Source of the DNA: Dioscorea cayenensis subsp. rotundata
Taxonomy: Eukaryota; Streptophyta; Magnoliopsida; Dioscoreales; Dioscoreaceae
NCBI RefSeq assembly: GCF_009730915.1
Contig: NC_052477.1
Span: 930,001 to 994,000, forward strand
Direction: 5' to 3'
DNA: 64,000 bases
Both the position numbers and the translations under genes were made by a program. Shown one piece after another: positions 1-64,000 of the stretch (position 1 is its first letter; every line of letters begins with the position of its first letter). The notes under the pieces are model-generated. The model saw only the letters and a list, made by a program, of their open reading frames with translations. It did no database searches and was not told the DNA's origin.

Positions 1-410
1 GAATTTATAGTTGACTAAATACTTGCAAGGCTCTGAAGACCATATGCTGCACCCCTAGCAATGTTAGTGTATTTTCATCACTTTGACACAAAATAGAATA
101 GAGAAAATTAAAACTTTCTCTTTTGTTGGATTGTGTTGTGTAACATTTGTGGAGTCAATACAACTTTCCTTTGGTACATGTATAAATTTGTTCTTTATTT
201 TGCTCTTGGATTTGCCTTCCCATAGCTGTTGCAATCTTTCTTTGATTAAATCTAAGAGAGTTATCATTTTCATCTCTCGGGGATGACATGCTATTACACT
301 TGACGCCATTTTTTGCTATTGTGTTCTGTGCTGCTATAATTGATGTGTTTACCCATTTATCCCCTCGATTTACACTTGTTGCTAAAGGACCATTCTTCCT
401 GTCTGTGCAG
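1..410 (+). other. intron or upstream part of the invertase gene
   Basis: No coding exon is recognised here. The stretch ends in a T-rich tract and a CAG acceptor at 408-410, directly before the first recognisable invertase exon. It is most simply read as the intron before that exon; earlier exons lie outside the window. Short open frames on both strands show no family resemblance. Confidence 0.55.
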
Positions 411-2013
411 AGCTGGGAGAAGACTGTAGATTGTTATAGCCCTGGACAAGGATTGATGCCAGCTAGTTTTAAAGTTAGAACTGTATCTTTGGATGGAAAC
501 AATCAAGCGTTCGAGGAGGTTTTAGACCCTGATTTTGGTGAATCAGCAATTGGCCGTGTGGCTCCTGTTGATTCAGGTGAGCCAATGATGGGTGGTGATT
601 CTTTATTTAATCGTTTTATCTTCTAGTCTGTGATAAGGAAGTATATATTAATTGCTAAGCCTTTTGATTCACATCTCATTTTTCTTATGATGCCAGGATT
701 ATGGTGGATTATTTTACTGAGAGCTTACGGAAAGATTACAGGAGACTATGCTCTGCAAGAGAGAGTGGATGTACAAACAGGCATCAGATTGATCATGAAC
801 TTATGTTTATCAGATGGTTTCGACATGTTTCCGTCTCTTCTTGTCACTGATGGTTCGTGTATGATAGACCGCCGAATGGGAATCCATGGGCACCCTCTTG
901 AGATCCAAGTAAGTTTACTCTTCCAAATAATCACTTTACAAAAGTACAATGTTTTTGGTTGAGTTTTATTTATTTATTTTCTATTCCACAGGCTTTGTTT
1001 TATTCAGCTTTGCGTTGTGCCAGGGAATTGCTCTCTGGCAATGAAAGCTCAACAAATCTAGTCCGCGCCATTAATAACAGGCTCAGTGCTTTGTCTTTCC
1101 ACATCAGAGAGTATTACTGGGTGGATATGAAGAAAATTAATGAAATATATCGGTATAAAACTGAAGAATATTCACACGATGCTATTAACAAGTTCAATAT
1201 CTATCCCGATCAAATTCCTTCTTGGCTGATGGATTGGATTCCTGATCATGGCGGCTACCTTATTGGCAATCTGCAACCAGCTCACATGGATTTCAGGTTC
1301 TTCTCACTTGGAAATCTCTGGGCTATAGTCTCATCTTTAGCCACACCGAGACAAGCTGAGGGAATTCTTAATCTTATCGAGAACAGATGGGATGATCTTG
1401 TGGGTAACATGCCTCTCAAAATATGTTATCCGGCTTTAGAATATGAGGACTGGCGTATTATCACTGGCAGTGATCCTAAGAATACGTGAGTTATCTTGAT
1501 TTTTATCCACACATTAGAAGTGAAAATTTATCGGTTCTTTTTTTGTATCACAGCCCTTGGTCGTATCATAATGGAGGCTCTTGGCCTACACTGCTCTGGC
1601 AGGTGATTGATTGTTTGTTCATCTTCCATTCTCCGGGTTTGTTGTAAACTCTTGCATTTGACTGGTTTGTGCTTTTCTTGTTTCAGTTCACGTTGGCTTG
1701 CATTAAAATGGGCAGACCCGGGCTAGCAGAGAAAGCTATTGCTGTGGCAGAAGAGAGGCTTTCAAATGATAAATGGCCAGAGTACTATGATACAAGAACT
1801 GGAAGATTTATTGGCAAGCAATCCCGACTCTATCAGACATGGACCATTGCTGGGTTTCTGACTTCCAAGATGTTTTTAGAAAATCCGGAGATGACATCCA
1901 TCTTGACATGTGATGAAGACCTCAACCTGCTCGAAGGTTGTTTATGCGGACTTAGCAAGAACTCTCGTGTCAGGTGTTCCCGACTGGCCGCCAAATCACA
2001 GGTCCTTGTGTGA
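411..2013 (+). CDS. alkaline/neutral invertase (GH100), 3' part
   Basis: The enzyme hydrolyses sucrose to glucose and fructose in the cytosol or organelles. Five exons are readable: 411-576, 697-908, 992-1485, 1554-1602 and 1687-2013, all with GT-AG borders and consistent phase. They encode 415 residues ending in TGA. Family landmarks in order are [104 protein letters not shown] and a Cys-rich [10 protein letters not shown] tail. The N-terminal third, including any transit peptide, is outside the window. From memory the sequence and tail look more like the organelle-targeted alpha clade than the cytosolic beta clade, but this cannot be settled without the N-terminus. No frame break is seen. 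Confidence 0.95.
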
Positions 2014-2470
2014 TCACACAAAAGAAACCAAGTTATTGTCTTTTCTTCCTGTATAGAAGAAACTTATTCTCCAGATTTCAACACAGTGACAGAAGAAACA
2101 GAGTACTTCATAGTTCATAGCACACTCGAGAAATTGAATCACACTTCCATCTTTGTCACTCTATGTCTATGCAATGTTTAACTGCTACAGAGATTATGAT
2201 CAGGTCATGCTTTGATGAATGTTGAGGACATGACACTATGATAAGAGTTTCTGCTGAAATATATCTATACATCATCAAAGCAGCTTATGATTAATGTTAT
2301 AGCTATGACTTGAATTGGAGTACATGTAAGTGTTACAGATTGTGGTTTGTACCTATAAAATGACTCGAAAGATGTACAATGTCCTTGATTTCAATGAAAG
2401 AAATGTTCGGCATGTTTTTATTTAGGATGCTGCATAGATGAATCCAAATTTGCGTGGGAACAGGGGAACA
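2014..2470 (+). other. 3' UTR and downstream region of invertase
   Basis: Non-coding sequence after the invertase stop. It lacks conserved open frames and becomes AT-rich. Possible poly(A) signals are weak, for example near 2355-2400. Confidence 0.4.
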
Positions 2471-2680
2471 TTAAGACCATGCAAGACATTCAGAGATCTT
2501 CCAGGCCTCTTCATCTCCAGCGCAAATGCTTGTAGACATGAACTTCTCATTTTCAGTTGATTCAGTGCAATTATCTGGCCTCAAAACAGCATGGTGATCT
2601 TCGATATCTAATACGCCGTCTTCTTTCTTCACCAGAAGAGCTCGGAGGAACAAAAGCAGAGAAGCCATAATCTGGTACAT
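2471..2680 (-). CDS. small unrecognised ORF (69 aa)
   Basis: A 69-codon open frame with a hydrophobic N-terminus (MASLLLFLRALLV from Met5) followed by an acidic, Cys-containing tail. A TATA-like run lies just upstream on the minus strand (2700-2713), and an AATAAA-like signal lies shortly after the stop, near 2420. These hints suggest a small transcribed gene or a last exon. I do not recognise the protein, and chance is a real possibility. Confidence 0.25.
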   Translation of the reverse strand: MYQIMASLLLFLRALLVKKEDGVLDIEDHHAVLRPDNCTESTENEKFMSTSICAGDEEAWKISECLAWS

Positions 2681-3178
2681 GTTCTCCTTCTCCTTTCACC
2701 ATATATATATATAGAAAATTATCATCGTTTTACAATCCCGATGGAATGAATTCTTTCTAAATTCATCATTGATTTAGCAATGAAGTTGGTGGTTCATTCT
2801 TGTGAGAAGTTTTGTTTTTCCTGCTAATTCATGCAAGAAACCTTCATTCATCCCTTCTGAATTTAATTGGTTGTTCACCTAACCTGTGTAGGAATCTCTT
2901 TGAACTAGTCAACAGTAGTTTATCCACTTGTTATACGTGCTTCTTTTAGTAATGTTATTTTATTTTCCAATTAACTTTAATCATAACTGCTGTTGTTACT
3001 GAGATTAGAACCCAAATAATTATCGCTAACTAGTCCATACTTAGGCATAGAGACTTAAGCACTGATAAACATTCAACACATTAGAGAACTTAACCTGACA
3101 TTTAGTACATACAAAAACGCTCCTGGAGTACTCCAGTCAGTTTCATCATTCTACTTAGATCATCTATATAAGTTAAGA
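2681..3178. other. intergenic, nothing recognised
   Basis: AT-rich spacer between the small ORF and the gibberellin 2-oxidase. It probably includes the 3' UTR of the latter, which runs from 3178 downwards on the minus strand. Confidence 0.5.
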
Positions 3179-4598
3179 TTAGGCTTCTTCTTCGGCTTTG
3201 AACCGAAAGAGTTCGAGCCGGTTATGTCCAAGCCGCAGTGAATACATCATTTTCTTGAATTCACTCCAAGTGAAGGATCGGTATCTGCGCGGCCTTTGAG
3301 TTGTGATCATCTCCGGTATCGGAGAAATCCATGCATGCAAAGGTGGTCCTCCAAAGAAAACTGTGGACATTCTAGTGGCATAAGAGGTTACCATTGCTCT
3401 ATGTCTAACACTCACCAACCTTCCATTTGTCATAGCCTTCAAAACAACAATAAATATATTATAAATAATAAAAAAAAAAACATAGGAAAACAAAACAGTG
3501 TCACTATTGTGAGGGACCAGATCAAACATTAATGCAACAGAGAGAAACAGGACAATAGTATGTAGATTTTGTGGGACATGAAAATATCTACATGCTCATG
3601 CAAACTTAGTTATATATTACCACGTGAGAAAGACTAACCTGAAGAGCATCACCAACATTGACGAAGAATGCGGCCGGGTCCGGTGGGACGGGAACCCAAG
3701 AACCGGCATCGGTGGAAGGGGAGAGTATTTGCAAGCCGGCAACACCGTTGGATCGAAGCAAGGTGATAATCTGAGGGTCAGAATGCTCTCCAAATCCAAC
3801 TCTGCCAACCTTGTTGTTGTCTTCCTTATTGCAGTTGTATGAAGGGTAGTGGTTCAGCCTTAACAAAGAGTCACTCTCAATGTCCCTTATGAGCCTACTG
3901 AATGTCTCAGTGTCCTCCAGGCCCAGTCCCTGAGCCAGCAACTCCAGTATCTCACATGCTAACTCTTTTACACTCCCCACATACTCCATCACCACACAAC
4001 TGCTTGAGAAGAAGAACCAAATAGACCACAAACACAAAAAGTTAAACAATTTGAAAGCTTGATAGGACTGTCCTTTTTTACTATAAACAGTACTTCATGC
4101 ATGCATTCATTTCATTATTCAGGTGTCCTATCTTTCCTTTTTTACACACATTTCTGCTAGGATTCCCTTCTCTTTAATTAAAACATAATAATCATCATCA
4201 TTCATCAATGAATATTCAATGTACCTGAATTCAATCTGGTTTTCTTCACAGATGATCTTTGCAGGCAACTGTTGGTTAGCATGGAGGAGAAGGTACTCAA
4301 CTTCTCCGGTATCACCATTTGGGCCGATACTCTTACATCCATAACCGAGCGGGTTCGCCGGCCCTGCCTGTTGTTTCTCCGTCACCGGTTTAGCGAAAAA
4401 CTCTAATCCTACAGCTTCCATTTTAGCTACTACATCATTTGGAATTGCATGATTGATCACTTTGAAAAAACCATACTCTTCACATGCATTCACAATTTCT
4501 TCTTGCGCTATTTCTCGTCTGCATGACAGGTCGATCACCGGAATTTCTGTTCCTATATATCTCTTGCTTTGCACCGGTGTCGTCGACACCACCACCAT
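3179..4598 (-). CDS. GA2ox: gibberellin 2-oxidase
   Basis: A 2-oxoglutarate/Fe(II) dioxygenase that inactivates gibberellins by 2-beta-hydroxylation in the cytosol. There are three exons on the minus strand: 4225-4598, 3639-3999 and 3436-3179, totalling 330 residues, the usual size. The splice junctions restore phase (IEF-S-CVVMEY and GDALQ-AMTNGR). The N-terminal DIOX_N segment contains IPVIDLS. The catalytic domain has the iron ligands H and D in VGFGEHSDPQ and the distal H in VSVRHRA, followed by the 2-oxoglutarate-binding R in that region. MTNGR, STVFFGGPPL and LGYGCKSIGPNGDTG are typical of C19-type GA 2-oxidases; the exact subclass is uncertain. The ATG at 4598 gives the family's usual N-terminus. 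Confidence 0.93.
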
Positions 4599-4740
4599 GT
4601 TCGATCTATATCTATATCTATATCTCTACCTAGTATATAACCAACCAACCAACCAACCAACCTTAGAGTCTTTGTGTGTTTTGCATCTTGCAGTGTGTGT
4701 GTATATATATATAGAGACATATGAGAGTTTAGGATGGAGT
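4599..4740 (-). promoter_or_regulatory. GA2ox 5' UTR and core promoter candidate
   Basis: Just upstream of the GA2ox start lie a GATATA-type microsatellite (about 4604-4628) and six GGTT units (about 4640-4662), read on the minus strand. A TATA-like run at 4702-4714 is about 105 bp from the ATG, a plausible TATA box. The simple repeats would sit in the leader. Confidence 0.45.
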
Positions 4741-7700
4741 TGACTAATTTTGAAGTTGAGTTTGAGTTGGTGTTTTACATTTGGATTTAGTGATGTGGCA
4801 ATTTGTGTTAATGTTTTAGTTTTAGGGTTAGGGTTTGAACATCACAGAGATTGCAGGTCTTTCTGCCATCTGTGATCATTATTAGGGTTTAGACTTATAA
4901 AGAAATATTGATTCATATATTTAACATAATTATGTCTCAATTCAATTCCTATTTCACTAGATTTAGATATATAGATGTTATATATTTCTGAAAGACGGCC
5001 AAGTTGGGTATCACTTTTATTTATTTATTTTTAATTAAGAGAATGAAATCTACTGTGAAAAAGATGCAATATCTTGAATCATGAGGACCGTTTGATGGTG
5101 ATCAGACGGTGATTGGCTTGACTTGATTCTTATTGGCTTTTTCCATGTGGAATAAGATGTCACAACTTGGCATGTAATTATCTATATCCTGACTATGTTA
5201 TAATTTATTATATTAATTTAATTCCTGTTCTTCATGACATATTGCCAAATGTTATATATTTTGCTGTATTTTTTAACTGCATGCATGCATACATTATTGA
5301 TATGTTCAAACTATTCAACTCACTCAAAAAAGTTCATATATATATATATATAATAGAGCTAGGATTTTTTATTTTTTATTTTTTATTTTTTGAAAAAAAA
5401 AGGGTAAGATAAATGAAGTAACAGTAGTAGAGTTGAATAGGATCCAAATCCAAACATAAGAGGCCATGATGATGGACTGGTTTGGATTGCTGCATCTGAC
5501 CAGTCTCTAGCCAAAAAAGAGTGCCACATGTGATGATGTGAGTGGTTTGTGGGCTCCACTATAAATATTTATAAGCAATAGAAACCAAGAATCTCTGGGT
5601 GGGTCTACTAATATCCGGTCCTCTGTGTAAAGTGTTTGTCTCCTATCGATCGAACACGTTCAAATCTTAACAGCTAATATAAAGTGAAAGTACAAATATA
5701 TTGAGATAGTAACTTTATATTTATGCATGCCTTTGACACATAACAGAGTATTTGTATTTTTGTTGATGAAACATATTTAAACACCAACTCACATAAAAAA
5801 ATAAAGTACTTACTGATTAAATTATTAATTTTTTTATTTATGTATATCCTGACTTTTATCAACTTTGTCAAAATAATAATAAAATTTATTTTTTTAATAA
5901 AGTAGATAAGTCATTCATCGCTTGTGAGGGATAATTAGGCTTTTGTTTGAATTAGCTTCCAAGAAAGCCCAAAAACATTAGCTAAAAAGAAATTGTTTAT
6001 ATTAGATTTTCTACAAGAACATAAATAGAAAAAAAAAGTTGTTTTTCAGATTATTTTATAGTTTGTATTTTTACAAAAAGTTAATTAAAATATAAAATAT
6101 AAAAAACGCTTAACTTACGCTTGAGAAACACTTTTTTTCATAATCACTTCTATTAAATTTTAAAAAAAAAATTTATAAATCAATCCAAAGAAGGCTTTAA
6201 TCCCTCCATCTCTCAAAGAGTTACCATCATTGTGATGGGAAGATGAATGAATGATTGTAAAGGTAGGAAGTTGGAAATAGTAATTTTTTAGAAAAACTAA
6301 TAATGATAAGTAGATATATATGAATTATATGCATGAAATGAATGGATGAATGAATAAAGGGGGGGGTGAGAAGTAGGAAATGACTGGTCAAGCAAGCAGG
6401 TTCCCACTTCCCACCACCAATGAAATTAATGCTTTCTTTTTTACTTTGGTTTTTCTTTCTTCTACTCATCCATCTCTCAACTCCTCTACTTCTTGTCTGG
6501 TCATCTCAAAAAGTGAAAATTAAAAAATGCTACTCATACTTTTCTTGAACTTTATATTTATTTTCTATCTTTTGTTTTTTTTCTTAACCCAAAACAAGTT
6601 TTAATTTTTGGCAAAATAAAATGTTAAATTTAGTGGATTTTAATTATAGATTGTGTAATTTGTTATTTTTGGGTCAGCCACTTTAAACAAATTGTTTGCA
6701 TAGCTATATATTCTTATATGGATGAAATTTAGAAGAAGTTTCTAAAAATTCCTTATATATTCTAATGATATTTATTTTTCTAATTATTTGATTTATTAAT
6801 TTTTTATAAAATTTTGATTTATGTTTAATATTTTTTTTTAACCTTTTTAATCGATTCCGTGCTTTTAATATTTTAAATAAAATGACGTAAATATCTTTAA
6901 CACTAGCATGCAATCCTAAGTGAGCTTCCCGTCTTGCACACAAGTGGAAGTGTGACAATTTATGTAAAAATAAATAAATAAAATTAAAAATAAAAAACTT
7001 GTCTCCTCATGCCGACACAAGTGTCACCGGGCTAAAGCAAGTGGGTCTGTGAAGGGGTAAGGTAAGAATAATTTTGTAACTTTAACTTAAATTAATAAAA
7101 AATAAAAGATTTAAAAATCATAAATATTTTTAATATTTGATAAATTAGAAAGATTTTTTAGAACATTGAAAGAGTTAGAACAATCTTTTATTTAGTTTAT
7201 TGATATTAAGTTATATATATATATAGTATTCATTTGCTTAAGAGATAGACTCAAATTTCAGCTCACGCAAATAAAGTGCACAAGTATTATAGAGTTCAGC
7301 GCATATACATGTCATTGACTCGTGGATTATTCACATTTGTCTAAACAGAAAAATTTATTATTACTTTAATTTAAAAATTAATTTATAAATTTCACAAGAT
7401 TATTTATTTTTCCCTGTTTTTCAAAATAACCGGAGACAAAGGTATCTTCTTATATGAATTTTTTTAATTCATTTTTCTCAAAAAATATATGGAGTAAGTA
7501 TCATTTTTACATAAAAATATATTAAAAAATCATTTTAATAAGGGTATAATTATTAATTTAATAACTTAATGCATTGATTTTGATCTCATATAAGATAGAC
7601 AGGTAGGCAGGTAGATAGATTCGAGCCAATTCTACTGGCACATTTAACAATGTGAATTACTATTTCCTAAACATTTAACAATGTGAATTATTATTTCCTA

Positions 7701-10479
7701 AGAATGATAGTAGATACATAAAAAGGGATTAAAATAGATTTATTAATAATAATGAAGCATTAGGGTTTGGGAATCCCATGCATATATGTTACTTACTCAA
7801 CTAGATATATATATATACTGACTCCAATGTTGGAATTTGAAACCGTAATTAGTCAATGTTTGAGACTAGCGCTTTTCTCTCATTTGTTGGCTTTGAGGTC
7901 TAATCAATTCATTTCCTAACTCACGTGAATCTTAAGTTTTTCTACTGTTGAACATGTTGAATTATTATTATTATTATTATATGGTCCTTTTTTACCACTA
8001 GTTCGTTAGGATTAACTTGTTATGGATGAGTATTGCATAATACTAAATTATTTAACCACGTCTTGTCTCACACTTTTTGTCTTGATTAGAGCTTTTTTTA
8101 AAAACAGAAGAAAGATACAAGATAATTTTATATTGCCTCCAGTAGTTGTATAGTGGAAGTTATTCCCAGGAGGTCAGTTAAACTACCATAACATGTGCAT
8201 CTCCGTACCTATTTATCTTTTGTTTTGTCTCTCATCGACTTTATAAAAAAAAAAAATTTGTATTGTTTTAATTTAATTTAGTATTATAAAGTTTTTTTAA
8301 TTATTGATGTAAATAAGTTAAAAGTATTTAAAATATTTATTTCTATCCCAAAAACATGTAAAGCAAGAAGGGTCAGGTTATGCAGAGCCGTTAGTAAATT
8401 CCATGGAGATGGTTGTGGTATTGAGAAAATTACTATTTATGTGAGGTCGCACCCCAAATTTCTACCGTATTGGTTATTATTATTATTATTATTATTATAT
8501 ATTCTTGTGTGTTTGATTACTGTGATTTATGATGGATGAGCTTATAGCTGTCTGATCTAAGCAATGTGCTTTGAGATGAGTGCATCCTTGCTTTCTCATC
8601 AACAAAGTGGGCTTTCAATCTTTAAAAAGGCCTAGCCCAAGCCATATGAATCATATGGGCTGGCCTCATAGATCCCACAACTAAAAAACAAGTCATTTGT
8701 TTAGCTTTCGTCCTCTGATTTGTTCTTCCATTTATTTTTGATATATTTCATTAATAAAGCTAATATTATTAATTAACATCATCAATAAATTTTATCATAA
8801 TTAGTATTTATTATATATATTAATTAATATCTTTGGCTTGAACAAAATAGATAATTACAGAGAAAATGGCTTGCATATTCCCTGTAAAAGTGGATATTTG
8901 CTAATATATATATATATATAATAAGTATATATATACACTCTTATAGCTGAACGTCAGCTTACAAAATTTATGAAATACAAATTAATCTTTATTTTTGTAT
9001 TTTATAAAATAAATAATAGAGAAAATTATCAAGAATTGTTTATTTTGTTTTTGATAAAAGTAAACAAGCCATGGATGATCTCTCAACCTCTCACTCACCA
9101 GGGAAGAGGCTAGAGTTGCCACAGTTCTACTGTGAAGGTATAATTTTTCATTTTTTTTAAAATTGGGATGCAAGGACAACCTCATAACTATATCATGTAA
9201 AATGATGATAGTGTCAAAAATAATAATACTTAAAAAAAAAAAGAGTGAAACAATAGTACATGCATGCATGAATGAGATATGAGAGTAATTCATAAATGTT
9301 AATGTCCTTGCTTAAAGTGAATAAAGTGGAGACATTAAATGCAATGTTAATAATTAAGGGGGGGGTGCAGTAATAATAGGATGAGTTGAATTTATGAAGA
9401 GAGGGAGAGAGAGAGAGAAGACAAGAAGAGGTGGTGGGAACCTCTTGAATATGGTGTATGTGCCAATATTGTTCATAAGTGAAGGCATAATGATACTAGT
9501 GCTTGGATTTCTTTAGCAAAGGTTTGGACTTTCTAGTCATGGACAAGTCCTAGTGGTTCTTCCTCTTTTAGCTCTAGGACACCCTACATTTATAATGAAC
9601 ATGCATGCATTATATATATCAATGCATGCAGTCCTCTCACAATAATTAACCATTTATATATTATTCCCTTTTAAATCCCCCACTCCCTTACGAAAATCCA
9701 TGTGAGATCATGCATGCACTATATATATTAACTTAATCATCTTGGTAAAATACATATAAAGCTTCAAAGTGGATGTTGTTTTTATTAATGTGTTTTTTTG
9801 GAAACAGAGAAAGGTAGACATGTATATTTGTCACTTGATATTCTTGTTTATAAACTAAACAAAACTAGATATAGTTTTAAACTGTTTGATATGATGTCTC
9901 CCCCCATAACATATCATTTTAATATATATATGATCACTTGTTCTTATCTTTATCTCCAAGACATTTAATGGTGTTACTATTTAGATATAAAATAATTAAA
10001 GTAAAGTAAATAAGAGATGATGATATGAGTTTGCACTGCAGCTGGAATGAACGGTGCATGTAGAGAAGAGAGAGCATATGTTGACAAGGCAGATCAGAGG
10101 TCCCATGTGTAGAGGGTCTACAAGATCACCTTTTGATCAACTGCAAAGAGCAGGAAGTAAGGAAGCTGCTAGACATGAAATGGATAGGGTCCAAAACAAT
10201 GAATGCAAAACACAATGAATAAAGAGCTGCATACTAACAAGGCATATTCCAAATAACAATCATAGCAAACACACACCTCACACTACACTCACAAATATAC
10301 TTTCACAAATAATGGAGACATTTATACGCTGCAGTAGTAGTACATCTATGAATGACCACCAAAAAGAGAATAATTTCTTTTCTTTTCCCTCTCCTTTCCT
10401 TTTAGCAGTCCACTCAAACATCACCGCTACTAGAATAATAATAGGTATATTTTTAATAACAAAATAATAATAATTATAA
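4741..10479. other. long AT-rich intergenic region
   Basis: No gene is supported over about 5.7 kb. It holds poly-A/T runs, ATT microsatellites (about 7963-7981 and 8475-8499), TA runs, a GA run near 9400-9420, ATGCATGC clusters near 9600-9720 and one 31-bp tandem duplication. The open frames are short, AT-driven and unlike known proteins. The part nearest 10480, down to about 10000, may be the 3' end of the TAS3 transcript. Confidence 0.6.
7640..7701. repeat. 31-bp direct tandem duplication
   Basis: Two adjacent 31-bp copies (7640-7670 and 7671-7701) beginning ACATTTAACAATGTGAATTA. They differ at one base. This is a recent local duplication with no gene attached. Confidence 0.9.
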
Positions 10480-10492
10480 TTATATAGAATTA

Positions 10493-10513
10493 AAGCCCAA
10501 GAGGGATAGACAG
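10493..10513 (-). promoter_or_regulatory. TAS3 3' miR390 target site (cleavable)
   Basis: The plus strand here reads like miR390 at positions 1-17, with differences only at positions 5 and 8, both of which become G:U wobbles in the duplex. The last four positions do not pair. Central positions 9-11 are fully paired, so slicing is expected between 10502 and 10503. Confidence 0.88.
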
Positions 10514-10566
10514 GGATGGAGGAGGAGAAGGCAAGAAATTGTGAATGAAGATGATGAGTGAAAGGT

Positions 10567-10587
10567 GGGGTCTTACAAGGTCAAGAA
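10567..10587 (-). ncRNA. tasiARF unit 2
   Basis: The minus strand matches the canonical 21-nt tasiARF over its full length (begins TTCTTGACCTTG, ends GACCCC). It starts 64 nt from the predicted cleavage base at 10503, that is three 21-nt registers plus one. Confidence 0.95.
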
Positions 10588-10608
10588 AAGGTCTTACAAG
10601 GTCAAGAA
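10588..10608 (-). ncRNA. tasiARF unit 1
   Basis: Directly abuts the other tasiARF in the same 21-nt register. It matches the canonical sequence at its first 19 bases and differs at the last two (ends CCTT instead of CCCC). Confidence 0.92.
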
Positions 10609-10663
10609 GACCTTTTCTTGTGGGAAAGAAGATAGAAAGGATGATGGAAGGGTAAAGATCATA

Positions 10664-10684
10664 AAGCTCAGTTAGGATAGCACC
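10664..10684 (-). promoter_or_regulatory. TAS3 5' miR390 binding site (non-cleaved type)
   Basis: The plus strand matches miR390 at 17 of 21 positions. The differences are at positions 9, 10, 11 and 19. A central bulge over the slicing position is the known signature of the TAS3 5' site, which AGO7 binds but does not cut. Confidence 0.9.
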
Positions 10685-10752
10685 ATCATTTCTCTACTTT
10701 GATCTCCCATAAACATTCCCTTTAATCTCATCCTTTTCACCTTCTTTCTTTG

Positions 10753-11752
10753 NNNNNNNNNNNNNNNNNNNNNNNNNNNNNNNNNNNNNNNNNNNNNNNN
10801 NNNNNNNNNNNNNNNNNNNNNNNNNNNNNNNNNNNNNNNNNNNNNNNNNNNNNNNNNNNNNNNNNNNNNNNNNNNNNNNNNNNNNNNNNNNNNNNNNNNN
10901 NNNNNNNNNNNNNNNNNNNNNNNNNNNNNNNNNNNNNNNNNNNNNNNNNNNNNNNNNNNNNNNNNNNNNNNNNNNNNNNNNNNNNNNNNNNNNNNNNNNN
11001 NNNNNNNNNNNNNNNNNNNNNNNNNNNNNNNNNNNNNNNNNNNNNNNNNNNNNNNNNNNNNNNNNNNNNNNNNNNNNNNNNNNNNNNNNNNNNNNNNNNN
11101 NNNNNNNNNNNNNNNNNNNNNNNNNNNNNNNNNNNNNNNNNNNNNNNNNNNNNNNNNNNNNNNNNNNNNNNNNNNNNNNNNNNNNNNNNNNNNNNNNNNN
11201 NNNNNNNNNNNNNNNNNNNNNNNNNNNNNNNNNNNNNNNNNNNNNNNNNNNNNNNNNNNNNNNNNNNNNNNNNNNNNNNNNNNNNNNNNNNNNNNNNNNN
11301 NNNNNNNNNNNNNNNNNNNNNNNNNNNNNNNNNNNNNNNNNNNNNNNNNNNNNNNNNNNNNNNNNNNNNNNNNNNNNNNNNNNNNNNNNNNNNNNNNNNN
11401 NNNNNNNNNNNNNNNNNNNNNNNNNNNNNNNNNNNNNNNNNNNNNNNNNNNNNNNNNNNNNNNNNNNNNNNNNNNNNNNNNNNNNNNNNNNNNNNNNNNN
11501 NNNNNNNNNNNNNNNNNNNNNNNNNNNNNNNNNNNNNNNNNNNNNNNNNNNNNNNNNNNNNNNNNNNNNNNNNNNNNNNNNNNNNNNNNNNNNNNNNNNN
11601 NNNNNNNNNNNNNNNNNNNNNNNNNNNNNNNNNNNNNNNNNNNNNNNNNNNNNNNNNNNNNNNNNNNNNNNNNNNNNNNNNNNNNNNNNNNNNNNNNNNN
11701 NNNNNNNNNNNNNNNNNNNNNNNNNNNNNNNNNNNNNNNNNNNNNNNNNNNN
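10753..11752. other. assembly gap, 1000 N
   Basis: Exactly 1000 N, so a fixed-size scaffold gap. It hides the 5' end and promoter of the TAS3 locus. Open frames drawn across it are artefacts. Confidence 0.99.
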
Positions 11753-12692
11753 GCAAGGTGCTCGACGAAAGGTGGAGGGATGGTGTTTATTTGGTTTGTG
11801 AGTTAATAAAATTGAAATATTTCTGTTTTTCAAATTTAAAAAAAAACCCAAATTAATAAATAAATATGCTTTAATTTTCAAAATCATTATATATATATAT
11901 TTATTTATTTATTTATTTACAAGGTGGACAAGTGACACATGAATGATTGAGAAGTGAACATCCAACCTTACACCCTCACATAGGAATACGGGATTCGGGG
12001 AAGAGAGAGCCTGCGCTAAGAATCTGTTACCATTATTTTACTATCAGAAATATTTAAACTCAGAGCAATGAAAATCTCTCATGTGCTGAGCTATGAACTT
12101 TTTGACATATATATATATGGTACACAATATTTTCTTTCTGTCTCTCTCACCCTCACTGTCTCTCTACTTTTTTAAAATCTGAGTATCTCTGGGTATCTCT
12201 ACCATTTTAAAATCTAGGGACGTTCATATATATTTACACATTAATAGTATGTTAATGACCCAAAAATATTAATTAGATAAACGTTTCAAACCGAACCAAA
12301 GGTGTGAGCTCAAGGTGCCCTACAGAATGCCTGGGAATTTCTTGGGCGAAAAAAGAATTGAATAACATAACACAGATTGCATTGACAAACAACCCAGAAA
12401 AAGCAAACTCAGTAAGATTCGCTGGAAATGAGAACAGAACCATAAAAGAACAAATACTAGTACTGTTACTATAAAGTGATGAAGGGTTAGTAGAAAGCAC
12501 AATACAAAGTTTCTGGTTTGGTTCATAAACTAAATGGTATTACAAATGAAGAAAAAAAAACACTGGATAAACAAACAATAGGTTCCACAAGAACATATCT
12601 GTTGTGTTGCTGCTGGCTCATGGACCTCAAAACAAATCACCTAAAAGGTACACAAATACAACACATTGGCTAGTCATGATTGAATTGCAATA
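11753..12692. other. intergenic and GSK3 3' UTR
   Basis: Sequence between the gap and the GSK3 stop. It includes a TTTA/ATTT run near 11900-11920. The part next to 12692 is probably the kinase 3' UTR. No other gene is recognised. Confidence 0.5.
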
Positions 12693-15146
12693 CTAAAATC
12701 CTAAGAAGGCGCATTGCTTTCTCGCATGCTCGGGGATCAGCTTCACCAGAGTCTCCATTGGCACTCCTTTCAGCTCTGGTCATTATCAAAATTTAGGTGC
12801 TTTGAGTACATAATGTAAGATTATATCTGATTTAACATTGCAAGGTGTTGATATCGAAACTAACCATGTTGCTTGAAATTAAAGAGTGGTGGAAGAAAAC
12901 GTCCGTTCGGCAAGCGGGTGTTTGGATCCCGAAGCTCATCGAAGAATGGATGAATCAAAGCTTCCATCTGAATCAGAAGAAAAGCTGATTCTCACTTTCT
13001 TGTACAAGACCGATTATTAGATACCCAGTTGCTAAAAAAAAAACTCACTGCAGTGGATCGCAAGTGTGGTGAATATTGAAGAAGTCTAGACACCAGGTCC
13101 ACAGCTTCTGGTGGCATTCGTTTGTGGAAGATCTAACAAGATAAGAAATTTCTTGTGTTTAAGATATCGGAACTATGCAACATGGTATAATAGAACAGAT
13201 GCACTCAAAATAATACCTTGTGCCATGGATGAGCCTTAATTTGCGGGAACTTGAATTCTGTATAATTTGGATTCATACACTTAATTTCCTCTCTTGTTGG
13301 TGTACCTAAAACCTGCAAATCGACGAATATGAATCAATTTAAGTATAAACATAACGGAAGTAGTATTTTTATTGGAATTAAGACTAGTTTCAGTAAGAAC
13401 AAGTAGAGCACCTTGATAATTTCAACGAGCTGGTCTACTCCACTCTCACCGGGAAAGAGAGGCTGTCGAGAAAGAATTAGAGGTATGAACAAATCTGAGC
13501 AAGACTATACTTTAAAAGCTTATATTAATGAGGCAGTGACTGACAGAAACTTTACCTGTCCAAGCATGAGTTCGGCAAGTACACAGCCACCAGACCAGAT
13601 GTCAATTGCTGTGGTATATTCAGTAGCACCAAATATGAGCTCCGGGGCCCTGTAATACCTAGAACAAATGTATGATATATTCGGCTCGCCTTTTACCTAA
13701 CAAAAGAAATATAGAAGACATCAGCAAAAGATAACAGAACAAGGCCAATAGACTAACATGGGGTGGAAACTGCAGATGTACCAGGACTTTCGCACTTCCA
13801 AAGTCGCACAGTTTAAGCTGGTGAGTATGAGGATTAACCTATCACAGAACAGGAGATGAGTGTTTATAATCTTTGAAAGCAATAAATAAATAAACAAATA
13901 AAATTGAAATGGGAAGCATCTAAATAAGTAAAACAAATGAAGTCAATTTCCCAAAGATGTACGCGAATCAAACGACTAGATGAAGATCATAGGCATAAGA
14001 ATACCAGAAGGTTTTGCGGCTTGATGTCTCTGTGGCACACCCCAATGCTACCATGAATATAAGCTAAGGCTCTGAATATCTGTTTAAATAAATCAAAATA
14101 GAATCAGAACATTTGCCTCACAGAAAATTCTAATAGGATGAGAAAATGGAACAAAGAAATTATTCCAACAAAAGTTACAAAATAAAGAAGAAATAGCAAG
14201 ATCAGGCCGAAATTCTCACCTGGTAAGTATAAAGCTTCACATATATCGGTGGCATCCGTTGATTCATCTTGTTGTAGTGTTTAACCACACGATGAACGGT
14301 TTCTGGTACATACTCTAGAACCAAGTTAAGGTACAATTCATCCTTCTCAGTCGTTGAAAAGAAGCAATGCTTCAGGGAAACTACATTTGGATGGTCAAGA
14401 AGACGCATTGTCTGCAGCTCTCGGTTCTTGTACCTCTTGTCTTGAAGAACTTTCTTTATAGCAACTGTTTCACCAGTCTCAAGACATTTTGCCTGAATAA
14501 CCGAAAAAAATTTTAGTGATTAACAACTTTGCCCCATCATCTAATTATCCCCAGGCTTATCTTTCAATCACAAAAGAGGCATGCAGTAAATAATTAGCCA
14601 GTAGGCCAAAATACTTAGAAGCTAACCTGAAACACAACTCCAAAAGATCCTTGCCCAACAGTCCGCTCAGCCATGTAGCTAATGGTCTGCAAACAGAGTA
14701 AAATTTTTTCAACAATCAAGAAACAATGCTTGTAACAAAAGAACACGGCACATTCAACAATTAGTATGATTAGCATTTTTCAACAAAAGAAAATTAATGA
14801 AAACTAAAGTCAATTGAGCAAAATTTCTTATCACGTCAAGAAAAAAATAATTAACCTATACCTGCTTTGGCTGACCATTTCTACCTCCGATGGTTGTTAC
14901 AATTATATGACCAGTCTCTGTCCCATTCCCGTCCACTACCGTCGCCTCTAATTCCTAAATCAACAAACAAACCAAATACCAGATATTTAAACATTTGTCA
15001 GATACAAAGAAATCTTCAATTCAACCCTCGTGCAGACATTATACCTTATCATCTCTAATTTTCATGTCATTCATTTGATCAGGAAGTTTGTCAACAGCAG
15101 CGTTATTTCTCAACCCCAATGAGGGCACCACATTAACTGAAGCCAT
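12693..15146 (-). CDS. shaggy-like GSK3 protein kinase, group I type
   Basis: A Ser/Thr kinase acting in brassinosteroid and stress signalling. Twelve exons on the minus strand join in phase to 405 residues, the usual length: 15146-15045, 14954-14862, 14686-14627, 14492-14220, 14079-14005, 13838-13782, 13696-13556, 13462-13412, 13312-13217, 13132-13049, 12967-12865 and 12775-12693. Visible motifs are the Gly-rich loop GQGSFGVVF, catalytic Lys in [24 protein letters not shown], the activation-loop Tyr in [13 protein letters not shown] and the PPLFNF tail. The N-terminus [15 protein letters not shown] with [11 protein letters not shown] resembles the ASK-alpha/gamma/epsilon group rather than BIN2. 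No frame break occurs. Confidence 0.97.
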
Positions 15147-16250
15147 CCACTGAAACTAGGGATCTATAACAGAACGCATGGCATAAGAACTCTTCTCAAA
15201 ATGAAGCCATTCACAGCCTGTTAAAAATAAGAGACAAAGGGGAGGTTTTAGTAGACATAAACACATAAAACTGATATACTCATTATTTCAGGGGAAAAAA
15301 TAAAATATATAGATTATAAAACTGCATTTGCTATCTCATCTACACTGAAAAAGGAATTCTTTCATAACTTTAAAAATGCTAAGGAAGCAAATATTTCAAC
15401 CTACAAAAAAGAATTATCACATCAGAACCATTGAGCAAACTAGCAACCACAAGTGAGGATGTTTAGTTGAAAAACAAAAGAAACAGTTTTACAAAACCAC
15501 CATCTTGTGCTTGCAAATGGGAAGGAAAACCCACCACACCACTAATTTATAAAAAATAAAAATAAAAAAGAACTCTAATTAATTTTCAGAAGATTAACCA
15601 AACAAACCAAAGGACAAAAAAACCACTTGGCAACACAACTAATACAATCTAAAAGGAAGCTTTCCTCGTTAGGAAAAGAGCTTACAACCCTAGAACTTCA
15701 AGATCTACAAGTTTCCATCCGAAAGACCAAACAAAACCCAAAGTTTCATTTTTTTCCACAATTATACGAACAAAAAGGCAGCAAAAACAACCCAGGAAAA
15801 CTAACAAGACTAAGTTCATATCTTCCCAATCCTAAAATATACAAAGAAAAACCTAAAACACGAAAAAGATCATAAGTTTCCTAGAACCAACATCAAAAAC
15901 CGGGGAAAAATCACAGCAATCCACAGATCCACACATCAAACAACAACTAAACCCAAAGCACTGCCCGATCTCCATCAAAACCCCAACTTTCACCCACCTC
16001 TATCCACAAATCCACAACCAACCCCAAAAACCATAAAAAATACAGTAAAAAAAAACTAAAAAAAAAACCTAACCTCAAAGATCCAGCACGTCCTCAGATC
16101 ACCACCAAAAAAATTCAAATAAATCGCGTCCAGAGCATAAACACCGTTGCCTTGCGATCCTATCAACGTTTAAATCAAGCGAGAGAAAAAGCGAAAGAGA
16201 AGAAAAAACGAAAGCAAGGGGTGAAAAGCAGCAAAGAGAGGGTTGTGGCT
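15147..16250 (-). other. GSK3 5' leader with UTR intron
   Basis: Upstream of the kinase ATG an AG acceptor at 15219-15218 and a donor at 16073-16072 define a likely leader intron, with a non-coding first exon from about 16074 to 16250. Purine-rich sequence fits a 5' UTR. The stretch 15500-16200 is homologous to the leader of the RPAP2-type gene at 26230-27000. TA-rich sequence near 16330-16350 could hold the TATA box. Confidence 0.65.
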
Positions 16251-19188
16251 TCTATTCTCTGCTTTTTATTGTGAATTTTTTTTTTATAATTCAGTTATTT
16301 ATTTATTTATTCATTTATTTCCTTTTTTTAATATAATATATATATTATATAATTAAATAAATAAATAAATAAAAAGGTGAAAACTTTGGTTTGTGGGCAG
16401 TCAAAGTAGTCGCTCTTTACTCTCCATTTGGATTTGAATCCATGTTCCGTTGACCAGTCAAACTCCGCCCGCCCTTTTCTTGTCGTTTTCCCTTTTTTTC
16501 ACTTTCAACCCTGTAAAATGCATTAATTAATAACAATATTCGATATTAACATTCAAGTTTTTCTTTGCATATTGTATAAAAAAAAATTGGGGTATTTATT
16601 AAAAAACTATTTTAAAAAAATTATTTATTAGTATGGAAAGCAAAGACCATGTCAAACATGGTATAATGTGTTCAATGTGAGGAATTAATGTAATGGGGAC
16701 AAATCACATCAAAATTCTCAATGAACACATGTTATTATTATATTAGGACAAAATTTTAATTGAATTGATAAGATCTATGCATTAAAATTCCACTTCTCAA
16801 TGAAATTTCATTGCTTGATTTTATTGGTCCAAACAAACCAGTCAGCCATGTATGAAGGAATTAATCAACATTTTGAACTTATCAACAGCCATGTATTTGA
16901 TGCATTTGAAGTTAATTAAGATTAAGAAAAGTTAATCAAAGTGTTAATCAACGTTAGCAATTTCCTAGATATTGCATAAGAGTTTTTAGCATGTCATATC
17001 TCACCAAACAGAAAAAAAAAAATCTTTGACTTTTTGCAACTAAAGTTGGATCAAGATTGACAAATGGCACATCACTTGATATTACTTGTTTATTTTTCTT
17101 GGATATGATTCAATTAGTCATCTAATCTGTTTAATTAGTGTTCATCTTGTCAAATTAATATGAGAAATTGTCAGTTACAAGCATTATTATTTCTGTTGTT
17201 GCTGTTGTTTTCAGCAACTCAAGATCAAATTCATTTGAAGTTGATTGATAAACCAAAAAACATGTGAATTTGTAATCACTGTTAATTAGATTTTTTTTTT
17301 TCCTTATAGTTCTGATTACGGATGAATTCAATTGAATATCTTTGATGAGATTGGGTTAATTTCGAGCTCCGCTAAATGTTGTTCCAAAAACATTTGCAAG
17401 TCACTTCTGGAAAGTTTTTGATCATGATAGAGTTAAATCGTAAAATTCAATCGCCACGGTTGAAAGAAACCTCGAGTTTTTTTTGCACTTGCGTCAATAA
17501 AACGGGAAGCTAAACTCTAGCATAAATCTCGACTAACACCCCGATCTTCCAACCTATGAATATCTACTACGGCAGTTATTTTCAAGGTAACACAGGCTTT
17601 TTCTATTTTGTTATTTTATCCATCTCCAGTGGATCCTTTTTATTTTATTTAATTCCTTTTTCTATAGATATTTGTTACAGCTATCTCATTTATTGTCTTG
17701 TAATTTTGTAATAATACAGTGTTGATTTTAAATTTTTAATAAAATTATAATTTATCTGTTTTTAATTATTATTTTAACTTGATAATAAAAATAGATCCAT
17801 AAACTAAAAATAATTGCTATGAAGCTAACATTTTTCCGAAGTTATGTGGATGGATGAAATAAGAAACATGCGCAAATATAATCAATAATCAATTGAAAGT
17901 TTTTAAAGTTTAAGTAACAGAGAATTAAGTTTGGGTTTTTTTGTTTGTGCAATCCACTCTACAGAGAGTTTAATGCTTGCACTCTCAGATTTCATTTTGG
18001 TTTGAAAACAATACTTAAATTAAAGAAATCAGACAAACAAACAAACATCAAATCAAGATTTGGTAATGAAATATTATTAATTCAACTTTTCATAAATTTA
18101 ACTTAAAAATAAACAGTCAAATTCCATTCTGTTTTTTTTAGATTGCCAAATAGTCCTTTTTGTATAAATAATTTATTTTTTTAGTCCATGTGGGTCACCT
18201 CTTAATCATTTTTTTCATGAAATCTGATTATTAACAACAAAAAAAAAAGTTTTAAAAAACAAATGAATGGAATTAAAAAAACTGAGAAATTAATTGTGGA
18301 AGCTCAAAAATATTTATTTTCTTATTTAATTATTCACCAATAAATCAATTTCTCTATTTTTTTAATCTATTTAAATCTCACCAACTTTTTTTAGTGCTAA
18401 ATAATGGAAGTCTGATTGGGCACCAATTGATACAAATGGAAACAATAATCTCAAGAACAGAGCTAAAATAGAAGGCATCAAAGCATCATCCATTAATAAT
18501 GTTCCAATGATTGAGACCTTTTAAATCTAATCAATTTTTTAATCTCAAGAATTATCCAAATCTTAATTAATCCACTAAACTTTAGAATAATCAAACTCTC
18601 TTATAGTTTCTAAACTGAGAATATTCGTCAAAGTTTAATGAATGCTTCTTTGAACACTATATCAATTGAATCATGCTTTAAATTAAAGTGTAAATAAAGA
18701 TGGAAATTAATTATTAAAAATTAATAGTATACGGATCAATAATTGAGAACACAAGCAATAAAAAAAGTGCATAAATTATAGTCATGGGCATCCGGACCAC
18801 ACCAAAGATCCAATTATGTATTTAATTATTTATTTTATGAATGAGTGATAAATGCCTTAAATTATAAAAAATATAGATAAATGCGGAGGTATATCAATTT
18901 ATAGTAATTTATTTATCTTTTTAGAAGATAAAAATACTATTTTCTTTATAAAAAATCCACAACCAGATATAAACAGTATTGGACCCGAGTATTATATAAA
19001 TAGTACAATAACATATTATACAATGAAAGATTCGAACCCTTACACTCTTGTGTCATACCTATTCAACGGTTGATATAAGTTTTTTAAATAAAAAAACAAA
19101 GTGAAAATACAACTATTTCATTAAATAATTATTCTAGCTTAGAATAATTACAATCTTAAGGATCAAAACGTAATTTTAAGAAAAATTT
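16251..19188. other. intergenic, nothing recognised
   Basis: About 2.9 kb of AT-rich spacer between two divergent genes, the kinase leader (-) and the PP2C promoter (+). Only homopolymers and short repeats are seen. The parts nearest each gene are their upstream regulatory DNA. Confidence 0.6.
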
Positions 19189-19397
19189 GCCGACGTGGTT
19201 CCTGTGATAAATAAATAAATATAAAACGAGGGTGTTTTTTGCAAAGAAGGGAACGGTTGGAAGCCTCGCGCCGCAACTGTTGCCGTATGACGTGTCAGCA
19301 TCTGGACCGCATGGCGTATACGCATGGGCGGGAATAGTTTGATGACTGACACGTGGCGGTAATCTTAGCCGGTTAATCTCAACTTTCAGTATATAAA
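19189..19397 (+). promoter_or_regulatory. PP2C promoter with DRE, ABREs and TATA box
   Basis: Contains GCCGAC (19189-19194, DRE/CRT core) overlapping ACGTGG (19193-19198), ACGTGTC (19290-19296) and ACACGTGGC (19349-19357), the last two being ABRE/G-box forms. TATATAAA lies at 19390-19397, about 195 bp before the ATG. The order and spacing fit an ABA- and drought-responsive promoter. Confidence 0.7.
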
Positions 19398-19592
19398 CTC
19401 CTCCAAAGCTGATCGATTTGTCTAATTTCTTCACTTCCGTGTCGACTTCCAACCACTTCCCGGAAAACCAAAGCATTAAGAAGAGAAACCCTAGAAAAAG
19501 CAAGAAGAGAAGGAAACCCTAGTTTTGGGATCGAATTCGGCGTCAAGAAGAGGATTGTTGTTGAGATTTTGAGGATTGAGATTGAGATCAAG

Positions 19593-19695
19593 ATGGTGGC
19601 TGGGCCGAACTTGGTTCATCAGAGCATGGCGGTTCTTGATGTGCAGTATCGGTGTGTCGCGAAGGGCGCTGAGGAGATGGTTGATATCTCAACGG

Positions 19696-19736
<41 letters not shown>

Positions 19737-21550
19737 GTGGTGGTGACGCCGCCTGGTTCTCCGGTTTTCCGTCCGGCGTCAGAGTTGGTGAGTTTCCTGG
19801 TGACTTTGGGGTTTTTTGGTGTTTTTTTGAGAATTAGATTTATTTTTTTGGAGATTCTTGTGGGTATGGTTTTTTTGAGTACTTTTTGTTCAAAAAGTTT
19901 TGATCTTTATGTTGTTAATTGGATAAGGATCCGGGTTCTTGCTTCCTGATTCGTTGTTCCTGTTTGGATGTGATTGCTTTGTGTTTTTATAGCTACTGAT
20001 TTTGGTAATTTTACTTGATTTATCATTTAATTAAAGCAAATGATTGTTCATTAGGTATTATTGCTTCTGTATTTAGATCTAAATTTTGCTTCGTTATTGC
20101 ATTTCGCTTATTGTGTGCTTCTATGGGCTGCTATTTAATTGTGATATTTTTCAGATGTGTTGTTGTTTTGTTTGTATCATTAGTTTGTGAATTGGACTTT
20201 GAATATGTGCTAAACATAGATATTCACTTGTTGATTCAGGATATGAGAGAGTCAGATGCTATTCCAGATGTGGCTTTGGAGGTGAATGTTCTTCCATTTG
20301 TGCCGAGCATCCGTTCCGGTAGCTATACGGATATTGGACCTCGGAGATTCATGGAAGACGAGCATATTTGTATCGATGATCTCTCGGCGCATATGGGTTC
20401 ATTGTTCAAGTGTCCTGCACCTAGTGCCTTCTATGGGGTATGATGAATTTTTTCGGTTGCTTTATTTGCAAACTATTTGTTCGTTCTGTTTGTCGTAATG
20501 TTTTTCAGCTTTGTGGTTTAGGTGTTTGATGGTCATGGAGGCCCGGATGCAGCTGCCTTCATAAGAAGGCATGCAATCAGGTTCTTCTTTGAAGACACAG
20601 GCTTCCCGCAATCATCGCAGGTTGATGATGTCTTTTTGGAGGGTGTTGAGAACTCTGTGCGGAAGGCATACCTTGTCGCTGATCTAGCTTTGGCTGATGA
20701 GTGCACTGTTAGTAAATCATCTGGGACTACGGTGCTCACCGCATTAGTGCTTGGAAGGTGAGTGTGCATTGTTTGATGATGCCTTTCTGTGGAAACTATT
20801 CTAATTCAATAATCAGTCTTTAACTTCTATCCCTGTCCTAATGGCAATAAATAACTTGAACAAACATTGCTAATGATCTATCCCAAGTAAAATATTTTGT
20901 CATTCAATATGATTAGCCTCTCTAAATCATAGCTCCTCTCACTGATTCTCTTGTAAATCATTGGCTGCAGGCTTTTGTTGGTTGCTAACGCAGGGGATTG
21001 TCGAGCAGTCCTTTGTCGGAAAGGTGAAGCCGTGGACATGTCACAAGATCACAGACCCATTCATGCTGCCGAGCACCAGAGGGTCCTGGAATCCGGGGGT
21101 TACATTGATGACGGGTACCTGAATGGTGTTCTTTCTGTAAGCCGAGCCCTTGGTGACTGGGACTTAAAGCTGCCTCCGGGCACCCCCTCACCGCTCATCG
21201 CAGAGCCCGAGTTCAGGCAACAATTACTCACTGAGGATGACGAGTTTCTAATCATCGGGTGTGATGGTATCTGGGATGTCATGTCAAGCCAACACGCTGT
21301 CAGCATTGTACGCAAAGGCCTTCGGCGGCATGATAATCCCGAACAATGTGCGAGAGAACTCGTCATGGAGGCTCTGAGGCTCAACACTTTCGACAACCTC
21401 ACGGTGATCATTATATGCTTCACTAGCGAGCAACAGGATTCTTCCCCATCGCACAATCGCAGGGAGGCACCGGTGTTACGGTGCTGTAGCCTCTCTACCG
21501 AGGCATTATGCAATCTGAGGAGCTGGCTCGACATTGATCGGGGCGATTAA
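19593..21550 (+). CDS. protein phosphatase 2C, clade G-like
   Basis: A Mg/Mn-dependent Ser/Thr phosphatase. Four exons (19593-19787, 20240-20437, 20522-20757, 20971-21550) join in phase to 402 residues. PP2C motifs are present in order: RRFMEDEH (metal-binding acid), [66 protein letters not shown] and [11 protein letters not shown]. The pattern resembles Arabidopsis AtPP2C49/27/22 and AtPP2CG1; the clade is from memory. The N-terminal 65 residues are variable and contain an Ala-Thr repeat encoded by GCGACG units. The ATG at 19593 is chosen because the in-frame upstream codons lack ATG. The promoter suggests stress or ABA control. Confidence 0.96.
19693..19737 (+). repeat. GCGACG hexamer repeat in PP2C exon 1
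   Basis: A GGCGAC/GCGACG run coding alternating Ala and Thr residues near PP2C residues 34-48. Being in frame, length changes of whole units would only alter the linker length. Confidence 0.9.
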
Positions 21551-22379
21551 ATAGAGACATTGTCATGTGTGTAACTTGTGTTGTACATAATGTACTGATA
21601 ATAAGTCGACGTTGTTTCGTTTCTTCGGCTGCTTGTCAGCAGTCTCCAGTTTTGTAGGAGTGTTATATCATGTCTTTGTTGTTCCTTGAGTATTTGTTCA
21701 TGGCTGTGTAGAGATTGTTTAACATTATTATGTCTTTTATCATTATTTCTTCCAGCTGAGATCTAGTTTACGTGTTTTACTAGAATTGCAAAGTATTTAA
21801 GAATTTTTTTCTAAGTTTCAACTCTAGTTTGGTGTAGAGGTTGATGTGTTTCAAGGTTGAAAAATCTAGAGGCAAGTCAGCTGATATTTCTAGAAAGCAT
21901 TTATTTTAGGCAATACTTTGACCATCTGCTTATTGGAGCACTCTTTTTTCAACTAGAAACTCTGAAGATGTTTCATGAAAATTCTCAGATTGGGGGCATC
22001 TGGAAAGCAATGTAATAAAATACTGTTCCAAGTGGCAGGCAAAAGAATGGTTCTTTCTGAAAGATGATAAACTAATGGGACAGCAAAGATAGGCAATAAC
22101 TCCCACCAGCTCTTGCAAAGTCAATTTCAATAGATGAAGGTCATCAACAAATAAATGCTAACTTGTAATGTTTTCTCTTCAACCAAAATAATATACATAA
22201 TTCAGTGATACCACATATGTTTATTTTTTGTGTCCATGTTACAAAGATGATGTAGAATTTTGAGAAGGATATGTACATGGTCCATTTAGGGAAAAAGTGA
22301 ATAACATATAGAGTCGCAAAGAACATTGATTTGTTTTGGCCTCTTGTATGAAGCCGTCACTTATCTTTGGGTCTGTGAG
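21551..22379. other. convergent 3' region of PP2C and RPAP2 genes
   Basis: Holds the PP2C 3' UTR (from 21551) and the RPAP2-type 3' UTR on the minus strand (from 22379 down). No open frame of note. Confidence 0.5.
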
Positions 22380-25300
22380 TTAGTTTGGGGGTACTCGACC
22401 CAGAGGGGTTATAAGATCTACCATGGTTTTGTATTCCTCAGAAGTGATCTTAGCAGGGTTTAGCACCTGGATTACCGAAAATTTCATGTCAGACAAGAAA
22501 CAAGCTTTGCCAAACAAGAGACACAAAGGTGAAAGCAAATACATATATACATACATATATATATATTTCATTCATAGGCATTAAAGATAGATAACAATGA
22601 TATATGCAGAACAAAGTGCTTCTATACTTCACGACAACAAGCTACTGTGACAATACTCAATTATTTTGGCATTTGAATAGCTAGGAAAAAACAAGATGGA
22701 GAATGATTCATCAAGCATGGGCCCTGTGAACCTAAATTTATCAAGCATCTCGCTAAATGCATCATATGAGAACATTTGGCATCAAAAACAATATTGTTTA
22801 GCATTCACCTAAACTTACAAATTGTTAGTGATATCTTGATTTGGAGCTTTTTCTTTTGTTAGTATAAAAAAATTACGAGGTGCAAATAATTAGAGTTTAT
22901 AAAGCAATAGATGGCATGGGAAAGCAGCATGTAAACATCCTGAATTTTTGAAAAAGTGTGCATCAAAAATTACTGCCCTGAATAAAAAAATTTGATGATG
23001 GAATCATGGAACTTAATTACATATTGACATCTTTCATGGATTCTCATTAAATGGAAAAAGTAAAAAAGATGAAGTTTTAAAAGAACACCTTATGCAATAG
23101 TGTATTCCTGCTGGCCATATGCTGAGCAAGAGCTGGAAGCCTGTGCAAAGATAAGGCCTCAAGAAATAAAAGAACAATCACATGCCATTGTTTTGTTCTG
23201 AAGGCTGGCACAGCCTCGATGAGAGACATTGTATCAAGTAATTGTCCCTAAAACCAAAGGAAAAGAGTTAAGACGTGTGGGATTTCAATAATCAAAGCCA
23301 TAAATCAGGTCCAAAGCCATGCTCACATACATCTGCATGTTAGTTGACATTACCCAAACATTGTGACTAGCAACATAAAAGATCAAGAATGTTTTCCCGC
23401 ATGTAACTATAGTATGACATCCATGGAGAAAAGTAAAATCCATCACGTCCATCTAACATGCAAGATGAGCTACACCTCAACATTTCTATTGAGATAGGTA
23501 GATTGATAGCCAAATACGCACGCCTGGGCAATTACTCATGTGAGGAAATAAACTAATATAAAAAAAGTCAAAAACCACAAAAAAAAACTACAATCCGCAC
23601 CTGTAAGATATAGGTTTTGAAAGTCACATGACATGCAGATGTATAACAACAAAAATAGCAAAAAAGTCATTTAAAAAAATAACATTTCACATATACAGAG
23701 AAATAGGTAATACAGGAACAAACTGGCTAGAGAACCTGGGCGCATACCACAGCTTTCTCTAGAGAGGAAACTGGCAATGATAATCTGAGATCCATAACAA
23801 GCGCAGGTATGGCACGACCAACACAAATATCAAGAGTTTGTCTGATCTCAGAAGACTTGCCATCTTGAAGGACAATCTTTCGTGGATACTCCCTTCCATT
23901 TACAGTAAGAAAATCTTCATGGGAACTTTCATTGAACCCATAAATGTAGGCTATAGAAGAACTTGTTATCCATCCAAAAAGTGCCATCCACATCGTTGCA
24001 AATGATGACAACTGAAGAAGGACATGTGACCTTAAATAAGTATACAAGGAGTAACCTAAAAAAATCCAAAGTGACCTTTCTACTCACAGTCAGTTTAAAA
24101 CCCTCAGGTGGAGTATCATGCCACGAATCCTCAACTTCAAACATATCAGTATCAAGAAGCACAGGCTTTGTAGGCCATTTACCACGTCCTCGATCAAGTT
24201 CAAACATTTCCTCATCTTCCTCGATGCCCCCTTTTTCATTACTTTGCAGTTGTGGCAGGATAATGATTCCAGCTTCAGAAGCTATAAGAGATATAACAAA
24301 TGCATGTCACCAAGCAGTCAAACCATCAACCCAGTTCTCCTTTTTCTATTGTATGTCAGCGCAACAAAAAATATCCCAAATTATAAATATAAAAAGGGCA
24401 ATAAAAAGAAGAAACACATGTACCGGCATCTGTGGCATCTGAAGTTCCTGAGGCAACAGTCTCAGCTGCCCTGATTAAAGCAGCAGCACAAGCCTCGGCA
24501 GAAGCAAGCCTCAAATCCTCATCAGCATCATCGTGTGATACTTGTGCATTGCTACTGCCTCCATGGTCAGCATCCTTCTTTTCTGGAGCTTTATAAGTTT
24601 CATCTGCCCAAGTAACAGTCTTTCCATCCTTCGATCCACCACTCTTCAAGGAAGACTTCAACACAGCTCCATTTGACACTGTTTCCTTCTCCAAGTGCAA
24701 CCTCTCTTCCAACTCCTTACCCAACTGCTCTGAGAGATCCTCAAGCACAACAGAATGCTTATTAGGAGGGGTTGCTTTTTGACTGTTCACAAACAATTGC
24801 AGCCCTCTTAATCTCCTCTTCAGCCTTGCATGCGTTAACCTTTTTTTCATTGCCTTTCTGTTCCGAGTTTTACCAGAAGTTCTTTTCTCTGGGAGAATTT
24901 TTCTCTTCAATTGCCAGATTTTCCAATTGTTTAGCAATCATATTTGAAATATCTTGCTGATGTACAGAAGACTTATCGGATTGAGGCACAGATAACTCTT
25001 TCTCCATGATTAGACAACTTGTAAATCCCATCTCACCATTACCAGCATCATCCACCATCTTTGTGGATTCATCTTCAGACATATATTTAGCCCCTGCAAT
25101 GCAGTAGCAAGCTCACTCCTGAATTCACAGAGCAAACCCACAAGGAAACACATATATGAAAAGGAATAAACCAACTATAGCCCCTAAATTCCCAATTCTA
25201 TAGATATAATACTTGCCAACAATTTTCAACAACAATCACTACTAATTCAACATTAAAACAATTGCTTAACAGTTTCACTAACTTTCCACAGAACCTGCTA

Positions 25301-26120
25301 AAAATTCCCGACATTTTCTACAATAACTACACCTGCACGAGATTGAAGCTGAAATTGAAATAAAACAACTTAATCATCATAACTTTTCAACAATCACTAC
25401 AAATTCAACCATAAAAACCATTGCTTCACAGTTTCACCAAATTTTCACAGAAGATGCTAAAAGTTTTAGTTTTCCCAACAAAAATTACACCAACAAAGCA
25501 ACTGGAATAACCACAATTAATGCACAAAACAAGAATAAAAAGTAAGGATTTCTACCTTGTTTTCTGTCTCGCAGGGGAACATAGCCTTCAATGGCATCAG
25601 ATGGTCCCAACCATTCTTCCATGGAGACATCACCATTACCAGCCTGCTCCTTCTCCTTAATCTTCAAATCCCCAATCCCCAACCCTTTTTCTGCAGGCAA
25701 GTCCTCATCTTTACCCAACCCAAACACCCTCAAAACCCCATCCACCTTCTTCAAGCTCACATCACCCACTCTCTCCCTCTCCAAGCTCTCTGCAAATGCA
25801 CGGCTAGAAACTAAGCAAGCTTGGGAGCAGTACTTATAAGTTTCCTCAAGATCATACACTTTGTGCTCCCGGAGTGCAATCCGGTACCGACCCCGACGCC
25901 GCTGGGAGTCAGCAGTGGAGGACAAAGCTTTGGTGCAAAGAGGATGACCGCACAGTCGGGCCAAGGACCGTTCTACAACAACATCATCATAATCCGGCTG
26001 AGAGAGGAGAGTGCCGGCAGCAAGAAGCTGGCCCTCGAAGGTGGCAGCGCCATCAAGCAGTGCTAGCTGGATCCGGTGCACAGCATCAGCTATGGTAGCA
26101 GAATGCGAGGGCACCGCCAT
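22380..26120 (-). CDS. RPAP2/RTR1-type RNA polymerase II CTD phosphatase
   Basis: A homologue of RPAP2 (Arabidopsis RIMA), linked to dephosphorylation and nuclear import of RNA polymerase II. Exons on the minus strand: 26120-25556, 25093-24874, 24782-24424, 24281-24088, 24011-23748, 23247-23089 and 22466-22380, giving 615 residues. The N-terminal RTR1 domain has the zinc ligands CGHPLC and [15 protein letters not shown] is the plant signature in the middle. The 24874/24782 junction is tentative: without a 91-nt intron there, the frame of exon 2 meets a TAA at 24870-24872 and exon 3 lies in another frame. Other junctions are in phase. The real Met is the ATG at 26120; the codon before it is GTG. 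Confidence 0.85.
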
Positions 26121-27050
26121 CACTGATTGAATCCTAAGAAATGTATCAGGGTTAGACTAGTTTATATACTTGAACGTTAATTGTAGTTATCCCCTGGAAA
26201 ATAATAACACATGGTTGGAGAGTTATCTTGTGTTGCAAATGAAAAGGAAAAATTCATCTAAACCATCCTAGACTGAGAAAAGGAATAAGAACAACAATCC
26301 TTGAATTTTCCCAAGAAAAAATATGCAGCTAAAAAAAAGTGATTCTAAATGAAAACCACACCCAACCATCCAAAGAACAAGAAAATCACTAAGCAACACA
26401 ACTAATACATCAAAAAAAGAACGTCTGGTTCTAAATTTCTTGTTTTCAGTGAATTTACAGTTAAAGAGGCTGAACGGCCCCAACAAACACAAAACCCTAG
26501 AACATCCAAATCTACAAATTCCATCCAACAAGCCAACAAAACCCAAAGTTCCAATTTTTTCATTAATTATAGGAACAAGAGCCGCCAAAAACAACCCAAA
26601 CTACGTTCACATCTTTCTTCTCCCGAAAATCATACAAAGAGAAACCCTAAAACACCAAAAAGATCACAACATACCTAAAACCACCGAAATTGACAACAAT
26701 TCGCATATCCACACATTAAAAAAAAAAAACCCCAAGCCCAATGCACTGCCTGATCTCCACCAAAACTCAAACTTTCATCCACCTATATCCAGAAATCCGC
26801 AACCAAACCCTAATAACTACAGTGAAATACACAATAATCCAAACCTTAGATATCCAGACGTACAAGACCCCGCCTCTTAGATCACCACCGAAATTTGCAG
26901 AGAAATCTCATCTAGAGGGTAAACAGCAACGCCCTGGCGATTCTGATGACGTTTGGATCGAGACCTCGAGATCTCGAGATCGGGTGAGAGAGGAAAACCC
27001 TAAGGAAGGAAAAACCTTGGAAGGGTCGCAGTTTCTTTCGCTTTTAAAGC
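26121..27050 (-). other. RPAP2-type gene leader with UTR intron
   Basis: An acceptor at 26135-26134 and a donor at 26844-26843 outline a leader intron; the non-coding first exon runs from about 26845 to 27050. Most of this leader aligns with the leader of the GSK3 gene, for example 26740-26810 against 15960-16025. Confidence 0.6.
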
Positions 27051-30014
27051 GACAGTAACCGGGCCGGCACTGCCCGCTTCCCAGCCCGCCAAGCGTGTGG
27101 CCCGTTTTTATTTATTTATTTATTTCAATTATATATATACTAAAATAGATGGTTTTTAAAAAAAATTCCCCCGCTCATCCTCACAGATGATGTATTGCAT
27201 ATATATATATATATATACACAAAAACTTTTTTTAAATTACAAAAATTTAAAAATTAATTAATTAATTTTATTTTTTTACAATAAATGGAGAGAGAAGGAC
27301 AAAAAGTTGATCATGTTATAAGTTGATTTTTGAGGGTAAAGGTGTATAGGTCGATATGAATTCTAAGGTGTATAAAAACAATATTTTTTTAGGTATAAGT
27401 AGAGAAATTATTTTTTTCAAATGATCGGGACTGTAATTTTTCATATCATAAGTGCATTTTTTTTAAAAAAAAAATGTTAAAAAAAAAAAATGTAATACAT
27501 ACTTATAAGCTCATTACTTTTTTTTTCTATGATAAATGCACATTTTTAAAGTGGTAATTCTTTACAAAAGAAATTTTTAATTTTTAAGCTTTTTTTAATT
27601 TGTCATTGACCCATAGATCGGAAAGCCGTCTCGTAAAATTATATTTACATAATAATAATAATAATAATTCTATCATTATTATAAAAAATTAATTAAGAAA
27701 AAAATATAATTTCTTGCCCCAGCCCCCTAGAGTGTTGGATAGGGTTTGTTTTTAGCATTTTACATATATTTTTATTGTATAAATTATTTATGATAGCTCA
27801 ACATAAAAATTTAGATTGTGAGACCAAATAAATTTATCATTATCATATCACATATATTCAGTTTTAAGTAAATGGATAGCTTTAAAATTATACAAATTGA
27901 TTGATTATTACAGCGACCAATCAAAGCATCGAGCTACAGTGTTTTCATATTAGTTGGCCTATACAAGTTATTTATATTAATACAAATATAATATATATAT
28001 ATATATAAATATTTCACAAAAAAATATTAGCTTTATGTTTTAATTTGGTCCACATTTATACATGGATATATGTAACGTGTCATAAGCGTTTTGAAAAAGT
28101 CAGAGTTGAACTAATTCAAATTAATGATATTTATAATAAATAAATTAAATAGTTTATAAGATGAGAATATAAACTAAAAACATAAAATTTCTTCCTGAAT
28201 TAAAACTTCATTAGGCTCATCCAAACCATCAAACTAGTGGTGACAGCTATAATAACATGGAAAATTCAAAATAAAAACATACGATTATTTCAGTTATTAA
28301 CTGTTTTTTTTAGTGATTATATTTTAACTTCTGTCTTGGATTGCTACCTTCATATCTGCCAATGGCTGTTGGATTAAGTCTAAACAAACAGCATGTTACT
28401 AAAATAAAGGATCAAGCTAATTCGGTTGATTGATAACAAGCACACTGTTGTTATTCAAGTAGTTGGATTGAGAAATTGCCTATCAGATTTAAGCTCTTAA
28501 TCTTTGGTCATGTTTTTTGGTGGGAATAATTCCCATATGAACAAAAAAATTTCAATTGTTTTGATTTAAAGACTAGTGAGTTAATTGTGCTAGAACAATG
28601 AATGGCGTATTCTTTGTCATATAACATGCTGCAAACGATCTATGTTTGCCGGATATGGGGTTTGTGGATAGTCTAAACATCACATTTCATATGGGAATAA
28701 TTCCCATATGAACAAAAAATTTTCAATTGTTTTGATTTAAAGACTAGTGTCACACTAAGACTTAAAATAAATCTGGTGAGTTAATTGTGCTAGAACAATG
28801 AATGGTGTATTCTTTGTCATATAACATGCTGCAAACGATCTATGTTTGCCGGATATGGGGTTTGTGGATAGTCTAAACATCACATTTCTGGTCATAAATA
28901 CCATGCTCAATAACCTGTATCTGAGTGAATAATACCAAACAATCCACATGAACAATACCAAACTTAATCGCAATAAGGTGATATAAGTCGAGTATTTCTT
29001 GCAATCTTTTCCTTGGTTTTGAATGGAATATTTTGTTCTTTCGAGTGGCATCTATGTGTCTTTCCTTTCGATCCTAAATGGCTGTGATTCTTCATGGTGT
29101 CCAAACTCATTCCTAGAGCTCAGAATTTCTAGGGCTACTCTATAGTACGTGAAAACTAGTTTGAGTTTGATCCCATTCTTTTCAATTCATTGAACACAAA
29201 TAAAACAGACGGTGATATAGTGTTTGATGTCTCTAGTGCATTTCTACACTTCCCTTGCTATGCAGTTTACATTCTATTTGTGAGGGCAAACCATTCACAT
29301 TTCCCTAAACTGTTTCTGCAAAACTATATAAGTTCATACTGTACTGAATTTTGGAAACATGTAATTGAAGAGCATTGTGAGTGTGTGTGAAGTTTGTGAA
29401 AAAAGACTAACAGGAGTTCAGTATCACCACACATGAGAACCTAGCAAACCAGCTAAGTGAGAAGCAAGCATTATTATAAAAAAACTCAACAAAATTATGA
29501 GCCCTAACAGACACCATCATGGGATTCAATGCAATGCAAAGAAGCATAAGCTCAAATTGACAACTCATTACCATAATTAAACTATGGCACCATTGACCAT
29601 TGAACTTCAACACACACACACACACACACACCCCATAATTTACTCTATTGAATCCAATTTGCTTCAGCATGATAAACAATTAAAGCAGTTCAATTGATAA
29701 ACACATACCAATAAAAACTTCATCTCATCAACTCCATTTTTTTCACAGTAATCATAAACTAAGCTGTTTCTAAGTCATATTATTCCAAAAGCACAACAAC
29801 AAGAACACAAAACCTTAAAAACATTATCATAACCCTTGCAAATAATTAAAAGTATCATCCATAACAATAACTGATAACCAAAACAGAGAAATTTAAAGAT
29901 TAAAACAAAGGACAAAATTCATAAAAACCTAAAAAATCAGGTTGCTATTGCCAGTTTCTCAGCATCAATACAAACAACCCAAAAAGCTATAAACTTTCAT
30001 TTGGAAAACAAGAA
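27051..30014. other. intergenic, AT-rich
   Basis: About 3 kb without a supported gene. It includes TA runs (27201-27218), a 28.5-28.9 kb tandem duplication, a CA microsatellite (about 29611-29631) and, next to 30014, the ubiquitin-S27a 3' UTR. Open frames at 28755-29051 and 29407-29679 match nothing I recognise. Confidence 0.6.
28521..28888. repeat. tandem duplication of about 165 bp
   Basis: Copy 1 (28522-28688) and copy 2 (28693-28888) both begin GGGAATAATTCCCATATGAA and end in CTAAACATCACATTTC. Copy 2 carries about 30 extra bases after GACTAGTG. The junction between them forms an 11-bp-arm palindrome (28689-28711). Confidence 0.92.
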
Positions 30015-30486
<472 letters not shown>

Positions 30487-31258
30487 CTTCGCGAAGAGAG
30501 ATTTCTAGGGTTAGGGGTTTGGAAATGGCGGCGAGGATTTGAGAGAGAACACGATGAGCTGAGTATATATATCTGGAGTTTGGGTCTGCTGTCCCGCAGG
30601 TACAATTGAATTTAAAGCATTCTTTGATCCAAACCGTTCGTTTAGAGATTTGATAGCGTAGAGGGTAACGTATCGGCCTTGATGTGGAAATGAAAGTTGA
30701 ACTGCATGATATTGTACCGTGGCCGTAAATCTGTTGATCAAACGATCTGGACCGTTAAAAATTGCTCAATGGGGTTTAAATTTATTTATTATTACGTGTT
30801 TGTATTAAGGGCAAAATAAATTTAATTTTCGAAAATGATAAGTAAATTATGAATACATTTTTTAATTTTCTTGTTTAAGTTGTTTTCCTCACTTTCAAAA
30901 TGCAAAAGAAAATTATAATTTTTTCTTTATATTTTCTAATTTTTGTTTACGCATAAGATGAATGTGATATCAAACTGAGATTATAAAACATAGCAAAATA
31001 ATTTTTATAAATAAATTTTTATCTATTAATATTGAATAAAGTGGTTTAAATCTTAGTTTATGTGAAATAAAAGCGCAAATGTGTTAATAATAATAACTCT
31101 ATATCCGCGTAAGAGGCTTATCTATATCTTAGTAATAACAAAATACATATATATTGTTTTTTTAATGAATCACACGCAGACTTCTTGAACATGATTGATA
31201 AATCCAACATTTTTCATTATTCAGTTTAAACATTATTGATGCAATGAGTTACATTGCG
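30487..31258. other. intergenic
   Basis: Includes the ubiquitin-S27a promoter side (with a TATATATAT run near 30563-30571) and the 3' region of the beta-propeller gene. Otherwise AT-rich and featureless. Confidence 0.5.
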
Positions 31259-33200
31259 TTAAAGGTCACAAGTTAACCAAAGTGGCTCATCAAATTGCCC
31301 ACGTAACTTGACACCCTCATTCTCACCCAAACTAAGTGACCCAATATCCAGGACCCCACCACCCGAGTACCATGCTGGCGTCCCATTCTCAAAAACAGTT
31401 ACATGTCAGCCTCTTCACCCCGGTCCCATCCACGCGTACAATGTACAAGTCCCCGTACGGCTGAAACTGATTAGGCACCGACACAGGCTCCGCCACGACC
31501 CCACCCAAGTTACCAGTAAAAAGCAGCCACCTGGAGTCCCCACTGAAGCACACGTGGTTGATCCTCTCCCTATCCACGTCATCCGACCCTTCCTCACCCG
31601 CCACGTGTACCCGTCGCAACCCCTTCCCGTCCGGCCCCACGAGATACACACTGAACACGGCCTGGTCCTCCGGGCAGTGACGGTTCGATGAGAACGCGAT
31701 AAGCTTACCGTCCGGTGACCAACACGGCATCGTATCCACCCAATCACCGTCTGTTAACCGCCGTATCCCCTTCAACGGCGTCAACGATGTACAAGTTCTT
31801 CTGCCCCGTTCTGCCGGAACGGAAAACCAAAAACTTTCCGTCAGGCGAGCACGAGGGAAACGCATTGTTCCCCGTTTCCCCTCTCGTGAGTATCTTCACC
31901 TCCACTGGAACTTCATTACGACCGTCCACGAGATCATCGAGATTGAACTTGATCCGGGCGATCTGCACCGTTGCTTTGACGGACTCGAAGATGGGCCCCA
32001 GTGAAGTGTAGATTACTCCCTTCTCGGTTGGGCTCCACGTGGTGTAGAACGCCATGGAGTCTTTCAGAAGGGTCCATCCTTTAGAGCCGTCGGATTTGAG
32101 GAGCATTAATCCTGGGCCGTCCGTTAAATTGCCGTTGATGGCGATGAGGTCACCGTCGGGAGAGAATGCTGGGAAGGTGGCGGAGAGGCGGAGCATTTTA
32201 AGAGATTTCACCGGGGACGTGACTGGTTGGAGATGGGGCGTGACTGAGTCACCTGGCGCTGACTCGCCTCGGAATCGGTGGTAGCCGAGCCGAGTCGAAT
32301 CGTGAGAGAAGAACGGGTTGTAATGGTGGAGCTTCGGGTTTATAAGCTCGGTGACTTGGAGAAAGGTCTCCGATTCGAGATCGAAGATCTCGATTTGGCG
32401 GGAGTCCCTCCCCTTGCGCCGCGTGGCGACGGCGAGCATTTTGCCGTCGTGGGTTTGCCGCCGGCGTGAAGGCGTGCAGTCCTGGCGGTGTGATCCGACG
32501 TTCTTTGCAGGCGATGTCGAGATCCGCGGTCAGTTCCACACGGAACACGCTCCACCAGCCATCATCGGCGACGCGGTGGAAGAACAGCGTCGAGTCGCCG
32601 GCCCACGCAGGCCATCCGGCTCGCCGGGTGATCACCGTCCGGGTGGATGGATCGGAGGCTCTGAACACCACGATCTCCGTCTCCAGCTCGCGAAAAATCG
32701 CCCGGCCATGGCTTGGACCCATACGAAGCCACGGCGATCAGATCGCCGGATCGGGACAAGGCGGGGCTTAGATCGGCAGAATCCGGCGGAGTGAGCCGGA
32801 CGGTATCGCCGGTGTCAAGCCGGGTTGAGTAGACGGCGGCCCAGCTCTTGAACCAAGACGAAGGCTTCTCATGGGCGGAGACGAAGTACAGACGATCACC
32901 TCGTATCGTCGGCCGATCCTGGAAGAGGCTCTCAGAGATCGCCGGCAGCGATTCAGTTTTCCCGTCCAGCGAACCGGTCCGGAAAAGCCGAGACGAGCCC
33001 GTTCGCTCGGAGACGAAGACGACGGCCTCGCCGCCATCATCGACGAACTCGCCGTTGTAATTGACGGAGACGCCGTGAGTGTGTCGGAATTCCTCTAGAA
33101 CTGAATCGGACCGGCAGTTAACGGTGACGGAGAAGACATCAAAGCCGTAGATTGGCAATCCAAGGGTGGAGAACGTGATGATCCCTTGCGGTACTTCCAT
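31259..33200 (-). CDS. TolB/DPP6-N-like beta-propeller protein, with frame breaks
   Basis: An intronless gene resembling the Arabidopsis 'DPP6 N-terminal domain-like' proteins (AT1G21680 type, from memory), of unknown biochemical role. The start MEVPQGIITFSTLGLPIYGF is at 33200 and the likely stop TAA at 31259-31261. Repeated propeller motifs occur: FPAFSPDGDLIA, FPSCSPDGKFLVFRSGR, PCWSPDGKLIAFSSNRH and YGDLYIVRVDGTG. The coding frame shifts four times, each explained by one surplus base in a short homopolymer: 32693-32697, 32454-32456, 31767-31770 and 31391-31395. Removing four bases gives about 645 residues ending EPLWLTCDL. Errors in sequence are more likely than decay. Confidence 0.87.
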
Positions 33201-34086
33201 TTGGAGTGAGGTGTGTGTGTGGAGCTTGTGAGAGTGTTTTATAGCCGCACATCTCGGGAGAGGTTTGATCTTATCTTGATCACAAACACGTTAGCTTATT
33301 CGCCGTCTTCATTCGCTTTCAGGTCACCTGCTCACCTTACTTTCTTGTTTCTTTAATTGGTTTATAATAATTATATAATTAATCTGTGTTTTCTTGCTTG
33401 ATAGAGTACAAAAGCTGAGTTGGAGGAATCTCGTCATGGTTCAATGAGTTCACATTTGTTAGTCAAAATTAGATTTATTAAAATACTAAAAAACGTGACT
33501 TCCTCGTTACTTGGTTCGTTCTTAATCTTATCATTGTCGTCTAATTATGCTTACAATTTATGTAGTTTTAATCCACATATTAATTTTTTTTTTCTCCATT
33601 ATTTGGCACAGCTTATGTTTAACCTTGCCAAGTAATCACCGTAGTCGTGCACAGATTAAGAATTAATCATCCAATGAAGAATTTGGACTTGAATTTAATA
33701 TCTTTTTATTGTTTTTTTGTTTTTAATAATAAAACCAACTACTGATAGTAGGCTACCGGTTTTTTAATGTAATTGTGATTTGTTATTGGATTAGTTCTAT
33801 CAGTATCAGTAATGCAAAATGCTGACTGACATGCCACTATTTTGTGACTGATGGGTAGATAAAATTTCATTTATTAAGGTATTCATGAAAAGAATGACAA
33901 AGCTCACAAATTACACTTATTATATATTTCAGGGAAGAGCACCATGCATGGGAGTTCATTCACCAATGCAGAGCACTGCCTTCCTGCAAACAACTTCAAC
34001 AAAACCAAAAAGTATTGTAAGATAGACACTCACATTTATACTTGCATACAATTACTGAACATATATTGTTGTTTCTCTGAAACTAA
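33201..34086. other. intergenic
   Basis: Spacer between two minus-strand genes. It contains the beta-propeller gene's upstream region and the peroxidase 3' UTR. The open frame at 33420-33635 is AT-driven and unrecognised. Confidence 0.5.
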
Positions 34087-34875
34087 TTAGTTGACAACCC
34101 TGCATTTCTTTCTGATCTCACCCTGAGTTCCAGTGAGCACCTCAATGGATCCCATGCGCACCATTGCTGCAGCAAACTTAGCAGACCAAGCTCGGTAATT
34201 CTTCGCATTCATCGTCACCGTGTTCGCCGTCTCTGGACTACCCTCCAAAAGTCTGATCAGAGGTAAGCAACCCTCTCTTATACTTCAAGTTCTTATAGTA
34301 CTGATTATCCAATCTAGTAGGTGTCACATTGTCTAGAAAAAAACAATAGGATCATTGCTGCTACCTTGTGGGCATTTGGTTTTCAAAAAAGCAGCAAATT
34401 GAGGGTCAATTGATGGATCTTGAGGATGCGTTGAATTGAAAGCATAGAGTCTGGGTGAGAAAGAAGAGCAATGGGATACACCAATAGAATGAGCACCAGA
34501 GAGAGTGACCATTTCATCAGCTGACAAACCTTTGTTAGCAAAGTTACCAATGAGTTGTTTAGCATTGAAGTTAGGAGCAGGGAGGTTTTGAATGACCTCT
34601 GAATCAATAGAGATTCTTCCATCTCGCCTTCCGGCGGGGACGTTGTAGTTAATACCACCAACATAGTAGGAAGCATCACGAGCCGCAAAGGCGAGGATAT
34701 CGGCGCAGGAGACTGTGTTCGGGCAGTAAGCTTCGAGCTTCGCCTTTATTTGATCAATTACTTCAAACCCCTTTAGACTAGGATTGTTTGGAGGAGCATC
34801 TTTCTCTGCTTTGTTGCTGGCAGTAGAGTCTATCAATACCGAACCATCACAACCCTGTCCATTGGATTACATAGC

Positions 34876-34911
<36 letters not shown>

Positions 34912-35149
34912 TTTGAATGTGTTTATAGATAGATACCCTGACAAAGCAGTCATGGAAATGCATCCTGATGATGCTAGGAGCAACAGTAGGATTGTAACGG
35001 ATGAAGTTGGCCATTGTTTGTCTGATGATCTTCTCAGCTCCCTTGCACTCGTATTTATAGTAGCCTAGTTTCAGTGAAGCTGATGAAGAACCTGGAATTA
35101 TAGCCTGCATGGCCATCAAAGCTAGCAAGAAAACTAAACCTGTCCTCAT
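34087..35149 (-). CDS. class III secretory peroxidase, with frame breaks
   Basis: A haem peroxidase of the secretory pathway, acting in the wall or apoplast. Exon 1 (35149-34937) has a signal peptide ([15 protein letters not shown]...SSSA) and the distal site [10 protein letters not shown]. Exon 2 (34854-34087) has [21 protein letters not shown], the proximal His in [14 protein letters not shown] and the tail [20 protein letters not shown]. The frame breaks at a seven-base A/T run (34337-34343) and again at 34247-34250; between them lie [17 protein letters not shown] and GLLTSDQ, showing that the missing segment is present in another frame. The single intron after CFVR is a common position. 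Confidence 0.9.
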
Positions 35150-37434
35150 TATCTTTTCTCTCTTATCTTTAGACACTGAGATCAAGAAGAAGTAGAAGTG
35201 ATGAATCAAAGAAGATGATTTGCATTGGAATTTATAGCAGTTGATAATTGGTATTTAAACTACAACGTGATGAGCATAGTTCAAAAGCTTGACCCCTTCC
35301 TCCCCCTTGCTTTATGGCTTGTTTGATTAAATTTGTACAACTAGTGCAAGCAAGCAAGCAAGCAAACCGTGTTTTTGTTAGCATGTTAAAATATATGTAA
35401 ATATTGATTAATTCTCCATTTGGCAAGAAGCGTGGTGGAATAAGGAAAACTACAAACAAACAGAAGGGAGGAAAGAGGAATTTGGAGAATTTTAAATGGA
35501 ATTCTAGGTGGTATTTATATTTCCATGATAGATCTGTTTGATTTTTTTTTTAATATATATATGTATATATTGTATTTTAAAGAAGAAAATATGGGTGTGT
35601 TAGAGTTGACATGTAGAGTTTCATTTTTTTATAAAAAAAAAAAGAAGAAGAAATTGATAGTTTGGTCATTGGTGAATTAAGTTAGCGAGTGTCTCAGTCT
35701 GCTTGGAAAGGATCAACTTTGTACGTGCATACGGCTGTTATGCACTATGTCATAGAAAAATAATTTACTTTTCTTGCACATAATGGTTAGCTCATTCTCT
35801 TGCTCATAGCTGAGTCGGTGAAAATCTTAGAAATATGAAAAAAATAAAATAAAAAACCAAAGGAATGATCTTATATTTTCATGATCTTCCGAAGTTATGT
35901 AAAATATAAAAAGATCTTGTATCTTTTATCTTTATATATATATATTTTATCATGTACCTCTCTATCCGGGTGCAGGCTACTTCTTTGATATCTCTTGTAT
36001 CCTTGAAGGTTTTTTTTTTTTTTCGTTTAATGCTTTCTTTTCTTTTGGTTGGGGTAGTTGTATACTTGTATGTCATCCCACTCCTGATGGATGTTTTTAC
36101 TTTTCATGTACTGGTTTATCCATTTTTTTAAATATGTATATTACAAGTAGTAAAATTTTTAATATTGTTATGGTAAAGGTTACTTTAATAAGTGTAATTT
36201 ATCAAAAAGGTTAATTATGATTGTTATATATGTAAAAATGTTGTTGTTGTTGTCTAAATATATAGACTAAGTAGTGATTTGATTTTATATTTGAATCATT
36301 AATGCTGGTATAATATAATAAGAACATAGTTTTTAAGATGAAAAAGAGGGTTGGTTGTGTTAAGAATTATTATTACCAGAACCGAGTTGGTAGGTATGCT
36401 AAGTCAATTTTGAGGTTCAATCTCATAATGTGTAAATTGTATTAAAAATATAAGAGTTGGTATAATATTTTTCAATGTCAAACGTTATGCTACTTATGAA
36501 AATGAAAAAACAAAAGTATATAAAGTATATTGATTATTTGGAAAATATATATAAATAAAAATAAATATTTAGACGAAATGTGAATTGTTTTTAGTTAATA
36601 AAAAATAACATATTTAGATGTCCAAAAGTAGTTTTTTATTAATTTAATATTTTGTTTGGTCCATGAACAATGCATTCAAAAAAATTGGGTCGAAGTAGTC
36701 TAATCATCATCCCTGGTTGATTGGGTCACAATTTATTTTTTATTTTTTATTTCTCAAGAATAAAATTTAATTAATTTGTTTCTAACAAATGTGACAAACA
36801 TAACTAGAGATGCGTGCATGAGTCAAGAACTAATCCTCTAATTTGTGCATTCCACTTCCCTACTTCTTTACAATCAAAGACTCATTATACCACTACAACC
36901 ACCGTTACACTAATGACAAAAGTCGATGAGCGACAAAGCAAAAAGCAAGCGGATCATGAGGTCATGCGGGTTACGATGACTGAATGACCTCACGAGAATA
37001 ATCCCCCGCCATGCAACTCCGGAGGGAGAGCGAGAGTTAGTCTGCCACGAACTCCCCATGAGGGACCCTAAATATGAATTGTAAGCTGAGAGGTTCGAAC
37101 ACACTAATATCTTTTATGGTGGAGTTAATATAATAAATAACAATTTGAGTATGAATTTATTTAATTTGCTTTTTTTTTTTAATATTTTGAATATATCTTG
37201 ATTTTTGTGATAACATGTATATATCAACTTTCAAAATAATTATTAATATTTTTACATTAAATGGGCAACTTTACAATTTTTTTCTTAAGAATTATTAACG
37301 GAAAAAGATTTAAAATACAAACTACTTTATTAGAGTGGTTTTTATAATTAAAAAAAAATATTGTCTGTATTCACATAATGCAAACAAATAAATTTATATA
37401 ATAAATAAAAAATATATAAAAATATATAGATTGT
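35150..37434. other. intergenic, AT-rich
   Basis: About 2.3 kb between the peroxidase and the transposon. Contains a GCAA microsatellite near 35346-35366 and AT-rich DNA. The block 36910-37100 is more GC-rich than its surroundings and may be an old repeat, but I cannot name it. Confidence 0.5.
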
Positions 37435-37443
37435 TAAAAAAAA
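37435..37443. repeat. left 9-bp target-site duplication of MULE 1
   Basis: TAAAAAAAA directly before the element's GGGGAAAATTAC terminus; the same nine bases follow the other end at 46884-46892. Low complexity weakens it, but position and length fit Mutator. Confidence 0.75.
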
Positions 37444-38057
37444 GGGGAAAATTACTGTTCATCCCTCGTAATTTTCAAAACTTCCCAAAAACCCCCTCTT
37501 ACTTTTTACACGACCCTTGACAGATTTAGTGTTTAACTTCCCTATTACACCCCTACAGTTCACTCAAATGGGTCCCATGTTGTGAAATCTCATTTTTGGC
37601 CTTGAAAATGGTGGGAAAGGAAAGCCTAAAATCATCAGTGTTCAACCTTTTCGAGGGACTTTCATGCGATTTACGATAGACGATGCATAGGGAGTTGCAT
37701 TACATCTTGTTGTTCTCCTCATTTCTCCTCATTTGAGTTGTTCCACTTCGATTCTGCAGGTTGCATGTCTGGTGAGAATCTCTTCGTTCTTATCGGTTTG
37801 ACCATTCAGCGGGGAGTTTATTATGGCGACTCATTTGTGGTAGTGCGGGTGAAGTTTATCATACCCGAAATATATAAATCGGTTTCTCCAACGGAAAATG
37901 AAGTTGATTTCCATCGGATTGGTCGAAGTCGCACTTCATCTTCAAAATGAGTCGTATTCGATTTTATTGTCGAGGTAAAAGCATGTGCCATTGTCGTCTC
38001 CGTTTGAAAAAGCGAGTTCATTTCGTTAGTAAAAGTTCTTCTCGTTTATTGTTATCT

Positions 38058-38207
38058 GTTTGTATATTTTAAATAATGTTTAACTATTTGTTATTATCCG
38101 TTTAAATATATTACTAATATGTTTAATAATTGTCATATCCGTTTAATACTTGTCATCTCCGTTTAACATTATCTTTACATGTATAACTTTTCATATTAAC
38201 GTTTAAA
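38058..38207 (+). repeat. 20-22-bp periodic GTTTAA array (mudrA-side intron)
   Basis: GTTTAA-like cores begin at about 38058, 38078, 38100, 38121, 38141, 38161, 38181 and 38201. The flanks are degenerate, often ATCCGTTTAA. Confidence 0.85.
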
Positions 38208-38303
38208 TTCTCAAAAGTCTTTGCAGTAAAAGCGGTGATCTTTTTCGTTTGATCCGAATTGTTGGCGGTGGCACGTGGCGGTGGCAAGGTTATGAGTATC
38301 CGT

Positions 38304-38338
38304 GCATAAGAATTAATGAGCGGCATTAATTCTTATGC
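38304..38338. repeat. perfect 15-bp inverted repeat with 5-nt loop
   Basis: GCATAAGAATTAATG (38304-38318), loop AGCGG, then its exact reverse complement (38324-38338). It could form a stable hairpin within MULE 1. Confidence 0.95.
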
Positions 38339-39111
38339 GCGTACTATACATATCCGAACACCCGATTCGTTGTAATCCGATCGATGTCGGTCCAGCTGTG
38401 CGTTTGATTTTTTTCTCGGATATGAAGAGTCGACCGCTGTGGGACTTCACACGCATAAATAACTGGGAAGAACCCTTCCCATGGATAACCACTCGTCGTC
38501 ATCCTCATCATCTTCCTCCTCCTCCTCCTCCTCTTCCTCCTCTTCCCATGGACAACCACTCTATCTGAAAGGATGTTTCGTGAACCTCCTTCCCTTATCT
38601 TGAGAATCATCGCCAGTAATCACGCAACAAGTTAAATTATCTTTTTCTTTGCTCAGCGAAATGCTCGCGATAATTGCCCCGAATGCGGAGGATTCTCCGG
38701 TGGATGGACGACGGGAAGCAATTATGCGAGCTTTTCGACTTGGGTAAGAAAAAGAAAGTTTTTCACGTCATGCGTGATTGCGAGGATCTCAGAGGAGGAG
38801 GTCGAAACATCCTTTAAGACGGGGTTGATATCTATCACTTGAGACTTTTTATTACCGTTTAAGAAAATTACGTCAGTGTACAACTATGTCGATTACGTGT
38901 TTAACTACCAGATATCTTCGCTTAAGTCCCGAGCCATGACACATTGATTAATAGTCGCTTTTTATGAATGTGTTTGTTTTAACCTTTTTTTAATATTGTA
39001 TGTTGTGCAGGTTCAAGTTGATGCGCATGTTATGCAACCGCTGTGAGCATTCGAATGTACAGACACTTGTTTCGTTATACGAGGGTCGAGTCGTGAGTGT
39101 CCAAAGTCCTT

Positions 39112-39176
39112 GTAAATGTTGTAAATGTTGTAAATGTTGTAAATGTTTTGTAAATGTTTTGTAAATGTTGTAAACG
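39112..39176 (+). repeat. minisatellite of GTAAATGTT units
   Basis: About seven consecutive units of 9-11 bp (TGTAAATGTT with variable T length) inside MULE 1. Confidence 0.9.
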
Positions 39177-40206
39177 AATGTTTTATTTGAATGTGAACTT
39201 TTGAAATTTAAACAGAGACCTAGTAAAACAATGTGGGAAACAAAAGAACGTCATTGTAAACAATAAAAAAAGTTAAACAATACGATTGTTACTCTTTAAA
39301 CACTGACAACGGTGTTTAAGAAAATACGTAAAGATGTTTAATCAGTGACCCAGGAGGTACCCATCTTCAACGCGATGTCGATGAAAACATTCAATTTAAA
39401 CGATAACATATATTTTAAACAGATGAAGTCACTATATTTAAACGCTTTTACGTATTATTTACATGATATAGACTTTTATTTAAAACCGGTAATCGTTATG
39501 TTAAACACTATGTATATCCTGTTTAAACATAAAAAAACTTGACGGTTAAAGCAGGACACTCATGTCGAGCGATGACAATACGTCTTCATCGCGACAGTGG
39601 CATATATTTTTCCTTTTTTGCCCTTCTGATGGAGGGAAAAAAAAAATACTGCCCAATCACATCACGTCTAGTCTAACCTGTATGCACTTTTTGGTCTTCA
39701 TCGCGACAGTGATATATATATATATGCACTTTTCTTGTTTGCCTATCTAACTGCTGTTTGTTGTTTACATCTTCTTCTTCTTCGGCTTATTTTTGTTCTT
39801 CATTTCATTTGAATTATGACGATTTGGTTTTTCGACCGATATATTATGGAGAGTTTTTGTGGTATTGTTAGATTCAACGGGGAGGGAAGAGTGCTAATGT
39901 TCACGCTCGAACTTCTTGGGAGTTGGTGTTAGTCGAGATATGTGAGCGATGGGGTCTCGAAGTTTCTCTTGTCGGGTTAAGTTCATCACACCGGATGGAT
40001 ATAAAAAGCGGTTTGCCCAATAGAAAAGCGATGTTGCCTTTCCAGTGGATGTGTCACGTCTGCACTCCATCTTCAAATGTCATGTAGTTGATCTTGTCGT
40101 CGAGGCGAGAAAAATGTGCCATTGCGAATCCTAATGAAAAGCGAGTTTTTACTCGTTGTAAGTTCCTTCTCTTTTAATTGTTTTCGGGTTGTGCGGGGCC
40201 ATTAGT

Positions 40207-40340
40207 GTTTAAATATGTCCGTCATTAGTTAACATATTGTACTAATCGTTTACGTTATTAGTTAACTGCTTAAGTATTTAATTTAACGTTTAAATATTGT
40301 CATTATCACTTAAACATTATATTCTCCGCTTAACATATTG
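40207..40340 (+). repeat. periodic GTTTAA/GTTAAC array
   Basis: Cores start at about 40207, 40228 and 40248 and continue less regularly to 40335. This is the counterpart of the 38.06-kb array in the second mudrA copy. Confidence 0.7.
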
Positions 40341-40539
40341 ATCTTTTTCATTTGATCAAGTGTTGGCGGGGAATTCGATTCTGCGAGTGCTCGATTCATC
40401 CCCATGGTGACCACGGCGGCGTGGGATGTCTTCCTTCCTCGTCGGATCATTCGAAGTGCTTTGTCGTTGGATATTGGACAACGTTTTTGTGATGTCGAAC
40501 ATTTCGAGGATGTAGTTCAAAATCATGCAATCAAAAAGG

Positions 40540-42360
40540 AATTTTGACTTCAAATTTATAAAGAACGAAAAACATCGGAGTGATCGTGGAATGACCTGCA
40601 GATGGTTGTCGTTAAGCGCCTTCATGCATCAAAAGAGTATAACAAAAATTTTCGAATCAAGACAATCAACCCGTCGCACACTTGTGGTGGTGGCATAGGT
40701 TCGGTCGCATCAAAGCGTCCAAAATGGGTTAACGCACGAGTGATCTGAGCTCAGGGCGATCCCTCATGCAGAGGCCATCGACATTCGGGAAGGATATGTT
40801 CGGGGAACATGGTGTCCACATACCATGCAAAGCGAGGCTTGGTTGGGAAAAAGAGCATGCGGGTGGTCCTCGACGGCAGTGACATCTGACTACTGATCGC
40901 TTTGCTTTGGTATGTGGATAAGGTGGTGAGACAAATCCGTGCGGTGCGATCGTGGAAAGAGACGGTGATCGTTTTAAACGTGCATTCTTTTCGTTCAGCG
41001 CGTGTATTGTGCGATTCAAGAGGGCTTGCAGGCCGCTGCTGTTTCTCGATGGTGCACACCTCCGGGAAAAATATCGGGTACACTCTCGGGTGCCACGGGG
41101 AAAGATGGAAACAATGGTTTTTCCACGTCGCCTCGGTATAGTCGACAACGAGACCGATGCCAATTGGACTTGGTTCATATCTAAGTTAGGCGATGCCTTA
41201 TACGAGGATGGAGATTATCATGAGATAATTACGTTCGTGCCGGACGATGTCCAGAGGGCCTTGTGAGCGCAATTGCAGAGTCTTCCCTTCGATCGCCACA
41301 CGTCATCGTCTTCGACATTTGGAGGCCAATTTTATGAAAAGCCGATGTCGGACTTGGGAAATCATTGAGGGAGGAGTCTTTGGTCCATATGCTTCCGCAT
41401 TATAGTGGGCATCCACGGCTAAAGATTTCGATAATACCGTGAATGAATCTAGAGCCACATCACCAAGCTCATCACTGGTTGATTAATAAATCGGATATGG
41501 CACATTGTTGAATTATCTGTTCAGAGGTGATCGTTGGGGTGAGATGTATTCAAACGTCGCGGAGTCGTTCAATGCTTGGATCAAGGAAGCACGTCATTTA
41601 CCGGGTGGCGAAAAATGGTCGACTCCATAAGGTCTCGCGAATGTTGGTTTTCACTTAACATTTAGTAGTCACCCTTTAAACATTCTCAATCTTTGTTTAA
41701 TTACACTTATCTGACTTTAAATATTAATCCTTACGTTTAAATATTTACAATAATGTTTAAACATGTTTACTAATTATTTAACCATCATCTGCTCTTTGTT
41801 TAACCTTATTTGCAGGGTTCAAGTCGATGCAGCATGTTATGTAGCAGCGTTAGCAGCGTAATAAATGGGAGACCTACTTATGCCCGGACATACATTCGAA
41901 GGTAGAGATCATTGTTGAGGACGGCCGAAATCTTCGTGTTGGTGGTAGTGTCGACGATCGTTACGAGTGATCGACCAGATCGCGAGAACTCTCGTAGATC
42001 TCGCCATCGAACTTGCTCATGTCGAAGGTGGCAAGTTTATGGTATCCCTTGCAAACACGCCATGCAGTGAATAATGCGACGGACACCAACGCACATCGAT
42101 TTATTAGCGGTACTTTCACCGTCGACAATTACAAGCGGGCGTACAGAAGAAGCTATATTCCCCATACCCGACGATGACACGCCTTCGAGCCGGATATCGT
42201 GAGCTTCGCTTCTGATCGACCGCGACGAGAAGGCGAGCACTGGCGGCCCTAGACGAAAAGAGGATCGAGTCGCAGCGTTTGATGTCCATGAGTTACATTC
42301 TGCGACGCCGCCATGGATCCGGTCACGATCGACGATCTTGCATGAAACTGCCGCCCTGAC
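40540..42360 (+). pseudogene. mudrA: decayed mudrA transposase (MULE transposase)
   Basis: Pieces in three frames read as one MULE transposase in order: INPSHTCGGG (MuDR N-terminal domain, near 40665-40695), ERDGDRFKRAFFSF, PLLFLDGAHL, IVDNETDANWTWFISKLGDA and YEDGDYHEIITFV (DDE region, about 40950-41266), HHWLINKSDMAH, AESFNAWIKEARHLP, then WETYLCPDIHSKVEIIVEDG, the SWIM zinc finger (YGIPCKHA, near 42040-42060) and a CCHC knuckle (ELHC...GHDRRSC, near 42290-42350). Many small indels and stops break it, so it cannot encode an intact protein as written. A periodic-array intron interrupts it at 41653-41805. Confidence 0.88.
41653..41805 (+). repeat. 20-22-bp periodic TTTAA array (mudrA intron)
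   Basis: Cores at about 41653, 41674, 41695, 41715, 41735, 41755, 41776 and 41798, followed by a TTTGCAGG acceptor at 41812-41818. Confidence 0.87.
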
Positions 42361-42425
42361 TAGGCATCAGTAAAGTAAGCCGGCGATACGGGGAAACATT
42401 AGTGTATCGATGGGCAACTTTCCAT

Positions 42426-42520
42426 ATTTAAAGCAGAGACATTGTTATTTTTAAAGCGGATACACTGTAATTTGAAATATTTCAACCGATGTTTAAAGCG
42501 ATATATACTATATTTAAAAC
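42426..42520 (-). repeat. periodic TTTAAAG array
   Basis: TTTAAAG/TTTAAAA cores near 42427, 42450, 42471 (variant), 42492 and 42512. Orientation is with the minus-strand protease gene. Confidence 0.65.
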
Positions 42521-43499
42521 AATGAAAGTGAAATGCACACAATTAGAAACGTAAATTAAACAATGAAATGAAAGCCGATTGGAATTTAACACGCTTTACA
42601 ATTCAAAAACAAACAAAAATTTACATTAAGATATATCAAGTCATGCTCTTGAACACGAAAACAATGAATTGAATTTGTCCAGATTTACATTCGAAAACAA
42701 AATTGACATTCAGATATACAGGACATGTTCTTCAAAAACAAAAAATTTAACCCGCTGTGACGACCCCCTTTATCGGACGCCTGCCGCCCTCCCCTCCTTA
42801 AGTATCGCGGGTAACATACCTTAATGCGAGGTAAGGAACGCTCAGTCTGCATGTGGCCGTAACTTCTCACCCCAAAGTAATTGCTCGATAAACCGCATGA
42901 CGTAGACGGGCGCAATCGACGCTTCCTTGTTTTTGGCGTGGGGTTTTCTATATCGTACATGCAGTGGGTACTTTGCCTTTTGCACGACTCGCAGAACTCC
43001 ATATCGACACAAATGTCGAATAGATTCCGCTGTCGAGATATGCAAGTCGAGATTAGAATACCGATTTAAATACCACACAGATATTAATCGGACATAATTA
43101 AAGAACTTACCATGTCCAACGCGTCCTTATCGTACCCGGGACATGAAGAATAATGCCTGTATTCTTGTTTATCATTGTCTAGGATGACGACATGGAAGTG
43201 GCCATTCATGATTATCGGGAGGATGACAATTTGAATTTCATGCAGTTTGCGCACAACATCCCCGATCATAGCCATAATTGTGTCATGTGCGTCGTCCTCG
43301 CTTTGACATAAACAGCATGGCGGTCATCGGTGATGGGAGGCGCTTCTTGTAAGGATATGGCTCTTTGCTCGCGACTTTTGTATTAGGCATACTAAAGCGT
43401 CCATCACATCATCAGGTGACCATCTCCTTCCCCTCAAGCAGCGTGTATAATTTTGTCGCGTGTGGTCGACAGACGTCATTCTTCCACACGACAGTCTTG

Positions 43500-43690
43500 A
43501 GTTAAACGATAACAAATATAATAAAGACCATATTGTAAATATTTAAATGATATTATCAATTGTTACATGATATTATATATAATTAAAGCGTTAAGTAGAC
43601 AAATTAAATGATAACATAAAGGTATTAAACACTATTAGGTAATAGTTAAACACTATAATAAAACCTTTAAACAATATCATAAAAACTTTA
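43500..43690 (-). repeat. periodic TTAAAC/TTAAAT intron array of MULE 1
   Basis: TTAAAC, TTAAAG and TTAAATG cores recur about every 20 bp in the protease intron, the counterpart of 58064-58260 in MULE 2. The core is GTTTAA on the gene's sense strand. Confidence 0.75.
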
Positions 43691-44960
43691 CACTTACCCG
43701 TCCATAGAGCAGTTGAGGAAGATCCTCATCAACTCCACGCTCGATGTTTGTTAAAACGACTCGAGGCCAGCCCCATTTCTTCTTCTTCGAATAAAAAGCT
43801 TTCCGAGCCGTCGGTCCAATTTTTGATTGGCCTTGATCATCTCTCTCGTTGCTCGGTCGGGGGTCTTCGACGATCTTCCTTCGATGCGGGGAGACGATGG
43901 CGGCGAGCATCAGCTGCAGAACACGTCCTTACATGGTTGTTCTTGTTGTGGGATTGTGTACGGCCCGATCTTGAGGGACGACGACGGCGAGCATCAACCG
44001 AGACACATCCTTACATGGTTCTTGTTGTGGTGGGATTGTGTCACTGCGGCTGTGATGACTATCGGCGACTGACGCGGCGGCCAGCGGCAGGATCGGATTC
44101 GACGATCTTCTCAGCCCGTGGCCACGACAGCGAGCATCGTTTGGAGACACGCCCCTTAACTTGTTCTTGATCTTGAGGGATTGTGTCCATCTTTTGATGC
44201 CGCTGATCTGCGGCTAGGTTCCACCGGGTCGAGGATTTTCGTTGAAGCGAGTCAGCGACCTTCTCAGCGGCGGCAACGACATCATCTACGATGTCCTTCT
44301 CGACAACGACGTCGCCGCCGATGGTGTTGCTTATTATTTCATCGTCGTCCGGGCGGTGGAGACGAGGCGATATTGTTTCTCATCTTTTTCGCAAGTCTCT
44401 TCGAATGTGGCGCCTTTGGAATGACATTCCCGATGATATCGCTCGTCGCTCAAATTCCAGCGTCTCGTTCGTCCAGGTGCTTCGAGTTCTTTCGAGGGAT
44501 GGCGCAGCTCGGGTTGTGAATGTCCTTCCGTGCCTCAATCGGCGACAAGTCGAGAAACTCGGTCATCAATATCCGCGTGCTGCGTAAAGAGTTCTTTCGT
44601 GACATCTTCGCCTAATATCATCTGGTGGAGCTGCGCTGTCGAGTCCGCACGGTCGGTCGCCACAATCGGGGGCGTCGTTGTACGTGGTAGGGGGTTGTTG
44701 CAAACTGCACGTGGTAGGGGAGGGCTTCTCGGCATCGAGGAATGCGTCGTAGCGTGATGGAGTGGAAGTAGGAGAAAGCGGCGTCCAGTAGCGCCGCGAT
44801 AGAGGGTCGCATCCTCGTCCCGCCTTGAGCAAGTGGTTCGGGAGCGATGGCATCCATCCGTCGGTTGGCCCAAACAAATATTTCTTCTTGACGATTCAGC
44901 GGAATCATCTCGGGGAAACTAACATATGTAAACCAAACAATTTCAGCGAAATCATTCATT

Positions 44961-45129
44961 TTAAACTATAAAAACTATATTTAAGCAGTGTTTATATATT
45001 TAAGCGTTATAGAATATAATTAAAGCGGAGAACAAAATATTTAAACCGGTATGAATAAGTTTTAAACGGTAAATACTAAAGTTAAGCGCTAAATAAAAAT
45101 ATTTAAACATTAAAGACTTATGTTAAACA
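44961..45129 (-). repeat. 20-21-bp periodic TTTAAAC array (protease intron 1)
   Basis: Cores at about 44961, 44981, 45001, 45021, 45041, 45062, 45082, 45103 and 45123. Read on the minus strand they are GTTTAA or GCTTAA. This is the intron matching 56560-56728 of MULE 2. Confidence 0.9.
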
Positions 45130-46013
45130 TTGTCCATGATTTATTACCTCTTTTCCATCGAGCGATGACAAGCTCGTTTCTACCGTCAGCTTGCTTCGGT
45201 AAGTACTTTCACAGTAGCACAACATCCTTAGGGATCTTGCCGAAGCGGACTTTCTTCCCGTTCGGTCATCTCGTAAAACCAGGGACGTTAAGCGCTGACA
45301 GAGCAACCCTTAATGTCTCCTGTGTTGGTCTTACTTCCCGTGCGATCTATCTTGCGCTCGGCGGTCGCTTGTGGAATATCCTCCATAAGCCACTTGCATA
45401 ACGCTCGCCTGCGCACATGCGTATCGCCCATGGGCTGAGTATATCATTGGCGTAATCAACGATCCGAGTTCGGAGCGAGCATGATGTATTTGGGAAGAGG
45501 GTCGTCCCCATGAGTACACCATCGGGGAGTTTGACAAAATTATCTTCTTCTCCCCTCTGTCGAACAAGTTCGCACTGAGTGCTCTTGATGGAGTCTCTGT
45601 CTCTCGTAGGTCTTTGATAGATACCAGCCCTTGACGCCGGCACGGTTTTTCTTCTTCGACATGACCAGCTGCGTCGCCATCGCAGCGCGAGACCAAGAAC
45701 GAGGGCCACATCTTGAGGTGCTGAAACTCGCAGACTTTTCCCGATCCCTGAATTTATTGAGTGCGACCATCGTACCTTTGCGAAAGAGAATCAAGAAGGG
45801 CCCTCTCTTGGTATATAACTTCCAGCTCGATGAGCAGCACAAGCGAGTGTCCTTGAATAACCTCCCAGGTCGAGGGGGTCATGTTATCTTCAATTGACTA
45901 AGGTCTCCACAGCCGGTGTCAAATAGCATCGCCCATTAACTAGGTTGACCGCCATGTCAATCACAAACTGCTGACAATAACAACACATTCAACATGCAGT
46001 ATTGACAAAAAGT

Positions 46014-46165
46014 TTAAGCGGAAATATAAGGTTTTAAGCGGTAAACTCTCGATTATTAAAGCGATGATATAAAATGTTAGCAGAGACCCATTTTGTTAAA
46101 CGAGGCGAGAATACTTAAAAGCAGAGACAACAAATTTTAAAGTCTAACATCTAATTTCTTAAACG
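46014..46165 (-). repeat. 20-22-bp periodic TTAAGCG/TTAAACG array (5' of protease ORF)
   Basis: Cores at about 46014, 46034, 46056, 46076, 46096, 46116, 46137 and 46159, upstream of the protease ATG. Counterpart of 55572-55680 in MULE 2. Confidence 0.87.
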
Positions 46166-46883
46166 TCAACCTCCTTTGTAAAACTACAACCATATCAAGC
46201 GAAGGGAAATGTACGTTATAAATATTACATCGAAATCATAATAATCGAAAAAACTATTTCGATGGTGTATACATCTGAAAATACAAAACAAAACAAAACC
46301 CAGTAGAAATCTCCTCAGACTAACAAAACACGGTAGAAATCCCCTGCAGGACTTGATATCTTCCAACAAAAAGCAGGAGCATAAAACAAAAACCGAAAAA
46401 ATCTTTCTTTGTATGCAGCGTTAACATAAATCCATACTCAATACCTTAGATTTCAAAGCGAGTGAAATGCCAAGTAGTTCTTGCGGGTGACTTCTCCTTT
46501 GAGATCTGGGTGGAAAGGAAAAAAAGCTGCAAATTTAGAGGCTTGCGAGTAGAGACAACTCGAGGAGGCCGAAAATGGAGCAGTGAAGGCGTGAGTTGAG
46601 AAAAAAGCAAGATGGCGGCTACTAATAAATTGGTCTCCCGGGTTACCTCCCGAAAAAACCACTCACCTCACTCTCCAAATCGCTGAGGATGGGCTGCGTA
46701 CCTGACTCCCATGTAAGAGGCATTTTAGTCAAAAAATTTTGAAACTCACTCCGTTCATCCATTCTCAGGGGTTTGGGGTTTGAAAAACATAGGAGTTTAA
46801 AGGAGGGATTTTTGGGTATTCAAAAGCTCGAGGGTGTTTTAGCGATTTTCTAGAAACTTAAATGGTTTTTTGGCAATTTTCAC

Positions 46884-46892
46884 TAAAAAAAA
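46884..46892. repeat. right 9-bp target-site duplication of MULE 1
   Basis: TAAAAAAAA immediately after the right terminus, identical to 37435-37443. Confidence 0.75.
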
Positions 46893-47254
46893 TTCACCAA
46901 AACAATTTTTATTCCCCATGCCAGAATTTTTAATTAAAAAATAATACATTTTTTTTCCATTGAAGCTGCTGCTTCCAAATATCTAATTAAATATAATTCA
47001 TTTTTATCAAAATAAAAAAATTATATAATTTATATATATATATATATATATAAACTATATATTCATCAAAGGCTCAATTATTATTAAACGACCATTTCTT
47101 CACTCACTTCAAATTTGAATTCGAGCGCAGTCACTGACCACTCTTTCTCTCTCCCTCTCTACACCAACAATGGCGGACTCTCGCCGTCTCTCCTCTCCAA
47201 TGCCTTCGGTTTTCTAGGGTTCCATCTCGATTCTTGATCGGAATCATCTCCACC
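46893..47254 (+). promoter_or_regulatory. residual kinesin promoter and leader
   Basis: Only 362 bp separate the transposon from the kinesin ATG. A TATATA run (about 47032-47054) and a pyrimidine-rich tract (47140-47160) fit a core promoter and leader. Confidence 0.45.
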
Positions 47255-50200
47255 ATGATGTTCTCCACCTCCAAGCGAACCAGCTCCAGACCAAAGGCCA
47301 TTGAAAGCATCGAGAATGATGGCAAGAACACTAGAGACTCCCTTCCTCTCCCACCTTTCAGATCCCTCTAATCTCCATCCAGGACCCCTTCCAGACCTCT
47401 CTGACACCCAGATCTGCGCCGGCCACTCCGGCGGAAGTCGTTTTCCAGGCTCATGTTGGGGAATTTGAGCTCGGGAACTAGTAATGGCGGGCATTCTCAT
47501 CAGGGAGTGGTGGCAAGGGATAAGGGTAGCTTGTGCCGGACTCCGAGAGGGATAATCGATTCCAAAGCTTTAATGCCGGTTCACGTCCCGCATTTTGAGC
47601 TCAGTGAAGACCCCTCCTTCTGGAACGATCACAACGTGCAGGTTTGTGCTTTCTTTCTCTTCCTGCTGAGTTATGACTCCATGCGTTCTGCTGAGAAAGT
47701 TGAGATTTTTATTAGGATTTCATTCAATTAACTAATGTTCTCTTGCAAAAAAGGAACCTTTTTTTTTGGCTGTATGTCAATGCACTGTGTTACAATAATT
47801 GCTAGTGAACTCTCGAAAAAAAATGGTTCCTTTTTTGAGGATTATGGTTGTACTTCAGTGCAATTTAAGTACGCTACATGAGTTAATGCTTTCATTTATC
47901 ATATAATGGATTATTGCTGCAGATTTTGATAAGAGTTCGGCCAATTAACAGTGCTGAGTTGGGCTCCCAAGGTAACACCAGATGCTTGGTGCAGGAGAGC
48001 TCGCAGACAGTGGCATGGACAGGGCATCCCGATACCAGATTTACATTTGATCATGTAGCATGCGAGACCATTTCTCAGGTACTGAACTATGGGTGCTATA
48101 TTGTTGTGATGGACGATTCTCTTCAAACTTATAGCCTGACCAAATGGATATGTGTTGCTATGTGTTAAACAGGAGAAGCTCTTCAGAGTTGTTGGACTGC
48201 CAATGGTTGAGAATTGCATGTCAGGATATAATAGCTGTATGTTTGCATATGGTCAAGTAGGTCCATCCATGGCTCCTTTTTCTATTTCTAGGATGGTATG
48301 TAGCAGTTCCATTATGACTGTTAAATGTTTTCTGCAGACTGGCAGCGGAAAGACATATACTATGATGGGGGATTTTCATGAGATGGACAATATGCTCAGT
48401 GAGGATTGTGGGATGACTCCTCGAATCTTCGAGTATCTATTCATGAGAATAAAGCAGGTGGGTTCTATTGATGATGCTACACCTGAAACATAAGCTTCTT
48501 CCAGTTAGTTTTGAAGTCTTTATTTGCAATACAGGAAGAGGGGGCTAGAAATGATGAGCAGCTGAAGTATAGTTGTAAGTGTTCCTTCCTCGAGATCTAC
48601 AATGAGCAGATAACAGATCTCCTTGAACCATCATCTACCAATCTGCAGGTTAATTGATTACCATGGCCTATCCATTCTTCAGTTCATGAATTCATCTATT
48701 TTTTTTTATTTTTTTATTTTTATTTTTTAAATGTTCACTTCCATGCCATAGCTGAGAGAAGACATGAAGAAAGGTGTCTATGTTGAAAATCTCAAGGAAT
48801 GCGAAGTATCTTCTGTCAAGGATGTCCTTGAACTTCTTCTAAAGGTTTTCTTTACTTCTCCTCAAGTAACATTGCCTATTCTGCTACTACTATTATGAAG
48901 AGTGACCTGATACTTAATATTTCTGTAACTTGCCAGGGAGCTGCAAATAGAAAAATTGCGGCAACCCGCATGAATAGTGAGAGCAGTCGCTCCCACTGTG
49001 TTTTCACCTGCATCATTGAGAGCCGATGGGAGAAAGACTCATTGCTACACCTTCGATATGGACAGCTGAATTTAGTGGACCTTGCTGGTTCCAGAGGTTG
49101 CTTCTGCAATTCTAATATTCTTATATTCAAGATCTCTGCTTGTAGTATACTTAACAAATTAACCTTGATTAGGCAGAAAAGCTCTGGTGCAGAAGGAGAG
49201 CGTTTGAAGGAAGCTGCAAATATCAATAGATCCTTATCAACTCTTGGGTAAAATTTCTGAGTACCAGGAAGTATCATAATAGACCATATGCTCAAACATC
49301 TCTCTGCATTGTTAAATGGTTTTACACTTTTACTTGTGGACATGAGGTTGTAAGGTTTTATCAGGAATCTTTGCTGACCAGTATCATGAGAAAGTGACAC
49401 TAACAAGCAATTTGTCATCATTTAAAACTGAATTTATTAAATTTAAACTGATTCATTTGTCCTGTTATTTCCCAGACTAGTAATAATGACGCTGGTCGAT
49501 GTAGCAAATGGGAAAAATCGTCATGTTCCTTACAGGGATTCTAAGCTCACTTTTCTTCTTCAGGTTGGAACCAGCCGTGACATGTTTATTGACGCAACAC
49601 AATCATGTTTCACTCTGTAACTTTTGTCATTTACGAAGACTAAAATGATGCTTTGCATCTTATCTCAGGATTCCCTCGGTGGAAATTCTAAAACAACAAT
49701 TATAGCAACTGTCAGCCCATCAATCTGGTCTTTTTCTCTCTTTAACTCTCAGTGTACTTCTCCAAATTACTATTCTTCCAGTTTTAAACTGTATTTGATA
49801 TTATGTTGCTAATCAACGAAATTATTTAATCATGCAGCTCGGCGGGTGAAACACTGAGCACTTTAAAGTTTGCCCAACGTGCCAAGCTAATACAGAACAA
49901 TGTAAACTGAGCGATGCACCTTTCCAAGATATTTTCTTAGAACTTATCAAGCAGATAAGCAACCTGTTACATCTCTTTAGTAGAGTTTTTGATTTGCATA
50001 TCTTATCTCATCCAGGCTAAAGTGAATGAAGATGCTTCAGGAGATGTAATGGCTTTACAGCAACAAATACAAAAACTGAAGGTTTAAAAACATATCGAGA
50101 AGTCTTTCTGGTTTTGCACTAGTTTTCATTGAGATGAACAAGCTTGTTTTTCTACTTCAAACAGGATCAGGTGGTCTTTCTCATCAAGCATCAGAATATC

Positions 50201-51720
50201 CAGAGGTTCCCGGGTCCTTTATCTACGAGTCTTGAGCAAGTCAATTTGCATGATTGTCATGATGATCATGGTTCTTCTCAAAATGGTAACCCTGATGCTC
50301 TCAAAGATCCCAGCCTCCTAAATGAAAAGGTGTCCTCTAATTTCTTTCAATGAATTTTTGGTGGGCATGCAATCTTTTTACACAAGAAATTCAACTGTTA
50401 ATCCTTCCTTCAAAGACAGATTGAATTCCTGGAAACTGCTTTAATTGGCTCTTTACGAAGAGAGAAAATGGTAGAGGCTACAGTAAGGAGATTAGAAGCT
50501 GAAATTGAGCACATGAACAGACTGGTATTTACTGCTTTTCATTGACTTCTTACTTTTTATTTCATGCACAAGTAATTTCAGTGGATTTGGAAAGGACTAT
50601 CAATGTGTAGAAATTGTGGTATCTTACAAAACTCTAATTCCACTGTGTTTCGTATCCCGTGAATGATCTTTAGCTTCTATAATGCTTGTAGATCCACCAA
50701 AGGGAAGAGATGATGCCCAACATATCAAAGCCATGTTGAGATTCCGAGAGGAGAAAAATTAAAAGACTGGAAATGCTTGCTGACTGACTTGTTATCTTCT
50801 GATGGATATCTCATGGAGGAAAAAATTTCCCTTTCTGAAGAGAATAAGTTATTGCGAGAAAGAATAGATAGGAACCCAGAGTTAACTCAATTTGCCCTGG
50901 AAAATAAAAGACTGTTGGAGCAACTTAGAGTGTAAGTGGCATGCGTTATTTTGACAGTATGATTATAAATTCTTTTTATAGGGTTGTCCTTATGCTTATC
51001 ATCCATGTACATGGATTATGTAATGGATTCCTTCTGGGATTAGGTTTCAAGAATTCAATCAAGAAGGAGAACGTGACATGCTACTATAACTGAAGTCTCA
51101 TTTGCGCAATCAGGTAGGCAGGACAATGCCCTGTTTAACTTACTATCTCCATTTCTGGTTTCATGTTTAATTGAATCATATCTGACATTTGATATTGTAT
51201 TTTTCTAGCTTTACAATGTCCTTGAAGGAAAGCTTGCTCAGGTTAGTAGCTTGAGTTGAAACAATTGAATCATTTGGTCTTTTTGATTAGCAAGGTATTT
51301 CATCATTTTGTCGTTTCAGATTTCTCATTACTAAAAGAATTTGTACGCATATACGGAGTCACTCCTGTGACATTTAACATTTAATACTAAAATACTGACA
51401 ACTTCTTGATTTAAGGATGATGAGAGTTGTGAAAGAGAGTTGGAGAGATGCCAGGGAGCAGTTGGACCATGATGTGCCTAGAAAAAGAATGTTATGCTCA
51501 CTAGGTAGGGAACTGCTCACATATAGTCAAATTTTCTGTTCCTTATGTGAAATTTTCTCTAACACAGTGTTTGTCCTGATGAATGAATTTCACCATAGAA
51601 TTGGAGTTCAATATTTTTCATGTTTTATTTCAACAGAGAAATTGAGCTATTTAAAGGAACCAACTTACATAACATGGAACTTGAGGTCCTCAGTAGAAAA
51701 GGTAAGAGGCACTCAGCTTT
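47255..51720 (+). pseudogene. kinesin-12 (KIN12E-like) gene with frame breaks and a stop
   Basis: A plus-end motor of the plant kinesin-12 class, associated with phragmoplast or spindle. The motor domain is spread over exons 47923-48078, 48173-48256, 48338-48457, 48535-48648, 48752-48844, 48937-49096, 49173-49247, 49476-49563, 49669-49727 and 49838-49901, with tail exons following. Motifs: [29 protein letters not shown] (ATP loop), NSESSRSH (switch I), LVDLAGS (switch II), HVPYRDSKLTFLLQDSLGG and TLKFAQRAK. The tail (LRREKM, DRNPELTQFALENKRLLEQL, ELERCQ) matches KIN12E from memory. One base is missing in the SER codons of LAGSERQ (49091-49096), exon 1 has several frame changes, and TAA interrupts the tail at 51087-51089. 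The C-terminal two thirds are not recognised. Confidence 0.82.
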
Positions 51721-54700
51721 GCTAAGTTCTCCTAAGCTGACACCGCTATTTTAGCCAGGCTAAACAGTATTGAACCTCAAGATGATGGGAATTCAAATCT
51801 ACCGCCTGATTGTTGCACCATTTTGTTTCCTTCTTGATGCGGCATTAAAGAGTACACACAAATTCGAACAAAGCATTATGTGTGTATTTACATGCAAATA
51901 ATTTGAATATAAACAACAAAAACTAGAAGTTAGCTATAGCCATCATAATGAAGAATTTGAATCCTTGGTTTATGCTAATAATCATACAATGCTAAATTTT
52001 ACCATGTTTCCACGCTATGAGCTCCCAGGCAATCACCCTCTACTAGAAGGAGTACGTTTTTTGCCAATTCAGATAAATAAAGTTTTTATGTTTAATCAAT
52101 CATTGGATTTGCATTTTAAATGGCTTGCAGATGGATGAACAAGAGGAAAATGATGAATATCGGTACCTATTTGCTATATGGAAACCAGGCGAGCTTTTAT
52201 GAAATCAACTACTTTAACTGTTGGATCATGCTTCAAAATACTCTTGATTTACTTCAATGCTACTATACTAGGTGAAAACGCAGAATCAAGCGAGCCACCC
52301 ATAAATCACTGTAGCTTTCAAGGATTTGATGAACTCTGCAACAACATGGCTTGCTTTCGATGCAACGGTTTACGGGAAGCAAAATCAGAAACAGTTAGAG
52401 GCACACTTCTGGTGAGTCATATAGCACAATTTTCCTAGTCACTGATTATAAGTATCTTAGAGGGCAAGCCCTGAATGCATATAGGTTACAAGAGAGAGAT
52501 GCTTTATTACCTATATTAGATCATATAAATTATATAAGTAACAGCTTACAAACATAGACAACTCATCTATTGTACACAGATATAAAAAGAAATGTATCCT
52601 TGTTTGTCTAATAGATTCTGCTGCCCTGAAGTCATATAGGGTAATAAATTTAAAGCATAGACTTATGAAATTGAATGGAATTGTATTGGAAGTAGTTAAA
52701 ATCTTATTAATTAGATGAAATGTGAGCGTGGCAGACCTTATAGTTATTACATAGGTGATGAATTCAAGACTTTTATATATCCCATGATATTAGCTAAAGA
52801 TTCCTATTTCTTCTTCTTAAGCAAGTGCTCAGTAGTTCATGATATATTTCCGTCTTTCGTTTCCTTTTTGTATGCTTCAATAAAGATAATTCATCCATTC
52901 TGATACTTTTTTTTGGTTCTATCGATTCTTTTCCATTTATGATGTAAATATCATTTAACTGTATAGATCATATTCATATATGAATGAAATTTTGGTAAAT
53001 TTCTATTCAAGTCTGCCCTTTCCCCTAGAGATTAATCTGAAAGCCGTATCTTAACCTGGAAGTGGTTTTTCTTGACCCTCATAAGAACAAATTCTTAAAC
53101 TAATTGTCTTGTTTTCATTAATAATGTTATAAGGGTATGTTCAAATTGCTTTTGGGATTGAAGCATATGCTTAATTCTTTTTATCTTCAAACTTCTTTGA
53201 AGTGTATGCACTTAAAATTGAAGAGAAAAGACATGAAATCATCTTTGCCTAGTTCTTTAACTAATTTTTAAATTTGTAAAAATGATACATGTGTTCTGAT
53301 AGAAAAATAAATCACCATTTGTAGATACCTTGCAGAACAGCAATGAGAGGGAGATTCCCACTAAATGGAACTTATTTTCAAGTCAATGAGGTAAATAGTT
53401 TAGTTATGTTTTTTCTTTCAATAATTTTAACTTTTTTGTTATTTTCCCTTAATAAACTCAATTAGGGGGAAAAATATCAATAATGGCAACTGTTAAGAAA
53501 TCCCCATTGCTCTGTCACATGTAGGTTTTTGCTGATAACAAGTCCAGTAAAGACCCGATTGTTGTTCCTAGGAATTGGTTATGGAACCTCCCAAGAAAAA
53601 TTTGTTATTTTGGAACCGGCATTTCAACAATTTTCCGAGGTTGTAATATATGCATGCTCATCTCTATTAAGGAGAAACTTACTTTGATTTTTTACGTGAC
53701 AATGCTTATAGTTAAACTTTTTTCTGTTAGGTCTAACAATGGAAGAGATACAATTCTGCATGGGTCAAGGTATGCTATGGCACAACTAACTTAATAGATA
53801 TCCAATGCACTGACTTTTAGACATTTTTTTATTATCTCATTTGTTTGTCAAAGATACCAATGAAAAACAATTATAGATTAACGTACTGGAAATTTGCAGG
53901 AACTGTATGCATCCGAGGATTTGACAGGGAAACAAGAAGAGTAGAACTTCTCTATAAAAAGATTACATGTTCCTGCAAGTCAAGCAGCGAAGAAAAAAAG
54001 ATGACACCAAAGAAAAGAACACCGATGACAAAATGGCATGCAGACATTTTATTTTCTTTTAGGGATTTATACAATGTACATTTTGTAGATAAAAGACATC
54101 CACTTTGTGTATATATATGGACGAACAAATTTTTGAATGGTTCTCTGATCTGCGATTTATCAGATAGACAAATAAAACCATTGAATAACATGTGTTGCAT
54201 TGCTCTCAGTGTAAAATTTTCATTTGCAGATCAACACGTTTTGGTTTACATGGGAATTCTGTATGAGTATAGCAGACAGACAAGCAATAAACATTAACAA
54301 TAATGGAGAAAAATGATTGTCCATATACAGACTCATAATGGATATGCATCAAATTTTTATTTTTTATTTTTATTTTTTTATTTTTTATTTATTTATTTTT
54401 TTTTAATGTGTTGACAATGTGGACAACATGCACAAATTTTTTATATGCATCAATTTTTCAAATAACAGTCACTTAACTAATATTTTATAATTTTGGTATA
54501 ACAATTCTAGAGCAAAGTGCAGAGGCAAAAAGATAAAGAGTAAATGCTAAACGAATAGCTTTCCCTAAAATATGCCCTGAATGACATGACATCCACATCA
54601 CTTGTACAAGAGGCCTCGTTGACAGTTGCTTCACTGTTTAGGGCAATCTCTTCTCTGCCTTTGATTGCAGTATGGTCTATGTCGGCACAAGGAAGACCTA

Positions 54701-54832
54701 TGGAATTTGATCATCGCCGGCACTGCCAATGTCCGCACTAATGTCTTCAAAATTTATACACCATGTATTTTTTATTAAAAATAAATATAAAATTATTTTT
54801 TCAAAAAATATTATAACTTGATGGTAGACAAG
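51721..54832. other. kinesin downstream region, no clear gene
   Basis: Contains possible degenerate tail exons (a frame near 52120-52190 with DEQEENDEYRYL) and AT-rich DNA. The frame at 53845-54297 is open for 150 codons and Lys/Cys-rich, but it has no resemblance I can name. Confidence 0.4.
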
Positions 54833-54841
54833 TTATTTTAA
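54833..54841. repeat. presumed target-site copy left of MULE 2
   Basis: TTATTTTAA directly before the terminus GTGGAAATTGCC. The partner at the other end is not visible because of the gap. Confidence 0.35.
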
Positions 54842-55571
54842 GTGGAAATTGCCAAAAATACCCTGTTAGTTTTGCAATCCCCAAAAACCCCTTCCTTTTT
54901 AACTCTATGTTTTTCAAACCCCCAAAGCATGGAACGGATGTCAACGGAGTGATTTTCAAATTTTATGAACAAAAATGCCCTTGCATGGGGAGTCGTGAGT
55001 CATGCCATTTTCAGCGATATGAGAGGAAGTTGGGGGTTTCGTAGGGGTAACCCCAAGAGACCAATTCTATCGGAGCCGTTTACTTGTTTTTTTTCTCAAC
55101 TCGCGTCTTCGACTTTTTCCATTTCAAGTCGTCTCGAGTTGTCTCTCACTGCTAGACTCTGTAATTGCAGTTTTTCCCTTTCCACCGGTATCTCGAAGGA
55201 GAAGTCCCGCGCAAGTAGTTGGCATTTCATCAGTTTGCAATCTAAGGTATTGAGTATGGTTTTATGTTAACTATTTTGTTACAAAGAAAGATTTTTCGGT
55301 TTTGTTTTGTGCTCCTGTTTTTGTTGGAAGATATTGAAGTCTTGAGGGATTTCTGACTGGGGTTTTGTTAGTCTGCAGGGGTAATTTCTCCGCTAGGGTT
55401 TTTGTTTTGTTTTGCATTTTTTCGATGCATACACTATCGAAATAGTTTTTTCGATTGTTATGATTTGTGTAATATTTATAATGTGCATTTCCCCGTTCAT
55501 TTGATATGGTTGCAGTTTTACAAATGAGGTTTACGTTTAAGAAATGAGATGTTACAATTTAAATTTTGTTT

Positions 55572-55680
55572 TCTCTGTTTAAGTATTGTTGTCTCTGTTT
55601 AATAAAGTAGGTCTCTGTTTAACAATTGATATCTCTGTTTAAGAACTGAAGGTTACCGTTTAAGATCTTATATTTCCGCT
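55572..55680 (+). repeat. 20-bp periodic TCTCTGTTTAA array (5' of protease ORF)
   Basis: TCTCTGTTT begins at 55572, 55592, 55612 and 55632, exactly 20 bp apart, then variants TACCGTTTAAG (about 55654) and TTCCGCTTAAAC (about 55674). Confidence 0.93.
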
Positions 55681-56559
55681 TAAACATTTGTGAATATTGC
55701 ATGTTGAATGTGTTGTTATTGTCGCAGGCTTGTGGCTATGGCGGTCAACCTAGTTAATGGGCGATGCTATTTGACACCGGTAGTGGAGATCTTAGCTGAA
55801 TTGAAAGATAACATGATCCCGCGACATCGGGAGATCATCCGAAGGACATCGTTTGCATGATTCATCGAGTGGAAGCTATATACCAAGAGAGGGCCCTTCT
55901 TGATTCTTTTATTGCAAAAGGTACGATGGCCGCATCAATAAATTCGGGGATCGGGGAAAGCTTCGCGAGTTTCGAGCCTCAAGATGTGGCCCCTCGTTCT
56001 TGGTCTTCGTTGTGATGGCGACGCAGATGTGTTTAAGAAGAATAAAAACCCGCTCGGCTCGAAGGGAGGTATTTGTCAAAAACCTACCAGAGACACAGAG
56101 ACTCCATCAAGAGCACTCTTGTGCAACTTGTTCGACAGAGGGGGGAAGAAGAAAATTTTGTCAAACTCCTGATGGTGTACCTCATGAGTACAGTCCTCTT
56201 CCCAAATACATCATGCTCGGTTCCGAACTGGATCGTTGATTATGTCGATGATCTACTCGTCATGGGGCGATACGCATGGGCGTAGGCGACACACAAGTGG
56301 CTTATGGAGGACATTGTACAAGCAGCCGCTCGAGTGCAAGATAGATGCGCCCGAAAGAAGACCAACATAGGGTATATTAAGGGGTGCTCGGTCGCGCTTA
56401 ACGTATGGTTTTACGAGCTGACCGGAACGGGAAAGAAAGTCCGTTTCGGCAAGATCCCAAGGATGTTGTGCTACGGTGAAAGCAGTTACCGGAAGCAAGC
56501 GACGGTAGAAACCAGCTTGTCATCGCTCGAAGGAAAAGAGGTAATAAATCATGGATAAT

Positions 56560-56728
56560 GTTTAACGTAGGTCTTTAATGTTTAAACTTATTATTTAGCG
56601 TTTAACTTTATTATTTACAGTTTAAAATTAATTCATAAAGGTTTAAATATTTTGTTTTCCATTTAAATATATTCTATAATGTTTAAATATATAAAAACTC
56701 TGTTTAAATATAGTCTGAAATGTTTTAA
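56560..56728 (+). repeat. 20-21-bp periodic GTTTAA array (protease intron 1)
   Basis: Cores at 56560, 56580, 56600, 56620, 56641, 56661, 56681, 56702 and about 56722. Confidence 0.94.
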
Positions 56729-58063
56729 CTGAATGATTTCGCTGAAATTGTTTGGTTTACATATGTTAGTTTCCTGAGCTGGTTCCGGCGAATGCTGAAG
56801 AAGAAATATTTGTTGGGGCCAACCGACGGATGGATGCTATTGCTCCGGAACCACTTGCTCGAAGGCAGGATGAGAGGGCAGCCTCTATCGTGCGCGCTCA
56901 ATGCTGTTCTCCTACTTCCAGCCCACCACGCGCACGTATTCCTCGACGCCGGAGAAGCCCTCCCCTACCCCGCTAGATTGCAACAACCCCTCTACCACGA
57001 CAACGATAGTCCCCCTAATTGTGGCAGCCCCCTGACCATGGCAGCCCCTCCGACCGTGGCAGCCCCACCGACGACATTAGGTGAAGATGTCACTGCAACT
57101 CTTATGCAGGCGTGCCAGATTTTGATGACCGAGTTTCCTCGGCTTGTCGCTCGTGTTGAGGCACTGGAAGTACGTTCACAATCGAGTGCGCCGTCCCTCC
57201 AAAAAAATGAAGCACCCGGGACGAACGAGGCATCGAAATTTGACGATAACGACATCATCGGGGTGGCCATTCCAAGATGACCACATTCGAAGAAACTTGC
57301 GAAAAAGAGGAGAACAATACTGCCTCTGTCTCCACCACTGGCTGACGATGAAACAATAGCAACACCATCGGCGGCTGATGCTGTTACTGAGTCTGTCGCC
57401 ATTGATGACATGGCCATGACGGTTGAGGACATCGTAGATGATGTGGCTGTGGCCGCGGTTAAGAAGATCGTTTACTTTCTTGTTAACGAAATCCCCGACC
57501 CGGTGGAACCGGCTGTCGAGAGTGTGGCATCAAAGATGGACACAATCCCTGAAGAACAAGAACAAGCTAAGGGTGTATCTCCCGTTGATGATGTTGCCGT
57601 GGCCACGGTTGAGAAGATCGTTGAATCTGTTGCCGTGGTCGTAGCCGTGGCCGTGGCCGACAGTACCGCATCGAAGCAGGACACAATCCCACAACAAGAA
57701 TAAGCATGTAAGGGTATATCTGCGGTTGATGTTGTCATCGTCCTTGCATCGAGCTTTGACACAATCCCACAACAACAACAACCTATGTAAGGATGTGTCT
57801 GCGGTTGATCTTTCGTCGCCGTCGTCCCGCGATCGAAGGAAGATGTCTGTTGGTGCTAAACACCGTCAAGGCTCAACGGCAAACGGTCCCCATGAAGACC
57901 CGACCGAGCAACGAGAGAGATGATCAAGGCCAATCAAAAATGGGACGAGACGTCGTCGAAAGTCTTTTGTTCGAAGAAGAAAAAATGGGTTGGCCAATCG
58001 CGTCTTAACAAATACGAGCAGGAGTTGATGAGGATCTTCCTCAACTGCTGTATGGACAGGTAA

Positions 58064-58260
58064 GTTTAAAGTTTTTATGCTAGTGTTTAAAGTTTTTACG
58101 ATAGTGTTTAAAGTTTTTATGATAGTGTTTAAATGTTTATATATTATTATTTAATTTATCTACTTAACGTTTAATTATATATAATATCATTTGAAAATTG
58201 ATAATATCATTTAAATATTTCGAATATGGTCTAATTATATATGTTATCGTTTAACCTCGG
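58064..58260 (+). repeat. 21-bp periodic GTTTAA array (protease intron 2)
   Basis: GTTTAAA at 58064, 58085, 58106 and 58127, exactly 21 bp apart and sharing AGTTTTTA-GATAGT flanks, then looser copies (TTTAA forms) to the acceptor at 58262-58263. Confidence 0.92.
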
Positions 58261-58622
58261 CAGCATCGTAGTGGAAGAATGACATGTCATAGACTTCACG
58301 GGGACAAATTATACACTCTGCTTGAGGGGAAGGAGATGGTCACAGATGATGTGATGGACGCTTTCGTATGCATAATACGAAAGTCGCTGGGCAAAGTGCC
58401 ATATCCTTACAAGAAGCGAGACTCCATCACAAGACCACTCTGGGCGCTCTTTTATGTCAAAGCGAGGGACGACATGAAACAACTATGGCTATGATCGGAG
58501 ATGCTGTCGCGCAACTTGCATGAAGTTCAAATTGTCATCCTCCGATAATCATGAATGGCCACTTCCATGTCGTCGTCCTCGACAATGATAAAACAAGAAT
58601 ACAGGCATTATTCTTCATGCCT

Positions 58623-59622
58623 NNNNNNNNNNNNNNNNNNNNNNNNNNNNNNNNNNNNNNNNNNNNNNNNNNNNNNNNNNNNNNNNNNNNNNNNNNNNNN
58701 NNNNNNNNNNNNNNNNNNNNNNNNNNNNNNNNNNNNNNNNNNNNNNNNNNNNNNNNNNNNNNNNNNNNNNNNNNNNNNNNNNNNNNNNNNNNNNNNNNNN
58801 NNNNNNNNNNNNNNNNNNNNNNNNNNNNNNNNNNNNNNNNNNNNNNNNNNNNNNNNNNNNNNNNNNNNNNNNNNNNNNNNNNNNNNNNNNNNNNNNNNNN
58901 NNNNNNNNNNNNNNNNNNNNNNNNNNNNNNNNNNNNNNNNNNNNNNNNNNNNNNNNNNNNNNNNNNNNNNNNNNNNNNNNNNNNNNNNNNNNNNNNNNNN
59001 NNNNNNNNNNNNNNNNNNNNNNNNNNNNNNNNNNNNNNNNNNNNNNNNNNNNNNNNNNNNNNNNNNNNNNNNNNNNNNNNNNNNNNNNNNNNNNNNNNNN
59101 NNNNNNNNNNNNNNNNNNNNNNNNNNNNNNNNNNNNNNNNNNNNNNNNNNNNNNNNNNNNNNNNNNNNNNNNNNNNNNNNNNNNNNNNNNNNNNNNNNNN
59201 NNNNNNNNNNNNNNNNNNNNNNNNNNNNNNNNNNNNNNNNNNNNNNNNNNNNNNNNNNNNNNNNNNNNNNNNNNNNNNNNNNNNNNNNNNNNNNNNNNNN
59301 NNNNNNNNNNNNNNNNNNNNNNNNNNNNNNNNNNNNNNNNNNNNNNNNNNNNNNNNNNNNNNNNNNNNNNNNNNNNNNNNNNNNNNNNNNNNNNNNNNNN
59401 NNNNNNNNNNNNNNNNNNNNNNNNNNNNNNNNNNNNNNNNNNNNNNNNNNNNNNNNNNNNNNNNNNNNNNNNNNNNNNNNNNNNNNNNNNNNNNNNNNNN
59501 NNNNNNNNNNNNNNNNNNNNNNNNNNNNNNNNNNNNNNNNNNNNNNNNNNNNNNNNNNNNNNNNNNNNNNNNNNNNNNNNNNNNNNNNNNNNNNNNNNNN
59601 NNNNNNNNNNNNNNNNNNNNNN
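58623..59622. other. assembly gap, 1000 N
   Basis: Exactly 1000 N. It cuts MULE 2 in the middle of its protease exon. Confidence 0.99.
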
Positions 59623-60955
59623 GTCAAGCTCCCGTCAAGCTGGGTTAACCCGGCCAGTGCCCCCTCTACTTTCCTTCTTAGGCAAGCAAGGTCACACACC
59701 GCTTTCACCGAAAGAATCGTATGGGCATTTACCCTATTAGATGCATTGATGACAAAGGCACCAGTCAATACCTCTAATCTTTACCATTTGGGACAATGCA
59801 TGTTCCTAGGGCATCTCCAGCAGAGCTCTAAATCGGTTGGGGATGCTGATTTGGCCAGATGCGCTCAATCCGAGCCCGTCCACCATAAAATACGGTTTTT
59901 GCTCTGATGACACCGTATTATATCCTTTGTGTACCGGGTTATTTTTAGTTTAATGAAATTTGTTTGTCCTCTTACATGTCACTTAAACTAATTTTCTTCA
60001 CATTTTTATGGTTGTTGTAAAGTTTGGGTCATTAATTACAATTTTTTGATACGCACAGCCACATAAATATACATCAATATAAATTTATCTTATAATTTCA
60101 TATTTAATCAAAATTATTAACATGATTCAAGTTTATATTTTTTAATTCAACAAGAAATAAAATTAAAAATAATAAAAATATAAATTCATTAAATTTGGAA
60201 AAATTATGATAACAAAAATAAAAGTGAAATAATAAGTAACATAGATTCATCGACATCAATACCATCACAACACCGAAAATACAACCATAAAGTGCCTTTG
60301 TATATTATGTTTTACTATTTGACATTTTGCCTTCTGTATGCTACGCTTTTTCTATTATTAATTAATGTAATGTTTGCTTATTTGTATCTACATCAATTGG
60401 AATTCCATTTTCTTTTAATCAAATGTTTCTCTAAGTATTTTTATTTTATGTATTTAATAAATATATAATATATATCGTTTAAATTCAATGGTTAAAAAGT
60501 GAAAAGTATCATTGTGCTGATTAAATCTAAGCTTGATGCTGAGAATATATAAACTGTGAAGTGGGAAGAATATTTTCTTTTAGAATAATCTCCTATTCTT
60601 TAGAGTTCAAAAATTGTGAGTCGCGGTCGACCCTTTATCAGAGAGAAACTGTATTTCTTTAACGTATCATCACTCTTTAAACCCTTGAGGTTGCCTGATG
60701 GCCCAGAGATGTCACTGTGACACTCGGTAGACGTTATGAATAAGACCCAAACTCTAGCCACACTGAGGACAAACAGATGAACTTTTGAACTATAAAATTT
60801 AGTGATTTATGGATATCTAACCAGAATCAAGTTATATATAGGACAACAAAAACAAAAGAAATTGTATGATTCAAAATTTAAAAGAAACATTTGTATACAT
60901 AATCTAGTAATTACCTGCACAATTACCATGCAATGATTCTTCACTAAAACTTGGT
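59623..60955. other. unassigned, possible ORF fragment and MITE-like end
   Basis: On the minus strand 59768-59623 is open up to the gap (MTGAFVINASNRVNAHTILS onward), with non-AT-driven composition; I do not recognise it. GGGCATCTCCAGC at 59809-59821 resembles the ends of some plant MITEs, but no partner end or target-site duplication is found. The rest is AT-rich. Confidence 0.35.
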
Positions 60956-60959
60956 GCAA

Positions 60960-61649
60960 TCAAATTTATCCATATAATGTACCCTTTCAGACATAGAACT
61001 CTTTCTTTCAAGATTGAGATTCATCCTACATGCTTGCAATGACCTCGATCAACCCAAGTCTTAATAGTTGTGATGCTCTTGCTCTTCATTGCAAAAACTT
61101 TTCCATCAAAACCTTCTTGGAAGAGATAAGAGTCTTCGACATGCTTTTATCCGAGTTCTTCTTGCTGCGAGTTAAAAAGTTTGGATTTGCTACGTCCATC
61201 AACTTGGTATCGAACCATGTGTATCGCTCCCCATCTCTCCCCATCTCGAGATTCTCGAACATAGTGTCAACATTTAAAAGGTTTAAAAGTCACCAAGTTT
61301 GTGCCTTTCATGGATGGTTTGAAGAATTCCCAAGCTTCTTTTGGCGACTTGCATGTTGCAACATATTTGAACCGGGTTCTCATCGACTTCTCCAAAGATT
61401 ACATTGAGAACTCCTTCCCATTGGCATTAGCTTTACGCACTATCTTTGGTACTCCGTTACTTATCTTCTTTATGGTCTCGCTCGTTTTTCATCAACTAGA
61501 ATGAGGAGGAGACCAACCTTCTTCTACACGGAAATCCATGCACTCTTATCAATGGATTTAATGAAAGTCTTCATACATGCCTTCCAATATGGATAATTGA
61601 TCCGATGCAACGGTGGTCGTGTGATAGAAGTCCCCTTCTTTTCCGCCAT
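60960..61649 (-). pseudogene. copia retrotransposon gag fragment
   Basis: Begins at the ATG at 61649 (MAEKKGTSITRPPLHRINYP) and continues YWKACMKTFIKSIDKSAW (DUF4219), then ANANGKEF, DENRFKYVATCKSPKEAWEF, FDGKVFAMKSKSITT (UBN2 region) in shifting frames with stops. This is a Ty1/copia gag. No integrase or reverse transcriptase is seen downstream at lower coordinates. Confidence 0.78.
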
Positions 61650-61711
61650 CAATGGAACTTGCTAGACCTCACCGATTTTAGAACCAAAAGTGAACACGAT
61701 TTCGACCAATT

Positions 61712-61722
61712 CTCTAATACCA
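61712..61722 (-). other. primer-binding site (initiator Met tRNA)
   Basis: TGGTATTAGAG on the minus strand, close to the copia consensus TGGTATCAGAG. It lies two bases inside the presumed LTR end at 61725 and 63 bp before the gag ATG. Confidence 0.8.
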
Positions 61723-61724
61723 CT

Positions 61725-63380
61725 TGTTAGTTCCGTCACCGTGGTTTGTTGTTTAGAGAACACTCAAACACTCATAGAAAAACTCGACACAAACCAAATG
61801 AAATTAGGGAGACACGCGGAGTTGGTAACCTGGGCTCAGCGCCCACTCGCCACGCCCTGGGGCCAAGCTCGGAGATTGTTGGTTGTGATTTATATAACGC
61901 AAGTGTACGCTATCGCAAACAAGTAATATAATGATAAGAGAGTATCGTCCCCACGCAGGATTGAGTTTTATTAATTACCAAAATTAGTAACCCTAATTCT
62001 ACTTTACTAATGAGATTGGAGAGATTTAATTTAGAAAATCTAATTCAAGGACTAGAGAAAGATAGTTAGATGAAAAAGAAATCAATGTCAAGAGATTCTA
62101 GGGTTTCCGAGTTCACTCTAGACTAATTCCACCTAGATAATCTAGTTCAATCAATCATTGTTTGTTTCTTATGTTGTCATCAAATTTCCCTAAATTATAT
62201 ATTGATTTTTCTCAAGCATCAATATCATATTCCACTAGATAAGTTAACTTCATCTCTGAGATAACTGTGAATCTATGGAATTCATTAAGCTCTAGAAATT
62301 TATAATGATGGATACAACCTCATAAATATCTCTATCTTATGATGATGGTACGATATTTCAACCAAGACTTAATTCAATTATCATCTCTCGGTCTCAAATC
62401 AAATTACTAATCATGCAATTGGTGATCAAACAATCACAAGCATTAAGCATAGATTAAAATATCCAACATAGTCTTGGAACAAGCATCAATTAAATTAAAC
62501 AAAAATGAATCTAGGTTTTCATAGTCTGACTACATCGTAGCTCTAGAAAGAGTATTTAGAACACAATAATTGCAAAGTTCGACATGTGAATAAGGTTCAT
62601 AATAAAATAAACAAAGAAAAACTAAAAACTAAAGCCTAGCAATGAATCTGCGCCGAATCTTTGCTCCCGGCCTCTTGATCTCCGAAATTCTTCTCCCCTT
62701 TTCATCTCAACCCTAGCCCATTTTATAACATAAAAATCGGGGTAGTGCCTAGGCGCCAAAGACTGCGCTATAGTTTCTGTTTTATATCTCTTAATGTTGT
62801 AGCGCCTAAGTGCTGCATACTAGCGCCTAGGCGCTATACTTTCTGTTTTGTTTGTTCTCTCTTTGTTGAAACTTTCTCTACTTTCTCCAATTTTGTACTT
62901 TTTACATATTCTTCCTTCAAATCATTCTCTTTCTTTCCTACAATGCAATAGCAATAAGACTAGGAGTAAAATTGCTTCAAAATAATTCAAATTTAATTCA
63001 TTATGAGTTAAAGAAGGTCTATATTTTGAGTGCAAATTATACTCATCAGAGATAAACAATCCACTAAAAGAGACAAAAATAATTGAGTACAAACACTTTG
63101 TCACTCATTCTCCCAAATAAAGATCACTACTCTAACTAGATTGTCTAGTGCCCACACACTCTCCTCCTCAAGTGTCACACCCAATCTCAGAGCAAGGTAG
63201 CTTATATAGACACCTCAACGTCCCAAATATAACCCATACCTCTTTTAGAATCTCCGCGGCTGTGAGCTCCTTTTTTTCACTCGGCCTTTGATTAGGGTTT
63301 ACCGGTTAAAAATAAATGGATCACAAATCAATTTTTTTAATTTTTTTTATATGACTTCAAGGGATTATGGGTTCATGACA
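61725..63380 (-). mobile_element. copia 5' LTR, interrupted by a solo LTR
   Basis: On the minus strand the LTR would end in CTAACA just before the primer-binding site. Its start is placed at TGTCATGAACCC (63380) from the TG rule and general look only. A TATATAAGC-like box lies near 63200-63210. The solo LTR 61877-63048 sits inside. The 63380 edge is uncertain because the second LTR is not in the window. Confidence 0.45.
61877..63048 (-). mobile_element. solo LTR nested in the copia LTR, 1172 bp
   Basis: Starts TGATGAGTATAATTTGC on the minus strand (63048) and ends AACCAACA (61877), giving TG...CA ends. The five bases GAGAT flank it on both sides (61872-61876 and 63049-63053), an exact target-site duplication. 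No internal protein domain is present. It contains the palindromic GCGCCTAGGCGC-type motif (about 62750-62840) twice. Confidence 0.85.
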
Positions 63381-63720
63381 TTCCATTAGGGGCAAACCCC
63401 TAATGTTAATTACCCTAGACATTGTCTCAGGAACCTCCGATTAAGAAATAAGTGTGAAAAAGGAAATAAGTTGTGACAATAATTTTTCATTCATTTCAAT
63501 AAATATGAATTTACAAATTTCGTTGTCAATACAAGGAATTTAGAATCATCTTGACAATCATCTTGACTTATGAACTTATGTCTTGGACGTTTGCATTTTG
63601 GATTTGATTTGCATCTTTAATTTGATTTGAAGTTCAAGTTATGACTTTTCCATGTTGATGAACTATAGACTTGATTTTGACTTTTCATAAGCTTCGGCTT
63701 TTATACTTGTGAAGCTTTCT
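63381..63720. other. AT-rich flank, grading into a tandem repeat
   Basis: No gene. The end of this stretch already shows GACTT-rich phrases like the following satellite. Confidence 0.4.
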
Positions 63721-64000
63721 TCTTGACTTTTGAAACTCTTTGAGTCTTTGACCTCTGATGTCTAGAGACTACTGAATTTAATTGTCGATTTATATAGATT
63801 TTCAAATATTGACTTGTGAAATTCTTTGTGTCTCTCGACTTTTTGATGCCTTGAGACCACTTGAGTCTCAATTCATCGATTTATACTGATTTTTAATATT
63901 GACTTGTGAGGGCTCTTTGGGTCTCGACTTCTCGATGTCCCAGAGACCACTGAGAGCTCAATCGTCGATTTATATAGATTTTCAAATATCGACTTGTGGA
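63721..64000. repeat. 90-bp tandem satellite, running off the window
   Basis: The phrase GACTTGTGA/GACTTGTGG recurs at 63811, 63901 and 63991, exactly 90 bp apart; a more diverged unit begins near 63725. Units share TCGATTTATAxxGATTTT, GTCTC, GACTT and GAGACCACT pieces. The array continues past 64000. Confidence 0.88.

Follow-up and report, generated by a model that had tools for sequence, protein, structure and literature searches.

The window (the whole analysed stretch of 64,000 nucleotides of Dioscorea cayenensis subsp. rotundata) contained two MULEs in whose noncoding parts a short word with a GTTTAA core recurred in tandem. What reads this word, and why is it repeated?

Organization of the two MULEs

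The ends of MULE 1 were GGGGAAAATTAC...GGCAATTTTCAC, flanked by a 9-bp target duplication of low complexity (TAAAAAAAA, 37435-37443 and 46884-46892). The second end of MULE 2 was not found, and its sequence broke into an N run. Two convergent genes were found, mudrA and a DUF1985-C48 (protease) gene, the latter being the one in the part of MULE 2 seen. A third gene, VANB, was not recognised in the reading frames of MULE 1, whose genes were decayed. The pieces of its decayed C48 region showed no C48 match; a single hit, to the C57 family related to it, was weak (E 0.083). The elements and arrays are listed in Table 1.

Table 1. Elements, coding regions and arrays of the window.
Feature	Position	Strand	Remark
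MULE 1, whole	37444..46883	+	mudrA side first; genes decayed
GTTTAA array, 5' piece	38058..38207	+	piece duplicates part of mudrA start (region near 39.9-40.3 kb)
GTTTAA sites, noncoding, both orientations	39272..39560	.	absent from the list of the sequence-only reading
Array, mudrA intron-type site	40207..40340	+	
Decayed mudrA MULE transposase exon	40922..41263	+	Pfam MULE E 0.1
Array, mudrA intron-type site	41653..41805	+	
Weak array, four sites, GCTTTAAA variant	42426..42520	-	between convergent 3' ends of mudrA and protease gene
Decayed C48 (Ulp1-type) region, MULE 1 DUF1985-C48 gene	42688..43323	-	C48 matches seen in relatives
Array, protease-gene intron, MULE 1	43500..43690	-	
Array, 9 units, intron after DUF1985 exon, MULE 1	44961..45129	-	
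Decayed DUF1985 exon, MULE 1	45227..45745	-	37% identity to L036 exon (tblastn)
Array upstream of DUF1985 exon, MULE 1	46014..46165	-	
MULE 2, part seen	54842..58622	+	right end and protease gene up to N run at 58623
Array, 8 units, upstream of MULE 2 DUF1985 exon	55535..55684	+	start about 55535; previously given as 55572
DUF1985 exon, MULE 2	55950..56537	+	72% identity to L036 exon
Array, 9 units, steps 20-21, intron after MULE 2 DUF1985 exon	56560..56728	+	
Variable region, MULE 2 protease-gene protein	57281..57700	+	position of L018 tandem peptide repeat
Array, MULE 2 protease-gene intron before C48 part	58064..58260	+	

Periodicity and conservation of the word

The sequence-only reading had described a recurrence of the core every 20-22 bp in ten stretches of the two MULEs, and counts of spaced pairs confirmed it. 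At lags of 19-22 bp, the ten stretches contained 38 TTTAA pairs against a shuffled mean of 0.8 (maximum 6 in 300 shuffles) and 21 GTTTAA pairs against a shuffled mean of 0.0. The host stretches (47.9-53.9, 1-10.7 and 11.8-34 kb, each strand) had 0-2 pairs, within the shuffle range. In-register sites at steps near 20-22 bp or doubles of these were present in all ten stretches, and a chain scan recovered nine; the weakest was 42426-42520, with steps of 21, 42 and 23. Extra sites at other steps were also seen in some of the stretches. Genome-wide, GTTTAA pairs numbered 18,114 at step 20 (reversed control, 1,010), 9,747 at step 21 (1,050) and 328 at step 26 (863). The step was about 20.5 bp, the two helical turns noted earlier, and steps of one and three turns were almost missing.

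The intron after the DUF1985 exon carried 142 GTTTAA sites in 4,178 bp (34 per kb; 19 of 19 copies). The near absence of the core from coding parts, also claimed before, was measured in the DUF1985 exon, whose matches held 4 sites in 16,131 bp (30 loci, other lineages included). Among the 19 copies, pairwise identity was 0.93-0.97 at the four TTAA positions, compared with a mean of 0.80 in the spacers and 0.81 in the flanking exon. The first two positions of GTTTAA (0.79 and 0.75) were no better kept than the spacer, and when the hexamer frame was shifted by one base or by two, the contrast stayed almost equal or grew. The constrained unit was narrowed by positional identity from the whole hexamer to TTAA(A).

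Placement and orientation of the arrays

The arrays had been assigned to introns; the array at 42426-42520 lay in no modellable intron and that at 38058-38207 in a duplicated 5' piece. A restriction to introns was ruled out by arrays that were intergenic or lay in short non-autonomous elements, which had the ends of the family and no transposase. In L025 and L027, a captured fragment was flanked by GTTTAA arrays; the match in L027 was GeBP-like and weak. One intron was aligned; its GT and AG ends were outside the array, and whole units had been gained or lost between copies (L021 was longer; L011 and L012 were shorter). This turnover fits the growth half of the proposal that the introns arose or grew by tandem repetition. 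An origin by repetition was unsupported, and was rejected as a general origin, because DUF1985 genes that had no array (L029, L033 and L037) had their GT splice site at this codon too.

The core was said to lie on the sense strand of the gene that it interrupts. The claimed strand was found in all ten stretches, and in relatives 73 of 74 mapped arrays at six intron-type sites were in the sense orientation of the gene. Mapping was limited to arrays that held one or more exact GTTTAA, and where orientations overlapped, the one with more exact words was kept; the tally leaves out four unmapped arrays and a single array of L010, at 37767. The site between the convergent 3' ends (42426-42520) was on the minus strand in 10 of 11 mapped arrays. 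In one TGTGTATA element, sense and antisense sites stood at 18 to 1 and 20 to 3 in its two halves. The sense strand of the studied intron was 45% T versus 34% A. Plant introns need U-richness, which probably explains why introns carry the arrays in sense; the protein itself probably makes no such demand, since the one noncoding block before mudrA had both orientations. There is a slim chance that the strict orientation results from reading of the word in the course of transcription, as nascent intron RNA or in an R-loop. The DUF1985-C48 protein would then free no copies but those already transcribed, and anti-silencing would be coupled to transcription.

Proteins encoded by the family

The DUF1985 profile (PF09331; cut-off 35.1 bits) scored 39.9 bits in L036, 39.3 in L043 and 37.2 in L045, and all 11 aligned members matched it at E<=0.01. 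For C48, L017 reached 21.3 bits (cut-off 20.7), while L016 (17.7), L018 (15.6) and L039 (14.5) were below the cut-off, and a second L016 piece had no match among the five pieces scanned. The C48 pieces shared strand and order with the DUF1985 exons, and both are predicted to belong to one gene. Its variable region in L018 contained, by sight of the translation, a peptide of about 50 residues repeated in tandem. Compared with 177,635 solved sequences, the DUF1985 profile had VANC21 (9lnj, 9lnk) as its only match at E<=1, a weak one (E 0.036). Searches of the PDB sequences with the single members L032 and L045 did not reach VANC21, and the other proteins that they hit were matched weakly; the structure model made for comparison with VANC21 was poor (mean pLDDT 47).

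The transposase of L018 matched MULE (75.3 bits) and DBD_Tnp_Mut, the MuDR N-terminal domain (73.6 bits); L009 matched SWIM (41.5 bits), and L039, from the sister lineage, matched MULE (50.8 bits). Target site duplications of 9 bp were found in L025 (TTATTTTAA) and L009/L010 (TTATTATTA, of low complexity). Terminal inverted repeats were at most short and degenerate, with about a dozen similar bases by eye between the left end, GGGAAAATTACTGTT, and the right end read inward, GTGGAAATTGCCAAA. The transposase domains, duplications and ends are those expected of a VANDAL-type MULE.

Words and DUF1985 lineages

The word was compared with the DUF1985 tree at 22 of 150 scored DUF1985 matches, namely the ten best and then twelve down the list (L029-L038 and L040-L051), which were picked before their arrays were known. 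Nine loci had GTTTAA, three RCTTAA, five TGTGTATA and five no array. These labels changed three times on the tree, the fewest possible, compared with a shuffled mean of 11.5. The RCTTAA label was given by autocorrelation and sight, since the strict word formed chains of no more than 2-3. For the "no array" label, about 1.3 kb was covered to either side, and these 5 of 22 loci count against a VANC-like reading, as does the modest excess of TGTGTA pairs genome-wide (831 at step 21 versus 366 in the control). TGTGTATA was an unrelated word with a like step at the corresponding introns of a sister lineage. The loci L009-L028 came from clusters of GTTTAA pairs at the top of the pair list on contig 1; selected in this way, they are no evidence that the family alone has the word. 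Another row set had 14 GTTTAA rows, eight of which (the window included) were not chosen by DUF1985, and the count of label changes refers to the 22 loci only. The match between word and lineage cannot tell which protein reads the word because mudrA is inherited with the DUF1985 gene.

Comparison with known systems

The sequence-only reading knew of no description of such arrays, which no longer holds: in PMC5735166 and PMC10398659, target arrays of VANC proteins in VANDAL MULEs are already described, the latter paper being an RdDM follow-up to the former (Hosaka et al. 2017). The VANC proteins of Arabidopsis VANDALs are anti-silencing proteins with a reported make-up that includes DUF1985 and a repeat-bearing variable region, and they bind short tandem motifs in noncoding parts. 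VANDAL21 and VANDAL6 (PMC5735166) resemble the present family as MULEs with a DUF1985 protein that has a variable, tandem-repeated region, and with a short tandem word in introns and other noncoding parts that varies among related families and gains and loses units. The words differ, GTTTAA, RCTTAA and TGTGTATA here and YAGTATTAY or AGTTGTCC/AC there. The protein here also has C48, and two convergent genes were present and a third was not seen. The known VANC21 and VANC6 words occurred only 7 and 10 times in 149,648 bp on both strands, and a known VANC word was rejected for the arrays; since words vary by family, this mismatch does not define the system.

DUF1985 combined with C48/Ulp1 and degenerate ends is shared with the KIU (Kaonashi) Ulp1-bearing VANC genes of non-TIR MULEs, which stand beside VANC systems across eudicots; according to the review PMC13317346, Vandals that carry KIU recognise motifs in other such Vandals. 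L025 and L027 resemble Pack-MULE/Pack-TYPE elements as short elements that have the ends in common and carry a captured fragment, and differ in that the fragment is flanked by the GTTTAA arrays of the parent family. For one Arabidopsis Pack-TYPE element, direct repeats possibly targeted by VANC6 are mentioned in PMC12312487. Among the papers listed, the literature search found neither the words GTTTAA and TGTGTATA, nor DUF1985 jointly with MULE and Ulp1, nor anything further on VANC/VANDAL periodicity, nor a structure paper on VANC21; Sasaki et al. 2022, outside the search, may hold like words. The orientation lock and the arrays around a captured fragment were not found stated in the available portions of the VANC literature, and the same paper may state them. 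Sasaki et al. 2022 reportedly state that specificity is set by the sequence, density and helical periodicity of the motif, and that copies that are non-autonomous are of importance.

A probable VANC-like reader and its alternatives

The arrays are very likely target sites of a VANC-like DUF1985 protein encoded by the MULEs themselves. In favour are a single word at a two-turn step in noncoding parts, its near absence from the DUF1985 exon, the better kept TTAA core, the turnover of whole units, the arrays of short elements and the change of word with DUF1985 lineage. The protein would bind the word as DNA, with several molecules lined up along the same helix face, and binding would remove silencing marks so that the family is expressed and mobile. 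Tandem duplication would supply new sites, and protein and word would change together, so that each lineage would free only its own copies.

It is unlikely that the words are instead sites, scattered over the element, at which the mudrA transposase binds and which are unrelated to silencing. Lineage-specific words would fit this too because mudrA travels with the DUF1985 gene, and arrays are retained in short elements that lack mudrA. However, transposase sites usually lie at element ends, and the listed arrays of MULE 1 were at least 614 bp from the left end and at least 718 bp from the right end, and several lay deep within the element. In the described case, moreover, VANC is the protein found by ChIP at such motifs (PMC5735166). 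Passive repetition, in which slippage lengthened AT-rich introns and the founding unit left the word behind as a relic, would account for the whole-unit indels and the neat tandem step. It is decidedly unlikely, since the TTAA identity exceeded the spacer mean, an unrelated word kept a like step in the sister lineage, one word was common to several separate sites of one element, and arrays also flanked a captured fragment in short elements.

The two-turn step would also suit phased AT-rich cores that act by DNA bending or nucleosome placement and need no specific reader. This is very improbable, given a specific word that changes coherently by lineage, and the near absence of one- and three-turn steps points to a repeat unit rather than free phasing. 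It is extremely improbable that the word is a splicing element, either a repeated branch-point-like sequence or a U-rich enhancer. TTTAAC and CTTAAC resemble plant branch points, and the 73 of 74 sense arrays would agree with such a role. The general splicing role suggested earlier was nevertheless unsupported because arrays were also intergenic and in transposase-less elements and the word varied at the same intron, where the sister lineage had TGTGTATA; array-less DUF1985 genes kept the splice site at the same codon.

With a VANC-like DUF1985 protein as the reader, the pairing of such a protein with a tandem target word would extend to another plant genome. In this genome sister DUF1985 lineages have GTTTAA, its close variant RCTTAA or the unrelated TGTGTATA at the same intron, all with a similar step of two turns. 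The series of words may be natural material for studying DNA reading by DUF1985 and the joint change of protein and target.

Periodicity of the GTTTAA word

The ten stretches in which the sequence-only reading had seen a GTTTAA-type core every 20-22 bp, seven in MULE 1 and three in MULE 2, were periodic. A scan of the window for chains of sites recovered nine of them, and the stretch 42426-42520 held four sites with steps of 21, 42, and 23. When the ten were pooled, 38 TTTAA pairs were found at lags of 19-22, against a mean of 0.8 and a maximum of 6 in dinucleotide shuffles (n=300). The complete word GTTTAA gave 21 such pairs against a shuffle mean of 0.0. Further peaks appeared at lags 40-42 and 60-63. 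Host-gene introns had been said to lack the core, and the host stretches of the window contained 0-2 pairs, within the range of their own shuffles. Across the 584-Mb assembly, 18,114 GTTTAA pairs lay at step 20 (reversed control, 1,010), 9,747 at step 21 (1,050), and 328 at step 26 (863), which is out of phase by half a turn. The ladder of steps extended to six units in the fetched elements, where hand weighting placed the single-step lag at 20.7 and the five-step lag at 102.7, indicating a unit of about 20.5 bp; steps near 10 and 31 were nearly missing.

The elements and their genes

The ends of the elements resembled each other, by eye, across just ~12 bases. The target duplication of L025, a short element, was TTATTTTAA, clearer than that of MULE 1, and that at L009/L010 was TTATTATTA. 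In L010 (~850-950), an inverted left-end word followed the right terminus of the L009 element within ~40 bp, and a second element may abut that element there. Because the MULE 1 and MULE 2 genes in the window were decayed, relatives were read for gene content. All 15 regions L009-L023, chosen for clusters of GTTTAA pairs, matched MULE 1 or MULE 2 by blastn, with the matches of L010 and L023 spanning only ~1-1.6 kb. L018 encoded a MULE transposase (75.3 bits) and a MuDR N-terminal domain (73.6 bits), and L009 a SWIM finger (41.5 bits). The second gene, convergent with mudrA, encoded DUF1985 (39.9 bits in L036, cut-off 35.1), which was matched at E ≤0.01 in 11 of 11 aligned members. Among five pieces scanned for the C48 domain of this gene, L017 reached 21.3 bits (cut-off 20.7), L016, L018, and L039 scored under the cut-off, and a second L016 piece gave no match. 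The variable region of its product contained a repeated unit of ~50 residues in L018. A genome search for DUF1985, with 150 of 455 candidates scored, returned at least 150 matches at E ≤0.001, and a search of 14 control genomes found no match.

Positions of MULE 1, its array places, and other features in the window. Orientation was tallied for the arrays of L009-L023, MULE 1, and MULE 2 mapped onto MULE 1.
Feature	Position	Observation
MULE 1	37444 to 46883	both flanks TAAAAAAAA
Array place	38.1 kb	sense 7/7
Array place, upstream of mudrA	39.3-39.6 kb	7 plus, 13 minus
Array place	40.3 kb	sense 10/10
Array place	41.7 kb	sense 13/13
Array place, between convergent 3' ends	42.4-42.6 kb	minus 10/11
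Array place	43.6 kb	sense 14/15
Array place	45.0 kb	sense 19/19
Array place	46.1 kb	sense 10/10
Run of exactly 1000 N	10753-11752	gap or withheld stretch
Run of exactly 1000 N, in MULE 2 near C48 start	58623-59622	gap or withheld stretch
90-bp tandem repeat	63723-63998	3.1 copies

Position, orientation, and constraint of the arrays

The mapped arrays, each containing one or more exact copies of GTTTAA, with the richer orientation kept where two overlapped, clustered at eight places on MULE 1; four unmapped arrays and one at 37767 lie outside this tally. At six of the places the core was on the sense strand of the element's own gene in 73 of 74 arrays, as had been claimed. The coding parts had been described as free of the core, and DUF1985 exon matches from 30 loci of several lineages contained 0.25 GTTTAA per kb (4 in 16,131 bp). 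In the intron after DUF1985 the density was 34 per kb (142 in 4,178 bp, 19 copies). The part of the 5' region with the first array was present twice within the element (window 37.9-38.2 and 39.9-40.3 kb; L018 3752-3983).

Arrays were also present in all five short non-autonomous regions L024-L028, which had a common left end, with the right end found in three (L025, L027, and L028). In L025 (2124-3854, ~1.7 kb), 26 sites on one strand versus 1 on the other surrounded a captured fragment. L027 (from 2601) also held a captured fragment between GTTTAA arrays, resembling that of L025 by eye; a reading frame in it, on the GTTTAA-reading strand of the arrays, had a weak GeBP-like match under the cut-off (E 0.011).

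When this intron was aligned across the 19 copies, whole units were gained or lost between copies (L021 was longer, L011 and L012 shorter). With MULE 2 as the reference for unit positions, pairwise identity was 0.93-0.97 at the TTAA positions versus a spacer mean of 0.80 and 0.81 in the flanking exon, and positions one and two of GTTTAA were no better than spacer (0.79 and 0.75). The conserved part of the word is TTAA(A), because frames shifted by one or two gave a near-equal contrast, slightly larger in the 17- and 7-copy subsets. In TTAA-anchored chains from six loci chosen by DUF1985 match (92 units), 81% of the units began with G and 93% had T at position two. GCTTAA occurred at several units at once in some GTTTAA copies (MULE 1, L009, and L014).

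The proposal that the introns arose by tandem repetition was not upheld. Three array-less loci (L029, L033, and L037) have a GT splice site at the same codon as the other loci, so the intron had no need of an array.

The array word follows the DUF1985 lineage

Twenty-two loci were drawn from the DUF1985 list blind to the word. GTTTAA chains were present in nine, TGT(G/A)TA chains (TGTGTATA) in five, and period-20 arrays with an RCTTAA core in three of a sister lineage (L043, L044, and L046). No arrays were detected near the DUF1985 exon in the other five (L029, L033, L034, L037, and L049), which belong to one DUF1985 lineage, and none of the 22 had an antisense chain of these words at least three units long. 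The TGTGTATA arrays had steps of 20-21 downstream of the DUF1985 exon, and upstream the sites were sparser (41, 23, and 21 in L038). Genome-wide, step-21 TGTGTA pairs showed a modest excess (831 versus 366 in the control). L039, a longer piece of the TGTGTATA lineage, carried a MULE domain of its own and the common outer word GGGAAAATTAC. On its mudrA side 18 sites pointed along the gene and 1 against it, and on its protease-gene side the figures were 20 and 3.

On the DUF1985 tree of the 22 loci every label occupied one side of a branch, and the four word labels needed 3 changes, the minimum possible, versus a shuffled mean of 11.5. The GTTTAA group was weakly supported (75/78) and the three other groups strongly (99-100). 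The array word thus follows the DUF1985 lineage.

The arrays as probable VANC-type targets

A DUF1985 profile searched against solved structures had one match, VANC21 (9lnj and 9lnk, E 0.036), which two single members did not reach; the structure model was poor. Sasaki et al. 2022 reportedly named both helical periodicity and non-autonomous copies. According to Hosaka et al. 2017 (PMC5735166), DUF1985-bearing VANC proteins bind short words in the noncoding parts of VANDAL MULEs and bring about loss of methylation; these words are tandem, family-specific, and evolve by gain and loss of units, and tandem peptides occur within VANC variable regions. The same noncoding parts are targeted by RNA-directed methylation, as stated in PMC10398659, and terminal repeats of VANDALs are described as absent or short and degenerate in PMC6446971. 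A review (PMC13317346, citing Sasaki et al. 2022) describes an Ulp1 domain in some VANC genes and action on motifs of the own group.

A much less probable alternative is that the arrays are sites of the mudrA transposase. Since mudrA and the DUF1985 gene are inherited together, this explanation stays compatible with the sequence. Anatomy, lineage pattern, and precedent agree in pointing to VANC-type target arrays as the most likely identity. As such targets, the array words would be bound by the DUF1985 protein of the element, which would then bring about demethylation.
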